Source of the DNA: Comamonadaceae bacterium
GTDB lineage: Bacteria; Pseudomonadota; Gammaproteobacteria; Burkholderiales; Burkholderiaceae_C
Direction of reading: 5' to 3'
Assembly (NCBI GenBank): GCA_027484105.1
Contig: JAIXUG010000025.1
Location: 85,742 to 149,741 of the forward strand
Length of the DNA: 64,000 bases
How positions within the stretch are numbered: position 1 is the first letter of the stretch; each line of letters starts with the position of its first letter. Below, piece after piece: positions 1-64,000 of this stretch. The position numbers and the translations under genes are program-made. Under the pieces are notes generated by a model. It saw only the letters and a list, made by a program, of their open reading frames with translations, did no database searches and had not been told where the DNA came from.

Positions 1-609
1 GCGGCTGACGGTTTCGAGCTTGAGGCCCAGGTAGCTGCCAATCTCTTCGCGTGTCATGCGCAAAATCAATTCGGACTGTGAGAAGCCCCGTGCATGCAGG
101 CGCTGCACCAGATTCAGCAAAAAGGCGGCCAAGCGCTCTTCGGCGCGCATGCTGCCCAGCAGCAGCATCACACCGTGCTCGCGCACGATTTCGCGGCTCA
201 TGATTTTGTGCACATGGCTTTGCAAGGCGGTGACTTCGCGTGAAATTTCTTCGATCCGATCGAAGGGCATGACGCAGACCTCGGCGTCTTCCAAGGCCAC
301 GGCATCGCAGCTGTGCTGGTCGTTCACGATGCCGTCCAGACCAATGATCTCGCCGGCCATCTGAAAACCCGTGACCTGGTCGCGTCCGTCTTCGGTGGCC
401 AGACAGGTCTTGAAAAAACCGGTGCGAATGGCATACAGCGAGGTGAACTTTTCACCGTTGGTGAACAAGGTGGTGCCGCGTTTGACCTTGCGGCGCACGG
501 CCACCAGGTCATCGAGGCGGTTGAGGTCATGATCGCTCAGGCCCATGGGCATGCACAACTCTCGCAAGTTGCAATTCGAGCAGGCGACTTTGATGGCTTG
601 GGGATTCAT
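1..609 (-). CDS. fnr: FNR-type oxygen-sensing transcriptional regulator (3' end outside window)
   Basis: Global regulator that senses oxygen through a [4Fe-4S] cluster and binds DNA as a dimer under anoxia. The reverse strand reads 203 codons without a stop from ATG at 609 to the window edge. Cys10, Cys13 and Cys19 form the N-terminal cluster ligands and Cys112, in a VCVMP context, sits 93 residues after Cys19, the same spacing as the fourth ligand of E. coli FNR. The cyclic-nucleotide-binding-like barrel follows, and the last visible residues (LETVSR) match the FNR recognition helix with its Glu and Ser-Arg DNA contacts. Only the last part of the helix-turn-helix domain is missing. It is divergent from hemN, with a perfect FNR box in the shared spacer, so control of hemN and possibly autoregulation are inferred. 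Identification is firm. Confidence 0.95.
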   Translation of the reverse strand, partial: MNPQAIKVACSNCNLRELCMPMGLSDHDLNRLDDLVAVRRKVKRGTTLFTNGEKFTSLYAIRTGFFKTCLATEDGRDQVTGFQMAGEIIGLDGIVNDQHSCDAVALEDAEVCVMPFDRIEEISREVTALQSHVHKIMSREIVREHGVMLLLGSMRAEERLAAFLLNLVQRLHARGFSQSELILRMTREEIGSYLGLKLETVSR

Positions 610-733
610 GGTTTATCTCATGGTGGAGCGATGGATTTGCCTTGGATCAAGCCTTGAGCTTAAACCGAAAAATCTGCTGAATTTACGGGTTTACCCTTTT
701 GATGCGCCGTTTCATCAAAAACCAGTAGAGGAT

Positions 734-747
734 TTGACCTGAGTCAA
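734..747. promoter_or_regulatory. FNR box (TTGAC-N4-GTCAA)
   Basis: A perfect inverted repeat TTGACCTGAGTCAA, matching the FNR/ANR consensus TTGAT-N4-ATCAA with the common C/G variant at the inner positions. It lies 69 bp upstream of the hemN start and about 125 bp upstream of fnr. The location fits activation of hemN when oxygen is low; no clear -10 hexamer could be assigned. Confidence 0.85.
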
Positions 748-816
748 TACAAGCGGACTTCCAGGCGGGCACAGTCATGCTTTGTTTGGAAAACGTTTGA
801 ATTAAGGGGCAGACCC

Positions 817-2199
817 ATGTCCACCATCACGCCTGAATTGCTGTCGCGTTTCGATGTGCCCGGCCCTCGTTACACCTCTTACCCCACAGCCGATCGTTTT
901 GTCGAAGCTTTTGACCAAGCCGATCACATTCAGGCCTTGACGCAACGACAAAACGGCACTTTTGGCAAGCCTTCGGCTATGTCGCTGTATGTGCACATCC
1001 CTTTTTGTGAGTCGCTGTGCTACTACTGTGCGTGCAATAAAATCATCACCAAGCACAAAGAGCGCTCGGCCCAATACCTGACTTACCTGTCCAAAGAGTT
1101 GGACCTGCATACACGCCACTTGGGACGCGGTCAGGCGGTGAGCCAACTGCACCTGGGCGGCGGGACACCCACCTTCATGAGCGACGATGAGTTGCGTCAA
1201 CTCATGGCCCTGCTGCGTGCTCATTTTTCTTTTGTACCCGGAGGGGAATACTCGGTCGAGGTGGACCCGCGCACCGTGGACAAGGGCCGTCTGGCCGTGC
1301 TGGCCGAGTTGGGCTTCAACCGCCTGAGCTTTGGGGTGCAGGATTTCGATTCGGCAGTGCAAAAAGCCATTCACCGCATCCAGCCGGCTGAACAGGTGTT
1401 CAAGCTCGTGCAAGCCTCGCGCCGTCTGGGTTTTGAGTCGGTCAATGTGGACTTGATTTACGGCTTGCCCTTGCAAACACCGGAATCTTTTGAGCGAACC
1501 TTGTTGCAAGTCCAGCAACTGCGCCCTGACCGCATCGCGCTGTACGCCTATGCCCATTTGCCGGAGCGCTTCAAGCCGCAGCGGCGCATCCATGCCGAGG
1601 ACTTGCCCGCCGGTGGGCACAAGGTGGCGATGCTCGCACGATCCATCGATGCACTCACCGATGCCGGTTATGTGTACATTGGCATGGACCACTTCGCTTT
1701 GCCCGAGGATGCCTTGGCCGTGGCCAAGCGGCAGGGCCGCTTGCACCGTAATTTTCAGGGCTACAGCACACAGGCCGACTGCGACCTCATTGCCTTGGGG
1801 GTGTCCTCCATTGGCCGCATGGGCAGCACCTACAGCCAGAACGCCAAGACCATGGAAGAGTATTGCGATTTGCTGGACCAGGGACTTTTTCCGGTGGTCC
1901 GTGGCCTGGCGCTCACCCGCGATGACCTGATCCGCCGCACCGTGATCATGGCCCTCATGTGTCAGGGACATTTGCAGTTTGAGGCCATCAACCTGGCCTG
2001 GTTGATCGACTTCAAAACCGTGTTCGCCCAAGAGCTGAAGCTGTTGCAAGACATGCAGGTACAGGGCCTGGTGAAGTTGACAGATGGCGGCATTCAGGTC
2101 ACGGCCACAGGTTGGTTTTTTGTACGGTGCGTGGCCATGGTGTTTGACCGCTATGTACAAGCTGACCGCAACCGCAACCGATTTTCGAAAATCATCTGA
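817..2199 (+). CDS. hemN: Oxygen-independent coproporphyrinogen III dehydrogenase
   Basis: Radical SAM enzyme that converts coproporphyrinogen III to protoporphyrinogen IX without oxygen, in the cytoplasm. The 460-residue protein has the HemN N-terminus with PRYTSYPTA, the cluster motif Cys64-x3-Cys68-x2-Cys71 followed by Cys73, and the SAM-binding GGGTP motif near residue 114. Its length is that of genuine HemN rather than the shorter HemW. The start at 817 has an AAGGGG ribosome site 8 bases upstream. An FNR box lies in the fnr-hemN spacer, so anaerobic induction is expected. The downstream COG2836 gene follows after about 50 bp on the same strand. In many betaproteobacteria this block belongs to the cytochrome cbb3 region, but no cco gene is inside the window. 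Confidence 0.97.
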   Translation: MSTITPELLSRFDVPGPRYTSYPTADRFVEAFDQADHIQALTQRQNGTFGKPSAMSLYVHIPFCESLCYYCACNKIITKHKERSAQYLTYLSKELDLHTRHLGRGQAVSQLHLGGGTPTFMSDDELRQLMALLRAHFSFVPGGEYSVEVDPRTVDKGRLAVLAELGFNRLSFGVQDFDSAVQKAIHRIQPAEQVFKLVQASRRLGFESVNVDLIYGLPLQTPESFERTLLQVQQLRPDRIALYAYAHLPERFKPQRRIHAEDLPAGGHKVAMLARSIDALTDAGYVYIGMDHFALPEDALAVAKRQGRLHRNFQGYSTQADCDLIALGVSSIGRMGSTYSQNAKTMEEYCDLLDQGLFPVVRGLALTRDDLIRRTVIMALMCQGHLQFEAINLAWLIDFKTVFAQELKLLQDMQVQGLVKLTDGGIQVTATGWFFVRCVAMVFDRYVQADRNRNRFSKII

Positions 2200-2251
2200 G
2201 CTTGCTGGCATGGCAGACAATGCGGTTTGACCATTGACGGGCAGGAATTCG

Positions 2252-2932
2252 ATGCAAAGCTCATTGGCCATCACGGCCTTGATGATGGGGGTGCTGGGTG
2301 GTCCGCACTGCGTGGCCATGTGCGGCGCAGCCTGTGCGGGCCTGGGCCAGGCGGCGGGGGCACGGCAGGGGCAAGCCTTGCTGGCCTTTCAGCTGGGCCG
2401 CTTGGGCGGCTATGCCTTGTTGGGCGCAGTGGCCGCTGCCAGCGTGCAGGGCCTGGGTTGGTTGACCACACAGTCGGCGGCCATTCGGCCGGTTTGGACT
2501 TTGCTGCATGTGGCCGCCTTGGTGCTGGGCTTGCTGTTGTTGGTGCAAGCGCGGCAGCCGGTGTGGCTGGATGCGGCGGCACGCCGTCTGTGGGCCCGAG
2601 TGCGCAGCTTCAATTCACGCTGGGGCCGCGCTGCGCCCTGGGTGGTGGGGGGGCTCTGGGCCTTGATGCCTTGTGGCTTGTTGTATTCGGCCTTGATGGT
2701 GGCCGCCTTGACCGGTCAAGCCATGGAGGGCGCTGTCACCATGGCCTTGTTTGCGCTGGGCAGCAGCCTCAGCTTGTGGGCCGGACCTTGGTTGTTTTTG
2801 CGTCTGAAGACCTTGGGTGATGGGGCCTGGGGCATTCGTCTTGCTGGCCTGGCACTGGCGGCCGTATCGGCTTGGGCTTTGTGGATGGGGCTGGTTCACA
2901 ACCAAGCCCCATGGTGCATCACACCCTTATAA
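2252..2932 (+). CDS. COG2836 membrane protein (TauE/SafE / UreH-like family)
   Basis: Polytopic inner-membrane protein of about 226 residues. The family hallmark GGPHC-x3-CG is visible right at the N-terminus (MMGVLGGPHCVAMCG), followed by alternating hydrophobic segments consistent with about six helices. Members of this family sit beside cytochrome cbb3 maturation genes, hemN and fnr, and have been linked to metal or redox handling, but a substrate is not established. I chose ATG 2252 because AGGAA lies just upstream; a TTG at 2234 would add six residues. It lies about 50 bp after hemN and is probably co-transcribed with it. Family assignment is good, exact function unknown. Confidence 0.8.
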   Translation: MQSSLAITALMMGVLGGPHCVAMCGAACAGLGQAAGARQGQALLAFQLGRLGGYALLGAVAAASVQGLGWLTTQSAAIRPVWTLLHVAALVLGLLLLVQARQPVWLDAAARRLWARVRSFNSRWGRAAPWVVGGLWALMPCGLLYSALMVAALTGQAMEGAVTMALFALGSSLSLWAGPWLFLRLKTLGDGAWGIRLAGLALAAVSAWALWMGLVHNQAPWCITPL

Positions 2933-2946
2933 ATTCTTGCGGGTGG

Positions 2947-2967
2947 GCGGCCCATTCGGTGGGCCGC
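2947..2967. terminator. Strong hairpin between convergent genes
   Basis: Perfect 8-bp stem (GCGGCCCA / TGGGCCGC) with a 5-base loop in the 57-bp gap between two convergent genes. There is no run of T on either side, so it is either a weak or factor-assisted terminator or an mRNA 3'-end stabiliser. Confidence 0.45.
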
Positions 2968-2989
2968 GACATCACCCCTTGGTGGCTGC

Positions 2990-3805
2990 TTAGATGGCCA
3001 GCCCTTTGTAAAGCATGTACCCGGCCAGCACATAAAGCACACTGGCAAAAACGCGCTTGAGCTGTTTGACGGGCAGTTTGTGTGCGGTTGCGGCGCCGAC
3101 CGGGGCCATCAACACGCTGCACACGGCAATGACCACCAAAGCCGGAAGCCACAAGTAGCCAAAGCTGTAAGCGGGAAGGTTGTCCACGCCCTGACCACTG
3201 AAGATGTACCCAGCCACGTTGGCCAGAGCAATCGGAAAACCCAGGGCTGCGCTGGTGGCCACGGCATTGTGAATGGCCACATTGCACCAGGCCATGAAGG
3301 GCACGCTGATGAAGCCGCCCCCCGCACCGACCAAGCCAGAAAGCAGGCCAATCAGGCCGCCAGCGCCCAACAGGCCTTGAAACCCAGGCACTTGTCGCGA
3401 GGGGGCAGGCTTTTTGTCGAGAAACATTTGTGTCGCAGAAAAGCCCACAAACAGTGCGAAGAACAAGGCCAGGTAGCTGCCTTTGACAAAGGAGAAAATC
3501 GTCAAACTGCCAAGCAAACTGCCGATGACGATGCCCGGTGCCAAGCCCTTGACCAAGTCCCAGCGCACGGCCTTTTTCTTGTGATGGGCCCGCACACTGG
3601 AGACGCTGGTGAAAATGATGGTGGCCATGGAGGTGGCAATGGCCATTTTCACGGCCAGATCAGGGCTGACGCCTCGGACACCCAAAAAGTAGGTGAGAAA
3701 AGGCACCATGATCATGCCGCCCCCGATGCCCAGCAAGCCCGCCAAAAAGCCAGTGCACAAGCCAAGAACAGCCAACTCGGCCAGCAACAGGGGTTCGATG
3801 ATCAT
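2990..3805 (-). CDS. TSUP (TauE/SafE) family anion exporter
   Basis: Integral membrane protein of 271 residues with about eight hydrophobic helices. It has two internal repeats, each with a glycine-rich turn: GLLGIGGGMIMVPF near residue 26 and GLVGAGGGFISVPF near residue 160. These are the signature of the TSUP family, whose members move sulfite, sulfoacetate or other small organosulfur anions out of the cell. The substrate cannot be read from sequence. The gene starts about 30 bases after the 3' end of the 6S RNA gene on the same strand, so read-through from that RNA is possible. It is convergent with the COG2836 gene. Confidence 0.85.
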   Translation of the reverse strand: MIIEPLLLAELAVLGLCTGFLAGLLGIGGGMIMVPFLTYFLGVRGVSPDLAVKMAIATSMATIIFTSVSSVRAHHKKKAVRWDLVKGLAPGIVIGSLLGSLTIFSFVKGSYLALFFALFVGFSATQMFLDKKPAPSRQVPGFQGLLGAGGLIGLLSGLVGAGGGFISVPFMAWCNVAIHNAVATSAALGFPIALANVAGYIFSGQGVDNLPAYSFGYLWLPALVVIAVCSVLMAPVGAATAHKLPVKQLKRVFASVLYVLAGYMLYKGLAI

Positions 3806-3834
3806 GGGGAGCGGAGGAAGAGGTGGGTAGAAAA

Positions 3835-4008
3835 GGTGTCTGCAAGTGCCACCGGACCGGCATCCTGAACCGGGGTTCAGGTGGGCGAGGGCAGACTGGC
3901 GTTGGGTTCATCTGACGCGAGACGATCACGCTCACCAGCCGATGTACCAAGCCCGGGCTCTAAGAGCATTGGTTCAAGGAAATATAAAGCCCGGCATGCA
4001 CTGCAGAC
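3835..4008 (-). ncRNA. ssrS: 6S RNA
   Basis: Non-coding RNA that binds the sigma-70 RNA polymerase holoenzyme and mimics an open promoter. Evidence: (1) a TACAAT -10 box at 4020-4015 on the minus strand places a 5' end near 4008; (2) the 5' end (GTCTGCAGTGC...CCGG) pairs with the 3' end (CCGG...GCACTTGCAGAC), forming the closing stem of a roughly 174-nt RNA; (3) internal blocks resemble the E. coli RNA, including CCTTGAACCAA and GGCTGGTGAGCGTGATCG beside E. coli GGTTGGTGAGCATGCTCGG; (4) it lies directly downstream of zapA on the same strand, the classical ssrS position. A short T-rich stretch (CCTTTTCT) follows. The ends are inferred to within a few bases. Confidence 0.85.
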
Positions 4009-4073
4009 GGCTCGATTGTAGGTCTTTGCGCAAATTGCCGACAGTCACATCGGCTACCGGGTCCATCCACCCC

Positions 4074-4409
4074 TCAAAGAAGTTGGCCATCTTGATTGAT
4101 GACGCGATCGAGCCGTTCGATCAGGCCTTGCAAACGTGCCTCTGAATCCTCGGAGAGACCGCTGCTGGCCGGGGCCGATGTGGCTGTGCCAGTGGGCTGG
4201 GAAGGCGAATCCAGTTGTTCAAATGCCAGGTTCAGCGCAGCCAGAACCGCAATGCGATCGCGCGCTTTGATTTTTCCGGCATCGCGAATTTTGCACATCG
4301 CCGCATCGACCTTGCGCACCGCAGTCATCAAGCCTTCTTCGCCACCCTCGGGGCAACCCAGGATGTAGCTTTGGCCCATGATCTGGACATCCATTTGTTT
4401 GTTGCTCAT
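4074..4409 (-). CDS. zapA: Cell division protein ZapA
   Basis: Small cytoplasmic protein that cross-links FtsZ filaments at the division ring. The 111-residue product starts MSNKQMDVQIMGQSY, the typical ZapA opening, with the conserved IMGQ block, then a helix containing KIKARDRIAVLAALNLAFE and a variable C-terminus. It overlaps the stop of the zapB-like gene by 4 bp (ATGA) and is followed by the 6S RNA gene, the same order as in many beta- and gammaproteobacteria. Confidence 0.9.
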   Translation of the reverse strand: MSNKQMDVQIMGQSYILGCPEGGEEGLMTAVRKVDAAMCKIRDAGKIKARDRIAVLAALNLAFEQLDSPSQPTGTATSAPASSGLSEDSEARLQGLIERLDRVINQDGQLL

Positions 4410-4633
4410 GAGGAAGCCTCAGGCGTGGTGTGGGCAGAGGCAGGCAAGCGTTCGATCAGGGCGTCCACCCGGGCCCTGGCCGCCGACAAACGAGATTTGA
4501 GTTGATCGCGCTCGGTCGTCAGGGACTGCACTTGCTGAGCCAGTAAAGCATTGGTTCTCTGAAGCTCTTCGTGACGCAGCAACAGGTGATCCACGCGTTC
4601 GGCTATTTGATCGATGGTGTTGGAGTGGGCCAT
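4406..4633 (-). CDS. ZapB-like small coiled-coil protein
   Basis: A 75-residue protein beginning MAHSNTIDQIAERVDHLL that is almost entirely a heptad-patterned coiled coil (residues about 5 to 60) with many Leu, Gln and Arg. Family members next to zapA are annotated as ZapB-like or TIGR02449. ZapB links ZapA to the nucleoid-organising protein MatP in E. coli, and a similar role is inferred here from position and coiled-coil character. The open frame extends 18 codons further upstream, but the ATG at 4633 is preferred because it begins the conserved part. It is coupled to zapA by a 4-bp overlap and is divergent from the riboswitch-btuB unit. Confidence 0.7.
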   Translation of the reverse strand: MAHSNTIDQIAERVDHLLLRHEELQRTNALLAQQVQSLTTERDQLKSRLSAARARVDALIERLPASAHTTPEASS

Positions 4634-4728
4634 GGCAAACTCTGAAGAGGAAGCCCCGATTGTAGAACGTGCGCTTTGTGGCTTCATGAATTTGTAGGTT
4701 TGACGACAGCTTTGCCCCTAGAATCAAA

Positions 4729-4954
4729 CCTTGTTGGTGCTCGCGGAGCCGGTTCACGGTCCGCAGTTCAACGGGAAGCAGGAGGGACAGGCCAACAAGG
4801 CCCACCTAACCTGCGCTGCCCCCGCAACGGTAAGCAGACGGTTTTTCGTCCACTCGAAAACCCCGCTTTCATCTCAAACCACTGATGGCCCTGAAACAGG
4901 CCTTTGGGAAGGTGATGAAGGTCGCTCTGCCAGCCCGGATACCGGCCAACAAGG
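4729..4954 (+). promoter_or_regulatory. Cobalamin (adenosylcobalamin) riboswitch
   Basis: RNA element that binds B12 and shuts off the uptake operon. The closing stem is a perfect 9-bp pair, CCTTGTTGG at 4729-4737 with CCAACAAGG at 4946-4954. Inside are the conserved blocks AACGGGAAGCAGG, CTGCCCCCGCAACGGTAAG, CCACTG, GGGAAGGTG and the B12 box AGCCCGGATACCGGCC at 4932-4947. It directly precedes btuB and the rest of the B12 import genes. Identification is essentially certain from these motifs. Confidence 0.97.
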
Positions 4955-4956
4955 TG

Positions 4957-4974
4957 ACCCGACGAAAGTCGGGT
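4957..4974 (+). promoter_or_regulatory. Hairpin of the riboswitch expression platform
   Basis: A 7-bp stem (ACCCGAC / GTCGGGT) with a GAAA tetraloop begins three bases after the aptamer. No T run follows, so it is not a plain intrinsic terminator. Control is therefore more likely at translation, or through an alternative fold covering the GGTGAGG at 5004-5010. This is inference from the sequence. Confidence 0.6.
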
Positions 4975-5032
4975 TGTAAAGCCCATGCACTGTCGGGGAA
5001 GGCGGTGAGGGCGTTTGACTTGTTTGTTTCAA

Positions 5033-6913
5033 ATGAAAAATCGTTCCATTCGTGCGCGTCGCTTTGCGCCTGCATTTTCCATCCTGTCCTTGGCCGTGGC
5101 CGCCTGTTTGCAAGCTCAAACGATTGAGCTGAATCCTGTGGTGGTATCGGCAACCCGCATCGAGCAAAAACTCTCGGATGTCATTCCTTCTGCTACCGTC
5201 ATTACCCGCGAGGAGATTGAGCGTTCACAAGCGCCAACTTTCATCGACCTGATCCAAGGCCAGCCTGGCATTGAAATTGGCCGCAACGGTGGGCCAGGCA
5301 CGGTGTCATCCATCTTCATGCGTGGACAAGCGAGCGCAAACGTTGCCGTTTTTGTAGACGGTATTCCAGTGCAGCGTGACTCTTTTGGTGGCCTCAAGCT
5401 TGTTGATATTCCACCGAGTCAAATTGAAAAAGTTGAAATTCTGCGTGGCAATATGAGTGCCATTTACGGTGAATCTGCCGTGGGTGGCGCCATTCACATC
5501 TTTACCCTCGCTGGCGCAGGCAAATCCGGTCCCATTGCTTCGGTGGGTTATGGCTCGCGCAACACCTCGAATCTGACTGCAGGCTACAACCTGAAAGGAG
5601 AAGATTTCAAACTCGGGTTCACTGCTCAAAAATTTAAGACGGATGGTTTTTCAGCGATGAATCCCCGTGAAAGTGCACTTGTTAACCCAGACAAAGATGC
5701 ATTTGAGCGAGAGTCTTTTTTTATAAATGGTGAAAAAAGGGTGAGCAAGGATTTGGCGATCGGGTTTCAAGCCAATAGCATTGACTCTAAAGTGGAATAT
5801 GACAGCACGAGCAACCCTAATTTCGGTCCCGCATCACCATCTGACAGACAAAATTCAAAACAAAAGTCAAGTGACCTGACAGCATACAGTCGAGCTAATC
5901 TCTCGACTGACTGGACTTCTCGACTTGCCATCACACAATCTGATTTCAAAAATCAGGAGTTCTATAACGGTTCCGCAAATGGCACCTATATCGGTAATCA
6001 GCTAGGCGTTCAGTGGGGTAACAACTACAAGCTTGGCACTGGCAACGCCAACTTTGGCGTTGATTTAATCAAAGCTGAGTTCAAGACACCGACAAAATAT
6101 GAGCGTGATTCTCTGGGATCTTACGTTGGTTACAGTGGTCGCTTTGATCGATTGGACTACCAAGCCAACTTACGCCGCGATGAGATCAAATCCCAAGAGG
6201 GCAACACATCCAAAGCAAATTCTGCAAACACGTGGCTCATTGGTGGTGGCTACAGTTTGACTGATTCAACAAAATTAATTGGACTTTTGTCAACATCTTT
6301 CCGAGCGCCTGCTGTCAGTGATCTTTTCGGTGTGCCCAGTTGGGGCCAGAATCCCAACCCAGATCTGAAACCTTCTGAACACAAAGGGGGAGAGTTCGGG
6401 CTTCAGCAGCGGAGCTCGATTGGTCTGCTGCGTGCGGTCTACTTCAAAACAGAGACGAAGAATGATTTTGAATGGAGAAATAGACAAATCAATAACATTG
6501 CCCGAACGGAAAACGAAGGTGTGGAGCTTGGTCTTAGCGGCTCAGCAGCAGGGTGGGGTTACAAGCTGAATGCAGTACTTCAAGATCCAAAAAACGCAGA
6601 GTCAGGGGTACGTCTTGCTCGCCGCGCAAAAGAATACGGTTCGATTGGTTTGACCAAGACCGCGATGGGTGTTGATTGGGGGTCCAATGTTATTTGGTCG
6701 GGAAACAGAACTGACAGTCACGTAGTCACTTTTGCTTCCGTGACAAATTCAAGCTTTACCGTCGTCAACCTAACTGCTTCCAAGAAGCTAACGCCGGAGT
6801 GGACAGGCAGGGTCAGGGTCGAAAATGCTTTCAATGAAAATTACCAGCTCGTTCATGGCTACAACACCCCTCGACGCGGTGTGTTCGTGACACTGCAATA
6901 TCAGCCTAAGTAA
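5033..6913 (+). CDS. btuB: TonB-dependent vitamin B12 outer-membrane receptor
   Basis: Outer-membrane beta-barrel that imports cobalamin with TonB energy. The 626-residue protein has a signal peptide (residues about 1-29, ending ACLQAQ), a TonB-box-like NPVVVSATR stretch, a plug domain with VFVDGIPV and the YGESAVGGAIHI motif, then a barrel ending in an aromatic-rich strand (GVFVTLQYQPK). The cobalamin riboswitch upstream fixes the ligand. ATG 5033 has no good ribosome site. An in-frame TTG at 5015 lies four bases after GGTGAGG and may be the real start, adding six residues before the signal peptide. The barrel part has lower GC and more AAA/AAT codons than its neighbours, as is usual for surface loops. 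Confidence 0.93.
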   Translation: MKNRSIRARRFAPAFSILSLAVAACLQAQTIELNPVVVSATRIEQKLSDVIPSATVITREEIERSQAPTFIDLIQGQPGIEIGRNGGPGTVSSIFMRGQASANVAVFVDGIPVQRDSFGGLKLVDIPPSQIEKVEILRGNMSAIYGESAVGGAIHIFTLAGAGKSGPIASVGYGSRNTSNLTAGYNLKGEDFKLGFTAQKFKTDGFSAMNPRESALVNPDKDAFERESFFINGEKRVSKDLAIGFQANSIDSKVEYDSTSNPNFGPASPSDRQNSKQKSSDLTAYSRANLSTDWTSRLAITQSDFKNQEFYNGSANGTYIGNQLGVQWGNNYKLGTGNANFGVDLIKAEFKTPTKYERDSLGSYVGYSGRFDRLDYQANLRRDEIKSQEGNTSKANSANTWLIGGGYSLTDSTKLIGLLSTSFRAPAVSDLFGVPSWGQNPNPDLKPSEHKGGEFGLQQRSSIGLLRAVYFKTETKNDFEWRNRQINNIARTENEGVELGLSGSAAGWGYKLNAVLQDPKNAESGVRLARRAKEYGSIGLTKTAMGVDWGSNVIWSGNRTDSHVVTFASVTNSSFTVVNLTASKKLTPEWTGRVRVENAFNENYQLVHGYNTPRRGVFVTLQYQPK

Positions 6914-6918
6914 AGCGC

Positions 6919-7722
6919 ATGCAAAGCTTCTTGCCCCAACGCATCGTCTGCCTCACCGAGGAGACCACGGAGTGGCTGTACCTGCTGGGGCAAGAGGCGC
7001 GGATCGTGGGCATCAGTGGCTACACAGTGCGTCCGCGCCGGGCCCGCGAAGAAAAGCCCAAGGTGAGTGCATTTTTGAGCGCCAAGATTGACAAAATTTT
7101 GGCCCTCAAGCCCGATTGTGTTTTTGGCTTTTCGGATTTGCAGGCCGACATTGCGTCTTTGTTGATTAAGGCGGGTGTGCAGGTCACGGTGTTCAACCAG
7201 CGCAGCGTGGACGAGATTTTTTCGGTGCTTTACCAGGTCGCGGCCATGGTCGGGCAGACCGAGCAAGGTTTGGGAAAGCTTGCTGCCATGCGGGCCGATT
7301 TGGACGCCATGGCCCAGCGTTCGGCCGCATTCAGGCGCCGTCCGCGCGTGTATTTTGAAGAGTGGGACGAGCCCCACATGAGCACCATCCGTTGGGTCTC
7401 GGAGCTGATCACCATCGCCGGGGGGGACGACATCTTTCCCGAATTGGCCGTGATGCCCATGGGCCGCGACCGCATCATCGCCAGCGGCGACACCATCGTT
7501 GAGCGCTCTCCCGACATCATCATTGGCTCGCTGTGTGGCAAGAAGTTTCGGCCCGAAAAAGTCGCCGCTCGTTCAGGTTGGCAAGACATCCCAGCCGTTC
7601 GAAACGGACAGATTTTTGAAATCAAATCCGCCGACATACTGCAACCCGGCCCAGCGGCTTTGACCGATGGCGCCGCGCAGTTGCATCGCATCATGTTGGG
7701 TTGGGCAGCCAGACATGGCTAA
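6919..7722 (+). CDS. BtuF-like cobalamin-binding protein without signal peptide
   Basis: A 267-residue protein of the helical-backbone (BtuF/FhuD/TroA-type) metal-chelate-binding fold. It shows the family opening RIVCLTEETTEWLYLLG, the I-LALKPD block near residue 55 and a C-terminal domain with ADILQPGPA. There is no hydrophobic leader: the protein begins MQSFLPQRIVCL, directly at the first beta strand. It therefore appears to be cytoplasmic, unlike the following gene. It starts five bases after btuB stops and overlaps btuF by 8 bp, so it is part of the B12 operon. It may bind cobalamin or a precursor inside the cell, or depend on another export route; this is inference. Confidence 0.8.
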   Translation: MQSFLPQRIVCLTEETTEWLYLLGQEARIVGISGYTVRPRRAREEKPKVSAFLSAKIDKILALKPDCVFGFSDLQADIASLLIKAGVQVTVFNQRSVDEIFSVLYQVAAMVGQTEQGLGKLAAMRADLDAMAQRSAAFRRRPRVYFEEWDEPHMSTIRWVSELITIAGGDDIFPELAVMPMGRDRIIASGDTIVERSPDIIIGSLCGKKFRPEKVAARSGWQDIPAVRNGQIFEIKSADILQPGPAALTDGAAQLHRIMLGWAARHG

Positions 7723-8602
7723 GCGCTGGGCCACCGTTTGGGCTTGCTGGGCGATATGGTGCTCATCGGCCGCCATGGCCGTGACGGTCACCGACGACCG
7801 CGGCCAAGCGGTGCAACTGACGCAGGCACCGCAGCGCATCGTCAGCCTCTTGCCCTCCTTGACCGAAACCGTGTGTGCGTTGGGCGCTTGCCAAAGGCTG
7901 GTGGGTGTGGACCGCTATTCGAACTGGCCCGACTCGGTCAAGCGCTTGCCCTCGGTTGGCGGTGGTTTGGACCCGAGCCTGGAGCGCATCGTTTCGCTCA
8001 AACCCGATTTGGTCTTGGCCGCAGGCTCCACGCGGGGCGCAGAGCGTCTGGAGGCTTTGGGCTTGAAGGTCTTGCGCTTGGAGCCGCGCAACCACGCCGA
8101 TGCGCAGCGCGTGTTTGCCGCTGTAGGACTGGCTTTGCACCTGCCACCCGCGCAAACCGATCGGGCCTGGCAGCGCATCCAAGACGAGTTAAACAGCGCC
8201 ATCGAAACCCTGCACCCCGTGGCGCGGTCTTGGCGCGTGTACGTGGAGGTCAGTCCCACACCGTATGGCGCGAGCGAGTCCTCCTTCATTGGCGAGACCT
8301 TGCAACGCATGGGCGTGGGCAACATCTTGCCCGCAGCCTTGGGGCCGTTTCCGCAAATCAACCCCGAATTCGTGGTGCAAGCACAGCCCGACGTGATTTT
8401 GGCTGGCGACAGCAGCCGCGCGCAGCTGCTGCAGCGTCCCGGTTGGTCGCGCCTGAAAGCCATCACCCACCAGCGCCTGTGTGTGTTCAAGCCCGAAGAG
8501 TCCGATGTTTGGGTGCGCGCCGGCCCCCGCATGGCCGAGGGTGCTCGCCTGATGGTGGCCTGTTTGAACCGGGCCGCTCAAGGCGCGCAGGTGCGGCCAT
8601 GA
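7715..8602 (+). CDS. btuF: Periplasmic cobalamin-binding protein of the B12 ABC importer
   Basis: Binds cobalamin in the periplasm and delivers it to BtuCD. From ATG 7715 the protein is 295 residues with a signal peptide (MAKRWATVWACWAIWCSSAAMA). The mature protein opens VTVTDDRGQAVQLTQAPQRIVSLLPSLTE, the standard BtuF family start, with the LKPDLVLA block near residue 98 and the typical SLNP/FPQINPEFV segment of the second lobe. The start overlaps the previous gene's end (ATGGCTAA) and the stop overlaps btuC (ATGA). An upstream in-frame start at 7667 is rejected because it would bury the signal peptide. Confidence 0.88.
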   Translation: MAKRWATVWACWAIWCSSAAMAVTVTDDRGQAVQLTQAPQRIVSLLPSLTETVCALGACQRLVGVDRYSNWPDSVKRLPSVGGGLDPSLERIVSLKPDLVLAAGSTRGAERLEALGLKVLRLEPRNHADAQRVFAAVGLALHLPPAQTDRAWQRIQDELNSAIETLHPVARSWRVYVEVSPTPYGASESSFIGETLQRMGVGNILPAALGPFPQINPEFVVQAQPDVILAGDSSRAQLLQRPGWSRLKAITHQRLCVFKPEESDVWVRAGPRMAEGARLMVACLNRAAQGAQVRP

Positions 8603-9600
8603 AACAGCACACGCACACCCTGCGCTGGGCCTTGGGTTTGTGGCTGATGGGCCTGTGCTGGGTCTTTTTGGGCACGGCTGCGGGCAGCGAGGGCTGGCAA
8701 GCTTGGTGGTGGCAAGCCGACGAACTGGCCCATCAGATCGTGGTCGACATCCGTTTGCCGCGCAGCTTGGGCGCTTGGCTGGGGGGGGCTTTGCTGGGCT
8801 TGGCTGGCGCGGTCGCGCAGGGCCTGTTTCGCAACCCGCTGGCCGATCCGTACCTTTTGGGCAGCGCCTCGGGCGCGTCCTTGGGCGTGGCCTTGTACCT
8901 GAGTGTCTTTGGTGGCAGTGTGTGGGCCGTGCAGTTGTGGATGGGCTTGGGCATGACCGGTGCGGCCTTTGTCGGTGCGGTGTTGGCGGTGATGCTCACA
9001 CTGACCTTGGCGCGTGGCGTGCAACAAACGCTGCGGCTTTTGCTTGCGGGGGTGGTGGTCGGTGTGGTCTTGGGCGCTTTGACGTCTTTGCTGTCGCTGC
9101 TGCAGCCGCAGGTCTTGCAGGCCATGCAAGGCTTCATGTTGGGTTCAACCGCGTTCGTGGGTTGGGTGGCTTGCGGCCTCTTGTCAGCGGTTTTGTTGGC
9201 GTGCCTGTTTTTGTCGGCGGTGTTCGCACGCGTCTTGGACGCCTTGACCTTGGGCGAGGCCACGGCGCAAAGCTTGGGGGTGCCGCTGCGCTCGGCGCGT
9301 TTGGCCCTGGTGGGGGTGCTGTCGCTGGCCACGGGTGCGGCGGTAGCGCACATCGGCTTGGTGGCGTTTGTGGGCTTGGCTGCGCCACACTTGGTGCGCT
9401 CGCTGGTGCGCAGCACCCATGCGGGCGCTTTGCTCTTGTCGGCGCTCATGGGCGGCTTGTTGTTGGTGGTGGCCGATGTGTGGGCGCGGGTGCTGTTCGC
9501 TCCGCAGGAACTGCCCGTGGGGGTGCTCACCGCGGTCATTGGCGGCGGTTATTTGCTCTGGCGGGTGTTCCGCGTGTCCGAACCCGGGGGGCGCGCATGA
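8599..9600 (+). CDS. btuC: B12 ABC transporter permease (FecCD family)
   Basis: Inner-membrane subunit of the cobalamin importer, 333 residues with about nine to ten hydrophobic helices. The FecCD signature is seen in DIRLPRSLGAWLGGALLGLAG, the NPLADPYLLGSASGASLGV block, and the C-terminal FVGLAAPHLVRSL coupling loop. ATG 8599 overlaps the btuF stop and its own stop overlaps btuD by 4 bp. The frame stays open for a long way upstream inside btuF, but that extension is not coding. Confidence 0.92.
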   Translation: MKQHTHTLRWALGLWLMGLCWVFLGTAAGSEGWQAWWWQADELAHQIVVDIRLPRSLGAWLGGALLGLAGAVAQGLFRNPLADPYLLGSASGASLGVALYLSVFGGSVWAVQLWMGLGMTGAAFVGAVLAVMLTLTLARGVQQTLRLLLAGVVVGVVLGALTSLLSLLQPQVLQAMQGFMLGSTAFVGWVACGLLSAVLLACLFLSAVFARVLDALTLGEATAQSLGVPLRSARLALVGVLSLATGAAVAHIGLVAFVGLAAPHLVRSLVRSTHAGALLLSALMGGLLLVVADVWARVLFAPQELPVGVLTAVIGGGYLLWRVFRVSEPGGRA

Positions 9601-10385
9601 AGCTGGCACTGGAATCCCAAGCACTGGGCCTGATCTTGGGCCAACGCGCCGTCTTGCACGCGGTGGATGTGCGCATCCCTGCGGGACGCTGGACCTGCGT
9701 GGTGGGACCCAACGGCGCAGGCAAGTCGAGCTTGCTCAAAGCCTTGGCGGGTCTCTTGCCGACCAGCGGCCAAGTGCGATGGCACGGCCAAGACCTCCAC
9801 ACCTTGGACCGGCGAGCGCGTGCTTTGCAACTGTCTTGGTTGGGGCAGGGTGAGGCCACCACGCTGGACCTGCGGGTGTGGGACGTGGCCATGCTCGGGC
9901 GTTTGCCGCACCAGGGTTGGTGGGGCACGCCCACGGCGCAGGACGCGCAGATGTGCGAGGCCGCGCTCAAAGCCACCCAAGCTTGGGATTGGCGCGAACG
10001 CACGCTGGGCGAACTCTCCGGCGGTGAGCGCCAGCGCGTGCTGCTGGCCCGTGCCATGGCGGCCAATGCGTCCATCATGCTCATGGACGAGCCGCTGGCC
10101 AATCTGGACCCGCCACACCAAGTCGATTGGCTGGAGCAGGTGCATTGCTTGCGCGCGCAAGGCACCACGGTGGTGAGTGTCTTGCATGAGATTGGCATGG
10201 CGCTGCATGCCGACGACATCATCGTCATGGACCAAGGCCGCATCGTGCACCACGGTGCCTGTGAGGACGAGGCCACGCACCGCGCCATTGAAGCGGTGTT
10301 TGATCAGCGCATCCGCATCTGCCCTTTGGATGGCCAGTGGGTGGTGCTGCCCACTGCGCTTGACCCTGTCGCTCAGCGCTTGTAG
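9597..10385 (+). CDS. btuD: B12 ABC transporter ATPase
   Basis: Cytoplasmic ATPase that powers BtuCDF, 262 residues. Walker A is GPNGAGKSS near residue 37, the ABC signature is LSGGERQR near residue 140, and Walker B is IMLMDEP followed by the switch histidine in SVLHEIGMALH. The length and the short N-terminal strand before Walker A fit BtuD/FecE. It is the last gene of the riboswitch-controlled operon and overlaps the convergent DUF2894 gene by 13 bp at its 3' end. Confidence 0.92.
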   Translation: MKLALESQALGLILGQRAVLHAVDVRIPAGRWTCVVGPNGAGKSSLLKALAGLLPTSGQVRWHGQDLHTLDRRARALQLSWLGQGEATTLDLRVWDVAMLGRLPHQGWWGTPTAQDAQMCEAALKATQAWDWRERTLGELSGGERQRVLLARAMAANASIMLMDEPLANLDPPHQVDWLEQVHCLRAQGTTVVSVLHEIGMALHADDIIVMDQGRIVHHGACEDEATHRAIEAVFDQRIRICPLDGQWVVLPTALDPVAQRL

Positions 10386-10990
10386 GCGGCGGCCGCAGGT
10401 GCTGGTTTCTGCGATTTGGGCTCAGACTTTCGGCCTGTGGTGACGCTTGCTTTGCCAACATCTTCCAGGCTGAGCAAGGTGTCCACATAGCCCATGAATC
10501 GGCTCAGGTAGTCCGGGGAAATGTCGCGCATGAGGCCCAGTGACCGAAGCACCAGCATGTGCGAGTTGATGGGGCCGGCATTTTGCGGGGCCTGGGCGAT
10601 GGCCTGGTTGACCTGCTTTTGCACGCTGATCTTGCCCAGTTGTTGACGAAACTGGCGCACGCGCGGGTTTTCGAATGGATGAGCGCCAGGATGGGTGGAG
10701 CGCTCGCGGTGACTGCGGTGGGACATGTCGTGCAGCAAGGCGGCCAGCGCCGAGGGTGGCGTTGGGGCCACTTGGCTGGGGGCATCGCATGGGGATGGGG
10801 TGACGCCCATGCGCGACTGTAGCTCGTCCAAGGCTTGCAGCACTTTGCGCTCCAGCAGGGACTGCACCGCCGGTGCATGACGGAGACCGCGCTTGGCCAG
10901 TGCTTCGATGTGCTGCCAGGCGAGCGGGTCAAAGCGATCGGCACCCTTTGCCCGCAGCGTGTCGAGCGCGGCTAACACCTTGGGGCTCAT
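10373..10990 (-). CDS. DUF2894 protein, fourth gene of the motor-like operon
   Basis: Cytoplasmic protein of 205 residues with no signal peptide or membrane segment. The N-terminal 60 residues are helical (LAALDTLRAKGADRFDPLAWQHIEALAKR). A Pro-rich linker follows, then a helical block with NPRVRQFRQQLGKISVQKQVNQAIAQ and a GPINSHMLVLRSLGLMRDISPDYLSRFMGYVDTL region, and a basic Ala-rich tail. It resembles DUF2894 proteins, whose function is unknown. Its start overlaps the OmpA gene's stop by 4 bp, so it is made with the motor genes. A role as cytoplasmic partner or effector of that motor is only inferred from position. Confidence 0.75.
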   Translation of the reverse strand: MSPKVLAALDTLRAKGADRFDPLAWQHIEALAKRGLRHAPAVQSLLERKVLQALDELQSRMGVTPSPCDAPSQVAPTPPSALAALLHDMSHRSHRERSTHPGAHPFENPRVRQFRQQLGKISVQKQVNQAIAQAPQNAGPINSHMLVLRSLGLMRDISPDYLSRFMGYVDTLLSLEDVGKASVTTGRKSEPKSQKPAPAAAAYKR

Positions 10991-11646
10991 GGTGCGCGGC
11001 CGCCTGGTGCAGCGCCTGGAGCGTTCTGGGCTTTGGGCACAGGCGCCATTTCGACGCGGCGGTTTTGCGCCCGTGCGGGTTCACTGGTGTTGGCCACCAG
11101 GGGTTGCTCTTGGCCAAAAGCGGCAGCGAACAAGAGGGACGAGGGCATGCCTTCTTCGATGAGGGTGCGCGTGACGGTCAGTGCGCGCTGGGCAGAGAGT
11201 TCCCAATTGTCTGCAAACTCTCGGTTGCGGCTGCTGACCGCCTTGTCGTCGGTGAAGCCGCTGACCATCAAGATTTCATCGCGCGTTTGCAGGTAGCTGC
11301 GCAACGGTGGCACCAGACTTTTGAGCAATTGGCGGCCTTCGGGTTCAAGTTGGTCAGAGTTCAAGCGAAACAGCAGTTTGCCGCTGATGCCGATGCGGCC
11401 ATTGTTCAGGGTGATGCGGCCGCTGGCCAAAGGAACAGCCAGGGCTTGCTCCAGAGACAGCCGTTTTTGCTCTTCCACCTGCCGTTTTTGAACTTCGTTT
11501 TCGAGCTGGGAGGCCATGTCCAGTTGCGCCGCCATCACGGCCACCAACAGCAGCACAAACGCACCCAGCAAGCCGGTCATCAGGTCGGCGAAAGAGATCC
11601 AGCTGGTCGACATGGATTCGACGTCCGCGTCGTGTTCGCGCATCAA
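10987..11646 (-). CDS. MotB/ZorB-like OmpA-family stator protein
   Basis: A 219-residue inner-membrane protein with one N-terminal helix (about residues 17-40) and a periplasmic OmpA-type peptidoglycan-binding domain. The helix begins SWISFADLM, placing Asp21 where MotB, ExbD and ZorB carry their proton-binding aspartate. The OmpA domain shows LFRLNSDQLEPEG, VSGFTDDK, LSAQRALTV and NRRVEM, all typical. A short linker of about 40 residues joins them. It is the second subunit expected for the MotA/ExbB-like channel encoded by the overlapping upstream gene. A second possible start, at Met12, gives the same domains. The substrate of the motion is unknown. Confidence 0.85.
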   Translation of the reverse strand: MMREHDADVESMSTSWISFADLMTGLLGAFVLLLVAVMAAQLDMASQLENEVQKRQVEEQKRLSLEQALAVPLASGRITLNNGRIGISGKLLFRLNSDQLEPEGRQLLKSLVPPLRSYLQTRDEILMVSGFTDDKAVSSRNREFADNWELSAQRALTVTRTLIEEGMPSSLLFAAAFGQEQPLVANTSEPARAQNRRVEMAPVPKAQNAPGAAPGGRAP

Positions 11647-13802
11647 ACGGCCTCCTCGGTGCTTGTGGCAGACCGGTGCTGCAAGGCTTGCAACACGTCT
11701 TGTTGCGAGGTGATGCTCAGGTCGATGATCTCTCTGGCTTGTGCCACGTAATAGGCCAGTTGCTCGTCGCTGCGCGTCATCGATTTGTCGATGGCCTGCT
11801 CGATGCGATGCAGTTGGGACATGAGTTTGTCATTGGTTTCGCTGAAGCTGCGCACCGCAAAGGCCATGGCTTCGCCCAGGCTGGCCACATCAACGGCGCT
11901 GGCCGTGAGCTGGGCGGCCATGTCGCCCAGCTTGCCCGTCTCGGCCGCCACCTGCAGCTGGAACTGTTCGCTGGTGTGTGACAAAGAGGTCTGGCTGGTG
12001 ACCAGCAGCGCGTCGATCACGCCGCGTTGTTCGGTGGATGCGTGGTGGATGGTCTGCAGCAAGTTGCTCAGGGTCTCCAGAATGCGGGTGCGCTCTTCGA
12101 GCAAGGCGTTGTCACGCGCCACGCTGTGAGAGATTTCCTGGCGCATTTGGCCGATGACCTCGGCTGCCGCTTTGGGCGCTTCGCTGGCGGTGGCAATCAG
12201 TTGCGTGATGGGTGCTTCGAGCGCCTGGCCCAGAGTGCCCAGGTGTTTGCTGACCTCTGCCTGCAATTGGTCCAAGCGCGCCACGGCGGCTTGGCCACGT
12301 AGCTCTTCAGCATCGCGCAGGGCCGACAGCTCGGTTCGCAGCACTTGCGTCAATTCATGGGCGCGCTGGCTGTGCGCACGGGTCCACTCGACCTCTGAGG
12401 CCATGCGCGCTTGGATCAGGGCCTCGCTGCTGGCCATCAGGCGGGTGACTTCGGCCAAAGTTTGCGTGGCCTGGGTCTGGCTGTGGGTGGTGATCTGCTG
12501 CGCTGTCTGGGTCAGCGTGTCGCAAATGGCTTGTTGTTGCGCCAAGGTCTTGTCGCCTACGCTTTGCCACTGGCTGTGCAATTGCTCGGCCAGCTGCGTC
12601 AGTGCGGCCTGGCAGGCTTGCTGGCGCGCTTGCTCGGCGCTGTCTTGTTGGGTTTGTTGTGCGGTTTGCGCAGCATGCAGTTGCGCGATCAAGGCTTGTG
12701 TGCTCTGCTCGGCGTTTTGGCTGAAGTTGTGCAAAGTTTGGCCCACTTGCGCGGTCATGCGGGCGTTGGTTTGTTCGTGGTGCGCCAGGCTGTCAGCGCT
12801 CGTTTGTGCCACTGTAGCGGTGACAGCAGCCATCTGGTTCTTCAGCTCGCTCAGTTGATCGCGGGTGTGTTCCAGCAGTTGCGCATTGATGTTTTGCGCT
12901 TGTGCGGCCATGTGCGCCAGGGTGTCCTGCACGATCGGGCGCATGCCTTCGCTGGCCAGGTGCAAACTCTGGCTCAAGCTGGTGCGCAGCGACTGGTCCA
13001 CCGATTGCGCCAAACCGGTGTATGCCGCTTGCACTTCGGTGTGAAAGCGCGTCTGGTTGGCCAACAGGCTTTGCTGCCATTGCTCGCTGGATTGCGTCAT
13101 TTGCGCCAGCATGGCCTGCAATTGCGAGAGCACTTGGGGCAGCGCTTGGGCTTGTTCTTGGAGGGTGACAAAACTTTCTTGGCGCTGGTGCACCAAGGAA
13201 AAGCGGCGCAGTCGTGTGGCGATCAGGGTGTCTAGGGTGTGCGAGGCCTGAGCCCGTTCGCGGCGAGCCAAATGGTTCATCAGGCCCAGCATGGCCGAGG
13301 TGGCCACCCCCGCCACCGAGGTGCCAAAGGCCAGGCCCAAGCCTTTGATGGGTTCGGAAAACGCGGCCCGGATGCCCGCCACGTTGCTCGATCCTTCGAG
13401 TGCAAACACCGCACCATTGAGTGTGACCACCATGCCCAAAAAGGTGCCGAGCATGCCCAGCATGACCAGCAAGCCCACCAGAAATGGCGTGAAGGTGGGG
13501 CCAGGCAAAGCCACGCCCTCGCCGTCGATGCGCTGGCGCACGGTGTTGTGCAGGCCTGCTGGCAGCGTGACCAGCCATTCGTCCAATTGCGCCAAGTCTG
13601 CAGGGGTCTTGTCCAGGGCCTCTTGCAAAGTGCGGGTGGTGGCGCGGTATTGGTGCAACTCCAGTGCGCCGAACACATACACGGCGCCGATCAGGGTGGA
13701 CATGGCCAGCACCAGCGGGTGCGAACTGGCCACGGCGCTGGTGACCCAGACCGTCGCCAAGAGGCCCAAGGCAAAGGCGATCAAAAATGCAGAGCGTTTC
13801 AT
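11643..13802 (-). CDS. DUF802 protein: MotA/TolQ/ExbB-like channel with long coiled-coil tail
   Basis: A 719-residue protein. Four hydrophobic helices are visible at about residues 5-24, 29-49, 106-127 and 152-174. The last two carry the proton-channel pattern: GMLGTFLGM in the third, and IKGLGLAFGTSVAG in the fourth, the same layout as MotA, TolQ, ExbB and ZorA. The remaining 540 residues are Gln-, Ala- and Thr-rich, without proline-rich breaks, and read as one very long cytoplasmic helix or coiled coil, as in ZorA tails. It overlaps the DUF3348 gene upstream and the OmpA gene downstream by 4 bp each. The family is catalogued as DUF802; the motor interpretation is inference from motifs and the MotB-like partner. 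Confidence 0.8.
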   Translation of the reverse strand: MKRSAFLIAFALGLLATVWVTSAVASSHPLVLAMSTLIGAVYVFGALELHQYRATTRTLQEALDKTPADLAQLDEWLVTLPAGLHNTVRQRIDGEGVALPGPTFTPFLVGLLVMLGMLGTFLGMVVTLNGAVFALEGSSNVAGIRAAFSEPIKGLGLAFGTSVAGVATSAMLGLMNHLARRERAQASHTLDTLIATRLRRFSLVHQRQESFVTLQEQAQALPQVLSQLQAMLAQMTQSSEQWQQSLLANQTRFHTEVQAAYTGLAQSVDQSLRTSLSQSLHLASEGMRPIVQDTLAHMAAQAQNINAQLLEHTRDQLSELKNQMAAVTATVAQTSADSLAHHEQTNARMTAQVGQTLHNFSQNAEQSTQALIAQLHAAQTAQQTQQDSAEQARQQACQAALTQLAEQLHSQWQSVGDKTLAQQQAICDTLTQTAQQITTHSQTQATQTLAEVTRLMASSEALIQARMASEVEWTRAHSQRAHELTQVLRTELSALRDAEELRGQAAVARLDQLQAEVSKHLGTLGQALEAPITQLIATASEAPKAAAEVIGQMRQEISHSVARDNALLEERTRILETLSNLLQTIHHASTEQRGVIDALLVTSQTSLSHTSEQFQLQVAAETGKLGDMAAQLTASAVDVASLGEAMAFAVRSFSETNDKLMSQLHRIEQAIDKSMTRSDEQLAYYVAQAREIIDLSITSQQDVLQALQHRSATSTEEAV

Positions 13803-14590
13803 GGTGAGGTGATGTGTTCTTGTTGTAAGGCTTCCAGCAGGCCCAGCGTGGGTTGCAGCCGGGTGTCCAGTTCAGCCAGCAAGGCATTGCGCATGGCTTC
13901 TTGCAAGGGCGCCAGCCAGCTGCCGGGGTGATCGGCTGTCGCTGTTGGGGCCGTGGATGCAGAAGGGTTTTCGCCTTTTGACTTCGATTGGATGTGCTGT
14001 TTCAGCGCTTGCGCAAAACGCTTTTCGTGCAGCTTGACCACTTTGGCCAGCAGCAAGGCTTCGCGCTCGTCCAAAATGCCTTCAAAGGCCCCATCCAGTG
14101 TCGCCAGCTGTTGCAGTCCCGGGCTGCTTTGGGCCACTTGACCCCTGACTTGGCCGCGCAGGGTGCGCAGGACCGTTTCCATTTGCCGCTGGTGGGCGGC
14201 ATAAAAACGGCGGTAGGGCTCAAACGCGGTTTTGGGCTCGATGGGTTCATCCAGGGTGGGTGCTGGCATGTCCATGCGTGTCAGCCCAGAACCGGGGGGA
14301 GCGCCTTGCACGATGGATTGCTCCAGCTGGCTGCGTACCTGGTTCACGTGTTGGGTCAATGCGCCGATGCTGATGCGCTTTGGATGCCGTTGAGGCGAAG
14401 CAGCCGTTGTGCTTGGCTGCTCCGGGTTCAGCACAGCATGCAAGCCAATGGCTTGGCGAAAGTTCAGCCAGTCGCCCAAGCTTTGTCCGACTTCCTCCCG
14501 CGCCGGGGCGGCGTCCAGCAGGGCGTTTTCGGTCAAAAAACGCGTCAGGCGGGAACTGTTGAAGTGGGCACGCGGCAGGACTCGCGTCAT
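13799..14590 (-). CDS. DUF3348 protein, first gene of the motor-like operon
   Basis: Cytoplasmic protein of 263 residues resembling DUF3348, function unknown. It opens MTRVLPRAHFNSSRLTRFLTENALLD, with an acidic-aromatic block DWLNFRQAIGLHAVL near residue 39. The middle contains FEPYRRFYAAHQRQMETVLRTLRGQVRGQV, and the rest is largely helical with FAQALKQH and a C-terminal ELDTRLQPTLGLLEALQQE. There is no signal peptide and no membrane segment. It leads a four-gene operon in which each stop overlaps the next start. The 174 bp upstream, between it and nth, hold a TAAAAT that could be a -10 box, but no good -35. Confidence 0.75.
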   Translation of the reverse strand: MTRVLPRAHFNSSRLTRFLTENALLDAAPAREEVGQSLGDWLNFRQAIGLHAVLNPEQPSTTAASPQRHPKRISIGALTQHVNQVRSQLEQSIVQGAPPGSGLTRMDMPAPTLDEPIEPKTAFEPYRRFYAAHQRQMETVLRTLRGQVRGQVAQSSPGLQQLATLDGAFEGILDEREALLLAKVVKLHEKRFAQALKQHIQSKSKGENPSASTAPTATADHPGSWLAPLQEAMRNALLAELDTRLQPTLGLLEALQQEHITSP

Positions 14591-14764
14591 GGGCGGTTCG
14601 GGTTTGGGTTGGACGGGACATCAGAGCCGCTGGCTCTTGAGGCAAGGGCGGTGGATACCGGCCCTCAGGGACTGCCCGAAGAGGACAGAGCTCACGATTT
14701 TAACCGCGCGAGGAGGTCATGATCTGGCGGAGAAAAGTGCCAAAGTATGCAAATTGCCAGGGGC

Positions 14765-15397
14765 TCAAGTGGTTTTGGGCTTGAAATCGCAACAGGCAGC
14801 CACGGCGCATTGCCCGCACAGGGGTTTGCGCGCTTGGCAGACATAGCGTCCGTGCAGGATCAGCCAGTGATGGGCATCCACCAAGTATTTGGCCGGGATG
14901 CGCTTGAGCAGCTTTTGCTCCACTTCCAGAGGCGTTTTGCCCGGGGCCAGGCCCGTTCGATTCCCCAGCCGAAAGATGTGCGTGTCCACCGCCATGGTGG
15001 GCTCGCCGAAAGCACAATTGAGCACCACATTGGCCGTTTTGCGACCCACCCCGGGCAGGGCCTCCAGCGCTTCACGGGTGCGGGGCACTTGGCCGCCATG
15101 CTGCGCCACCAAGATGCGGCAGGTTTCCATCAGGTGCTTGGCTTTGCTGCGGTAAAGGCCAATGGTCTTGATGTAACCCTCCAGACCCTCCAGACCGAGG
15201 TCCAGGATTTTTTGCGGCGTGCCCGCCACCGGGAACAGCTTGCGCGTGGCTTTGTTCACGCCCACGTCGGTGGCCTGGGCCGACAGCAGCACGGCGGCCA
15301 GCAGCTCGAACACGCTGGTGTATTCCAGCTCGGTCACGGGCATGGGGTTGGCGGCCTGCAGGGTGGCAAAGAAGGATTCGATCTGTGCGGGTTTCAT
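14765..15397 (-). CDS. nth: Endonuclease III
   Basis: DNA glycosylase/AP lyase that removes oxidised pyrimidines in base excision repair. The 210-residue protein has the helix-hairpin-helix LPGVGRKTANVVL with the catalytic Lys of the hairpin near residue 117. The essential Asp lies in the following AVDTHIFRL segment. The C-terminal [4Fe-4S] motif is Cys-x6-Cys-x2-Cys-x5-Cys in VCQARKPLCGQCAVAACC. It is divergent from the aminotransferase gene with only 69 bp between them. Confidence 0.96.
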   Translation of the reverse strand: MKPAQIESFFATLQAANPMPVTELEYTSVFELLAAVLLSAQATDVGVNKATRKLFPVAGTPQKILDLGLEGLEGYIKTIGLYRSKAKHLMETCRILVAQHGGQVPRTREALEALPGVGRKTANVVLNCAFGEPTMAVDTHIFRLGNRTGLAPGKTPLEVEQKLLKRIPAKYLVDAHHWLILHGRYVCQARKPLCGQCAVAACCDFKPKTT

Positions 15398-15466
15398 GGC
15401 GGTTGAGAGTCAGGGTGCAGATGTTGGCAAAATGAGGGCCAATTCAACCCGGGAAGATACACCACC

Positions 15467-16663
15467 ATGCCTTTGCAATTTGCCGATCGCCTGAACAACG
15501 TCGAAACCTCTGCCATCCGTGAGCTGTTCAAGCTCCTGGGCAAGCCGGGCATCATCAGTTTTGCCGGCGGCTTTCCCGACAGCGCCATGTTCGATGTGGA
15601 CGGCATCCGAGAAGCCAGCAATGCCGCGCTGAGCCAAGACCCGGGCGCGGCCCTGCAATACGGCGCGACCGAAGGTTTTGGCCCGCTGCGCGCGCAATTG
15701 GCCCATTTCATGGGTCAAAAAGGCGCCCAGGACGTGAGCGCCGAACAGCTGATCGTGACCACCGGCAGCCAGCAGGCGCTGGATTTGATCGGCAAAACCA
15801 TGATCAGCCCCGGTGACAAGGTGATTGTGGAAGGCCCGACCTTTTTGGCCACCATCCAGTGCTTCCGTTTGTATGGGGCTGAACTCATCAGCGCCCCGGT
15901 GGATGGCCATGGCGTCAAGACCGATGAGCTGGAAAAGCTGATCGCCGAGCACAAACCCAAGTTTGTGTATGTGATCCCCACTTTTGGCAACCCCAGCGGT
16001 GCCTTGCTCAGCGCCGAGCGCCGCAAGCAAGTGCTGGAGATGGCCGTCAAACACCAAACCCTGATCGTCGAAGACGACCCTTATGGCGACTTGTATTTTG
16101 GCGAAGCCCCACCGCCCAGCCTGCTGGCCATGAGCAGCCAGGTGCCCGGCAGCCGCGAGCTGCTGGTGCATTGCGGGTCTTTGTCCAAAGTGCTCTCTCC
16201 TGGCTTGCGCGTGGGCTGGATGATCGCCCCGGCCGAATTGCTGGGCAAAGCCACCATGTGCAAGCAGTTCAGCGATGCGCACACCAGCACTTTTGCCCAG
16301 GCCACGGCCGCGCAATACCTCCAGGCGGGCCGCATGCCCGCCACGCTGGACAAGGTGCGCGCTGTCTATGCCCAGCGGGCCCAAACCATGGGCGATGCGC
16401 TTCGCCGTGAGTTGGGTGATGCGGTCGAGTTTGTCCAACCGCAAGGCGGCTTGTTCGTTTGGGCGCGCCTGACCGGCGCGGGTGGCAAGGTCAATGATGG
16501 CAATGTGTTTGCCAAGCGCGCCATCGACAACGGCGTGGCCTTCGTGCCCGGCACACCGTTCTTTTGCGCCAACCCCGACCACGCCACCTTCCGTCTGAGC
16601 TTTGCGACTGTGGGCGAAGACAAGATCCTCGAAGGCGTCTCGCGCCTGGCCAAGGCTCTGTAA
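15467..16663 (+). CDS. PLP-dependent class I aminotransferase (2-aminoadipate/LysN-like)
   Basis: Cytoplasmic fold-type I transaminase of 398 residues. The PLP lysine is in HCGSLSKVLSPGLRVGW near residue 240. The substrate-binding FAGGFPD motif is near residue 32, the cofactor-contacting NPSG is near residue 175, and the phosphate-binding Asp-Tyr pair is in VEDDPYGDLYF. This sub-family (aromatic or 2-aminoadipate aminotransferase, MocR-like catalytic domain without the GntR part) has broad amino donors, so the exact substrate is not decided. It is followed after three bases by an alpha/beta hydrolase gene, suggesting one transcript. Confidence 0.85.
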   Translation: MPLQFADRLNNVETSAIRELFKLLGKPGIISFAGGFPDSAMFDVDGIREASNAALSQDPGAALQYGATEGFGPLRAQLAHFMGQKGAQDVSAEQLIVTTGSQQALDLIGKTMISPGDKVIVEGPTFLATIQCFRLYGAELISAPVDGHGVKTDELEKLIAEHKPKFVYVIPTFGNPSGALLSAERRKQVLEMAVKHQTLIVEDDPYGDLYFGEAPPPSLLAMSSQVPGSRELLVHCGSLSKVLSPGLRVGWMIAPAELLGKATMCKQFSDAHTSTFAQATAAQYLQAGRMPATLDKVRAVYAQRAQTMGDALRRELGDAVEFVQPQGGLFVWARLTGAGGKVNDGNVFAKRAIDNGVAFVPGTPFFCANPDHATFRLSFATVGEDKILEGVSRLAKAL

Positions 16664-16666
16664 GCC

Positions 16667-17482
16667 ATGGCCGCCAGCACCGAACTGTGCATCGACGTCA
16701 ACGGCACCGATGTCTGGCTGCAAGGGCAGGGTGAGGAGGTGATCCTCATGCTGCATGGCTGGCCCGACACCCGGGCCCTGTGGGACGGTACGGTGGCGGC
16801 CCTGCAGGACCGCGCCACCTGTGCCCGCCTGACGCTGCCCGGCTTTGAGTCCGGCCCTGCAACAACCAGCTTGGACGCCATGTGCCAGCTGCTGCGTCAG
16901 GTGGTAGACCGCATCAGCCCTGAGCAGCCAGTCACGCTCATGCTGCACGACTGGGGCTGTATCTTTGGCTACGAATTTGCCCTGCGCCACCCGGCGCGCG
17001 TGTCCAGCGTGGTGGCGGTGGATGTGGGCGACCACAATTCGGGCGCACTGTTGCGTGAGTGGGGTGCGAAAGAAAAACTGTCGGTCATGGGCTATCAGCT
17101 TTGGTTGGCGCTGGCGTGGAAGTTGGGTCACCACCTCAGCGAGAACCTTGGCACCCGCATGACCCGCGCCATGGCCCGCTGGCTGCGCTGCCACACGGAC
17201 CCGGCCTCGATCACCCACAAGATGAACTACCCCTACGCCATGCAATGGTTCGGCACGGCGGGTGGTTTGAAGCAAGCGGCGCCCGTCCAGTTGCCGATGC
17301 CGCTCTTGTTTGTCTATGGCGAGCGCAAGCCCTTCATGTTCCATTCGGCCAAATGGCTGGGCAAAGTCGCCGCCCAGCCCGGCAGCGCCGTGCAAGGCTT
17401 GCCCTGTGGACATTGGGTCATGATTTCGCGGCCTGAGGCGTTTCATGCGCGGGTGCGGGCCTGGTTGTGGGGCGAAGCCTGA
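16667..17482 (+). CDS. Alpha/beta hydrolase, epoxide-hydrolase/dehalogenase-like
   Basis: Cytoplasmic hydrolase of 271 residues. The oxyanion-hole motif is LHGWPDTRALWDG near residue 26, and the nucleophile elbow reads LHDWGCIFG, with Asp rather than Ser at the nucleophile position (about residue 95). This points to the epoxide hydrolase/haloalkane dehalogenase branch. A catalytic His is present in CGHWVMISRPE near the C-terminus. The substrate is unknown. It lies three bases after the aminotransferase gene and ten bases before the DUF3820 gene. Confidence 0.8.
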   Translation: MAASTELCIDVNGTDVWLQGQGEEVILMLHGWPDTRALWDGTVAALQDRATCARLTLPGFESGPATTSLDAMCQLLRQVVDRISPEQPVTLMLHDWGCIFGYEFALRHPARVSSVVAVDVGDHNSGALLREWGAKEKLSVMGYQLWLALAWKLGHHLSENLGTRMTRAMARWLRCHTDPASITHKMNYPYAMQWFGTAGGLKQAAPVQLPMPLLFVYGERKPFMFHSAKWLGKVAAQPGSAVQGLPCGHWVMISRPEAFHARVRAWLWGEA

Positions 17483-17492
17483 AGGCAGAGGT

Positions 17493-17750
17493 ATGCAAGC
17501 CGAAGACCTGGTGAAGCTCGTCACCACGCCCATGCCCTATGGCAAACACAAGGGCATGCTGATCGCCGATTTGCCCGGCAACTACCTCAACTGGTTTGCG
17601 CGTGAGGGTTTCCCCAAAGGCGAGATCGGTCTGCTGCTGCGCCTGATGCAGGAGATTGACCACAATGGCCTGAGCGATTTGCTCAAGCCCTTGCGTCACA
17701 AGCAAGTCGGTGGCTTTAGCCCCGACACCAAACAACCCTTCAGGGCTTGA
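17493..17750 (+). CDS. DUF3820 family small protein
   Basis: An 85-residue protein whose core PYGKHKGMLIADLPGNYLNWFAREGFPKGEIG is the DUF3820 signature, a short fold of unknown role that also occurs as an appendage to nucleases and other enzymes. No catalytic residues are recognised. ATG 17493 is chosen because GGCAGAGG stands just before it; the longer frame runs back into the hydrolase gene. Its 3' end overlaps the convergent serB by 11 bp. Confidence 0.8.
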   Translation: MQAEDLVKLVTTPMPYGKHKGMLIADLPGNYLNWFAREGFPKGEIGLLLRLMQEIDHNGLSDLLKPLRHKQVGGFSPDTKQPFRA

Positions 17751-18456
17751 CGACTTCCAGCAACCGGTCCAATCCACCCGAATGGATGGCCACCATGGCC
17801 TGCTCGCGCACCTTGGGTTTGGCGTGGTAGGCCACCGACAAGCCCGCTGCGCCCATCATGGGCAGGTCGTTGGCGCCGTCGCCCACGGCGATGCACGCGT
17901 GCGGCTCGATGCCCAACAGCGACGCCACTTCGAGCAAGGTGCGGCGTTTTTCTGCGCCATCGCAAATGTCGCCCCAGCTTTGCATGACCAAGCCGCCCGT
18001 GAGTTCACCACCAACCACCTCCAGTTGGTTGGAGCGTGCAAAGTCGATGTTCAGGCGCGCTTTGACCCGGTTGGCAAAAAAGGTGAAGCCGCCAGACACC
18101 AGCAGCACCTTCATGCCCACTTTTTGGCATGCGGCGATCAACTCGGCCGCGCCGGGGTTGATCTTCAAACGCTCGGTGTACACGCGCTCCATGTCGGCCA
18201 GGGTCACGCCCTTGAGCAGGGCCAGGCGGCGGCGCAGGCTGTCTTTGAAGTCGGTGATCTCGCCGCGCATGGCCGCTTCGGTGATGGCGGCCACCTCGGC
18301 CTTGCGGCCCACAGCGTCGGCGATCTCGTCGATGCACTCGATGCTGATGAGCGTGGAGTCCATGTCAAAGGCGATCAGCTTGAACTGAGAGAGCAACAGG
18401 GGAGCGGCAAAGCCCTGAATGGCGAGGCCAGGGGCAAATTCGGTGGCGGTGGTCAT
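17740..18456 (-). CDS. serB: Phosphoserine phosphatase
   Basis: HAD-superfamily enzyme that removes the phosphate from O-phosphoserine, the last step of serine synthesis. Of 238 residues, the catalytic DxDST motif is AFDMDSTLISIECIDEIAD near residue 35. Motif II Ser is in LLVSGGFTFFA, and motif III/IV is GDGANDLPMMGAAGLSVAYHAKPKV near residue 190. The N-terminal 25 residues are short compared with E. coli SerB, i.e. the ACT-like domain is absent, as in many betaproteobacteria. It lies upstream of mfd's 3' end, 30 bp apart, with both genes on the minus strand. Confidence 0.95.
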   Translation of the reverse strand: MTTATEFAPGLAIQGFAAPLLLSQFKLIAFDMDSTLISIECIDEIADAVGRKAEVAAITEAAMRGEITDFKDSLRRRLALLKGVTLADMERVYTERLKINPGAAELIAACQKVGMKVLLVSGGFTFFANRVKARLNIDFARSNQLEVVGGELTGGLVMQSWGDICDGAEKRRTLLEVASLLGIEPHACIAVGDGANDLPMMGAAGLSVAYHAKPKVREQAMVAIHSGGLDRLLEVVKP

Positions 18457-18486
18457 GGTTGGATTATCGAAGATCGTTGAATGGGC

Positions 18487-21400
18487 TCAGGCCGGGACGG
18501 TTTCCGCCTTTGGCTGCCCCAAACTGCGCAACACATCCCTCACCATCTGCGCCCGTGCCTTGGGGTCGGGCAGTTCGCGTTCGATGCGGATTTTGTCGTT
18601 GCCCGCCAGCTTGATGTGTTTGTTTTTCTGGATCAGGCCGATGATGGCCATGGGGTCCACGGGCGGGTTGGGCTTGAAGGTGATCTGGATGACGCCCGGC
18701 GCAGCGTCGACCTTGATCACGCCATAAGGTTGGGTCAGCACGCGCAGACGGTGCACATCCACCAGGGTTTGCGCTTGGGCGGGCAGTTTGCCAAAGCGGT
18801 CCACGATTTCCTCGAGCAGGGCGTCGATCTGGTCGCTGGTTTTGGCAGTCGCCAGCTTTTTGTAGAACGACAAGCGCAGGTGCACATCGCCGCAGTAGTC
18901 GTTGGGTAAGAGGGCGGGAGCGTGCAGGTTGATGTCGGTGGTGACCGACAGGGGGCTGAGCAAATCGGGCTCTTTGCCCGCCTTGAGGCAGCGCACCGCC
19001 TCGGACAGCATTTCGTTGTAGAGCTGAAAACCCACTTCGAGCATGTTGCCACTCTGGTTTTCGCCCAGCACTTCGCCCGCGCCACGGATCTCCAGGTCGT
19101 GCATGGCCAGATAAAAGCCGCTGCCCAATTCTTCCATTTGCTGGATCGCGTCCAGCCGCTGGGCGGCTTGCTTGGTCAGGCCCTCGATCTCGGGCACCAT
19201 CAAATAGGCATAGGCCTGGTGGTGTGAGCGGCCCACACGCCCGCGCAGCTGGTGCAGCTGGGCCAGGCCGAATTTGTCGGCACGTGAAATGACGATGGTG
19301 TTGGCCGTGGGCACGTCGATGCCGGTTTCGATGATGGTCGAGCACAGCAAGATGTTGTAGCGCTGGGCCACAAAGTCGCGCATCACGCGCTCGAGCTCAC
19401 GCTCGGGCATCTGGCCGTGGGCCACGGCGATGCGGGCTTCGGGCAGGATTTCTTCGAGCTTTTGGCGGCGGTTTTCGATGGTCTCGACCTCGTTGTGCAA
19501 AAAGTAGCACTGCCCGCCGCGCTTGAGTTCGCGCAGCACCGCCTCGCGGATCACGCCCGTGCCTTCGTTGCGCACAAAGGTCTTGATGGCCAAGCGGCGC
19601 TGGGGTGCGGTGGCGATCACACTCAAATCGCGCAGGCCTTCCAGGGCCATGCCCATGGTGCGCGGGATGGGGGTGGCCGTGAGCGTGAGCACGTCGACTT
19701 CGGCGCGCAGGGCTTTCATGGCCTCTTTGTGACGCACACCAAAGCGGTGCTCTTCGTCGATGATCAAGAGGCCCAGGTTCTTGAAGCGGGTCTTCTCCGA
19801 CAGCAGCTTGTGGGTGCCGACCACAATGTCCACCGTGCCGTCTTCGATGCCTTTCATGGCCGCAGTGACTTCCTTGCCGGATCTGAAGCGTGAGATCTCG
19901 GCCACCTTGACGGGCCATTTGGCAAAACGGTCTTGGAGGGTTTGGTAGTGCTGCTCGGCCAGCAGCGTGGTGGGCGCCAGCAGGGCGACCTGCTTGCCGC
20001 CCGTGACGGCCACAAAGGCGGCGCGCAAGGCCACCTCGGTTTTGCCAAAGCCCACATCGCCGCAGACCAGGCGGTCCATGGGGCGGGGGCTGATCATGTC
20101 TTGAATGACACAGTGGATGGCCGCCTTTTGGTCGGCGGTTTCCTCAAAGCCGAAGTCGTTGGCAAAGGTTTCGTAGTCTTGCGGGCTGTAGCGGAAGGCG
20201 TGGCCTTCGCGTGCGGCCCGGCGGGCGTAGATGTTGAGCAGCTCGGCGGCCGAGTCGCGCACCTGCTCGGCGGCTTTGCGTTTGGCTTTTTCCCACTGGC
20301 CCGAGCCGAGTTTGTGCAGTGGCGCTTCGTCAGCGCTCACGCCCGTGTAGCGGCCAATCAGCTGCAGCTGGCTCACGGGCACATACAGCGTGGCTTGGTC
20401 GGCGTATTCCAGGTGCAAGAACTCCTGCAAGGCTGGCGTGCCGTCCTCGTTTTTCTGGCCCATGTCCATGTTGACCAAGCCCCGGTAACGGCCAATGCCG
20501 TGCTGGCTGTGCACCACCGGGTCGCCCACGTTCAGCTCGCTCAGGTCTTTGATCAGCGCCTCGACGTCGCTGACCTGTTCCTGCTTTTTGCGTCGGCGGG
20601 TGGTGGGGCCTGCGGCAAAGAGTTCGGTTTCGGTGACCAGGTCGACGCCATGCTCAAACCAGTGAAAACCGCTGACCAAGGCCGCTGTGGCCATGCCGAC
20701 TTTTTCGTCGCTGTCCAAAAATGCTTGCAGGCTGTCAAACACCGGGGGCGTGAGGCCGCTGGAGCGCATAAAGTCGAGCAAGCTCTCTCGGCGGCCATCG
20801 CTTTCGGCCAGGATCAGCACGCGGGTTTGGCCGCTGCGGATGTGCGCTTGCAACCGGGCCAAAGGGTCGTCGGCACCGCGCACCACCGTGAGTTCGGGCA
20901 GTGGCTGGGCCAGGGTGTTGTTTTCGACTTCGTCGGTGCCGGGACGCAAAGCCAGCTGCGCATGGCCGTTGGTCAGGGTGTAGAACTGTTCGGCGCTCAA
21001 AAACAGCGCATCGGGTGGCAGCACAGGCCGCTCGGGGTCGCCTTGCACCAAGCGGTAGCGGTCGCGGGTGTCTTGCCAAAAGCGCTGGAAGGCGGGTTCG
21101 AGATCGCCGTGCAGCACCACGGTCGCGGCGTCCGTTTGACCTGCTCCCAGGTAATCAAACACCGTGGCGGTTTCTTCAAAAAACAGTGGCAGGTAATACT
21201 CGATGCCTGCCGTGGCCACGCCGTTGCCCATGTCTTTGTAGATGCGGCTCTTGGTCGGGTCGCCTTCGAGCAATTCGCGCCAACGGCTGCGAAAGCGCGC
21301 TCGGGCCGTCTCGTCCATCGGGAACTCGCGCCCTGGCAGCAGCCGCACCTCGGGCACGGGGTAGAGGCTGCGCTGGCTGTCGGGGTCAAAGGTACGGATG

Positions 21401-21981
21401 GAGTCGATCTCGTCGTCGAACAAATCCACCCGGTAAGGCACCAGCGAGCCCATGGGGAACAAATCGATCAGACCACCGCGCACCGCGTATTCACCGGGGC
21501 TGACGACTTGGCTGACGTGTGAATAGCCCGCCAGCGTGAGCTGGGCCTTGAGTTGGGTTTCGTCGAGCTTTTGCTTGACCTTGAACTCGAAGGTGTAGCC
21601 CGCCAGAAAGGATGGCGGTGCCAGCCGGTACAGCGCCGTGGTGGCAGGGATCAGCACCACGTCGGCGCTCTCGGCGTGGTTGCGCTGCTGGATGCGCCAC
21701 AGCGTGGCCAGTCGCTCTGAAATCAGGTCCTGGTGCGGCGAGAAGGTGTCGTAGGGCAGGGTTTCCCAGTCGGGGAACACCACGCAGCGCAGGCTGGGGG
21801 CAAAAAACACCAGCTCGTCCATCAGGCGCTGGGCGTCGGCCGCGTCGCTGGTGACGATGGCCGTGAGTTTGCCCGCCTTTTTCTCGCGCTCGGCCAGTTG
21901 GGCCAACAGCACGGCATCGGCCGACCCGGCAGGGCGCGGCAGGGTGAAACGTTTGCCAGAAATGAGGCTGGGCAGTGGCAT
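18487..21981 (-). CDS. mfd: Transcription-repair coupling factor
   Basis: Large ATPase that removes stalled RNA polymerase from damaged DNA and recruits UvrA. About 1164 residues, usual for Mfd. Domain order: UvrB-like N-terminal part (VVFPDWETLPYDTFSPHQ); RNA-polymerase-interacting domain with GDPVVHSQHGIGRYRG; helicase domain with Walker A CGDVGFGKTEVALRAAF, DEEH box in LLIIDEEHRFG and LTLTATPIPRTM; the TRG/helicase part with GRVGRSHHQAYAYL; then the C-terminal TRCF domain. ATG 21981 is preferred; a TTG at 22014 would lie in the T-rich tail of a hairpin. Neither has a clear ribosome site. See the hairpin entry for possible leader control. Confidence 0.97.
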   Translation of the reverse strand: MPLPSLISGKRFTLPRPAGSADAVLLAQLAEREKKAGKLTAIVTSDAADAQRLMDELVFFAPSLRCVVFPDWETLPYDTFSPHQDLISERLATLWRIQQRNHAESADVVLIPATTALYRLAPPSFLAGYTFEFKVKQKLDETQLKAQLTLAGYSHVSQVVSPGEYAVRGGLIDLFPMGSLVPYRVDLFDDEIDSIRTFDPDSQRSLYPVPEVRLLPGREFPMDETARARFRSRWRELLEGDPTKSRIYKDMGNGVATAGIEYYLPLFFEETATVFDYLGAGQTDAATVVLHGDLEPAFQRFWQDTRDRYRLVQGDPERPVLPPDALFLSAEQFYTLTNGHAQLALRPGTDEVENNTLAQPLPELTVVRGADDPLARLQAHIRSGQTRVLILAESDGRRESLLDFMRSSGLTPPVFDSLQAFLDSDEKVGMATAALVSGFHWFEHGVDLVTETELFAAGPTTRRRKKQEQVSDVEALIKDLSELNVGDPVVHSQHGIGRYRGLVNMDMGQKNEDGTPALQEFLHLEYADQATLYVPVSQLQLIGRYTGVSADEAPLHKLGSGQWEKAKRKAAEQVRDSAAELLNIYARRAAREGHAFRYSPQDYETFANDFGFEETADQKAAIHCVIQDMISPRPMDRLVCGDVGFGKTEVALRAAFVAVTGGKQVALLAPTTLLAEQHYQTLQDRFAKWPVKVAEISRFRSGKEVTAAMKGIEDGTVDIVVGTHKLLSEKTRFKNLGLLIIDEEHRFGVRHKEAMKALRAEVDVLTLTATPIPRTMGMALEGLRDLSVIATAPQRRLAIKTFVRNEGTGVIREAVLRELKRGGQCYFLHNEVETIENRRQKLEEILPEARIAVAHGQMPERELERVMRDFVAQRYNILLCSTIIETGIDVPTANTIVISRADKFGLAQLHQLRGRVGRSHHQAYAYLMVPEIEGLTKQAAQRLDAIQQMEELGSGFYLAMHDLEIRGAGEVLGENQSGNMLEVGFQLYNEMLSEAVRCLKAGKEPDLLSPLSVTTDINLHAPALLPNDYCGDVHLRLSFYKKLATAKTSDQIDALLEEIVDRFGKLPAQAQTLVDVHRLRVLTQPYGVIKVDAAPGVIQITFKPNPPVDPMAIIGLIQKNKHIKLAGNDKIRIERELPDPKARAQMVRDVLRSLGQPKAETVPA

Positions 21982-21999
21982 GGTGGAGAGGGGCAAAGG

Positions 22000-22044
22000 C
22001 GAAGAAAAAAGCAAAACACCCCCCGCCGAGAGGGAGGGGGGTGT
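22000..22044 (-). terminator. Intrinsic-terminator-like hairpin in the mfd leader
   Basis: A 9-bp perfect stem (ACACCCCCC at 22016-22024 with GGGGGGTGT at 22036-22044) and an 11-base loop. Read on the minus strand it is followed by TTTGCTTTTTT. It lies 19-64 bp ahead of the mfd ATG and downstream of a possible promoter (TTGCGG, 15 bp, TAAAAT at 22071-22066). It would therefore stop mfd transcription early unless bypassed, or it ends a very short RNA. Confidence 0.7.
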
Positions 22045-22143
22045 GGAAATGCCGAATGGGCACTGATTTTAAAAGCTTTGCGCCGCCCGCAAGGTCTGCA
22101 GCGCCCGATGGGCACAGTTTTTACAAAACTACAATGTCTGGCC

Positions 22144-22869
22144 ATGAGCACCCGCCCCAACTCGCCCCGCTTTCATGCCCTGATCCCTTGTGCGGGCACC
22201 GGCAGCCGTGCGGGCACGTCACAACCCAAGCAATACCAGACGGTGGCCGGCCAGCCCATGGTCATGCACACCGTGCAGGCTCTGGCGCAGCTGCCGCAGA
22301 TCGCGCAGGGTTGGGTGGTGCTGTCACCCGGTGATGATTTCGTCTGGCCCGTTGACGCACGCTGGCCAGAGCATTTCGCTCGGCTCCGCTGTGGCGGGGC
22401 CACCCGCGCCGAGAGCGTGTGCAATGGTCTTGCTGCCATGCTGGCCGCGGGTGTGCCCGAAGACGATTGGGTGCTGGTGCACGATGCAGCGCGTTGCTTG
22501 GTCACGCCCGAGGCGGTGGTGGAGCTCATCGATGCTTGCCGCGACGACCCGGTGGGCGGATTGCTGGCCATGCCGCTGCCCGACACGCTCAAAACCCAAA
22601 AACCCGGAGATGCGCCACGGGTGGACGCCACCGTGCCGCGCGAAGGCAAATGGCTGGCCCAGACGCCGCAGATGTTTCGCCTGGGGGCTTTGCACCAGGC
22701 CCTTGCGCAGGCTGCAGGGACGGGTTTTGAAGGCATCACCGACGAGGCCAGTGCCATGGAGCGCTTGGGCCTCGCTCCGCGCCTGGTGCCAGGCTCGGCC
22801 ATGAATTTGAAAGTCACTTACCCTGCAGACTTCGCGTTTGCCGAGGCGGTTTTGAAAGGCCGAACATGA
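22144..22869 (+). CDS. ispD: 2-C-methyl-D-erythritol 4-phosphate cytidylyltransferase
   Basis: Third step of the MEP isoprenoid pathway: transfers CMP from CTP to methylerythritol phosphate. The 241-residue protein has the glycine-rich nucleotide loop [11 protein letters not shown], the lysine in SQPKQY, the VLVHDAARC motif near residue 118 and the [11 protein letters not shown] block near the C-terminus. ATG 22144 lacks a ribosome site, and a TACAAT lies 10 bases upstream, so the message may be almost leaderless; this is inference. It overlaps ispF by 4 bp. Confidence 0.95.
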
Positions 22870-23345
22870 ACATCCGTATAGGTGAAGGTTGGGACGTGCA
22901 CGCGCTGGTGCCAGGCCGCAAGCTGATTTTGGGGGGCGTCGAGATCCCCCATACAGCGGGACTGCTGGGCCATTCAGACGCCGATGTGTTGCTGCACGCC
23001 ATCACCGATGCGGTTCTGGGGGCGGCGGGTTTGGGCGACATCGGGCGGCATTTTCCGGACACCGACGCGCAGTTCAAGGGGGCCGACTCTTCGGTGCTGT
23101 TGGCCGAGGCCATGCGCCGCGTGCGCGCGCAAGGCTGGGAGTTGGTGAACGTGGACAGCACCATCGTGGCGCAAGCCCCCAAGCTGGCCCCTTACATGGC
23201 GGCCATCAACGCCTCGGTGGCCAAGGCGCTCGGTGTGCAGGCCGAACGGGTGAATGTGAAGGCCAAGACCGCCGAAAAGCTTGGCCCAGTGGGCATGGGC
23301 CAAAGCATCGAAGCGCGTGCAGTTGCTTTGTTGATCAAAGCTTGA
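22866..23345 (+). CDS. ispF: 2-C-methyl-D-erythritol 2,4-cyclodiphosphate synthase
   Basis: Fifth step of the MEP pathway, forming the cyclic diphosphate with release of CMP. 159 residues, full length. Metal and substrate motifs are visible: GEGWDVHAL with the zinc Asp and His, [15 protein letters not shown] with the second zinc His, [16 protein letters not shown], and the C-terminal [22 protein letters not shown]. The start overlaps the ispD stop (ATGA), the usual arrangement for this gene pair. Convergent with the histidine kinase gene 54 bp downstream. Confidence 0.96.
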
Positions 23346-23399
23346 TGGCCCCACTGGGCCGCTGTCCTTGGGGCGGCCAATGGGCTGGCGCGCACCAGC

Positions 23400-24785
23400 T
23401 CATGCTGGGCTGTGTGCTTGTCGGAACTTCATCAAGGCCATCAAGCCCCCTGCGCTGTTGTTGAACACCGAAAACGTGCCGCCCATGCGCTGCACCGAAC
23501 GCTCGACGATGGCCAGGCCCAGGCCAGAACCCGTGGCCGATGTGCGGGCGGCGTCGCCCCTGAAAAACGGCTGCGTCAGGTTTTTCAGCGCCTCTTCGGA
23601 CACCCCGGGGCCTTGGTCGCGCACGCGCAGCAAGACCCAGCCCTCGTGCACCCGGGCCACAATCTCCACCCGTGTGATGCCATCGTTGGGGCTTTGGCCG
23701 TAGCGGCGGGCGTTTTCCAGCAGGTTCGACAGCACCCGACCCAGTTCCACCGATTCGGCTTGGACTTGCAGGTCTTCTGCCACGTCGATTGAAATCTCCA
23801 AAAGTGGGTTGTTGCGCCAAGGCGCTATGCAGCGGCTGAGTACCCCGCAGAGCAACACTGGGCCCAGGTCGGTCGGCTCGGGCCTGGCGTAATCCAGAAA
23901 TTTGTCGATGATCTCGTCGAGTTGGGCAATGTCGGCGGCCATCAGGTCGCGGGTTTCGGGGTCGGCGACGCTCAGCTCGGTTTCCAGCCGCAAGCGGGCC
24001 AAAGGTGTGCGCAAATCGTGCGAGATACCCGCCAGCATCAAGGCCCGTTCCTGTTCGATTTTGGCCAGACGTTCGGCCATTCGGTTGAAGCCGATGTTGA
24101 CTTCGCGGATCTCGTTGGTGGCTTCGTCTTCATTCAGTTCGGAAGCTTTGAAGTGGCCTTCGCGCACCTGACTGGCGGCCAAGGACAGGCGTTTGAGGGG
24201 TCGGTTGATCAGTTTGGCCATGATGGCCGCCCCGCTCAATGACAGCGCCAGGGTGACCGCCAACCAAGTCAGCCAGGCCGAGCCGCCCAAGGGTTGCAGG
24301 CGTGCCGGGTCCATTTGCAACCAGTAACTGTCCCGCTCGATCTTGAAACCCACCCACAGCCCGCTCTCTTGGTTCACCTGCGAGGCGATCACGGTCTCGG
24401 GACCGAGTCGTTTGACCATTTCCTTGACCAGACGGTTTTCAATGTCTGACTGGCCAAAAGCCGTCACCTGGTCTGTGGGCTCACGGATCAGGATGCTGAC
24501 GTTTTCCTCATCGGCCAGCATTTTGAGCAGGGCCACCCGCGCAATCGCGTCGGAATGCTGCAAAGCGGCCTTGGTCAAATTGACGACCGTGGCGATTTGG
24601 TGGGCGTTGCGCAGCATGCGCGGCTCGTACTCTTGGGTACGAAACATCTGCAACCAGGCCAGGCTGCTGAAGAAGATCAGCAAGGCGAGCAAAAAAAATG
24701 TCCGCCAGAAGAGGCTGAGTTTGAACCGGCGTGTGGACTTCGGAAGCTCGGTCCTTGGACTCGGTGCTGCTTCAGCGGGGTTCAC
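23400..24785 (-). CDS. EnvZ-like sensor histidine kinase
   Basis: Inner-membrane kinase of 461 residues. The first membrane helix spans about residues 24-47, a periplasmic sensor region of about 115 residues follows, and the second helix lies at about 163-190. Then come a HAMP linker (RPLKRLSLAASQVREGHF), a dimerisation/phosphoacceptor helix with His in GISHDLRTPLARLRLE, and an ATPase domain with an N box (NLLENARRYG), DQGPGVSEE and GSGLGLAIV. The architecture and the HDLRTPL motif match EnvZ. It overlaps the regulator gene upstream by 4 bp, so the two are one pair. What it senses is not visible; osmotic or envelope stress is only a family guess. Confidence 0.85.
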   Translation of the reverse strand: MNPAEAAPSPRTELPKSTRRFKLSLFWRTFFLLALLIFFSSLAWLQMFRTQEYEPRMLRNAHQIATVVNLTKAALQHSDAIARVALLKMLADEENVSILIREPTDQVTAFGQSDIENRLVKEMVKRLGPETVIASQVNQESGLWVGFKIERDSYWLQMDPARLQPLGGSAWLTWLAVTLALSLSGAAIMAKLINRPLKRLSLAASQVREGHFKASELNEDEATNEIREVNIGFNRMAERLAKIEQERALMLAGISHDLRTPLARLRLETELSVADPETRDLMAADIAQLDEIIDKFLDYARPEPTDLGPVLLCGVLSRCIAPWRNNPLLEISIDVAEDLQVQAESVELGRVLSNLLENARRYGQSPNDGITRVEIVARVHEGWVLLRVRDQGPGVSEEALKNLTQPFFRGDAARTSATGSGLGLAIVERSVQRMGGTFSVFNNSAGGLMALMKFRQAHSPA

Positions 24786-25513
24786 GGCTGACCATCTGGC
24801 ACAAACACATAACCCACGCCCCAGACGGTCTGGATGACGTTGGGCGATGCGGGGTCGGTTTCAATCATCTTGCGCAGTCTGGAGATCTGGACATCGAGGC
24901 TGCGGTCAAACGGTTCAAAGTCTCGACCCCGGGCCAATTGGGCCAGTCTGTCGCGCGACAGGGCTTGTTTGGGGTGGCGTGCCAAGGCCTTGAGCATGGC
25001 AAATTCACCGCTCGTCAAAGGGATGTTCTGGCCATTTTTTGACAGGGATCGGGTGCCCAGATCGAGCGAAAAAGCCCCGAAAGCGATGACCTCTTTGTCG
25101 GCGGACGAAGGGGCGCCGGGCACTTCCGCCTGGGGCCTGCGCCGCAGGACCGCGTGGATGCGCGCCAGCAATTCGCGCGGGTTGAAGGGTTTGCCCAAAT
25201 AGTCATCGGCGCCGATTTCAAGGCCCGTGATGCGGTCCACGTCTTCCCCTTTGGCCGTGAGCATGATGATGGGTGTTTTCACCGCAGACTGGCGCAGCCT
25301 GCGGCAGATGCCCAAGCCATCTTCACCGGGCAGCATGACATCGAGCACCATCAGGTCCACCGATTCGCGTTGCAAGATGCGGTCCAGCGCACGGCCGTCT
25401 TCGGCCAAGAGCACGTCAAAACCTTCTTGCGACAAATAGCGCCGCAGCAAGTCGCGAATGCGGGCGTCGTCGTCAACGATGACGACTTTGTCCAAACGGT
25501 CAGAGCTGCCCAT
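24782..25513 (-). CDS. ompR: OmpR-like response regulator
   Basis: DNA-binding partner of the adjacent kinase, 243 residues. The receiver domain has the acidic pair in VVIVDDDARIRD, the phosphoacceptor Asp in LMVLDVMLPGEDG, the Thr in IIMLTAKGED and the Lys in DDYLGKPFNPREL. The winged-helix output domain ends with DVQISRLRKMIETDP and TVWGVGYVFV. The DVMLPGEDGL and NPRELLARI stretches are typical of OmpR. It starts three bases after the bdhA stop and its stop overlaps the kinase start, so bdhA, this gene and the kinase look like one transcript. Confidence 0.87.
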   Translation of the reverse strand: MGSSDRLDKVVIVDDDARIRDLLRRYLSQEGFDVLLAEDGRALDRILQRESVDLMVLDVMLPGEDGLGICRRLRQSAVKTPIIMLTAKGEDVDRITGLEIGADDYLGKPFNPRELLARIHAVLRRRPQAEVPGAPSSADKEVIAFGAFSLDLGTRSLSKNGQNIPLTSGEFAMLKALARHPKQALSRDRLAQLARGRDFEPFDRSLDVQISRLRKMIETDPASPNVIQTVWGVGYVFVPDGQP

Positions 25514-25516
25514 GCT

Positions 25517-26287
25517 TTACTGCGCGGTCCATCCGCCGTCCATGTTCCAGGCCACGCCGCGCACGTTGTTGCCCGCAGCCGAGCAGAAGAACACGGCCAG
25601 CTCGCCCAATTCTTCGGGGGTGGTGAACTGCATCGAGGGCTCTTTTTCGCGCAGCAGTTGTTTTTTGGCTTCTTCGTTGGACAGGCCCATGGCCACGGCT
25701 TTGGCGTCCACTTGTTTTTGCACCAATGGGGTCAGCACCCAGCCGGGGCAAATCGCGTTGCAGGTCACGCCTGTGGTGGCGTTCTCGAGCGCCGTGACCT
25801 TGGTCAGGCCCACCACGCCATGTTTGGCGGCCACATAGGCTGATTTTTCGGCAGAGCCCACCAGGCCGTGGATGGAGGCCACGTTGATGATGCGGCCCCA
25901 GTTGGCCGCTTTCATGGCGGGCAGTGCCAGGCGGGTGGCGTGGAAGGCGCTGGTCAGGTTGATGGCGATGATGGCGTCCCAGCGCTCGACCGGGAAGTCT
26001 TCGACCTTGGCCACATGCTGGATACCGGCGTTGTTGACCAAAATGTCCACGCGACCGAAGGTGTCGGCGGCGAACTTCATCATGGCTTCGATCTCGTTGG
26101 CTTTGCTCATGTCAGCGCCGTGGTAGGCCACCTTAACACCCAAGGCGGCGATCTCCGCCTTGGGGCCTTCGACATCACCGAAACCATTGAGGACGATGTT
26201 GGCGCCTTGTTTGGCCAAAGCTTTGGCAATGCCCAGACCGATACCGCTGGTGGAACCCGTGACCAACGCTGTTTTACCTTGCAACAT
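25517..26287 (-). CDS. bdhA: D-3-hydroxybutyrate dehydrogenase
   Basis: Short-chain dehydrogenase that interconverts 3-hydroxybutyrate and acetoacetate with NAD, an enzyme of polyhydroxybutyrate turnover. 256 residues. The cofactor motif is TGSTSGIGLGIA, NNAGIQHV follows, and the catalytic Ser-Tyr-Lys set is in INVASIHGLVGSAEKSAYVAAKHG. The HGLVGS and GIQHVAKVEDFP features are characteristic of BdhA rather than generic reductases. It is the first gene of a run continuing into the OmpR/EnvZ-type pair, and it is divergent from the downstream hydrolase gene. Confidence 0.9.
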   Translation of the reverse strand: MLQGKTALVTGSTSGIGLGIAKALAKQGANIVLNGFGDVEGPKAEIAALGVKVAYHGADMSKANEIEAMMKFAADTFGRVDILVNNAGIQHVAKVEDFPVERWDAIIAINLTSAFHATRLALPAMKAANWGRIINVASIHGLVGSAEKSAYVAAKHGVVGLTKVTALENATTGVTCNAICPGWVLTPLVQKQVDAKAVAMGLSNEEAKKQLLREKEPSMQFTTPEELGELAVFFCSAAGNNVRGVAWNMDGGWTAQ

Positions 26288-26390
26288 GATGAATCGACTC
26301 CGAAAGATGAATTAGGATGTTCAAAAGTCCATTATGGCGCTGCCCAAGCTTGTTTCGAGCGCCACCGCTTTCAGATTGTCGTCCATTGCC

Positions 26391-27329
26391 ATGTCCCATT
26401 TGTCCCCTGAACCCGCAGCACCCCAGCTTGAATTTGTGGATTGCCCCCACCCTGAGGGCCATCACCGCATGGCCTATTGGCGATGGGGTGATGCGCGCGC
26501 CGCCCATGTGGTGGTTTGCGTGCACGGCTTGACCCGCCAGGGCAGAGACTTTGACAGCCTGGCGCAGGCTTTGCTGAGGCAACGCCCATCGGGGCTTCAA
26601 GTCATCTGCCCCGATGTGGTGGGGCGCGGCCGCAGCGACTGGTTGAGCGAAGCCGGTGGCTACCAGTTGCCGCAATACGCGGCTGACATGTTGGCCCTGT
26701 TGGCGCAAGTCCAAGCCGGTGTGGGGGCGAGCCAGCCTCTGCACAGTCTCGATTGGGTGGGCACCAGCATGGGGGGCTTGATCGGCATGGTGCTGGCGGG
26801 ACAACCGGGCTTGCCTCTGCCTGTGCCCATTCGCCGTCTCGTGCTGAATGATGTGGGCCCGGCCATCACCTGGGCGTCGGTGCAACGCATGCAGGCCTAT
26901 GTGGGTCAATACGGCCAGTACCGCGATCTGGACGAAGTTGCCGACGTCTTGCGTGGCCTGTCGCAGGGCTTTGGTCCGGTGCCGGCGACGCTGTGGCGAG
27001 AAATGTCGCAGCACATGACGCGCCCCGGCAAGGAAGGCGCTTTGACTTTGCATTACGACCCGGCAATCGGTGTGAATTTGCGTGCCATGACCCCCGAAAT
27101 CGCCAGCGCCGGGGAGGCAGCGCTGTGGGCTTTGTACGACCAGATTCAGGCCCATACCTTGTTGATTCGGGGCGAGGACTCGGACCTGCTCGCCCCCGAG
27201 ACGGCGATGTCGATGACTGCCCGCGGACCCCGCGCCCAGTTGCAAGTTTGGCCCGGTTTCGGCCATGCCCCGACCTTGACGGGCGACGAGCAAACCGCAG
27301 CGGTGTCGCGCTTTTTGCTGGACGTTTGA
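26391..27329 (+). CDS. Alpha/beta hydrolase
   Basis: Serine hydrolase of 312 residues from ATG 26391. The oxyanion region is CVHGLTRQGRDFD, the nucleophile elbow is VGTSMGGLIG (Ser), an acidic residue is available in LIRGEDSDLLAP, and the catalytic His is in PGFGHAPTL. The substrate is unknown. An upstream in-frame ATG at 26334 would add 19 residues, but would leave only 46 bp for two divergent promoters, so the later start is preferred without firm proof. It ends four bases before relA begins, so the two may be co-transcribed. Confidence 0.78.
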   Translation: MSHLSPEPAAPQLEFVDCPHPEGHHRMAYWRWGDARAAHVVVCVHGLTRQGRDFDSLAQALLRQRPSGLQVICPDVVGRGRSDWLSEAGGYQLPQYAADMLALLAQVQAGVGASQPLHSLDWVGTSMGGLIGMVLAGQPGLPLPVPIRRLVLNDVGPAITWASVQRMQAYVGQYGQYRDLDEVADVLRGLSQGFGPVPATLWREMSQHMTRPGKEGALTLHYDPAIGVNLRAMTPEIASAGEAALWALYDQIQAHTLLIRGEDSDLLAPETAMSMTARGPRAQLQVWPGFGHAPTLTGDEQTAAVSRFLLDV

Positions 27330-27333
27330 GCCG

Positions 27334-29610
27334 ATGGTCAGCCCCAGCTCCAGCCACCCCGCCAGCCCGATGTCTGCCGCCGGGCGTCTGCACGCACCGG
27401 CCAACCCAGTGCCCCATGTGGTGCTGGCCACCGCCGATGCCACCACCCAGGACTTGCAGGCCGAAACCCTGGCCAAGGCCCGTGCTTTTGCCGCGCCTTT
27501 GATTGCCGATGAAACACTGGACACGGGCGAAAACATCCTGCAGCATGCCGACGCGGTGGCCGCCATCCTGGCCGACATTGGCGGCTCATTGGCCATGCAA
27601 GCGGCCAGTTATTTGGTCTATGCCTGCCCGCACCTGAACAAGCCTGAAGAAATCATGGCCAAGGCCTTTGGCCCGCATTTGGCGCAACTGGCCATGCAAA
27701 CCAACCAGCTGGTGCATGTGCAGCGCTTGTCCAGAGCGGCCGAACCCCACACGCAGGGACCGGACAACACCCCACTGAGCCCCCGGTTGCAGACCGAAAA
27801 CGTGCGCAAGATGCTGCTGGCGTTCAGCCGCGACTTGCGCGTGGTCATGCTGCGCCTGGCTTCGCGCCTGCAGACCCTGCGCCATTACGCGGCGACCAAA
27901 TTGCCCGTACCACCTGTGTTGGCCAGTGAATCGTTGCAGGTCTTTGCCCCCTTGGCCAACCGCTTGGGCATTTGGCAAATCAAATGGGAGATGGAAGACC
28001 TGTCCTTTCGATTTGTGGAGCCTGCCACTTACAAAGACATCGCCCGGCTGCTCGACGAAAAACGCGCCGAACGTGAGCGTTACATGGTGGCCCTGCGCGA
28101 GCGGCTGCAGCAAGCTTTGGCCAGCCAAGGCATTGAAGCCAACGTGGAGGGGCGGCCCAAACACATCTACAGCATTGTCAAGAAGATGCGCGGCAAATCA
28201 CTGCCGTTTGAGCGCGTGTTTGACGTGCGCGCACTGCGTGTGGTGGTGCCCAGCGTGGCGGACTGCTACCAGGTGCTCAGTTGGGTGCACGAGCATTTTG
28301 TGCCCATTGCCGAAGAGTTTGACGACTACATCGCCAAGCCCAAAGCCAACGGCTACCAGTCGCTGCACACCGTGGTGCGCGATGCCGATGGCGGCCCCAT
28401 CGAGGTGCAAATTCGCACCCAGGCCATGCACGAGCACGCCGAACACGGCGTGGCCGCGCACTGGGCTTACAAAGAAGCCGGGGCCAAAGGCTATGCCGGG
28501 GTCTCGGCCAACAGCGAATACGACACCAAAATTGCGGTGCTCCGGCAACTGCTGGCTTGGGAGCGCGACCTGTCGGGAGCCGCGCAGCAACAAGCCCAAG
28601 ACAAAGGCCTGTTTGACGACCGCATCTACGTGTTGACGCCCGATGCCGCCGTGGTGGAACTGCCGCAAGGCGCCACACCCATTGACTTCGCTTACACGGT
28701 ACACACCAATTTGGGCCACCGTTGCCGGGGTGCCAAGGTGGACGGGGCCATGGTGCCCTTGAACACCCAGCTGGCCAATGGCCAGACGGTGGAGATCACG
28801 GCCATCAAAGAGGGGGGTCCTTCACGCGACTGGCTCAATCCCGAGTTGGGCTTTTTGGCCAGTCCGCGCGCACGGGCCAAGGTGCGCGCCTGGTTCAACG
28901 CGCAAGTCAGCGCCGAAACCATCGCCCGGGGCCGCGAAGCGGTCGAAAAATCCTTGCAAAGACTGGGCCGCACCGCCATTCGTCTGGACGATTTGGCCAG
29001 CCAATTGGGCTTCAAGTCGGCAGACGGCTTGTTCGAGGTGGTGGGCAAGGACGAGTACTCGCTGCGCAACATCGAGGTCTTGCTCAACCCGCCCGAGCCT
29101 GCGCTGGAGCCTGACGAGTATTTTCAGAAAAAATTCAACGGCGCAGTTGCCCGCAAGTCGCCCTCCGGCGTGCTGGTGGTGGGGGTGGACTCACTGCTGA
29201 CGCAGTTGTCGCGCTGCTGCAAACCTGCGCCTCCGGATGCGATTGGGGGCTTTGTCACTCGCGGTAAGGGCGTGAGCATCCACAGGCAAGACTGCAGCAA
29301 CTTCCGCGAACTGGCTTCGCGCCATGCCGAGCGGGTGATTGAGGTGCGTTGGGGTGAACACAAAGGACCCGATGGCTCGGTTTATCCGGTGGACGTGTCT
29401 GTTGAGGCGTTTGACCGTCAGGGATTGTTGCGCGACATATCGGAAGTGTTTGCCAAAGAAAAAATGAATGTGATCGGCGTGCAAACCCAGTCCGTCAAAG
29501 GCACGGCCTGGATGACCTTCACGGTGGAAATCGGTGATGCCGTGAGCCTGAACCGGGTCTTGGTCACCGTTCGTGGCGTCAAAGGTGTCCGGGCCGCCCG
29601 CAGGCGTTGA
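27334..29610 (+). CDS. relA: (p)ppGpp synthetase RelA
   Basis: Makes (p)ppGpp on the ribosome when uncharged tRNA is present. 758 residues with four parts: an HD-fold N-terminus, the nucleotidyltransferase domain (KHIYSIVKKMRGKSLPFERVFDVRALRVVV, then PKANGYQSLHTVV), a TGS domain (DDRIYVLTPDAAVVELPQGATPIDFAY) and a C-terminal ACT domain. The His-Asp pair of the hydrolase site is lost (AASYLVYACPHL in place of a LLHD block), so this is the synthetase-only RelA rather than bifunctional SpoT. ATG 27334 is four bases after the hydrolase stop; ATG 27370 is a possible alternative. Confidence 0.92.
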   Translation: MVSPSSSHPASPMSAAGRLHAPANPVPHVVLATADATTQDLQAETLAKARAFAAPLIADETLDTGENILQHADAVAAILADIGGSLAMQAASYLVYACPHLNKPEEIMAKAFGPHLAQLAMQTNQLVHVQRLSRAAEPHTQGPDNTPLSPRLQTENVRKMLLAFSRDLRVVMLRLASRLQTLRHYAATKLPVPPVLASESLQVFAPLANRLGIWQIKWEMEDLSFRFVEPATYKDIARLLDEKRAERERYMVALRERLQQALASQGIEANVEGRPKHIYSIVKKMRGKSLPFERVFDVRALRVVVPSVADCYQVLSWVHEHFVPIAEEFDDYIAKPKANGYQSLHTVVRDADGGPIEVQIRTQAMHEHAEHGVAAHWAYKEAGAKGYAGVSANSEYDTKIAVLRQLLAWERDLSGAAQQQAQDKGLFDDRIYVLTPDAAVVELPQGATPIDFAYTVHTNLGHRCRGAKVDGAMVPLNTQLANGQTVEITAIKEGGPSRDWLNPELGFLASPRARAKVRAWFNAQVSAETIARGREAVEKSLQRLGRTAIRLDDLASQLGFKSADGLFEVVGKDEYSLRNIEVLLNPPEPALEPDEYFQKKFNGAVARKSPSGVLVVGVDSLLTQLSRCCKPAPPDAIGGFVTRGKGVSIHRQDCSNFRELASRHAERVIEVRWGEHKGPDGSVYPVDVSVEAFDRQGLLRDISEVFAKEKMNVIGVQTQSVKGTAWMTFTVEIGDAVSLNRVLVTVRGVKGVRAARRR

Positions 29611-29674
29611 ACTCGGCGAGTCGAAGTTGCAGGTCCAAAAGCGGTTTTTTTGACGCTATAATTAACAGCTTAGC

Positions 29675-29751
29675 AGGCGCGTAGCTCAGTTGGTTAGAGC
29701 ACCACCTTGACATGGTGGGGGTCGCTAGTTCGAATCTAGTCGCGCCTACCA
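29675..29751 (+). tRNA. tRNA-Val (anticodon GAC)
   Basis: A 77-base cloverleaf including an encoded CCA. The acceptor pairs AGGCGCG with CGCGCCT, the anticodon stem is CCACC/GGTGG with loop TTGACAT giving GAC, and the T loop reads TTCGAAT. A TATAAT at 29657-29662 lies 12 bases ahead of the 5' end, suggesting its own promoter. An intrinsic terminator follows at once. Confidence 0.97.
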
Positions 29752-29769
29752 TATTTGGTAGAAATCTAA

Positions 29770-29802
29770 GCACTTGGTATTTTTGCCAGGTGCTTTTTTT
29801 TC
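29770..29802 (+). terminator. Intrinsic terminator after tRNA-Val
   Basis: Stem GCACTTGG / CCAGGTGC (8 bp with one G-T pair), 8-base loop, followed by nine T. It ends the tRNA transcript and separates it from the chemoreceptor gene. Confidence 0.9.
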
Positions 29803-29833
29803 GTCTGCTCGATCCATTCGGGCCTCTCTGACC

Positions 29834-31876
29834 ATGCGCGGTTTGCAGGCATGTTCATCTGTGTGGGGTTGTGCTGTGCTGCGTTCTATTCAACAACGAT
29901 TTATATTTTTTATTTTTTGTTGCGCAGCAGTGCTCGCCGGTTTGGGCGTGTTGATCGTTTGGGCGCACAAGGCGGATGTGTTGGCGGCAAACCTCATTGT
30001 GTGGGTCAGCAGTCTCATGGTGCTGTCGTTTGTGCTGCTGGTGTTGCTGTCTTGGCTGTTGTGGCGGCCAGTGCAGCGCGCTTTATCGGCAGTTCAAATC
30101 ATGGCCAGAGACCCTGAGCACGCGTCAGATGGGTCCTGGGGTCAGCAGCAGGACTTGCCCACCGAATTGCTGGGCATCACACAAGCATGGGCCTTGAATG
30201 CTCAAAAACAAAGGGCAGACAACGTGCAGGTTGTGGACAGCATGCTGGCCTTGCAGCGAGGTCAATTGCCCCTCATGCAGTCTGACCAGCCTTCCGGGGG
30301 GCTGCAGGCTGGCTCCGATTCTGCAGCGCTGTTGTCTGTGCGGGCGGGCCTGGTGCACATATCCGCCTTGTTGGCTGAGCTGAACCGGTTTATTTTTCAA
30401 ACCTACAGCGAAGTGCATGACACGGCCAATACCGGTGCTTCGATACCTTCAGATTGGCTGAAAGACCCTTTATTGGGGCCAGCACTTCTGAAGATAAGCG
30501 ATGGGCACATGAATTTGCTGCGCATCGTGCACGACATGAGTTCTGTGGTCGAAAAAAGTGCCATCACCCTGGCCGATTTGTCCTGGCAGGCCAATGGCAT
30601 CAACCAGGAGATGAAGGCCTTGGCAGTCAAAGGGGCCCAAATTTCCCACTCTTCCCAATCACTGGCCCACAACTCCAGCCGCGTCAGTGCAGATGCGGCG
30701 TCGGTGGCCCAATTGGCGCAGCAGGCCCGTGACAATTCCGAGCAGGGACAGCATGAGCTGCAGCAAACCATCGAGTCGATGCGACAGATGGGCGGCCGCA
30801 CCCAGACCGTGTCAACGTCCATCACCGGCCTTCAGACCAGCTCGCAAAAAATTGAACACATTGTTCAGATCATTCGAGACATTGCCAACAAGATCAACCT
30901 GCTGTCGCTCAACGCCGCGATCGAGGCGGCTCGTGCTGGCGAGCATGGCAAGGGCTTTGCCGTCGTTTCGGATGAGGTGCGCAAACTGGCTGAAAAAACC
31001 TTCGAGGCGACCCAGGAGATCGATGCCAGCGTGGGCGGCATCATGAGCCAGACGGCGCAGGCGGTGGCCAGCATGAATGATTTGCTGGGCGATGTGCAGT
31101 CCAATGTGGCGCAAATTGAGCAAGTGGGGCAACGCCTGTCGGGCATCCTCAATTCGTCCAGTGTCTTGTCTGAGCAAATGGACGGCATTGTGTTGGCATC
31201 CAGTGCTTCTGCCCATGAAGTGGGCAAGATATCCAGCTACCTGGGTGAAATTCAAGATGAGCTGGCCAGTTTCGGTGTCCGTATCGCCTCCCAGGAAAAG
31301 CAGACCTTGGGCCTGACCGAGTTGAGCGAGGGCTTTTTTGAAAAACTGGTGTCGCTCAACCTGCAAACCCTGCATCAGCGCATGTACACCGTGGCGCGGT
31401 CGGCGGCCGATGCGGTGCAAGCCGCATTTGAACAAGCCATTGTCAAAGGGCAGATCAGCGAGTCGGATTTACTCAGCCAAGAACACCAGCCGGTGCCGCA
31501 TACCAATCCTCAGAAATACACTTCACGTTTCGATGCGTTCACTGACCGGATTCTGCCGGGCATACAAGAGGCTGTTTTGCGCCAATCGCCCGAGCTGGTG
31601 TTTGCCATCTGCACCAACCAGCGCGGCTACGTGCCCACCCACAATGACAAGTTCGCGCATCCCCTGACCGGGCGTTACGACGTGGACCTGATCAACAGCC
31701 GAAGCAAACGTATCTTCAGCGACCGCACAGGCAGCCGTTGCGGTGCCCACACCCAGAAAGTGCTGTTGCAAACCTACAAACGCGATACGGGTGAAATCAT
31801 GCACGACCTTTCAGTTCCGATTTGGGTCAACGGCAAGCATTGGGGCGGCTTTCGCATGGGTTACAAGGCCCTTTGA
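29834..31876 (+). CDS. Methyl-accepting chemotaxis protein with C-terminal Cache-like domain
   Basis: Signal transducer of about 680 residues. Two membrane helices lie close together (about residues 22-43 and 53-76), leaving a periplasmic loop of only about ten residues, so there is no periplasmic ligand domain. The signalling hairpin tip is present as [34 protein letters not shown]. The C-terminal 130 residues carry [43 protein letters not shown], a Cache- or PAS-like sensor placed after the signalling domain. ATG 29834 is the first start clear of the upstream terminator but has no good ribosome site. No che genes are nearby. Confidence 0.82.
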
Positions 31877-31890
31877 AAGGATGAAAGCGC

Positions 31891-31917
31891 ATGCCCGCTC
31901 GTGGCGGGTATGAACTT
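31891..31917 (+). terminator. Weak terminator-like hairpin after the chemoreceptor
   Basis: Stem ATGCCCGC / GCGGGTAT (8 bp, one G-T pair) with a 5-base loop, followed by GAACTTTT. It lies between the convergent chemoreceptor and prlC genes. The T run is short, so the call is tentative. Confidence 0.45.
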
Positions 31918-31934
31918 TTAACCGGTCAATGCCA

Positions 31935-33974
31935 TCAAGCGGCGACCATGCCTTGGTGTCTGAGCAAGGCGTCCAGGCTCGGCTCGCGTCCCCGGAAAGC
32001 CTTGAACGATTCGAGCGCCGGGCGGCTGCCACCGGCTTCCAGAATGGCCTGGCGGTACAGGCGTCCGGTTTCCACGCTGGGCGTGCCGTCGGCTGCGGCG
32101 GTTTCTTCAAACGCGGCGTAGGCATCGGCGCTCAGCACCTCGGCCCATTTGTAGCTGTAGTAACCGGCGGCGTATCCGCCGGCAAAGATGTGGCTGAAGG
32201 TGTGGGCCATGCGGTTGAAGGCGGGTGGGCGCAGCACGGCCACTTCGTCTCGCACCTGAGCCAGCAGCGGCATGAAGTCTTGCGCCGGGTCGTGCTCCGA
32301 GTGCACCAGCATGTCGAACAAGGCAAACTCGATCTGGCGCAGGGTTTGCAAGCCACTTTGGAAGTTTTTGGCGGCCAGCATCTTGTCGAACAAGGCACGC
32401 GGCAGGGGTTCGCCGGTTTCCACATGGGCCGTCATGTGGCGCAGCACCGACCATTCCCAGCAGAAGTTTTCCATGAATTGGCTGGGCAGCTCGACCGCGT
32501 CCCATTCCACGCCGCTGATGCCCGAGACATCGCGCTCACTCACTTGGGTCAGCATGTGGTGCAGGCCGTGGCCAAACTCATGGAAGAGGGTGATGACGTC
32601 GTCGTGCGTGAGCAAAGCGGGCTGGCCGTTCACCCCTTCGGCGAAGTTGCACACCAAATGCGCCACGGGCGTTTGCAGCACGCCCGTGTCGGGGCGCTGC
32701 CAGCGGCCGCGCACATCGTCCATCCAGGCACCACCACGCTTGCCGGCGCGCGCAGGGGGGTCCAGGTAGAACTGGCCAATCAGCTGGCCACCACGCTCGA
32801 TGCGATAAAACGCCACAGCCGGATGCCACACGGGTGCTTGGTCGGGGCGGATGTTCACTTCAAACAGGGTTTCGATGATCTTGAACAGGCCCGCCAGCAC
32901 TTTGGGCGCGGTGAAGTACTGCTTGACCTCTTGCTCGCTGAAGCTGTAGCGCGCTTCCTTGAGCTTTTCAGACAAATAAGGCACATCCCAGGCGTTCAAG
33001 GGGCCGCTGATGCCCAGCGCGTTGGTGGCAAATTCGCGCAAGTCGGTCAGGTCTTTTTCGGCAAAGGGGCGGGCTTTGGCGGCCAAGTCACGCAAAAAAC
33101 CGATGACTTTTTCGGGTGACTCGGCCATTTTGGGCACCACCGAGACTTGGGCGTAGTTGTCAAACCCCAGCAGGCGGGCTTCTTCCTGGCGAAGGGCCAG
33201 GATTTCCTGCATCAAGGGGGTGTTGTCGAAGTGCTTGAAGTCTTCGGGGGCTTGGTCTGAGGCGCGGGTCACATAGGCTTTGTAGAGCTGCTCGCGCAGT
33301 GCGCCACTGTCGGCGAATTGCATCACGGGCAAATAGACCGGCATCTTGAGCGACAAGCGGTGACCTTCTTGGCCCTCTTTTTGGGCCGCGTCTCGGGTGG
33401 CTTGCACCACATCGGCGGGCACGCCCTTCAATTGCTCTTCACGCACATACAGGGCAAACTTGTCGGTGGCGTCCAGCGTGTTTTCGCTGAATTTTTGCGT
33501 GATTTCGGCCAGCCGCTCCTGAATGGCGGCATAGCGCTCTTTGGCCGCGCCTTGCAACTCGGCTCCCCCCAGCACAAAGCCGCGCAGGGCGTTTTTGTGG
33601 GCCTGCTTTTGCTCGGTGTTGAGGGTGGCAGGGTCGATCGCCTTGTATTTGGCGTAGAGGCGCTCGTCGCTGCCCAAGCGGGTCCAAAACTCGGTCACAC
33701 GGGGCAGGGCGGCGTTGTAGGCCGCGCGCAGCTCGGGCGTGTCGGCCACGCTGTTGAGGTGGCTGACCGCACCCCAGGCCATGCCCAGACGCTCTGTGGC
33801 CACGTCCAGCGTGGTGGCGATAGCTTTCCACTCGGCCGGGAATTCAGCCGCAGTGACTGTTTCGAGTGCTTGTTCAGCTTTGGCCAGCAGTTCGTCCATG
33901 GACGGGGCCACATGCTCGGGGGCGATGCGGTCAAACAGGGGCAGGCCAGAGGTGTCGAGCAAGGGGTTGGTCAT
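31935..33974 (-). CDS. prlC: Oligopeptidase A (M3 family metallopeptidase)
   Basis: Zinc peptidase that degrades short peptides, including cleaved signal peptides, in the cytoplasm. 679 residues. The HExxH zinc site is LFHEFGHGLHHML near residue 465, and the third ligand Glu is in the downstream helix after GISGVEWDAVELPSQFMEN. The N-terminus MTNPLLDTSGLPLFDRIAPEHVAPSMDEL is the typical OpdA start, so ATG 33974 is chosen although the frame stays open into folD. It lies 37 bp after folD on the same strand. Confidence 0.93.
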   Translation of the reverse strand: MTNPLLDTSGLPLFDRIAPEHVAPSMDELLAKAEQALETVTAAEFPAEWKAIATTLDVATERLGMAWGAVSHLNSVADTPELRAAYNAALPRVTEFWTRLGSDERLYAKYKAIDPATLNTEQKQAHKNALRGFVLGGAELQGAAKERYAAIQERLAEITQKFSENTLDATDKFALYVREEQLKGVPADVVQATRDAAQKEGQEGHRLSLKMPVYLPVMQFADSGALREQLYKAYVTRASDQAPEDFKHFDNTPLMQEILALRQEEARLLGFDNYAQVSVVPKMAESPEKVIGFLRDLAAKARPFAEKDLTDLREFATNALGISGPLNAWDVPYLSEKLKEARYSFSEQEVKQYFTAPKVLAGLFKIIETLFEVNIRPDQAPVWHPAVAFYRIERGGQLIGQFYLDPPARAGKRGGAWMDDVRGRWQRPDTGVLQTPVAHLVCNFAEGVNGQPALLTHDDVITLFHEFGHGLHHMLTQVSERDVSGISGVEWDAVELPSQFMENFCWEWSVLRHMTAHVETGEPLPRALFDKMLAAKNFQSGLQTLRQIEFALFDMLVHSEHDPAQDFMPLLAQVRDEVAVLRPPAFNRMAHTFSHIFAGGYAAGYYSYKWAEVLSADAYAAFEETAAADGTPSVETGRLYRQAILEAGGSRPALESFKAFRGREPSLDALLRHQGMVAA

Positions 33975-34011
33975 GGTCAGTTCCAAGAGATCAATTACAG
34001 GTGAGATGTTC

Positions 34012-34863
34012 TCACTTAGAGGCGCGTTCTGCAGCTTCAAGAGTATTGACCAGCAGCATGGTGATGGTCATGGGGCCGACGCCGCCGGGCACGGGGGTGA
34101 TGTGGCTGGCGACTTGTTTAACGCCTTCAAAGTCAACATCGCCGCACAGTTTGCCTTCGTCGTTGCGGTTCATGCCCACGTCCAGCACCACCGCACCGGG
34201 CTTGACCATGTCGGCCGTCAGCACATTGCGCTTGCCTACGGCGGCCACGATCACATCGGCTTGCAAGGTCAGGGCTTTGAGGTTTTGGGTGCGCGAGTGG
34301 GCCACCGTCACCGTGGCGTCTTTTTGCAACAGCATGAGGGCCATGGGTTTGCCCACGATGTTGCTGCGGCCAATGACCACAGCGTGTTTGCCGCGCAGCT
34401 CGTAGCCAATGCTTTCCAGCATCTTCATGCAGCCATAAGGCGTGCAGGGCCAGAAACCGGGCATGCCCGTCATGAGTGCGCCAGCACTGGCGATGTGGAA
34501 ACCGTCCACGTCTTTCGCAGGGCTGACGGCTTCAATGACTTTTTGTGCGTCGATGTGCGCAGGCAAGGGCAGTTGCACCAGGATGCCGTGGATGCCGGGG
34601 TCGTTGTTCAGGGCTTCGACGCGGGCCAACAAATCGGCCTCGGTCATGGTGGCTTCGTACTTTTCGAGCACCGAGTGCAGGCCGCTGTCTTCGCAGGCCT
34701 TGACCTTGTTGCGCACGTACACCTGGCTGGCGGGGTTGTCGCCCACCAGCACCACCGCCAGGCCCGGGGTGACCCCTTTGGCCTTGAGGGCCTCAGCGCG
34801 GGTGGCGACCTCGGTGCGCAGTTGTTTGGACAGCGCATTGCCATCGATGATTTGTGCGGTCAT
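34012..34863 (-). CDS. folD: Methylenetetrahydrofolate dehydrogenase / cyclohydrolase
   Basis: Bifunctional one-carbon enzyme that interconverts methylene-, methenyl- and formyl-tetrahydrofolate using NADP. 283 residues. The active-site Tyr and Lys are in [16 protein letters not shown], the QLPLPAHID motif is near residue 98, the NADP-binding [14 protein letters not shown] is near residue 165, and the C-terminal family signature is [15 protein letters not shown]. All catalytic features are present and the length is normal. A 77-bp gap separates it from the LuxR-type regulator gene upstream on the same strand. Confidence 0.96.
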
Positions 34864-34940
34864 GTGTGAAAACTCGGAAAGTTAGAGAAAAAATGCAAAA
34901 CGCCCGGCGGGTGCGGGCGTTTGGGGTGGGGTTGCTCGGT

Positions 34941-35567
34941 TCAGGCCTTGGGTGCGTTTTGCCCAAGTGCGATCTTGAGCAAGTCGGCCACGGTGTTGGC
35001 GTTGAGCTTTTCCATGATGTTGGCGCGGTGCGCCTCCACCGTTTTGATGCTGATGCCCAGGTCGTCGGCGATTTGCTTGTTCAGGCGACCGGCCACGATG
35101 CGCTCGAGCACCTGGGCCTCGCGACCCGTCAGTTTGGACAGCAGCGCGTCGCGGCTGGCCGCTTGCTGGTGGTCCGCAAAAGAATCTCGGGCTTCTTCGA
35201 GCATGCGCTCGACCAAGCCCAGCAATTCTTCTTCCTTGAAGGGCTTTTGGATGAAGTCCATCGCCCCTTTTTTCATGGTGTTGACCGCCATGGGCACATC
35301 GCCATGGCCGGTGATGAACACAATGGGCAGCGGCGAACGGCGCTCCAGCAAGCGGTCTTGCAATTCGAGCCCGGTCATCCCACCCATGCGGACGTCGGCG
35401 ATCAGGCAGGCCACTTCGCGGGGGTCATAGCGGCTGATGAAAGACTCTGCGCTGTCAAAGCAACGCACCCGGTAATCTTTGCCTTCGAGCAACCACTGAA
35501 GGGAGTCACGCACCGCTTCGTCGTCATCAACAACGTACACAGTACCTTTTTTGGGGATCAAACTCAT
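34941..35567 (-). CDS. FixJ/NarL-type response regulator
   Basis: DNA-binding regulator of 208 residues paired with the adjacent PAS kinase. The receiver carries YVVDDDEAVRD, the phosphoacceptor Asp in CLIADVRMGGMTG and the Lys in DFIQKPFKEEEL. The LuxR-type helix-turn-helix is LTGREAQVLERIVAGRLNKQIADDLGISIKTVEAHRANIMEKL. The DVRMxGMSG-like sequence and VYVVDDDE opening are FixJ features. Its start overlaps the kinase stop by 4 bp. The kinase in turn is divergent from aceE, which makes central carbon or redox control a reasonable but unproved role. Confidence 0.87.
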   Translation of the reverse strand: MSLIPKKGTVYVVDDDEAVRDSLQWLLEGKDYRVRCFDSAESFISRYDPREVACLIADVRMGGMTGLELQDRLLERRSPLPIVFITGHGDVPMAVNTMKKGAMDFIQKPFKEEELLGLVERMLEEARDSFADHQQAASRDALLSKLTGREAQVLERIVAGRLNKQIADDLGISIKTVEAHRANIMEKLNANTVADLLKIALGQNAPKA

Positions 35568-38095
35568 TCATTTACCTCAGTGGCTTGTGGTGTGGTCAAA
35601 GCGGTTTCGACCGGTATCCAGAAAGAGAAACGACATCCTGTCACCTGGCCGGAATTGTAGAGGTTCTCGGCTGTGATCCTTCCCTGGTGGGATTCGACGA
35701 TGCTTCGGCACAAATTCAGGCCAATGCCCATCCCTTCCACCTTGGTGGAGAAAAAGGCTTCATAGACCCGTTCCATCGCGCCGGGCGGCAGCCCTGCGCC
35801 GGAGTCAATCACCGAAAACTCCACAACCGGTTGGTTCTCGATGTGCTTGGGCAAGATGCGCAGTTCGACTTGCCGCCTGTCGGGTGGTCGCTTGGCGTTT
35901 TCAATCGACTCGGCGGCATTTTTCATCAAATTCACCAGCACTTGCTCGATCAGGATGGGGTCCACCCAAAGCTTGGGCAACCGCGCCGCCACATGGTGTG
36001 TCAAGCGCACATGCCTTCTGCGAAGCTCGATTTCGGCCAACTCCAGTGATTCGCTGACCATGACGGACACATCGGACAAAGTTCGGTTGGGTTCGCTGCG
36101 TTTGACAAAGCTTCGAATGCGCAAAATGATTTGTCCCGCTCTTTGGGCTTGGTGCGCCGTTTTTTCGAGCGCCCAAAGCAAGTCCTCTTCTTTGACTTGT
36201 TTGTTTTGAATGCGCGAGATCATGCCGCTGCAATAGTTGCTGATGGCGGTCAGGGGCTGGTTGAGTTCGTGGGCCACGCTCGATGCCATTTCGCCCATGG
36301 TGATCAAACGGCTGGCCGTTTGGGCCCGTTCGGCTTGCTGTGCGGCCAACTCTTCGGCTTGACGCCGCGGCGTGATGTCGCTGGCAATCACCATTTGGGC
36401 CAGACGGCCGTCTGCCCAATTGATGTAGCGCGATCGCACCTCCAGCCATTTGTTCAGTTCTGGTACAAAAATTTCGGCGTTTTCTGAGCCAGCCTGAGTC
36501 AGTCCCATGGTGGGCAAGCCTGCCATGTCATCCACGTCGTCAGAGCCCTTGTCGCCGTTGTAGGCCCCGGCCTGTTGCACCAGTCGAAGGTGACCTTGGG
36601 TGTTTTGTCCAAACCACAAGCGGTACAGCTTGTTGGCGAACAGCAGTTCTTCGCTGCCCAGAGGGGCCACGGACACCGAAGCATCCAAGGCCTCCAGCAC
36701 GATGGTGAAACGTTCGTGCGCGTTGGCCAACTGTTCGCGAATCCGGTTGGGTTCGGTGATGTCGGTCATGGACGTCATCCAGCCGGTTTGTTTGCCCGTG
36801 GCGTCAATCAAAGGCGATACATACATGCGCGCCTCGAACAATTGGCCATTTTTGCGCTTCACGCGAACCTGAAAGCCCCCCGTCGAATGTTGCCCGCTGA
36901 TTTCTTCTTCCAGGCGTCGTGTCAACAGTTCCCGGTCTTGCTCGGGCCAGTATGGGAAGGGCGCCACTGCGCCCACCAATTCGGATTCACTCCAGCCGGT
37001 CATTTGGCAAAAACCAGGGTTGACATAGGTGATGCGTCCGCGCAGATCGAGCGCGCGCATGCCCGTGAGCATGGAGTTTTCCATGGCGCGACGAAAGTTG
37101 GTTTCTGCCACCAGGGCTTTCTGGGCCTGCAAGCGTCTGCGTGTGTGCCGCCAGTTGGCGATGAGCATCCAGGCCGTCATCCCGCTGAGCACACTCACCA
37201 GCCAGAACAAGCCGCTGCCCACCAAGCCCTGCGAGGTCCGCCAGGTTTGGGCGCGCAATACCAAGTCGTTGCCAACGGGTGAGACAGGGATTTGGTAGTC
37301 GTTGTGGGGTTTGTCGATGCCAGGCAATACCGACCACAAAGCCGCGCGAGAGGGGATCGATTGACCGGCCAGCATGCGGCCCTCGCCATCTTGCAGTGCC
37401 ACCGCGTACTTGGCCAAAACCTCCGTCGGGATGCCATATCGCAACAGCCCTTCCATGCTGTATTCGGCCAGCACCACCCCATTGAAGCGACCCTGGTCAT
37501 TGCTCAGCGGGGTGTGCAACTGCAACACGTTCATGGGCGAGTCTCTGTCCGCCTCCAGATTGATTTGCCCATAGATGGGCTGCATCAAGTCTCTGGCCAA
37601 ACTGTAGAGCGTTTCGGTATCGCCTGGCTTGATGACGCTGCCGCTGCGCCACTGCTGGCTCTGTGAAAGGCTGGATATGTTTTGTGTGGCCAGCACGCGT
37701 CTTTTGTCATCGATCCAGGTCACAGACAAGAACTCGGGGTACTGCTGCACCAAGGATTCTGTTCGGATCAGGAATTGGTCCAGTTTAATTTCACGATTTG
37801 AAATATCGCGGGCCAGCCGCATGACCTGTTCTTGCCGTTCGAGCAAACGCAACCTCAGTCTTTGTTGCGCGTATTCCACATCTCTTTTAATGGCTTCCTG
37901 CTCACGTTCGACTTCTTCGATCCTCAGATACCAGAATGCACTGGCAATGGCTGCAAGAAACAAGAGCACCGCCGCCACGGGCGCCAAGTTGGCAAATCTG
38001 TCTTGCCGATTGGGTGATTGACGACGCCACCACGTCAGCCACCAAGCCATTGGGCTGACTTTTGTCACCACCGATGTCGTCTTGTTCAAGTCCAT
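35564..38095 (-). CDS. PAS-domain sensor histidine kinase (FixL/DctB type)
   Basis: Membrane kinase of 843 residues. A first membrane helix lies at about residues 38-57 and a periplasmic region of about 230 residues follows to a second helix near residues 290-312. Then come two PAS domains (ITYVNPGFCQMTGWSESELVG; later FANKLYRLWFGQ), and a HisKA helix with His in SSVAHELNQPLTAISNY, the FixL/DctB/NtrB-like variant, and an ATPase domain with NLMKNAAESIENA and GMGIGLNLCRSIVE. No haem-binding motif of true FixL is recognised. It leads the pair with the FixJ-type regulator and is divergent from the aceEF-lpdA operon across 160 bp of AT-rich DNA. Confidence 0.86.
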   Translation of the reverse strand: MDLNKTTSVVTKVSPMAWWLTWWRRQSPNRQDRFANLAPVAAVLLFLAAIASAFWYLRIEEVEREQEAIKRDVEYAQQRLRLRLLERQEQVMRLARDISNREIKLDQFLIRTESLVQQYPEFLSVTWIDDKRRVLATQNISSLSQSQQWRSGSVIKPGDTETLYSLARDLMQPIYGQINLEADRDSPMNVLQLHTPLSNDQGRFNGVVLAEYSMEGLLRYGIPTEVLAKYAVALQDGEGRMLAGQSIPSRAALWSVLPGIDKPHNDYQIPVSPVGNDLVLRAQTWRTSQGLVGSGLFWLVSVLSGMTAWMLIANWRHTRRRLQAQKALVAETNFRRAMENSMLTGMRALDLRGRITYVNPGFCQMTGWSESELVGAVAPFPYWPEQDRELLTRRLEEEISGQHSTGGFQVRVKRKNGQLFEARMYVSPLIDATGKQTGWMTSMTDITEPNRIREQLANAHERFTIVLEALDASVSVAPLGSEELLFANKLYRLWFGQNTQGHLRLVQQAGAYNGDKGSDDVDDMAGLPTMGLTQAGSENAEIFVPELNKWLEVRSRYINWADGRLAQMVIASDITPRRQAEELAAQQAERAQTASRLITMGEMASSVAHELNQPLTAISNYCSGMISRIQNKQVKEEDLLWALEKTAHQAQRAGQIILRIRSFVKRSEPNRTLSDVSVMVSESLELAEIELRRRHVRLTHHVAARLPKLWVDPILIEQVLVNLMKNAAESIENAKRPPDRRQVELRILPKHIENQPVVEFSVIDSGAGLPPGAMERVYEAFFSTKVEGMGIGLNLCRSIVESHQGRITAENLYNSGQVTGCRFSFWIPVETALTTPQATEVNE

Positions 38096-38255
38096 GGCTT
38101 GAGTTTAGAGGAGACCCATCGACTCTTCGAATCAAAAAAGACGAGTTGCCGCGTAAATTTTCATAATACAAAAACGAAAAGCATAATTTGAAATAAAAAG
38201 AAAATTGTGTGAAAATTCGAGACACTTCAACGACCACGATGAACAGGAGACAAAC
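38096..38255. promoter_or_regulatory. AT-rich divergent promoter region between the PAS kinase and aceE
   Basis: The 160 bp between two divergent units are strikingly AT-rich around 38150-38215, with several -10-like hexamers (CATAAT twice). No pair of -35 and -10 elements stands out enough to fix a promoter. An AGGAG ribosome site precedes aceE. Confidence 0.5.
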
Positions 38256-40952
38256 ATGACAGCGGCAACACCACAACAGCCGGGCCGAGACCTGGACAGC
38301 CAGGAGACCCGTGAATGGATGGACGCCCTGTCCGCCGTGATCGAAAAAGCGGGTCCTGAACGCGCGCATTTCTTGCTGGAAGAGTTGCTGGAAGAAGCAC
38401 GCCAGCACAGCATCGATTTGCCTTTTTCGGCCACCACCGGTTACGTCAACTCGATAGAGGCCACCGAAGAAGCACGTTGCCCCGGCAACATCGAGATCGA
38501 AGAGCGGCTGCGTGCGTACATGCGCTGGAACGCCATGGCCATGGTGGTCAAGGCCAACCGACACAACCCCGAAGACGGTGGCGATTTGGGCGGCCACATC
38601 GGCTCCTTTGCTTCGCTGGCCCACATGTTTGGTGCCGGTTTCAACCATTTCTGGTACGCCGAAAGTGAAAACCATGGCGGCGATTGCCTCTACATCCAGG
38701 GCCATGTGTCCCCCGGTGTCTATGCCCGCGCTTATCTGGAAGGCCGCTTGACCGAAGAGCAGTTGCTCAACTTCCGTCAAGAGGTGGATGGCAAAGGCCT
38801 TTCGAGCTATCCCCATCCCAAGCTGATGCCCGAGTTCTGGCAGTTCCCGACGGTGTCGATGGGCTTGGGCCCCTTGATGGCGATTTACCAAGCGCGTTTC
38901 TTGAAATACCTGCACGCCCGTGGCATTGCCAACACCGAAAACCGCAAGGTTTGGGTGTTCTGCGGTGACGGCGAGATGGACGAGGTCGAATCGCTGGGCG
39001 CCATTGGCCTGGCTGCTCGTGAGAACCTGGACAACCTGATCTTTGTCGTCAACTGCAACCTGCAGCGACTGGACGGCCCTGTGCGGGGCAACGGCAAGAT
39101 CATCCAGGAGCTCGAAGGCGAGTTCCGGGGCTCTGGCTGGAACGTCATCAAACTGCTCTGGGGCAGCGAATGGGACAGCCTGCTGGCCCGTGACAAAGAT
39201 GGCGCGCTGCGCAAGCTGATGATGGACACCCTGGACGGCGATTACCAGGCCTTCAAGGCCAACGACGGCGCCTATGTTCGCAAGCATTTCTTTGGCCGTG
39301 ACCCGCGCACCCTGGAGATGGTGTCGCACCTGTCGGACAACGACATCTGGAACCTCAAGCGCGGCGGTCACGACCCCCAAAAGGTCTATGCCGCTTACCA
39401 CCAGGCGGTCAACCACAAGGGCCAGCCCACCGTGCTGCTCATCAAGACCGTTAAAGGCTTTGGCATGGGCAAGGCGGGTGAGGGCAAGAACACGGTGCAC
39501 CAGACCAAGAAGCTCACGGACGACGACATCAAGTACATGCGTGACCGCTTCAACATCCCGATTCCGGACAGCGAGCTGTCCAAGATCCCGTTCTACAAGC
39601 CGGCCGATGACACGCCTGAAATGCGTTACCTGCATGAGCGCCGCAAAGCCTTGGGGGGCTACTTGCCCAAGCGCCGCGTCAAGGCCGACGAGAACTTCAC
39701 CGTGCCTTCGCTCGACACCTTCAAAGCCGTGATGGAGCCCACTGCCGAAGGCCGTGAAATTTCGACCACCCAAGCCTATGTGCGCTTTTTGACCCAGTTG
39801 CTGCGCGACCAGGCCCTGGGCCCACGCGTGGTGCCGATTTTGGTGGACGAAGCCCGTACTTTCGGTATGGAAGGCTTGTTCCGTCAGATCGGTATTTACA
39901 ACCCCGCAGGCCAGCAGTACACCCCGGTCGACAAAGACCAGGTCATGTACTACAAGGAGGATATTGCCGGCCAGATCCTGCAAGAAGGCATCAACGAGGC
40001 CGGTGGCATGTCCAGCTGGATCGCCGCGGCCACCAGTTACAGCACCAGCAACCGCATCATGGTGCCGTTTTATGTGTACTACTCGATGTTCGGCTTCCAG
40101 CGCATTGGCGATTTGGCCTGGGCGGCGGGCGATATGCAAGCGCGCGGCTTCTTGCTGGGCGGCACTTCCGGGCGCACCACGCTCAATGGCGAAGGCCTGC
40201 AGCACGAAGACGGTCACAGCCACATCATGGCCAACACCATCCCCAACTGCATCAGCTACGACCCCACCTTCGCACACGAAGTTGGCGTCATCCTGCACCA
40301 CGGTTTGAAGCGCATGGTCGAGAAGCAGGACAACGTCTTTTATTACCTGACGCTGCTGAACGAAAACTACGCCATGCCAGGCCTGACGCCCGGCACCGAG
40401 GAGCAGATCATCAAGGGCATGTACATGTGCAAGCAAGGTGCTGCCGGCGACAAGCGCGTGCAGCTGCTGGGCTCTGGCACCATCCTGCGCGAGTCTTTGG
40501 CCGCACAGGTCTTGCTGGCCACCGACTGGGGCATCCAGGCCGATGTGTGGAGCTGCCCCAGCTTCAACGAACTGACCCGTGACGGCCAAGACGCCGAGCG
40601 TTTCAACCTGCTGCACCCCTTGGAAAAACCGCGTGTGTCCTTTGTGGGTCAACAGCTGGCCCAGCACAGCGGTCCTGTGGTGGCCTCGACCGACTACATG
40701 AAGGCCTATGCCGAGCAGATCCGCCCGTTCATTCCCAAAGACCGCACTTACAAAGTGCTGGGCACCGACGGTTTTGGCCGCTCCGACTTCCGCAGCAAGC
40801 TGCGCGAGCACTTCGAGGTCAACCGCCATTACATCGTGGTCGCTGCCCTCAAGGCACTGAGCGAAGAGGGCCAAGTGCCGGTCGCACAGGTGGCCCAAGC
40901 CATCCAGAAATACGGCATCAAAGTCGACAAAATCAACCCGCTGTACGCATAA
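38256..40952 (+). CDS. aceE: Pyruvate dehydrogenase E1 component, homodimeric type
   Basis: Decarboxylates pyruvate with thiamine diphosphate and passes the acetyl group to the lipoyl arm of E2. 898 residues, the length of the single-chain E1. The ThDP motif is FCGDGEMDEVESLGAIGLAARENLDNLIFVVNCN, and the N-terminal part has HSRG-like substrate regions with GGHIGSFASLAHMFGAGFNHFWYAESENHGGD. ATG 38256 is chosen because AGGAG stands eight bases upstream; the frame extends 17 codons further without ribosome site. First gene of aceE-aceF-lpdA, with 15 bp and 9 bp gaps. Confidence 0.97.
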   Translation: MTAATPQQPGRDLDSQETREWMDALSAVIEKAGPERAHFLLEELLEEARQHSIDLPFSATTGYVNSIEATEEARCPGNIEIEERLRAYMRWNAMAMVVKANRHNPEDGGDLGGHIGSFASLAHMFGAGFNHFWYAESENHGGDCLYIQGHVSPGVYARAYLEGRLTEEQLLNFRQEVDGKGLSSYPHPKLMPEFWQFPTVSMGLGPLMAIYQARFLKYLHARGIANTENRKVWVFCGDGEMDEVESLGAIGLAARENLDNLIFVVNCNLQRLDGPVRGNGKIIQELEGEFRGSGWNVIKLLWGSEWDSLLARDKDGALRKLMMDTLDGDYQAFKANDGAYVRKHFFGRDPRTLEMVSHLSDNDIWNLKRGGHDPQKVYAAYHQAVNHKGQPTVLLIKTVKGFGMGKAGEGKNTVHQTKKLTDDDIKYMRDRFNIPIPDSELSKIPFYKPADDTPEMRYLHERRKALGGYLPKRRVKADENFTVPSLDTFKAVMEPTAEGREISTTQAYVRFLTQLLRDQALGPRVVPILVDEARTFGMEGLFRQIGIYNPAGQQYTPVDKDQVMYYKEDIAGQILQEGINEAGGMSSWIAAATSYSTSNRIMVPFYVYYSMFGFQRIGDLAWAAGDMQARGFLLGGTSGRTTLNGEGLQHEDGHSHIMANTIPNCISYDPTFAHEVGVILHHGLKRMVEKQDNVFYYLTLLNENYAMPGLTPGTEEQIIKGMYMCKQGAAGDKRVQLLGSGTILRESLAAQVLLATDWGIQADVWSCPSFNELTRDGQDAERFNLLHPLEKPRVSFVGQQLAQHSGPVVASTDYMKAYAEQIRPFIPKDRTYKVLGTDGFGRSDFRSKLREHFEVNRHYIVVAALKALSEEGQVPVAQVAQAIQKYGIKVDKINPLYA

Positions 40953-40967
40953 ATCCGGGAGACAAAC

Positions 40968-42617
40968 ATGGCATTGGTAGAAGTACAAGTCCCGGACATT
41001 GGGGATTTCGATGAAGTGACCGTCATTGAGTTGATGGTCAAAGTGGGCGACACGGTCAAGGCCGAGCAATCGCTGATCACGGTCGAGTCCGACAAAGCCT
41101 CGATGGAAATCCCGTCGAGCACGGCTGGCGTGGTCAAGGAAATGCGCGTGGCCTTGGGCGACAAGGTCAAGCAAGGCTCCATCGTGCTGGTGGTCGAAGC
41201 CGCCGGCGCGGCAGCTGCACCCGCCAATCCAGCACCCGCAGCAGCAGCTGCGCCCGCAGCAGCCCCTGCGCCAACACCGTCGGCTGCACCCGCAGTCGCA
41301 GTGGCAGCAGGCCCTGTTGAAGTGCGCGTGCCCGACATTGGAGACTTCAAAGACGTGGCCGTCATCGAAGTCATGGTCAAACCCGGCGACACGATCAAGG
41401 TGGAGCAATCGCTGATCACGGTCGAATCGGACAAAGCCTCGATGGAAATCCCGTCCTCGGCTGCTGGCGTGCTCAAAGAGTTGAAGGTCAAAGTGGGCGA
41501 CACGGTCAACATCGGTGATCTGCTGGCCGTGCTGGAAGGCACGGTGGCTGCTGCTGCCCCCGTTGCAGCGGTGGCTGTGGCTTCGGCGCCCCTTGCGGCC
41601 CCAAGCCCTGTTGCGCCCACCCCAGCGGCGGCTCCCGCAGCCGTGGCAGCGCCTGCCCATGCCCCCGGTGGCCAAACGGTGGGTTTGCCCCATGCCTCGC
41701 CTTCGGTGCGCAAGTTCGCCCGCGAACTGGGTGTGCCGCTGGACGAAGTCAAAGGCTCGGGCCTCAAGGGCCGCATCACGGCGGAGGACGTCCAGGCCTT
41801 CACCAAGGCCGTCATGTCCGGCGCCGCTCAGACCAAGGCGCAAGCGGCCAAAGCCCCTGCATCTTCGGGCGGTGACGGCGCAGCTTTGGGCTTGATCCCC
41901 TGGCCCAAGGTGGACTTTGCCAAGTTTGGTCCAATCGAGCGCAAGGAGATGTCGCGCATCAAGAAGATCAGCGGTGCCAACCTCCTGCGCAACGCCGTGA
42001 TGATCCCGGCTGTCACCAACCACGACGATGCCGACATCACCGACCTCGAAGCCTTCCGCGTCTTGACCAACAAGGAGAACGAGAAGAGCGGCGTCAAGGT
42101 GACGATGCTCGCCTTCCTGATCAAGGCCAGCGTGGCCGCGCTCAAAAAGTTCCCGGAGTTCAACAGCTCGCTGGACGGGGATGCGTTGATTTACAAACAG
42201 TACTACCACATCGGTTTTGCGGCGGACACGCCCAACGGCTTGGTGGTGCCCGTGATCAAGGACGCGGACAAAAAAGGCGTCTTGCAGATCAGCCAGGAAA
42301 TGGGCGAACTGGCCAAAAAAGCCCGCGACGGCAAGCTCGGCCCCGCCGACATGTCGGGAGCGACCTTCACCATCTCCAGCTTGGGCGGCATCGGTGGCCG
42401 GTACTTCACCCCCATCATCAACGCGCCCGAAGTGGCCATCCTTGGCGTGTGCAAGAGCACCATGGAACCCGTCTGGGACGGCAAGGCTTTCCAGCCACGG
42501 CTCATGCTGCCCCTGTCTTTGACATGGGACCACCGCGTCATCGACGGCGCCGCAGCGGCACGCTTCAATGCGTTCCTGGGTCAAATCCTCAGCGACTTCC
42601 GTCGCGTGTTGCTCTAA
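40968..42617 (+). CDS. aceF: Pyruvate dehydrogenase E2, dihydrolipoyl acetyltransferase
   Basis: Core of the PDH complex: carries acetyl groups on lipoyl lysines and transfers them to CoA. 549 residues. Two lipoyl domains with modified Lys43 and Lys156, each in [12 protein letters not shown], are separated by Ala/Pro-rich linkers. The peripheral-subunit-binding domain is ASPSVRKFARELGVPLDEVKGSG near residue 243, and the catalytic domain ends with the HxxxDG site in WDHRVIDGAAAARF. The two lipoyl segments are nearly identical at DNA level to each other and to that of lpdA. Confidence 0.97.
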   Translation: MALVEVQVPDIGDFDEVTVIELMVKVGDTVKAEQSLITVESDKASMEIPSSTAGVVKEMRVALGDKVKQGSIVLVVEAAGAAAAPANPAPAAAAAPAAAPAPTPSAAPAVAVAAGPVEVRVPDIGDFKDVAVIEVMVKPGDTIKVEQSLITVESDKASMEIPSSAAGVLKELKVKVGDTVNIGDLLAVLEGTVAAAAPVAAVAVASAPLAAPSPVAPTPAAAPAAVAAPAHAPGGQTVGLPHASPSVRKFARELGVPLDEVKGSGLKGRITAEDVQAFTKAVMSGAAQTKAQAAKAPASSGGDGAALGLIPWPKVDFAKFGPIERKEMSRIKKISGANLLRNAVMIPAVTNHDDADITDLEAFRVLTNKENEKSGVKVTMLAFLIKASVAALKKFPEFNSSLDGDALIYKQYYHIGFAADTPNGLVVPVIKDADKKGVLQISQEMGELAKKARDGKLGPADMSGATFTISSLGGIGGRYFTPIINAPEVAILGVCKSTMEPVWDGKAFQPRLMLPLSLTWDHRVIDGAAAARFNAFLGQILSDFRRVLL

Positions 42618-42626
42618 GGACAGACC

Positions 42627-44468
42627 ATGGCACTGATTGATATTCAAGTCCCCGACATTGGTGACTTCGACGAAGTGGCCGTGATCGAGTTGCTGGTCAA
42701 GCCCGGCGACACCGTCAAGGCAGAGCAATCGCTCATCACCGTCGAGTCCGACAAGGCCTCGATGGAAATCCCTTCCTCGCACGCTGGTGTGGTCAAGGAA
42801 CTGCGCGTGAAGCTCGGCGACAAGGTCAAGCAAGGTTCGGTGGTGTTGGTGCTGGACGGCGAGGGCGCTGCGTCGGCCCCGGCTTCCGCTGCTGCAACGG
42901 CTCCTCCAGCGGCCACTCCTGTGGCATCCGCTGCTGCACCTGTGGCTGCTGCCCCCGCACCCGTGGCCTCCAGCTTCAGTGGCTCTGCCGACATCGCGTG
43001 CGACGTGCTCGTGTTGGGCGGCGGCCCCGGCGGCTACTCGGCAGCGTTTCGTGCAGCGGATCTCGGCTTGAACGTGGTCATCGTCGAGCGCTACGCCACC
43101 TTGGGCGGCGTGTGTTTGAACGTGGGTTGTATCCCTTCCAAAGCGCTGCTGCACGTTGCGGCCGTCATGGACGAAGTCAGCCACATGGCCGACCTTGGGG
43201 TGGACTTTGGCAAGCCGGTGGTCAACATCGACAAGCTGCGCGGCCACAAAGAAAAAGTCATTGGCAAACTCACCGGTGGCTTGGCCGCCATGGCCAAAAT
43301 GCGCAAGGTCACCACCGTGCGCGGCTTGGGCCAGTTCGTGGGTGCCAACCACCTGGAAGTGCTGGAAACCAGTGGCACAGCGCAAGCGCAAACCGGCAGC
43401 AAAAAAGTGATCGCGTTCAAACGCGCCATCATCGCTGCGGGCTCACAAGCGGTGCGATTGCCCTTCATGCCGAATGACCCGCGCGTGGTCGACAGCACAG
43501 GCGCTTTGGAACTCAAAGAAGTCCCCAAACGCATGCTCATCTTGGGCGGCGGCATCATCGGCCTGGAAATGGGCACCGTGTACAGCACGCTGGGTGCGCG
43601 TCTGGACGTGGTGGAAATGATGGACGGCCTCATGCAAGGCGCTGACCGCGACTTGGTCAAGGTCTGGCAAAAGATGAACGCCAAGCGCTTTGACAACATC
43701 ATGCTCAAGACCAAGACCGTGTCCGCACGCGCCTTGCCCGAAGGCATTGAAGTCACGTTTGAAAGCGCCGAACCCGGTGGCACAGCCCCCGCGCCGCAGG
43801 TTTACGACCTGGTGCTGCAAGCCGTGGGCCGCACGCCCAACGGCAAAAAACTCGCTGCTGAAAAAGCCGGCGTGGCGGTGACCGAGCGCGGCTTCATCAA
43901 CGTCGACATCCAAATGCGCACCAATGTGCCGCACATCTTTGCCATTGGCGACATCGTGGGCCAGCCCATGTTGGCGCACAAGGCGGTGCACGAAGCCCAC
44001 GTGGCGGCTGAAGTGATTGCGGGCGAACTGCAAGGCAACAAAGAACTGGCAGCCGCGGCGTTCAACGCACGCGTCATCCCCAGCGTGGCCTACACCGACC
44101 CCGAAGTGGCCTGGGTGGGCTTGACCGAAGACCAAGCCAAAGCGCAAGGCATCAAGGTCAAAAAAGGCTTGTTCCCTTGGACCGCCTCGGGCCGCGCCAT
44201 TGCCAACGGCCGCGACGAAGGCGTGACCAAACTGCTGTTTGACGATTCACCCGAGGCCCATGGCCACGGCAAGATCTTGGGCGGCGGCATGGTGGGCACG
44301 CATGCGGGCGACATGATTGGCGAGATCGCGCTGGCGATTGAGATGGGCGCAGACGCTGTGGACATCGGCAAAACCATCCACCCCCACCCCACGCTGGGCG
44401 AAAGCATTGGTATGGCGGCGGAGGTGGCGCACGGTAGTTGCACGGACTTGCCGCCTAGCAAGAAGTAA
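42627..44468 (+). CDS. lpdA: Dihydrolipoyl dehydrogenase with N-terminal lipoyl domain
   Basis: E3 of the PDH complex, re-oxidising dihydrolipoyl groups with FAD and NAD. 613 residues, about 135 more than a plain E3. The extra part is an N-terminal lipoyl domain with Lys43 in [12 protein letters not shown], followed by an Ala/Pro linker. The FAD loop is [19 protein letters not shown], the redox disulfide is [13 protein letters not shown], the NAD loop is [12 protein letters not shown], and the active-site His-Glu is [10 protein letters not shown]. Lipoylated E3 is known in Ralstonia, Neisseria and relatives. A strong terminator closes the operon. Confidence 0.97.
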
Positions 44469-44483
44469 TTGCTTCTCGCTGCC

Positions 44484-44520
44484 AAAAAAGCCCAGACAGG
44501 AAACTGTTTGGGCTTTTTTT
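44484..44520 (+). terminator. Intrinsic terminator of the PDH operon
   Basis: Stem AAAAAAGCCCAGACAG / CTGTTTGGGCTTTTTTT with a GAAA loop; nearly symmetric A and T runs make it possibly active in both directions. It lies 15 bases after the lpdA stop. Confidence 0.93.
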
Positions 44521-44577
44521 GAAGGTTTGCTAATGGTCGTATTTCAGGCGCCGATTAAGAAGCGTAATTAACGCATC

Positions 44578-45462
44578 TCAATGCGAGCCAAGGTAACACC
44601 CTTCGGCCTGTTCCCCATCCACCTCATCTCCTTCTTCGCTGCACAGCGCCGCAATCAAGGCTTGGTCGACCACTTGACCGGGCAGCAGCAGCTCTTCATT
44701 CGTCCAGCGCTTGACCAAGTGCCCATTGGCCACGCCGCCGGTGTGCGGGGCTTGGTAGGCGCGGCGGTGTTGCAGGGTCAGCCGGCTGTTGGCGTTGGCA
44801 ATGAAGCGGCTTTCGCCCAAGGCCCACGGTTCAAAGTAGGCATTGGCAGCGGCATCCACTTGGCGGAAGTAGCTGCGTGCGCCTTCGGCGTTGAGCTTTT
44901 TGCGCACGGTGCGGGTGATCAGGCCTTGCAGCTGATCGAGTGCGGCATCGTCCATCTGGTCGATGGCCTCCGGGCTCATGTCCAGCCCTGCCAGCGCAGG
45001 CGCAGCGGCCAAGTTGGCGGGCAGCACCTGCACCATGGCTTTGACCACATCGCGGTGCGGCGCCACGGCGGTGGCCACGCCCCGGGTTTGGGGCTGGATC
45101 GGGCAGCGAATTTCCACAAAACGCGGCTTCACTGGGCCCGTGCAGCCATCGTGGTGGTAATACTCGCCTTGGCTCAGCCGCCCTTTGCTGGAGCGCCCGC
45201 GCACGTCGCGGTAGCTGGGGTGTGTGGTGTGCACATTCAGGCAGACCACCAGGCCCGTGGCATCCACCAGTTGGTAAAAGGCTTCGCGCCATTCGGGCAA
45301 GAGCAGTTGCTCGTGCAGATAGTCGCTGGGCGCTTGCGACTCTTGGCCCACTTCACCCTCAATCACCAACACAAAAGGTTTGGGGCGGCGCACCCGCCAT
45401 TGGCGTTGCGCAAAGTTCATGACCGAGTGGCTGGGGGCAAGGTGGGCCGTGGGGGAGGGCAT
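44578..45462 (-). CDS. Putative Fe(II)/2-oxoglutarate-dependent dioxygenase
   Basis: About 294 residues, no signal peptide. I do not recognise a named enzyme. A possible iron site is His-His-Asp in QGEYYHHDGCTGP near residue 105, with a later NANSRLTLQHRRAYQAP segment near residue 230 that resembles the distal His and Arg of the TauD/clavaminate-synthase group. PRFVEIRCP between them would be a core strand. The pattern suggests hydroxylation or desaturation of a small molecule, but this is inference. Starts at 45462 (used), GTG 45504 or 45420 are possible and none has a strong ribosome site. It lies just after the PDH terminator, convergent with lpdA, and is divergent from the EamA gene. Confidence 0.6.
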   Translation of the reverse strand: MPSPTAHLAPSHSVMNFAQRQWRVRRPKPFVLVIEGEVGQESQAPSDYLHEQLLLPEWREAFYQLVDATGLVVCLNVHTTHPSYRDVRGRSSKGRLSQGEYYHHDGCTGPVKPRFVEIRCPIQPQTRGVATAVAPHRDVVKAMVQVLPANLAAAPALAGLDMSPEAIDQMDDAALDQLQGLITRTVRKKLNAEGARSYFRQVDAAANAYFEPWALGESRFIANANSRLTLQHRRAYQAPHTGGVANGHLVKRWTNEELLLPGQVVDQALIAALCSEEGDEVDGEQAEGCYLGSH

Positions 45463-45639
45463 GGGGGGTGATTTTAGGGGTTCGCACGGCTCAATGTCAG
45501 GCACCCGCAGGGCCTTGCCGCCATGCAGGTGACTGCCCTCATGTCGCAGACCCTGTAAATTGCACGTGGTGCCATGCGCTGGCCTGCATAAACGCGTGGA
45601 TTTGCCCCACCTTTGACAGCCCTAACCTTACTTGAACCC

Positions 45640-46542
45640 ATGAACTCGCCACCTGACGCCCCTGTTCGGGCCGACCGCCCCCTGCAAGGCATTGCCTGGA
45701 TGGTGGCGGGCGTTTTTTTGCTGTCGGTGATGGATGCCTTGTCCAAGCATGCGGTGTCGCAGCTGTCGATTCCCGTGCTGATTGCGGCGCGTTCGGCGAT
45801 CGTGCTGGTTTTGCTGGGGCCCTGGTTGCTGCGCAGCGGTGGATGGTCGGCATTGGGCACCCGCCGTCCTTGGGCCCATGGGGTGCGCGGCTTGTTTGCC
45901 GTGTGTTCGATGCTGGCCTTTTTTGAAAGTTTGCGCTTGTTGCCGCTGGCCACGGTCATTGCCATCAGTTTTGCCGCACCGCTGTTCATGACGCTGCTGT
46001 CGGTGCCGCTGCTGAAGGAGCGTGTCGGGGCACACCGATGGGGTGCGCTGTTGGCGGGCTTTGTGGGGGTGGGCCTGATCGTCGGGCCGCAAGCGATGGA
46101 CGGCGATTTGGGCCTGGGCGCTGGGCTGGCTTTGTTGGCCTCGCTGTTTTATGCCGCCTCGATGACCTGTGTGCGTTGGCTCTCGCCCACCGAGAGCGAT
46201 TTGTCCATGATGGTCTGGCAGAACCTGATGATGGGCTTGGCCGGTTTGCTGGGGCTGTTGTTTGTGCCTCTGGAGGTGGCGCCGGGCATGTGGCCCATCA
46301 TCGCCTTGATGGCTGTGTTGGTGCTGCTCGGCCAGCGCTGCACCTTTCGGGCTTTGCGTCTGGCACCGGTGGGCGTGGTGGCGCCTTTTCATTACAGCGA
46401 GTTGCTGTGGGCGGCCTTGTTTGGTTGGGTGTTTTGGCACGAATGGCCTGGGGCGCATGTGTGGTGGGGCGCCTTGTTTGTGGTGGGCGCGGGTTTGTAC
46501 ACCACGTGGCGTGAGCGTGCGCGCACCCTGGTTGCCCTTTGA
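45640..46542 (+). CDS. EamA-family (DMT superfamily) transporter
   Basis: Inner-membrane protein of about 300 residues with ten hydrophobic helices in two EamA repeats. The first repeat opens with LQGIAWMVAGVFLLSVMDALSKHAV and contains the conserved P-x-x-x-x-x-x-R arrangement around VLIAARSAIVL. The second begins near residue 145 with LALLASLFYAASMTCVRWLS, and a C-terminal GALFVVGAGLYTTWRER is typical. Family members export amino acids or other metabolites; the substrate is not evident. ATG 45640 is preferred over a TTG at 45613. It faces away from the dioxygenase candidate across a 177-bp spacer. Confidence 0.85.
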   Translation: MNSPPDAPVRADRPLQGIAWMVAGVFLLSVMDALSKHAVSQLSIPVLIAARSAIVLVLLGPWLLRSGGWSALGTRRPWAHGVRGLFAVCSMLAFFESLRLLPLATVIAISFAAPLFMTLLSVPLLKERVGAHRWGALLAGFVGVGLIVGPQAMDGDLGLGAGLALLASLFYAASMTCVRWLSPTESDLSMMVWQNLMMGLAGLLGLLFVPLEVAPGMWPIIALMAVLVLLGQRCTFRALRLAPVGVVAPFHYSELLWAALFGWVFWHEWPGAHVWWGALFVVGAGLYTTWRERARTLVAL

Positions 46543-46587
46543 GGGGGCTTGATGGGGCTTCTTGGCAGTTTTGGGCCGCGCGCAGGT

Positions 46588-47370
46588 TCAGTCGGCGTAG
46601 CCCGGATTCACCCGGTCAACTACCCGCATCATGGCTTCAAAAAACAGGCGCTCACGTTCACTGCGGGGGTGGCGGTCGTGGGGGCTGGGGGTTTTGATGC
46701 GCTGGATCACCGATTCGGTCAGCACGTTCAAGGCCTGGCCCGTGCCCATGGCCAGCACTTGGGTGCGGCAGGCTTTTTCGAGTTTGTACAGGCGTCGGTA
46801 GGCTTGCGCCACAGTGTCGCCAATGGTCATCACGCCATGGTTCTTCATGAAGAGCACGGTTTTCCCACCACTCATGAGTTGCGACAAGCGCTCGCCCTCA
46901 GACAAGTCCGCCGCCAGCCCGGTGTAGTGGTCGTCGTAGGCGATGGTGCCGTCAAAGAAGGCGGCGGTTTGGGTGGCGGGCAACAAGCGGTTGGCTTTGA
47001 GCATGTTCAAAGCCGTGGCCCAGGGCTGGTGGGTGTGCAGCACCACTTTGGCACCCGTGATGCGGTGCACTGGCGCGTGGATCGATTGCGCTGACAACTC
47101 CACCACGCCCGTGCCCTCCAGGGTGTCGCCGGCTTCGTTGAAGACCATCATGGTGCTGGCACGGGCCTCGGACCAGTGCACGCCAAAGGGGGATATCAGG
47201 TATTGGTCTTCACGCCCCGGCACGGCAACGGTGAAGTGGTTGTCAATGCCCTCGTCGAAATCGTGCAGCACCGCCAAACGCAATGCGGCGGCCAGGTGCA
47301 CCTTGGCTTGCCACACCGGATCTGCATGTGCGGTCTGAAGGCTCTGTGCGGTGGCTGTAGGGGATGACAT
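46588..47370 (-). CDS. Class II aldolase/adducin family protein
   Basis: About 260 residues from ATG 47370. The aldolase-class-II metal fold is indicated by a VLHTHQPWATAL segment (two zinc His) and a later NHGVMTIGDTVAQAYRRLYKLEKACR with the third His. The N-terminal part has DEGIDNHFTVAVPGRE, where enzymes of this family bind phosphate, and GTGVVELSAQSIHAPVHR. Related proteins are fuculose-phosphate-type aldolases or decarboxylases; the substrate is not decided. An upstream extension in frame to 47454 has no ribosome site. Confidence 0.8.
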   Translation of the reverse strand: MSSPTATAQSLQTAHADPVWQAKVHLAAALRLAVLHDFDEGIDNHFTVAVPGREDQYLISPFGVHWSEARASTMMVFNEAGDTLEGTGVVELSAQSIHAPVHRITGAKVVLHTHQPWATALNMLKANRLLPATQTAAFFDGTIAYDDHYTGLAADLSEGERLSQLMSGGKTVLFMKNHGVMTIGDTVAQAYRRLYKLEKACRTQVLAMGTGQALNVLTESVIQRIKTPSPHDRHPRSERERLFFEAMMRVVDRVNPGYAD

Positions 47371-47497
47371 GGGCACAACTTTCGAAGGTAAATCAGATTT
47401 GAACTCTAGGCAGTCAGCCTCTGCAGACCTGTCACATGTGCAGCAAACAGCCATGGGGTGGTTCCAGAGGGCTTGGGTTTTGATTATTTAAATTGTG

Positions 47498-47511
47498 ATT
47501 TTGTACAAAAT
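47498..47511. promoter_or_regulatory. Perfect 14-bp palindrome, candidate operator
   Basis: ATTTTGTACAAAAT, a perfect inverted repeat in an unusually AT-rich stretch (about 47470-47600) between the divergent aldolase-like and hybrid kinase genes. It is about 90 bp upstream of the kinase ATG. It looks like a dimeric regulator site; no regulator is identified. Confidence 0.5.
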
Positions 47512-47601
47512 AAGTTATTCTTTTGTCAACAAAGTCGGGTTTCCTGAATTTGTAAGTATTTTAATTTTTTATCTTTGGGATTGACCCACCCGTATACGGA
47601 T

Positions 47602-49659
47602 ATGAAAAACTTGTTTTCCCGCTTGTCCATCCGTTTCAGGTTGTTGCTGGGCTTTTGGCTGCTGGGCAGCTTGTTGATGGGTGTGGTTGCCGTGAGCTGG
47701 TGGACGCTCAACCATGTCCAATCCAACGCGCAGCAGATCATCGACATGTATGAGCCGCAGGTTGACCGCATGACCCGGGTTGAGTTGTTGATGGTCAAAA
47801 TCTCGCTCGAAGCCCGCCATACCATCTTGTCAGCCAATGACCCGGCCGAACTGAAAGCAGCCTTGGACAGGATTGCCAAGGACAGGCAGCGTCTGGTGGA
47901 CCTGGTCAACGAAACCGAAGCCAATTTGTCGACGGTGGTGGGTCGCGACATCATGAAAAAGATCCGAGAGGCCGATGCTGTGTTCTGGCACCTCTCGCAA
48001 CAAGTGACCGTGCACGCGCAAAACGGGCAAGTTGCGGCCGCATATGCCTTGCTGACCACCGACCTGGTGCCTGCGCGCAATCGGCAACTGGCACACATCA
48101 ATGAACAAAAAGAATGGCAACGCCAGTTGATGAACCAGGCCTTGTCGGATGCCAGCAGCCTGATCGCCCAGGTCAAGATGGTTCTGGCCATTGTGGTGTC
48201 TGGCATCTTGCTGTTGATCAGCTTTTTGTTGGTGCGCCTGATCAATTCCATGATCCGACCCTTGACCAGTCTGCTCAACACCATCGTCGAAGTCGAGCAC
48301 AGCGGGGATTACACCCAACGTGTCGCTGTGGTGGGTGAGGACGAGGTGGGACGGACCGCCGCTGCTTTTGACCGCATGATGGAAATTGTGGAAAGCCGCA
48401 CCAACGAATTGGCGCGCAACCGCGAACATCTGGAAGAAATGGTTGAGCAACGGACCGCTGAATTGAGCCGTGCCGTGACGGCGGCGAAATCTGCCAACGA
48501 AGCCAAAAGCCGCTTTTTGGCCACCATGTCCCACGAATTGCGCACCCCCATGAATGGGGTTCTGGGCATGGCGCAGTTGCTGCTGTCCGGCCCTGTCGAC
48601 GCCAACAAGACGCAGGACTATGCACGCACCATTTTGCATTCGGGTCAATCGCTGCTGACCTTGTTGAACGACATTCTGGATTTGTCGAAGATCGAGTCCG
48701 GCACGCAGACCCTGGACTGGGGCGTGGTCAATCCGGTTGAACTGTTGCGCAACACCGAAGCCTTGTTCTTCAACAATGCCCATGCCAAGGGTTTGAAGTT
48801 GACCGTACGCTGGCATGGCCCCCATGGACGCCGCTACAGCGGTGACGCCAACCGCCTGCAACAAATGCTGTCCAACTTGACCAACAACGCCATCAAATTC
48901 ACTTCGGTCGGTGAGGTGCGCATTGAGGCCACGGAGTTGAGCCACCAAGATGGCAGTGCCTGGATGGAGTGGGCTGTGCACGATTCCGGCATGGGCATAC
49001 CCGCCCACAAAATGCCCATGTTGTTCAGCCCGTTCAGCCAGGTGGACGATTCGACGACGCGCCAGTTCGGGGGCACGGGCCTGGGCCTGTCCATCGTCAA
49101 GAGTCTTGCCCAGTTGATGGGCGGCGAGGTGGGCGTGGAAAGTCAGGAAGGACAGGGTTCAAGGTTCTGGATCCGACTGCGACTGGATGTGATGACCGAT
49201 GCCATGGACTTGTCGACCCTGAACAGGGGGCTTGTCAACGGTTTGGCGACGCGTGACGCCTCACCAGGGCTGTCCGGACGCATTTTGGTGGTGGAAGATA
49301 ACCTGGTGAACCAGCAAGTGATCGGTGCCATGCTGCATCAGCTGGGCTTCGAGGTGCTGCTGGTGGACAACGGAAAAATGGCTGTTGACACGGTTTTAAA
49401 AGAGGCAGACCGACTCACGGCCATCTTGATGGATGTGCAAATGCCTGTGCTCGATGGCTATGAGGCCACCCGACAGATCCGCGCCTGGGAAGCCCAAATG
49501 GGTCGAGAAGCTTTGCCCATCATCGCGGTCACGGCCGATGCTTTTGCAGAAGACCAAACACGCTGCCGAGATGCGGGCATGGACGACTTCTTGCCCAAGC
49601 CCATCAAGTCCAGTGCTTTGTCCGAGGTGCTGGAGCGCTGGCAAAAGTCTGTGGGCTGA
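47602..49659 (+). CDS. Hybrid histidine kinase (4-helix sensor, HAMP, kinase, receiver)
   Basis: Membrane protein of 685 residues. Helix one is at about residues 12-34. A helical periplasmic domain of about 155 residues resembles the four-helix-bundle sensors of chemoreceptors, and helix two is near residues 195-217. HAMP and a coiled-coil linker ([19 protein letters not shown]) follow. HisKA has His in [19 protein letters not shown]. The ATPase domain has [12 protein letters not shown] and [11 protein letters not shown]. The C-terminal receiver has [11 protein letters not shown] and the phosphoacceptor in [14 protein letters not shown]. There is no HPt domain, so a separate phosphotransfer protein or partner is expected. 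ATG 47602 is used; the in-frame TTG at 47575 lacks a ribosome site. Confidence 0.88.
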
Positions 49660-49660
49660 C

Positions 49661-50380
49661 TCAAGCCTGCACTTCTGCGGGTGCCTCCAGCCTGTATCCC
49701 AAGCCCCGCATGGTCTGGATCAAGGGCACTGGCCGACCATCGTCAATTTTGCTGCGCAAGCGACGGATGTAGACATCCACCACATTGGTCAGCGGGTCCT
49801 CGTTCAGGCCCCACACGCTGGACAAAATCCGCTCGCGGCTGAACAAGCGGCCAGGCGCGCTCATCAACAGCTCCAGCAAAGCCAGCTCACGTGCGGTCAG
49901 GTTCAGGGCTTCACCCGCGCGGGTGGCCCGCATCGATTCGCGATCGATGACCAAATCTGCCACTTGCAAATGGCTGGGGCGTGTGTTTTGCATCGATTGC
50001 CCGCGGCGTGCCAATGCTTCGAGCCGCGCCAGCAACTCTTCAAATTCAAAAGGTTTGCACAGGTAGTCGTCGGCCCCCATGCGCAAACCTGCCACGCGTT
50101 CTTCCAGCGTGCTCAGCGCGGTCAACATCAGCACCGGAATCGTCACCCCTTGGGACCGCAGGGTTTGGCAGATTTCCATGCCGTTCATGCCCGGCAGCAT
50201 CAGGTCGAGCACCACCACGGTCGATGGCATGTCGGCTTTGTTTTGCCTGACCGCATCGAGCACCAAAGCCAGACCCTCCGGGCCGGTGGAGGCCCGCTGC
50301 ACTTGCAGGCCCTCGGCCCGCAAGCCGCGTTGCAAGAAGTCGGCGATGCGCGGGTCGTCTTCAATCAAAATGATGTTCAT
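49661..50380 (-). CDS. OmpR-family response regulator (QseB/PmrA-like)
   Basis: DNA-binding regulator of 239 residues. Receiver: IILIEDDPRIADFLQRGL, phosphoacceptor Asp in VVVLDLMLPGMNG, and Lys in DDYLCKPFEFEEL. Winged-helix output: LTARELALLELLMSAPGRLFSRERIL, DVYIRRLRSKIDDG and TMRGLGYRL. It starts two bases after the stop of the next kinase gene, so the kinase and regulator are one operon, and its stop lies one base from that of the convergent hybrid kinase. Start 50380 is chosen over a 25-codon extension into the kinase gene. Confidence 0.88.
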   Translation of the reverse strand: MNIILIEDDPRIADFLQRGLRAEGLQVQRASTGPEGLALVLDAVRQNKADMPSTVVVLDLMLPGMNGMEICQTLRSQGVTIPVLMLTALSTLEERVAGLRMGADDYLCKPFEFEELLARLEALARRGQSMQNTRPSHLQVADLVIDRESMRATRAGEALNLTARELALLELLMSAPGRLFSRERILSSVWGLNEDPLTNVVDVYIRRLRSKIDDGRPVPLIQTMRGLGYRLEAPAEVQA

Positions 50381-50382
50381 GG

Positions 50383-52023
50383 TCAGGCGGGTGTGTGGGG
50401 GGTCTGAGGGGCTGTACGGTTGTGGGGCAACAGCGGCAACTGCAAAACGACGCAAGTGCCCATGCCCAAACGCTCATCGGCAGGGCTTTGCAGCGTCAAG
50501 CTGCCACCATGGGCCAGCACCAAGGCTTTGGCAATCGGCAGGCCGAGGCCACTGCCCGCAGCACGGTGCAAGCGGGCCAGACTGCCCCGGAAGTGGCGAT
50601 CAAACACCTGGTGCAGTTCTTCGGCCGGAATGCCGATGCCTTGGTCTGTGACCGTCAGTTCCAAGCGGGAAGGGTCTTGTGCCATGCGCTGCCAGCGCAC
50701 CGTCACACGCCCGTTGGCATGGGAATAGCGAACGGCATTGTCCAGCAACAGCAAAAACAATTGGCTCAAGCGCTGGGCATCACCCATCACCCAAATCGAG
50801 TCCTTGGGCATGTCGGGACAGTCAATGGTGATGTTTTTCTCGCCACCCAATGCACCGGCCTGAAAGACTGCATCGGCCAAAGGCGCTGACAAATCTACCG
50901 CTTCGTGCACGATGCTCAGGGTTTCCATGTCACTTCGGGCCATGGCCAGCAAATCGTCGATGACCGAGCCCAGCTGTCGTGAGATGGCCACAATCCGCTG
51001 CAACGCCTCACGGTATTCGGGCGCAGGCCTTTCACCACCGCGCAAGGTGATCTCTGCTTCACCCCGAATGGCCGTGGTGGGGGTGCGCAACTCATGGCTG
51101 ATGTCGGCCAACAGCTGACGCCGGCGTGTGTCGGTCAGCTGCAGCGATTTGTTGGCTTCGTGCAGCGCACTGGTGCGTTCGCGCACTTCAGACTCCAGGC
51201 GGTGACGTTGCTCGGTCTCTTGCTGGGTGTGTTTTTCCAGGGCTGCGGCCATGGCGTTCATGCTTCGGGCCACATCCGAAAACTCGTCCTGGCCATCGAG
51301 GGGGATGCGGTGTTGCAGACGACCTTGGCGCAGTTTGTAGGCACCCCTGACCAACTGGTCTATCGGTCGGCGCAGTGCCCGCGCAAAGTAAACCGTGGCC
51401 CCCAGGGACAGCAGGGCCAATGACAAGGCCATGCCGACCCACAACCAACGGATGCGGTCCAGCGTCGCATCGGCTGCCTGCCGTTCTCTTTTCATGGCAG
51501 CGCTCTCGCGGACGATGCTTTGCGCAATGAGCTGTCGCAAATCGCGTCCTTCGGCCTTTTCGAAGACCTCACTCAATCGGTCCCAACCCAGTTGTGCCGG
51601 GATATCGGCGGGCAAGGTTTTGACCCGTCCCAGCGCATCACCCAAGGTGATGACGTTTTTCTCCAAAACGCGCAAAGCATCGAGCCGCTCGTTTTGCTCC
51701 GCACCGTCGGTGCCTTCCATGCCCAATTTCGCGGCGGTCTGCGCCAGCATGCCCAGTTCGGCCAACGTGGCCTGCATGTTTTCCAGCAGGGCTTCACGCG
51801 CTGCGGGGTTACCGCCTGCGCCGATCTTGTGCTGGGTCACCCAGGCACGCAGGTGCTGTTTGGTGGCCGAGAGTTGAATAAACCCCTGGTGAATATCGCT
51901 GGCAATGCGACCACGCACCACCTGGCGCTCGGCCTCGCGCAGGGCAAACACAGCCCCCACACCTTGCAAGATGATGCAAGCGGCCAAAAAAAGGAGGACC
52001 CAGCTGAGCTGTTTTCTGAACAT
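50383..52023 (-). CDS. Sensor histidine kinase, partner of the adjacent OmpR-family regulator
   Basis: 546 residues. Membrane helix one is at about residues 7-27. A periplasmic, mostly helical domain of about 165 residues (many Ala, Leu, Glu) follows, and helix two is at about 193-215. HAMP (RRPIDQLVRGAYKLRQGRLQHRIPL) is next, then a coiled coil with ERTSALHEANKSLQ, and HisKA with His in LLADISHELRTPTTAIRGEAEITL. The ATPase domain contains LLLDNAVRYSHANG, DQGIGIPAEEL and GSGLGLPIAKAL. The ligand is not visible. It is the first gene of the pair and its ATG (52023) faces a 187-bp spacer to the secreted protein gene. Confidence 0.86.
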   Translation of the reverse strand: MFRKQLSWVLLFLAACIILQGVGAVFALREAERQVVRGRIASDIHQGFIQLSATKQHLRAWVTQHKIGAGGNPAAREALLENMQATLAELGMLAQTAAKLGMEGTDGAEQNERLDALRVLEKNVITLGDALGRVKTLPADIPAQLGWDRLSEVFEKAEGRDLRQLIAQSIVRESAAMKRERQAADATLDRIRWLWVGMALSLALLSLGATVYFARALRRPIDQLVRGAYKLRQGRLQHRIPLDGQDEFSDVARSMNAMAAALEKHTQQETEQRHRLESEVRERTSALHEANKSLQLTDTRRRQLLADISHELRTPTTAIRGEAEITLRGGERPAPEYREALQRIVAISRQLGSVIDDLLAMARSDMETLSIVHEAVDLSAPLADAVFQAGALGGEKNITIDCPDMPKDSIWVMGDAQRLSQLFLLLLDNAVRYSHANGRVTVRWQRMAQDPSRLELTVTDQGIGIPAEELHQVFDRHFRGSLARLHRAAGSGLGLPIAKALVLAHGGSLTLQSPADERLGMGTCVVLQLPLLPHNRTAPQTPHTPA

Positions 52024-52210
52024 ATTTGTATTGTCGCCGCCCCACTTGTGGGCGAGGAGGGTGTCATTTGCTGTTAATCCAATCCTCAGGCCAACGTCAT
52101 TTCAGCTTCAATCCAGGTTCATGGCCAAGGCATCTAATTTGCCCGGACATCTGAATACAAAAAGATTGTCTGGAAAATTTTATTAATTCTCTTTGATTGG
52201 AGTTGAACAC

Positions 52211-52765
52211 ATGAAATCCCTCACCGCTCTTGTTGGTTCTTTGGCGCTCATCGGTTTGTCCAGCGCAGCCTCTGCCACCGTGGTGGCCAACCAAGCCATC
52301 ACCGAAGCAGAAGTGCGCAGCGCTCAAACGGCCTGGTGCAAAGCCTTGGTGGACATCAGCCAAACCGGTGCCAGCAAGGGCCAAGCCGCTGCCAAAGCCT
52401 TGGCCGAGCAAGTCATTGATGCCGCCTACGGCTACCAAATGGGCACTGTCTTGTTCAAGCCCACTTTGACGGTTGCGCCGCAGACCTTCCGCACCACCCG
52501 CGCGGGTGCCTTGGCCTATTTTGTGGGCGGTGACAGCAACTTCCCCAAAGACAAGGGTTTTGCCTTGAACAACTGGACCGCATGCGAATCCAAAAACGCG
52601 GCCATTTTCATCGCAGGCAACTCGGCCAGCAGCATGGGCAACGTGATGATCACCGACAAGGCGGGCAAGGTCACCACCGTCGACAAGACCTGGACCTATG
52701 TGAAAGACACCGCTGGCAAACTGCGCATCGTGGTGCACCACTCCTCCTTGCCCTTTGGCGGCTGA
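52211..52765 (+). CDS. Secreted conserved protein (often mislabelled phosphoribosyl-AMP cyclohydrolase)
   Basis: A 184-residue protein with a clear signal peptide (residues about 1-23, MKSLTALVGSLALIGLSSAASA). The mature part has AQTAWCKALVDIS, YGYQMGTVLFKPTL, GALAYFVGGDSNFPKDKGFAL and a C-terminal VDKTWTYVK...LRIVVHHSSLPF. The paired His near the end and the size suggest a cone-shaped NTF2/SnoaL-like fold, but this is inference. Similar proteins are sometimes named phosphoribosyl-AMP cyclohydrolase; no HisI-type cysteine-rich zinc motif is visible, so I do not accept that name. ATG 52211 has TTGGAG upstream. Confidence 0.7.
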   Translation: MKSLTALVGSLALIGLSSAASATVVANQAITEAEVRSAQTAWCKALVDISQTGASKGQAAAKALAEQVIDAAYGYQMGTVLFKPTLTVAPQTFRTTRAGALAYFVGGDSNFPKDKGFALNNWTACESKNAAIFIAGNSASSMGNVMITDKAGKVTTVDKTWTYVKDTAGKLRIVVHHSSLPFGG

Positions 52766-52816
52766 AGCCCCAAGAGGTGATGTGACCAGCCCAGACTGAC
52801 CGAGATGGACCGTCAG

Positions 52817-53425
52817 TCAGGGCTGGCCGCTTGACAAGCCCAGCGCTTGCCAAACCCGAATGGCGGCATACGCGTCATTGGCGGCATACACCAGCTGCGC
52901 ATCGCTCAGCCGTGGATTGGCCCAGTTGCTGGTGGCCGCTTTTTTGGACTTGATGAAGCGTTGGTTGAACAGCACCGCCACCGCGCCTTTGACGCCCATG
53001 TCTTTGCGGTAACCGCGCTCCCGGAACACCGTGTTCAACTCCAGAATCCCTTGGGGCTCGATGCCCAGCTTGTGCACGATGCGTTTGCGGTCGTCGCCCA
53101 GGCCAAACCCGGCTTTGGCCACACCACCCAGGGCCAGCAGCTCGCCCGCCACGCGGTGGCATTCGGGCTCGTGCAGCTGAAACACCCAAGCCCTCTCCAG
53201 TGTGGACAGCTGCAAAATGTGCGGTCCATCGGACTGCTCGCCCACCTTGAAGGTCGGTTTGGACTCGGTGTCAAAACCCCATGCCTGGGCTTTGCCGAGA
53301 TGCTCTTGCGCCTGACGGGCTTGCGCCCCGGTGCACACCAAGGTGATGCGGTCCAGCCCCAAACGCTCAAATTCGGGCAGCAATGCGATGGCGTCTTTGT
53401 CTGGGGTAGGGTGTTGGGTGGACAT
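52817..53425 (-). CDS. DEDDy 3'-5' exonuclease domain protein (RNase D-like)
   Basis: 202 residues consisting only of a DnaQ-like exonuclease domain. The first motif is WGFDTESKP with Asp and Glu, the second acidic motif is FGLGDDRKRIVHKLG, and the third is YAANDAYAAI with Tyr and Asp, the DEDDy pattern. This matches the RNase D catalytic domain without its HRDC domains, or the Werner-like exonuclease family. The substrate could be RNA or DNA ends. It follows rbgA by six bases on the same strand. Confidence 0.85.
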   Translation of the reverse strand: MSTQHPTPDKDAIALLPEFERLGLDRITLVCTGAQARQAQEHLGKAQAWGFDTESKPTFKVGEQSDGPHILQLSTLERAWVFQLHEPECHRVAGELLALGGVAKAGFGLGDDRKRIVHKLGIEPQGILELNTVFRERGYRKDMGVKGAVAVLFNQRFIKSKKAATSNWANPRLSDAQLVYAANDAYAAIRVWQALGLSSGQP

Positions 53426-53431
53426 GGGGCC

Positions 53432-54358
53432 TCAATGGCGATTTTTTTTAGGCGCTTTGTCGAGTGCCCCTTTGCGCACTGCGCGTTCCGCATCGGCTTT
53501 TTTGCCTTCGGCCAACCACTGCGCGAATTCTTGCGGGGTTTCCAGTGTCAGGCGACCCAATGCCGCCGACCGGAAGTCGTGGATCACGATGTCGGCAGCC
53601 TTGGTGGTGTTGACGCGTCCGCCACTTTGGATCGCGCCACGTTGGCGGCCAATGGCTTCAAGCAGGGACTCGTCGGTGTGCTGTGCCACGTCCTGCACCT
53701 TGTAGCGTTCGCTCAGGGCCTGCGGGTAGTGGGTGATCAAATAGTTCAGCAACTCCAGCGCCACCACCTCTTCGTCAAAAGCATTCACGCCAATGGCACC
53801 GCTGGCGGCCAGGTTGAAACCGCTTTGCTCGACGATGATGCGAGGCCACAGCACGCCAGGGGTGTCGTACAGGTAAAAGTCATCGGCCAAGGCGATGCGC
53901 GCCTCCTGCTTGGTCACACCCGCTTCGTCGCCGGTCTTGGCGGCACGTTTGCCTTTGAGGGTGTTGATCAGGGTGGACTTGCCCACGTTGGGAATGCCGC
54001 AAATGAGCACCCGCATGGGCTTGACCATGCCAACCCGGTTGGGGGCAAGTTGACGGCATGCTTCGATCAAGGCCTTGGCAGGTGAAGCCATGCTGGTGTC
54101 CAGGCCCAGCGCGCTCACCCCGGGCAGGGCGTTGTAGTGCGTCAGCCATTGCTCGGTGCGCACCGGGTCGGCCATGTCCTGCTTGCTCAGGATTTTCAGG
54201 GCGGGTTTGCCTTTGATCAGCTCGGCCAGCATCGGGTTGGCACTCGACCCCGGCAGGCGGGCATCCAGCATTTCGATGACGACGTCAATCTCCTTGATGC
54301 GCTCCCCGATCGCCTTGCGCGTGAGGTGCATGTGACCGGGAAACCATTGAATCGCCAT
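53432..54358 (-). CDS. rbgA: Ribosome biogenesis GTPase RbgA/YlqF
   Basis: Circularly permuted GTPase involved in late assembly of the large ribosomal subunit. 308 residues from ATG 54358. G motifs occur in permuted order: G4 as SKQD near residue 58, G1 as GIPNVGKST near residue 124, G2 Thr in GVTKQ, and G3 as DTPGV. The N-terminal MAIQWFPGHMHLTRKAI is the family hallmark (WFPGHM), which fixes the start although the frame is open 66 codons further upstream. Confidence 0.93.
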   Translation of the reverse strand: MAIQWFPGHMHLTRKAIGERIKEIDVVIEMLDARLPGSSANPMLAELIKGKPALKILSKQDMADPVRTEQWLTHYNALPGVSALGLDTSMASPAKALIEACRQLAPNRVGMVKPMRVLICGIPNVGKSTLINTLKGKRAAKTGDEAGVTKQEARIALADDFYLYDTPGVLWPRIIVEQSGFNLAASGAIGVNAFDEEVVALELLNYLITHYPQALSERYKVQDVAQHTDESLLEAIGRQRGAIQSGGRVNTTKAADIVIHDFRSAALGRLTLETPQEFAQWLAEGKKADAERAVRKGALDKAPKKNRH

Positions 54359-54519
54359 AAAAAAACCACTGCTGACCTGAATTACAAAAGAGCTGATTGT
54401 CAGGCAGTTCTCACCCGCTTGGCGCGCGACAGCTGCACTGCAACCCAGCTTCAAGTGGAAATCCAGGATTTGAAGGGGTCCACGCCCGCCAGCAACTGGG
54501 CCAGGCGGATGCTGGTGCC

Positions 54520-54555
54520 TTGACAAAAATGCCTTCACTGCTAGCATTGCTAGCA
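54520..54555 (+). promoter_or_regulatory. Promoter and operator of the FitAB operon
   Basis: A consensus -35 TTGACA (54520-54525), 16-bp spacer and TAGCAT -10 (54542-54547). Two copies of the palindrome GCTAGC (TGCTAGCA and TTGCTAGCA, 54539-54555) overlap the -10. This is the layout expected of an operator bound by the antitoxin for autorepression. Confidence 0.75.
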
Positions 54556-54574
54556 AATCTGAAGGAGAAGCCCT

Positions 54575-54826
54575 GTGTCAACCCTCACCATCCGCAACAT
54601 CGACGCCGAGATCAAAGACAAACTGCGCCTGGCCGCCGCGACACACGGTCGGTCCATGGAAGAAGAGGTGCGCACCATCTTGCGCAGCGTGTTGTCGCAA
54701 CCTGCTGCGACCAAGGGTTTGGGCAGCCGATTAAACGCCCGGTTTGCGGCCATTGGTGGCGTGGACTTGCCGCCGCCAGATCGTTCTTCACCTCCTCGCG
54801 CGCCTGACTTTGGAGATGCTCAGTGA
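54575..54826 (+). CDS. FitA-like ribbon-helix-helix antitoxin
   Basis: An 83-residue protein. The N-terminal ribbon-helix-helix is STLTIRNIDAEIKDKLRLAAATHGRSMEEEVRTIL, the Arc/CopG fold, and a C-terminal tail with LNARFAAIGGVDLP resembles the FitA segment that inserts into the toxin active site. It starts with GTG behind a good GAAGGAG, and overlaps the PIN toxin by 4 bp (GTGA). It should neutralise the toxin and repress its own promoter at the GCTAGC repeats. Confidence 0.88.
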   Translation: MSTLTIRNIDAEIKDKLRLAAATHGRSMEEEVRTILRSVLSQPAATKGLGSRLNARFAAIGGVDLPPPDRSSPPRAPDFGDAQ

Positions 54827-55242
54827 TCGTGCTGGACACCAACGTGGTGTCTGAGCTGATGCGTCCGGTGCCCAACCCGGCGGTGCTGGCCTGGGTGGAT
54901 GCGCAGTCAGACCGTGATCTGTGGCTGTGCAGTGTGGTGGTGTCCGAGCTGCTTTATGGTTTGGCGCGCCTGCCGATGGGTTCGCGCCGAGCGCAGTTGA
55001 CGCAGGCTTTTGAAGCCATGCTGGCCGAAGACTTTGCTGGCCGTGTGCTGGCTTTTGACTTGCCCGCCGCGGTGGTTTATGCCGATTTGGTCTCGGCGCG
55101 AGAGCAACAGGGTCAGCCGCTGACCATGGCCGATGCACAAATTGCCGCCACCTGTTTGGCGCATGGCGCGCGATTGGCCACGCGCAATGTGCGCGACTTC
55201 GAAGGGCTGGGGCTCAGGTGGTTGAACCCATGGACAAGCTGA
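54823..55242 (+). CDS. FitB/VapC-type PIN-domain toxin
   Basis: A 139-residue PIN ribonuclease. Acidic residues of the active site are visible: Asp5 in IVLDTNVVSE, Glu in VVVSELLYGLARLP, Asp in LTMADAQIAAT and Asp in TRNVRDFEGLGL. The order and spacing match FitB. It starts with GTG overlapping the antitoxin stop. Its 3' end overlaps the start of the RecQ-like helicase gene by 13 bp, so the helicase may be translationally coupled to the toxin-antitoxin pair. Confidence 0.9.
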   Translation: MIVLDTNVVSELMRPVPNPAVLAWVDAQSDRDLWLCSVVVSELLYGLARLPMGSRRAQLTQAFEAMLAEDFAGRVLAFDLPAAVVYADLVSAREQQGQPLTMADAQIAATCLAHGARLATRNVRDFEGLGLRWLNPWTS

Positions 55243-57299
55243 ACACGATGCATCGCGACTTCGCCGAGCAGCACATGCACACCATCCTGGCCCGCTTGGC
55301 CGGGGCGGGCGCTGTGCCGCGTGCCGACCAGGTGGACGCGGTGCACGCGGTGCTGCAACCTGCTTCACGGGTTTTGGTGGTGCAGGCCACGGGCTGGGGC
55401 AAATCGGCGGTGTATTGGGCGGCCACGCACGCAATCCGCAGCACGGGCGCGGGCCCCACGCTGGTGGTGTCGCCGCTGCTGGCCCTGATGCGTGACCAAG
55501 TGAGTGCCGCCGAGCGGGCGGGTCTGAGGGCCGCGACCGTCAACTCCACGAATATTGACGATTGGGATGATGTCTTCGAGGGGTTGGACGCCGACGCCAT
55601 CGACGTGCTGCTGGTCTCGCCCGAGCGGCTGGGCAACCCGCGCTTTGCGGCGCGCCTGGGGGCATTGCTGGCCCGGGTGGGCCTGATCGTGATCGACGAA
55701 GCGCATTGCATCAGCGATTGGGGTTTTGATTTCAGGCCCGACTACCAGCGCTTGGCGCGGGCGCTGCTCTCCACGCCCACCGCCAGCGTGTTGGCCACCA
55801 CGGCCACGGCCAACCAACGTGTGACGCAGGACATCGGCAAGCAGTTGGGCGAGAACACGGTGACCTTTCGCGGCACCTTGGCGCGCACCTCGCTCACGCT
55901 CTCGGTGGTGCCGGGTTTGTCGCCCTTGCAGCGCTACGCCTGGATTGCCGACGCGCTGGAGCAACTGCCAGGTTCGGGCATTGTGTATGTGCTGACGGTG
56001 GCCGAGGCCGAGCGGCTGACGGCTTTTTTGTGCAGTTGCGGCCATGCGGTCGATGCCTACAGCGGGCAAACCGATGCCGACACGCGCCTGGAGGTGGAAG
56101 AGCGTTTGCGCCACAACCAGGTCAAAGCGGTGGTGGCCACCTCGGCATTGGGCATGGGCTACGACAAGCCCGACCTGGGTTTTTGCGTGCATGTGGGCTC
56201 GCCCTCCACCCCGGTGGCCTATTACCAGCAGGTGGGGCGGGCGGGAAGGGCAGTGGCGCATGCCGAAGGGGTGCTGCTGCCGTCCGATGCGGACGAGCGC
56301 ATCTGGGATTACTTCGCCACGGCGTCGATTCCTGACCCACAAATGGCGGCCAAGGTGTTGCAAACTCTGGGGGGGGATGCGCGCAGCCTGATCGAGATCG
56401 AAGCCGACACCGGCGTGCGCCGGGGGCGGCTGGAGGCGCTGCTCAAAATTTTGGTGGTCGAAGGCGTGGTCGACAAAGACGGCTCGGCCTGGCGGGCCAC
56501 GGGCCTGCCCTATGTGCACGACAGCGCCAAATGGACGGCACTGGCCCAAGTGCGCCAGCAAGAGGCGGGCATCATGCGCCAGTACGCGCATGGTCAGGGC
56601 TGCCTGATGGCTTATTTGCAAACCGCCTTGGACGACCCGTCGCCTGCACCGTGTGGGCATTGTTCTGTGTGCACCGGGCAGCTGCCGTTTCCGGGCCTCA
56701 TGCCTTCTCAAGACAAACAGAATGCGGCGCGTGACTTTTTGCGTGGCCTGGACGTGGACATCGAGCCGCGCAAACGCTGGCCCGCCGGGGTGGGTCGCAA
56801 AGGCGCCATCCGCGGCTTTGACGCAGGCCGCGCCGTGGCCTTTGCCGACGACCCGGCTTGGCTGGCCGAATTGCAGGCCCTGCAACGTGGCGCCAGCGCT
56901 GAGCTGCCCCCTGCGTTGCTGGCGGGGGCTGTGGCCACCCTGGGCCGCTGGGCCAAAAGCTGGCCTGCGCGTCCGGTCTGTGTGGTGCCGCTGCCCGCGC
57001 CCGACATGACCGCCAACCGATACTTGGCCGAGCACCTTGCACGCAAAGGGCGCTTGCCCTTGCACGATCTGTTCCGTTGGCGGGGCGGTGCTGCGCCCGG
57101 TGACTCGTCTGCCACGCCCGTGGTGGCCCATCTGGAAAAGGCCGTGGTGATCACGGCCGACCCGCTGATGCCCCCAGGGCCTGTGCTCTTGGTGGGCACG
57201 GTGGTCCAAAGCCGTTGGACCGCCACCCTGGGCGCAAGCCTGTTGCGCGAGCAGGGTGCATCACAGGTGTTGCTACTGGCGCTGCATTTGCAGCCCTGA
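55230..57299 (+). CDS. RecQ-family DNA helicase with C-terminal phosphoribosyltransferase-like region
   Basis: A superfamily 2 helicase of about 689 residues. Walker A is ATGWGKSAVYW near residue 55, motif II is DEAH in VIDEAHCISDWGFDFRPDY, motif III is LATTATANQRV, and motif VI is QQVGRAGRAVAHAEG. The zinc cluster appears as a Cys near residue 455 then CGHCSVC. The last 150 residues (PVCVVPLPAPDMTANRYLAEHLAR; PGPVLLVGTVVQSRWTATLGASLL) resemble a degenerate phosphoribosyltransferase domain, an arrangement I know from actinobacterial RecQ proteins rather than E. coli RecQ. GTG 55218 and ATG 55248 are other possible starts. Its fusion to a toxin-antitoxin operon suggests acquired accessory DNA. 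Confidence 0.85.
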   Translation: MDKLNTMHRDFAEQHMHTILARLAGAGAVPRADQVDAVHAVLQPASRVLVVQATGWGKSAVYWAATHAIRSTGAGPTLVVSPLLALMRDQVSAAERAGLRAATVNSTNIDDWDDVFEGLDADAIDVLLVSPERLGNPRFAARLGALLARVGLIVIDEAHCISDWGFDFRPDYQRLARALLSTPTASVLATTATANQRVTQDIGKQLGENTVTFRGTLARTSLTLSVVPGLSPLQRYAWIADALEQLPGSGIVYVLTVAEAERLTAFLCSCGHAVDAYSGQTDADTRLEVEERLRHNQVKAVVATSALGMGYDKPDLGFCVHVGSPSTPVAYYQQVGRAGRAVAHAEGVLLPSDADERIWDYFATASIPDPQMAAKVLQTLGGDARSLIEIEADTGVRRGRLEALLKILVVEGVVDKDGSAWRATGLPYVHDSAKWTALAQVRQQEAGIMRQYAHGQGCLMAYLQTALDDPSPAPCGHCSVCTGQLPFPGLMPSQDKQNAARDFLRGLDVDIEPRKRWPAGVGRKGAIRGFDAGRAVAFADDPAWLAELQALQRGASAELPPALLAGAVATLGRWAKSWPARPVCVVPLPAPDMTANRYLAEHLARKGRLPLHDLFRWRGGAAPGDSSATPVVAHLEKAVVITADPLMPPGPVLLVGTVVQSRWTATLGASLLREQGASQVLLLALHLQP

Positions 57300-57316
57300 G
57301 CCCTCCCCCTGCAGGC

Positions 57317-58342
57317 TTATTCGGCTTTGGCGCCCGATTCTTTGACCACCTTGGCCCACTTGGTGATTTCGCTTGCTTGGTAGCGGGCCAACTCTTCCGG
57401 GGTGGACAAGATGGGATCGAGGCCCAGTGTTTTCAGGCGTTCTTGCACATCGGGCAGTCTGAACACGCGCAGCACTTCCGCGTTCAAGCGGTCGATCACG
57501 GGGCGCGGCACGTTGGCGGGTGCAAACATGGCAAACCAGGTGGTGGCTTCAAAGCCTGGCACCGACTCGGCCACGGTGGGCACATCCGGTGCGGCGGGAG
57601 AGCGCCTGGCCGTGGTTTGGGCCAAGGCCCGAATCTTGCCCTCTTTGGCCATGGGCAGGGCCGATGGCATGTTGTCAAACATCACCTGGATGCTGCCGCC
57701 GATCAGGTCGGGAATGGCGAACTGACGGCCTTTGTAGGGCACATGCGTCATGCTGGTGCCCGTGAGCGACTTGAACAACTCGCCCGAGACGTGCACAGAG
57801 GTGCCAATGCCGGGGGAGCCAAACGACAACTTGTTGGGGTTGGCCTTCATGTAGGTGATGAGTTCGGGCACGTTTTTGACGGGCAAAGCGTTGTTGACCA
57901 CCAGCAAATTGGGTGCCGAGGCGATCAAGGAAATGGGGCTGAAATCCTTGACCATGTCGTAGGGCATTTTTTCGTAGAGCGCGCCATTGATCGAGTGCGT
58001 GCCCACGGTGCCCATGACGATGGTGTGGCCATCTCCCACAGATTTGGCCACGTTGTCGGCCCCGATGTTGCCACCCGCGCCGGGGCGGTTGTCCACAACC
58101 ACCGGAAAGCCCAACTGGGCTTTTTCGCTGAACAAGCGCGCCAGGATGTCGGGCGCACCGCCAGTTGGAAAGGTCACCACCAGCCGCACCGGTTTGGTGG
58201 GAAAGGCCTGCGCCGAAGCGCCCACTGCACCCAAGGCCCCCAAACCCAGCAGCATCAAGCTCAGACCGCGGCGCAGCGCAGACGCTGCCTGTGGGGGGCG
58301 GGTGTGGCTCATGGAGGCAGAAGGGGAAGGCTGGATGGGCAT
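57317..58342 (-). CDS. Bug-family (TctC-like) periplasmic solute-binding protein
   Basis: 341 residues with an N-terminal signal sequence: arginine pair then SLMLLGLGALGAVGASAQA, cleaved near residue 45. The mature protein begins FPTKPVRLVVTFPTGGAPDILARL, the invariable Bug start, with DNRPGAGGNIGADNVAKS and the later VPYKGRQFAIPDLIGG block. Such proteins bind carboxylates, often for tripartite tricarboxylate transporters, and are numerous in Burkholderiales; no transporter genes are adjacent. GGAG seven bases ahead supports ATG 58342. Confidence 0.92.
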   Translation of the reverse strand: MPIQPSPSASMSHTRPPQAASALRRGLSLMLLGLGALGAVGASAQAFPTKPVRLVVTFPTGGAPDILARLFSEKAQLGFPVVVDNRPGAGGNIGADNVAKSVGDGHTIVMGTVGTHSINGALYEKMPYDMVKDFSPISLIASAPNLLVVNNALPVKNVPELITYMKANPNKLSFGSPGIGTSVHVSGELFKSLTGTSMTHVPYKGRQFAIPDLIGGSIQVMFDNMPSALPMAKEGKIRALAQTTARRSPAAPDVPTVAESVPGFEATTWFAMFAPANVPRPVIDRLNAEVLRVFRLPDVQERLKTLGLDPILSTPEELARYQASEITKWAKVVKESGAKAE

Positions 58343-58511
58343 GGAGGTCTCCTTGTTGAATGAGAAATCACTTTAGGGGCCACGGCTCAGGCAGGGCATG
58401 GTGTAAACCCTGAATTGCATGGGGGCTTTGTCATCTCAGCGACCTTGCCCCTTGTAGCCAAGGTGTCCTGTCCCCGTTGAATGCCCTCCGGTTCAGGCCA
58501 CAATCGGCCAC

Positions 58512-59708
58512 ATGCACGACGAAGTCAATCCCCCTTCAGACGCTGTCCTCCATCGCCCCCTGCAGGCGTGGCAGGTCATGCTGGGGGGCATTTGCGGCCT
58601 GGTGTTGACCATCGGCCTGGCCCGATTTGCCTACACCCCTCTCTTGCCCGCATTGCAAGCGCAGACCGGTTTGAACGATGCTGCCGCAGGGGCCCTGGCG
58701 GCGGTCAATTACGGGGGCTACATCGCGGGTGCCTTGGTCGCCGCGTGGATGGACGACGTCCGTTGGCGGCACCGTTTTTACAGTGCCGGGCTCTGGATGG
58801 CATTGCTGACCACGGCCGCCATGGCCTTGTCCAGCTGGTGGCCCGCCTGGGCTCTGTGGCGGTTTCTGGGCGGCTTGTGTGGGGCCACCGGCATGCTGCT
58901 GGGCTCTGGTTTGGTGCTGGGTTGGTTGATGCGCCAGGGTCGTCGGCCAGAGCTGGGGGTCTACTTCATTGGCCTGGGCTTGGGCATCGTGGTCTCGGCT
59001 TTGGGGGCCAAGTGGCTCTCGGCCGTCTGGCCCGAATGGTCAGACCAATGGCTGGCCTTTGGCGTCATGGGGCTGGTGTTTTTTGTGCCGGCTTGGCTGT
59101 GGCGCCCGCCCGTTCCGCCTGCGCCTGCCGCCGCTGCGGTGGCCGCAGCGCCACCTCAGCTGTCCCGGCGCTGGATGTGGATCATGGCCTTGAGTTACTT
59201 TGCAGCCGGCTGGGGCTTTGTCATCAGCGCCACATTCACGGTGGCCATTGTCGAGCGTGAACCCGCCTTGGCGGGGCAGGGTGCGTGGGTATGGGCTTTG
59301 GTGGGCCTGGCCGCCATGCCCGCGGTGTTTTTGTGGGACCGGGTGGCCCGGCGGCTGGGCGATATCCGCGCCTTGATGTTGGCCTTTGCCTTGCAAACCT
59401 TGTCCATCGTCTTGCCCGCAGTGTCGGGCTCCTTGTTGGCGGCTTTTGTCGGTGCGCTCGGTTATGGCGCCACCTTCATCGGGATCGTGAGTTTGACCCT
59501 GGCCCTGGTGGGGCGGCGGGCTCCGAACAACCCGGGCAAAGCCATGGCGCGATTGACGCTGAGCTATGGCGCTGCGCAAATGCTGGCGCCGGTGGTGGCC
59601 GGGGCCATGGCGCAGGCGACGGGGGGCTTCAAAGGGGCTTTGTGGTTGACCGCTGCGGTCATGCTGGCAGGCATGGCCTTGCTGGCCACCTTGCCCGACG
59701 AAGGCTGA
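58512..59708 (+). CDS. MFS transporter, YbfB/YjiJ family
   Basis: 398-residue inner-membrane transporter with about twelve helices. The family-specific opening GLARFAYTPLLPALQAQTGLNDAAAGALAAVNYGGYIAGAL is plain near residues 38-78, where other MFS proteins have a different loop. The central linker is Ala/Pro-rich (residues about 195-217). The substrate is not known for most members. It is divergent from the Bug protein gene, with a 169-bp spacer, and its stop abuts the stop of the convergent VOC gene. Confidence 0.87.
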   Translation: MHDEVNPPSDAVLHRPLQAWQVMLGGICGLVLTIGLARFAYTPLLPALQAQTGLNDAAAGALAAVNYGGYIAGALVAAWMDDVRWRHRFYSAGLWMALLTTAAMALSSWWPAWALWRFLGGLCGATGMLLGSGLVLGWLMRQGRRPELGVYFIGLGLGIVVSALGAKWLSAVWPEWSDQWLAFGVMGLVFFVPAWLWRPPVPPAPAAAAVAAAPPQLSRRWMWIMALSYFAAGWGFVISATFTVAIVEREPALAGQGAWVWALVGLAAMPAVFLWDRVARRLGDIRALMLAFALQTLSIVLPAVSGSLLAAFVGALGYGATFIGIVSLTLALVGRRAPNNPGKAMARLTLSYGAAQMLAPVVAGAMAQATGGFKGALWLTAAVMLAGMALLATLPDEG

Positions 59709-60416
59709 TCAAACGCCCAGGCTTTGCAGTTGCACCAGCCCTTTGGGCGTTTGCAAGGTGGCCACCAGGTTGGCAGGCCCGGTTTCGGTGTCAACGCCCG
59801 TGAGACCCATGGCCTCAAACGCCGTTTGCAACTTGGCCGCGCTGGGGTGGCACACGGTCAGGCTTTGCAGGCTGACGCCCGAGCGCGGCAAACTGTTGCG
59901 AGGGTGCAGACGCAGGGGGTCCGTGGCCTCGGGCTTGCCCCATTGAATGAGTGTGGGCAAGCAGCCGTTGAAGAGGCGTTCACCGTCTTCTCTCACCGTG
60001 ATCTGCCAGTGCAGCATGCCTTTGCTGGACTTGCGGCTGGCGTGCACGATTTGACCGCGTTCAATGCCTTGGGTGCGCAAGGTGTGCCGGGCCGCCTTGA
60101 GGTCGTCGGTGCTGCTGACAAAGTGCACCAGACGTGGCTCTTGGGCGATGGTTTTTTGCAGAACCGGGTCGTCCATGTCAAACCAGCGGGTGACCTGCAG
60201 GCGTTTTGGAATCACGGCTTCGGGGTTGATGGCAATGATTTCAAAATAGGCCAAGGGGTACTGCGGCGTGGCGATCTTGAACAAGCGGTTGTGGGTGCCG
60301 TATTTTTCGTGCTCTCCGCCCGCATGGGGCGTGATGCCCAAGGTGGCCTCGCACCACTGCACACCGGCTTCCAGCGTTGAAGCGACGACCACCAAATGGT
60401 CAATTTGGGTTTTCAT
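59709..60416 (-). CDS. VOC-superfamily protein (glyoxalase-like)
   Basis: A 235-residue protein with the glyoxalase-like opening MKTQIDHLVVVASTLEAGVQWCEATLGI, where the first metal His would sit in IDHLVV. It continues with GTHNRLFKIATPQYPLAYFEIIAI, whose Glu is the usual second ligand. A second VOC-like half begins near residue 160 (LQSLTVCHPSAAKLQTAF). Enzymatic function is not determined; resistance, dioxygenase or isomerase roles are all possible in this superfamily. ATG 60416 overlaps the NlpC/P60 gene's stop by 4 bp. Confidence 0.75.
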   Translation of the reverse strand: MKTQIDHLVVVASTLEAGVQWCEATLGITPHAGGEHEKYGTHNRLFKIATPQYPLAYFEIIAINPEAVIPKRLQVTRWFDMDDPVLQKTIAQEPRLVHFVSSTDDLKAARHTLRTQGIERGQIVHASRKSSKGMLHWQITVREDGERLFNGCLPTLIQWGKPEATDPLRLHPRNSLPRSGVSLQSLTVCHPSAAKLQTAFEAMGLTGVDTETGPANLVATLQTPKGLVQLQSLGV

Positions 60417-60964
60417 GGTTTGGCGGTGTCGCTGTCTTGGGCCAATCGGCGGGCACCGTTGAAGCGTTTTTGCCAATAGGCACTGCGCATGTCTTCCACC
60501 TTGACCGACTTGCCGGCGCGTGGTGCGTGGATGAATTGGCCATCCCCCACATAAATGCCCACATGGCTGAAGGCTCGGCGCATGGTGTTGAAAAACACCA
60601 AATCACCGGGTTTGAGTTCTTCGCGGTCAATCACCTGTGTGGCTTTGGCTTGTTCCTCGGCGCGACGCGGCAAGAGCCTGCCGACCGATTTTTCGTAGAG
60701 GTGACGAACAAAACCGCTGCAGTCAAAGCCGGTGCTTTCGGTGTTGCCGCCTCGGCGGTAGGGGACGCCCAGCAGGTTCATTGCTTGCACAACCATGCCC
60801 GAGGCTTGGTCGCTGGCCTTGTCTTTGGCCAGGGTCAGTTGTCCTGCAAGCTGCGTCACCAGACTTTTCTCGGCAGGCAAAAGCAGCGCACCTTCGTCCG
60901 CTGGGGCCGACCAGGTGGCGCTGCTGCACAGCAGACTCAACAGGAACAGGAATTTCCAAGGCAT
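60413..60964 (-). CDS. Secreted NlpC/P60 cell-wall peptidase
   Basis: A 183-residue protein with a signal peptide (MPWKFLFLLSLLCSSATWSA, cleavage after Ala20). The papain-like domain has nucleophile Cys82 in FDCSGFV, His134 in SHVGIYVG and polar His146 in FIHAPR. GVPYRRGGNTESTGFDCSG is a good family match. It likely hydrolyses peptide stems of peptidoglycan in the periplasm. ATG 60964 is chosen since the signal peptide begins there; the frame stays open further upstream. Coupled to the downstream VOC gene by ATGA. Confidence 0.88.
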   Translation of the reverse strand: MPWKFLFLLSLLCSSATWSAPADEGALLLPAEKSLVTQLAGQLTLAKDKASDQASGMVVQAMNLLGVPYRRGGNTESTGFDCSGFVRHLYEKSVGRLLPRRAEEQAKATQVIDREELKPGDLVFFNTMRRAFSHVGIYVGDGQFIHAPRAGKSVKVEDMRSAYWQKRFNGARRLAQDSDTAKP

Positions 60965-61089
60965 AAGTTTCGAGCATAACGGATCTTTGGGGGCCTGGGC
61001 GCGCCGGGGCAGGGGGGCCTGATTCGGCTGTGTCCTCAGGCCGGGTTGGCAACTGCGACAATCCCCTCTAACCAATCAGAGGACCTTGT

Positions 61090-61695
61090 ATGTTGATGGA
61101 TGCAGAAGAAAGCCAATTGGTGCTGGTCGATTTTCAGGCCCGTTTGAAGCCCGCCATGCTGGACGCCGATGCTGTCTGGGCCAATGCCGCTCGCATGGCC
61201 ACTTTGGCCCACGCCCTGGCGGTGCCCACCTGGGGCACCGAACAAAACCCCTCGCGTCTGGGCGAAATGCCTGCCGAAATCCGCAGCCATTGCCGCAAAG
61301 TGCTGGCCAAAATGCAGTTCAGCGCGGTGGAGGAGGGCCTGGGTGAGTGGCTGCAGCCCGAGCCGCCCCAAGCCCCCAAAGGCAATGCCCGCAGCCTCCC
61401 ACGCCACCTGCAAAAGCCCCAAGCGGGTGCCCAGGAGCGCAAAACCATCGTGCTGGCCGGGTGCGAAGCCCACATTTGTTTGATGCAAACCGCCCTCGAC
61501 TTGCTCGAAGACGAGTTTGAAGTGTGGGTGGTGACCGATGCCTGCAGCTCGCGCACCGAGCGCAACCGGGATGCCGCTTACGACCGGTTGGCCGGTGCCG
61601 GTGCCGAACTGGTGACCGCCGAAATGGTGGCTTTTGAATGGGTGCGCTCGGCCGAGCATCCCGATTTCAAGTTGCTGCAAAGCCTGTTCAAGTGA
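61090..61695 (+). CDS. Isochorismatase-family cysteine hydrolase
   Basis: 201 residues. The catalytic triad is readable: Asp14 in LVLVDFQARL, Lys74 in LAKMQFSAV and Cys130 in GCEAHICLMQTALDLL. A cis-peptide-like EAH and VVTDACSSRTERNRDAAYDR complete the fold. An insertion of about 30 residues rich in Pro and Gln (residues 88-116) lies between Lys and Cys. The substrate is unknown; close relatives are often hydrolases of amides or of the ycaC type. Start ATG 61090 with no strong ribosome site; Met3 is an alternative. Confidence 0.85.
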   Translation: MLMDAEESQLVLVDFQARLKPAMLDADAVWANAARMATLAHALAVPTWGTEQNPSRLGEMPAEIRSHCRKVLAKMQFSAVEEGLGEWLQPEPPQAPKGNARSLPRHLQKPQAGAQERKTIVLAGCEAHICLMQTALDLLEDEFEVWVVTDACSSRTERNRDAAYDRLAGAGAELVTAEMVAFEWVRSAEHPDFKLLQSLFK

Positions 61696-61778
61696 GCCCT
61701 TGGGGGGGCGGCGACCCGCCCGGTCGCCATTTGAGCTCAGGGCTTGAGGGCTGTCCGCTGAGCGACAGAGTCAGCTTC

Positions 61779-61806
61779 TTGCAAGTCCAGGCCTCATAAT
61801 TATGAA
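61779..61806 (+). promoter_or_regulatory. Possible promoter of prpE
   Basis: TTGCAA, 16-bp spacer, TATGAA, about 66 bp ahead of the prpE start. The -10 overlaps a perfect CATAATTATG palindrome (61795-61804). The match to sigma-70 elements is moderate, so this is tentative. Confidence 0.45.
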
Positions 61807-61872
61807 TTCAGAAGATGCTGGCTCGCTGGGGCCAGACCTGTCTGTTTTGTGTGGGCACATCAGGAGACTCTT

Positions 61873-63771
61873 ATGGGCAAATTTGCCGACTTTCATGCGC
61901 GCTCAATCAACGACCGCGATGCCTTTTGGGCCGAGCAGGCCAAACTCGTGGACTGGAAAGTCCAGCCCCAACTGATTTGCGATTACAGCAACCCACCCTT
62001 TGCCAAGTGGTTTGTGGGCGGCCAGACCAACCTGTGCCACAACGCGGTGGACCGCCACTTGGCCAAGCGTGCCGACCAGCCCGCGCTGATCTTTGTGTCA
62101 ACCGAAACCGACCAGGAAAAAACCTACACCTACCGTGAGCTGCATGCCGAAGTGCAGCGCATGGCTGCCATTTTGCAAAGTCTGGGCGTGGTCAAGGGCG
62201 ATCGCGTGCTGATTTACATGCCCATGATCGCCGAAGCCGCTTTCGCTATGTTGGCCTGTGTGCGTTTGGGCGCCATCCACTCGGTGGTGTTTGGCGGCTT
62301 TGCCTCGCACTCGCTGGCCACCCGCATCGAAGATGCTTCCCCCAAGGTCATCATCAGCGCCGACGCGGGGTCGCGCGGCGGCAAGGGCGTGCCCTACAAA
62401 CCTTTGCTCGATGAAGCGATCAACTTGTCGGCCCACAAACCCGCCAAGGTGATCATGGTGGACCGAAAACTGGCCGCCTTCAGCCCTGTGGCGGGCCGCG
62501 ACGTGGACTACGCCACCGAACGCGCCAAGCACATGGACACCGTGGTGCCCTGCGAGTGGGTCGATGCCACGCACCCCAGCTACACGCTCTACACCTCGGG
62601 CACCACCGGCAAACCCAAAGGCGTGCAGCGCGACACTGGGGGCTACACCGTGGCACTGGCTGCCAGCATGCCCAACATCTTTGAAGGCAAGCCCGGCGGC
62701 ACCTTCTTTTGCACCAGCGACATCGGCTGGGTGGTGGGCCACAGCTACATCATTTATGGTCCGCTGATCGGTGGCGTGGCCACCATCATGTACGAAGGCC
62801 TGCCCATTCGCCCCGATGGCGGCATCTGGTGGAGCCTGGTCGAAAAGTACAAGGTCAACGTCATGTTCAGCGCGCCCACGGCCATCCGTGTGCTCAAAAA
62901 GCAAGACCCTGCGCTGCTCACCAAATACGACCTGTCGAGCCTGCAAGCGCTGTTCTTGGCGGGCGAGCCCTTGGACGAACCCACCGCCAAGTGGATCTCC
63001 GAAGGCCTCAACGGCAAAGCCATCATCGACAACTATTGGCAAACCGAGACCGGCTGGCCGATCCTCAGCATCTGCAACGGTGTCGAAAAAGCCCCCAGCA
63101 AGTTCGGCTCGCCGGGCAAAGCCATCTACGGTTACAACGTCAAGCTGGTGGACGACCAGACCGGCGAAGAGCTCACCGGCGCCAACCAAAAGGGCGTTTT
63201 GACCATCGAAGGGCCCTTGCCACCTGGCAACCTGCAAACCATCTGGGGCGACGACGCGCGCTTTGTCAAAACCTACTGGAAGACGGTGCCCAACAAGTTG
63301 GTCTACAGCACCTTTGACTGGGCCGTGCGCGACGAAGACGGTTACTACTTCATCCTGGGCCGCACCGACGACGTGATCAACGTGGCTGGCCACCGCTTGG
63401 GCACCCGCGAGATCGAAGAAAGCATTTCCAGCCACCCCAACGTGGCCGAAGTGGCCGTGGTCGGTGTGGCCGATCAGCTCAAAGGGCAGGTGGCCATGGC
63501 CTTTGCCATTGCCAAAGACACCTCGGGCCTGAACGATGCAGCGGCCCGCCTCAAGCTCGAAGGCGAAGTCATGAAGGTCGTGGACAGCCAGCTGGGTGCG
63601 GTGGCGCGTCCTTCGCGTGTCTTCTTTGTGTCGGCTCTGCCCAAGACGCGCAGCGGCAAGTTGTTGCGCCGCGCCATCCAGGCCGTGGCCGAGGGGCGAG
63701 ACCCTGGCGACCTGACGACCATGGACGATCCGGCAGCTTTGCAGCAGATCGTGGATCAGGTCAAGGGCTGA
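61873..63771 (+). CDS. prpE: Propionate-CoA ligase (acyl-CoA synthetase)
   Basis: Activates propionate to propionyl-CoA through an acyl-adenylate. 632 residues from ATG 61873, preceded by AGGAG at the usual distance. The AMP-binding loop is YTSGTTGKPKGVQRDTGGY, with substrate-defining WVVGHSYIIYGPL, and a late NVAGHRLGTREIEESI block. The acetylation-target lysine is in PKTRSGKLLRR. The N-terminus DRDAFWAEQAKLVDW and the QRDTGGY variant favour propionate over acetate, though acetyl-CoA synthetase activity cannot be excluded. It has its own terminator. Confidence 0.88.
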   Translation: MGKFADFHARSINDRDAFWAEQAKLVDWKVQPQLICDYSNPPFAKWFVGGQTNLCHNAVDRHLAKRADQPALIFVSTETDQEKTYTYRELHAEVQRMAAILQSLGVVKGDRVLIYMPMIAEAAFAMLACVRLGAIHSVVFGGFASHSLATRIEDASPKVIISADAGSRGGKGVPYKPLLDEAINLSAHKPAKVIMVDRKLAAFSPVAGRDVDYATERAKHMDTVVPCEWVDATHPSYTLYTSGTTGKPKGVQRDTGGYTVALAASMPNIFEGKPGGTFFCTSDIGWVVGHSYIIYGPLIGGVATIMYEGLPIRPDGGIWWSLVEKYKVNVMFSAPTAIRVLKKQDPALLTKYDLSSLQALFLAGEPLDEPTAKWISEGLNGKAIIDNYWQTETGWPILSICNGVEKAPSKFGSPGKAIYGYNVKLVDDQTGEELTGANQKGVLTIEGPLPPGNLQTIWGDDARFVKTYWKTVPNKLVYSTFDWAVRDEDGYYFILGRTDDVINVAGHRLGTREIEESISSHPNVAEVAVVGVADQLKGQVAMAFAIAKDTSGLNDAAARLKLEGEVMKVVDSQLGAVARPSRVFFVSALPKTRSGKLLRRAIQAVAEGRDPGDLTTMDDPAALQQIVDQVKG

Positions 63772-63790
63772 CCCCCTTTCGTCGAAACAG

Positions 63791-63817
63791 GGCCCCGCTT
63801 TGGCGGGGTCTTTTTTT
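63791..63817 (+). terminator. Intrinsic terminator of prpE
   Basis: Stem GGCCCCGC / GCGGGGTC (8 bp with one wobble pair), 4-base loop, followed by seven T. It lies 20 bases after the prpE stop. Confidence 0.93.
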
Positions 63818-63957
63818 ATTTTGACTTGCTGGGTATGTAAGCCTGGCATCGGCAAAGCCATGGCACAATGCGCCTGTACTCAGGCCCTTCCCCTGCCACA
63901 GTCGCATCCGCCAACCGGTTCAGCCGTGTCGCGGAAGGTAAAAATCAACCAACTTAT

Positions 63958-63979
63958 GTTTCCCAGAGGGAAACGGAGG
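63958..63979 (+). promoter_or_regulatory. Leader hairpin and ribosome site before the last gene
   Basis: A perfect 7-bp stem GTTTCCC / GGGAAAC with a 3-base loop (63958-63974) ends exactly where the GGAGG ribosome site (63975-63979) begins. The stem therefore borders the site that decides translation of the gene starting at 63990. The 140 bp between the prpE terminator and this hairpin hold no gene. Confidence 0.6.
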
Positions 63980-63989
63980 TCAGCGAAAC

Positions 63990-64000
63990 ATGAGCGAGAC
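63990..64000 (+). CDS. Start of an unidentified gene (cut by window edge)
   Basis: ATG at 63990 follows a strong GGAGG with ten-base spacing and reads Met-Ser-Glu before the window ends. That is too little to name a product. A long untranslated leader and the hairpin suggest a regulated gene. Confidence 0.55.

Follow-up and report, generated by a model that had tools for sequence, protein, structure and literature searches.

A chromosomal operon of a Limnohabitans-like bacterium matches Zorya type III and encodes a predicted membrane motor and two proteins predicted to be helical

Judged by its sequence, the four-gene operon at 10373-14590 of the window (the whole 64,000-nucleotide stretch that was analysed) is a chromosomal copy of the known anti-phage set Zorya type III and not a new machine. 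The first-pass annotation was right to place it on the chromosome and to relate its core to ZorAB, the latter being confirmed by matches to the PADLOC models ZorA3 and ZorB3. Its proposal of a previously unknown Zorya-related machine had to be given up, because the type was named in 2021 by Payne et al. (PMC8565338). The reading that we favour, with a probability of about 0.55, is that this is a type III motor whose ZorA tail likely engages the DUF3348 and DUF2894 proteins, and that phage is stopped by binding rather than by DNA cutting.

All four genes lie on the minus strand at the coordinates first annotated, and Pfam confirmed their families as DUF3348, DUF802, OmpA and DUF2894. The first gene (13799..14590) encodes a DUF3348 protein of 263 residues (PF11828, 6.4e-53; PADLOC ZorG3, 1.3e-59). 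It is followed by genes for a 719-residue type III ZorA (11643..13802; PADLOC ZorA3, 9e-236), a type III ZorB (10987..11643; PADLOC ZorB3, 9.2e-103) and a 205-residue DUF2894 protein (10373..10990; PF11445, 9.5e-48; PADLOC ZorF3, 5.1e-57). Overlaps of 4 bp had been claimed for every junction. Two of the three have them (ATGA), whereas the ZorA/ZorB junction (TGATG) overlaps by 1 bp if the ATG at 11643 is the start of ZorB, and by 4 bp only if the start is an upstream TTG, the start of the listed reading frame. The ATG fits 11 aligned relatives and gives a ZorB of 218 residues. The aspartate reported in its membrane helix is present and is Asp20 by this count; the number 21 comes only from the TTG start.

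The operon starts 174 bp after nth, an endonuclease III-like gene on the same strand that lies outside the system (14765..15397; HhH-GPD, 8.7e-23). On the other side, plus-strand genes for a FecCD-type permease and an ABC ATPase converge on it (7738..10385; FecCD, 2.8e-73; ABC_tran, 1.3e-28), and the ATPase reading frame extends 13 bp into the DUF2894 gene. These two belong to a series at 5015-10385, also convergent with the operon, that encodes a TonB-dependent receptor, a periplasmic binding protein, the permease and the ATPase, and makes up an uptake set of the metal or vitamin B12 type. Promoter and terminator scans returned nothing above shuffled sequences, and no flagellar genes were found among the neighbours scanned with family libraries. 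Weak PADLOC matches on nth, on mfd and on a kinase-free gene at 27334-29610 were attributed to domains in common and not counted as defence genes. A PIN-domain protein (1.7e-16) is encoded at 54823-55242.

All four proteins best matched the Zorya type III models of PADLOC, with scores of up to 783 bits, far above any other PADLOC model; the best type I or II matches were 1.2e-7 for ZorA and 3.4e-22 for ZorB. In NCBIfam, the sole model above its cut-off was an OmpA protein named hypothetical protein, and the anti-phage ZorA models matched weakly, below their cut-offs. The marks of type III were found together at the locus: adjacent zorA and zorB homologues, DUF3348 and DUF2894 genes flanking them, a predicted OmpA-type domain in ZorB (positions 1-98 of the 98 in the Pfam profile), a channel aspartate in the ZorB helix (Asp20) and a long cytoplasmic ZorA tail of 541 residues with coiled-coil periodicity. 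Compared with type III in PMC8565338, the families are the same four and nothing type-defining differs. What sets the window copy apart from others of its type is its Limnohabitans-like genome, its one-unit tail and its place between nth and transporter genes.

The names of the two flanking proteins are swapped between sources. DUF3348 is ZorF and DUF2894 is ZorG in PMC8565338 and PMC11890865, and PADLOC-DB has the reverse, so the DUF names are used here. In the text of PMC8565338, moreover, zorBC pairs are named in places where zorAB was apparently intended. According to that paper, a type III set of Stenotrophomonas nitritireducens cloned in E. coli lowered phage plaquing, and the 2021 survey counted 6,401 type III systems. 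Type III Zorya appears in a figure of a 2026 paper as a highly conserved defence system in Ralstonia solanacearum (PMC13064858) and among the predicted defences in a Variovorax study (PMC11953036). In Burkholderia cenocepacia, the change during infection was limited to one or two Zorya III genes, the first of the set, and the authors' list of active systems, in the available part of the paper, omits Zorya III (PMC12584637); both points speak against the reading favoured here. In the passages available from Mariano et al. 2025 (PMC11890865), type III is covered in the introduction and distribution, the study itself being on types I and II, and a stator phylogeny excludes Zorya as too distant (PMC12505986). 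Our literature search on the DUF names, type III and the tail, which left many journals outside, found no study of single type III parts.

Hydropathy analysis of ZorA gave segments at residues 3-27, 29-49 and about 97-135 and a weaker one at 154-175, consistent with four predicted membrane helices. The third and fourth helices with GMLGTFLGM, as first annotated, agree with this. In the TM3-TM4 region (about residues 103-178; 13269..13496, minus strand), GMLGTF-GM, with Leu or Val at the open place, and the GTS of TM4 were invariant in 34 ZorA cores (alignment A4, the window plus 33 of 46 representatives). The profile of these cores had one significant match in the PDB, type I ZorA (8vvn_C, E 2.2e-6), over TM3-TM4, whereas the single window sequence found no significant solved relative. 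MotA was matched neither by the single sequence nor by the core profile. DUF802 had been seen as the channel part, but the Pfam family (PF05650, 7.2e-5) falls in the tail, at residues 323-372 (12687..12836, minus strand).

ZorB has one hydrophobic segment (13-46, counted from residue 2), and its OmpA domain was found with Pfam (2.6e-17), in agreement with the one helix with Asp and OmpA domain first described. The OmpA-type anchor matched MotB and PomB structures (3khn, 8.1e-15; 8zyv, 7.2e-10). Aligned set A1 held 12 of the 23 ZorB genes, the window included. The first-pass annotation would have been undermined by loss of the aspartate in most orthologues; instead, the motif F[AG]D[LI] was present in 79 of 79 ZorB called among the best 80 of 565 loci. 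The prediction is that ZorA and ZorB together make an ion-driven, cell-wall-anchored membrane motor. Type I and II structures have five ZorA around two ZorB (PMC11890865), and by analogy we infer the same arrangement here. Sodium was seen in type I ZorA in that paper, and the Thr of TM3 and Thr-Ser of TM4 are kept where type III ZorA aligns with type I, which was too little to name the ion.

Types I and II are understood to be motors delivering a nuclease to the point of attack (PMC11890865). With them (PDB 8vvn, 8vvi) the window set has in common ZorA and ZorB homologues, a channel Asp, an OmpA-type domain, a long ZorA tail and the Thr/Ser motifs of TM3-TM4, although the PDB profile match with type I ZorA covers TM3-TM4 only. 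It differs in its lack of ZorC, ZorD and ZorE beside zorAB, where two small helical proteins are found instead. At the locus, neither ZorC nor ZorD was found in the operon, the neighbours being nth and ABC transporter genes, and no ZorE nickase gene lies beside zorAB. DUF3348 and DUF2894 thus occupy the places of ZorC/D or ZorE, as had been proposed. The set shares with MotA/MotB and PomA/PomB the OmpA-type anchor of ZorB, but its ZorA has no MotA match by sequence or profile and carries 541 residues after the fourth helix, and none of the neighbours scanned was flagellar.

The predicted structures of the two flanking proteins were all-helical (DUF3348, pLDDT 86.2, pTM 0.82; DUF2894, pLDDT 78.2, pTM 0.41, a weak model). 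Neither has a membrane segment by hydropathy, and neither model had a PDB fold match at E <= 0.001. A Pfam scan of 65 DUF3348 members (set A2, the window plus 64 representatives of 71 genes called) gave no second recurring family beyond 3 of 65, weakly. In 74 DUF2894 members (set A3, the window plus 73 of 74 representatives, L132 being excluded because its start is doubtful), no second family went beyond 2 of 74, weakly, among the 25 of 30 families listed. In the same 25 families, single DUF2894 members touched GTP1_OBG (0.0022), APH (0.023) and AAA_11 (0.071). The DUF2894 profile weakly matched the secretion chaperone PscE (E 0.0042). With the family libraries searched, no nuclease or ATPase family recurred in either protein, and together with the all-helical prediction this makes a poor fit with the published nuclease-recruitment model. 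The absence of a family match is also compatible with some enzyme of a new family.

The four genes were kept together as a unit. Among 28 loci from order- and class-wide DUF3348 matches, 26 held all four in the same order and on the same strand; the other two were a contig end and a false match. When loci were found by ZorB instead, all four genes were callable in 70 of the best 80 of 565. Median pN/pS values (14-24 genomes per gene), which are rough because pS is near saturation (0.41-0.61), were 0.16 for ZorB, 0.27 for the ZorA core, 0.37 for the ZorA tail, 0.43 for DUF3348 and 0.50 for DUF2894. Constraint was therefore strongest on ZorB, followed by ZorA, DUF3348 and DUF2894. Among the neighbours, medians were 0.09 for mfd, 0.10 for nth and for the aminotransferase, 0.14 for the binding protein (9 genomes) and 0.21 for a hydrolase, the last exceeding ZorB. 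Cytoplasmic parts facing a partner that keeps changing should show such a rise from ZorB to DUF2894; high ratios in these parts can also mean relaxed constraint.

After the fourth helix, ZorA continues for 541 residues, close to the 540 or so residues of coiled coil first described. Self-similarity in 72 ZorA tails peaked at lags 22, 11, 7, 29, 18 and 33, a spacing of 7 and 11 residues, indicating by its pattern a hendecad-like coiled coil. These were 72 of 74 ZorA (73 from the best 80 of 565 loci, plus the window), two tails shorter than 350 residues being left out. With a rise of 1.5 Å per residue, the 541 residues would reach a length of some 80 nm. Within the genus, the differences between tails consist mainly of units of 73 residues, of which the window has a single copy (residues 389-461; 12420..12638, minus strand) and some relatives two or three. 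Among 23 full-length tails of the genus, the window included, three copies were found in 1, two in 6, one in 15 and a partial copy in 1. In one relative (L028), the unit was seen in the DNA as a 219-bp repeat. Differences of another kind were also seen: about 40 residues are missing at another place in three tails, and a further 22 in one.

Seventy-three residues correspond to 20 turns of 3.65 residues each, close to the hydrophobic period peaks measured in the tails (3.58 and 3.66), which suggests that the coiled-coil register of the unit may be under selection. In the phylogeny of units, first copies tend to group together and second copies likewise, with modest support. The simplest history starts with a single old duplication, to which a third copy was added later, and includes several losses. 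One genome (G013) has two units and its rpoB sister (G022) one. Unequal recombination between copies would suffice to produce exact losses. In a Curvibacter locus (L141), a ZorA of 1,011 residues has a tail repeat of 91 residues instead of 73.

The host is a Limnohabitans-like freshwater bacterium, and its closest named relatives, among the matches listed, were Limnohabitans. DUF3348 was found in 24 of 36 genomes of the genus, the window included; 24 genomes of other families gave one weak match, counted as false. In 18 of the 24 carriers, again with the window, nth lies beside DUF3348 (within 1.5 kb). Of the other six, three retain just the ABC gene on the opposite side, two (L033 and L044) have neither gene, and one contig was too short. 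In L033 and L044, neither nth nor the ABC gene was present in 4-9 kb per side, and either the operon or its surroundings have been rearranged. Sites without the operon were read in 7 of 12 non-carriers, with an nth-ABC gap of about 30-365 bp in four and 1.5-2.9 kb in three. The nth gene of eight non-carriers was 80-83% identical, and these probably belong to another branch; that of one (G024) was 97% identical, and the operon has apparently been lost there. No close nth was found in three incomplete genomes. A contig filed as Akkermansia muciniphila (L149) carries a Limnohabitans-like mfd, nth and operon, and looks mislabelled or contaminated.

An rpoB gene was recovered from 21 of the 30 genomes queried (none was obtained from G024), and its tree split 16 carriers from 5 non-carriers with support of 100. 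Operon and rpoB trees of 16 taxa had 8 of 13 splits in common, compared with a mean of 0.23 and a maximum of 3 in 2,000 label shuffles. The five splits of each with support of at least 95 did not conflict, although the operon data rejected the exact rpoB tree (AU, 8.8e-6). The operon was thus mostly inherited, with some disagreement left. Distances correlated with those of rpoB at r 0.58 for DUF3348, 0.37 for the ZorA core, 0.67 for ZorB and 0.58 for DUF2894. The operon genes track rpoB less than nth (0.78) and the aminotransferase (0.84; 13 genomes for both) do and more than mfd (0.10). Overall, the operon is largely resident within the genus, at a mostly constant chromosomal site, and core-like in its clade.

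The weak correlation of mfd (window 18487-22014 and relatives; r 0.10, p 0.33, 11 genomes) hints at recombination near this gene in the genus. Allele swapping or cassette exchange was considered for the operon, each gene of which rejected the flank tree (AU p 1e-3 to 4e-11, 14 taxa), and was dismissed after controls. The mfd data rejected the tree of nth plus aminotransferase as well (p 8e-7; reverse, 1.5e-4), and the operon genes also rejected one another, with likelihood differences of 33-42 versus 93-242 for flank trees.

Across the order and the class, the system was patchy. Of 399 genomes of the order, 25 gave a DUF3348 match, or 23 without two that were judged false, and of 369 of the class, 8 did. 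One false match (G044) lay in a gene read as HlyD-type from its translation, and the other (G177) at a locus with no zor gene. Operon neighbours are shared within Variovorax and within Aromatoleum; when neighbours were compared with each other, no family common to many genera was found. Relatives of ZorB occurred on 27 of 72,556 plasmid records, and 20 among the matches listed were 0.37-3.5 Mb long. DUF3348 had no match in 50,697 phage records, and DUF3348, ZorA and DUF2894 had no PHROG match.

In the reading that we favour, ZorA and ZorB would work as a membrane motor that is powered by ions and fixed to the cell wall. By analogy with types I and II, ZorB would grip a disturbed wall, the channel would open, and the ZorA tail would rotate or bend. 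The signal would pass along the tail to the cytoplasm, where the tail would likely contact the DUF3348 and DUF2894 proteins, and these would stop the phage by binding something, not by cutting DNA themselves. A more specific form is rather doubtful as a whole: a vertically inherited, clade-resident mechanical motor free of any nuclease, with a wall-triggered rotor, a rod lengthened and shortened in 73-residue steps that keep register, and a helical DUF3348-DUF2894 head that blocks incoming phage material by binding. The two proteins could instead be adaptors that recruit a chromosomal nuclease or helicase to the tail, with DNA damage as the output as in types I and II. This is possible, though doubtful. 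The Discussion of Mariano et al. 2025 (PMC11890865) was counted in its favour, and proteins predicted to be helical could be adaptors. However, no nuclease gene was seen travelling with the operon at loci of which 26 of 28 held the four genes, no neighbour family was widely common between genera, and the four cloned genes worked in E. coli (PMC8565338), so any recruited partner must exist there too.

A pure gating role of DUF3348 and DUF2894, with ion leakage through ZorAB as the output by which the infected cell is arrested, is unlikely. Payne et al. 2021 proposed regulation of ZorAB by both proteins (PMC8565338), and the lack of a recurring enzyme family in either agrees with this; yet gating parts would be expected to be as constrained as the channel, and these are the fastest-changing, an indirect argument. 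The first-pass annotation had also raised a housekeeping motor. Its core-like residence beside nth, a genealogy near that of rpoB, the absence of DUF3348 from phage records and the rarity of ZorB on plasmids speak for a mainly housekeeping envelope or motility motor, in which defence would be a side effect of overexpression. We consider this very unlikely, given the patchy occurrence in order and class, the absence from a genome (G024) that belongs to the carrier lineage by its nth, the fast evolution and the plaque reduction reported for a relative (PMC8565338).

The type itself was known; what is added here is its residence in this genus, the gene order kept across the loci sampled, its predicted helical parts with no recurring nuclease or ATPase family match, the gradient of constraint and the 73-residue tail units. 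Type III is well conserved and largely clade-resident, encodes no recognisable nuclease, and has the least understood output of the three Zorya types. If defence without DNA cutting is true, the combination of a rotary motor and two proteins that bind would represent a kind of immune effector new for Zorya. Tails of one, two and three units within one genus form a natural set for the question of tail length.
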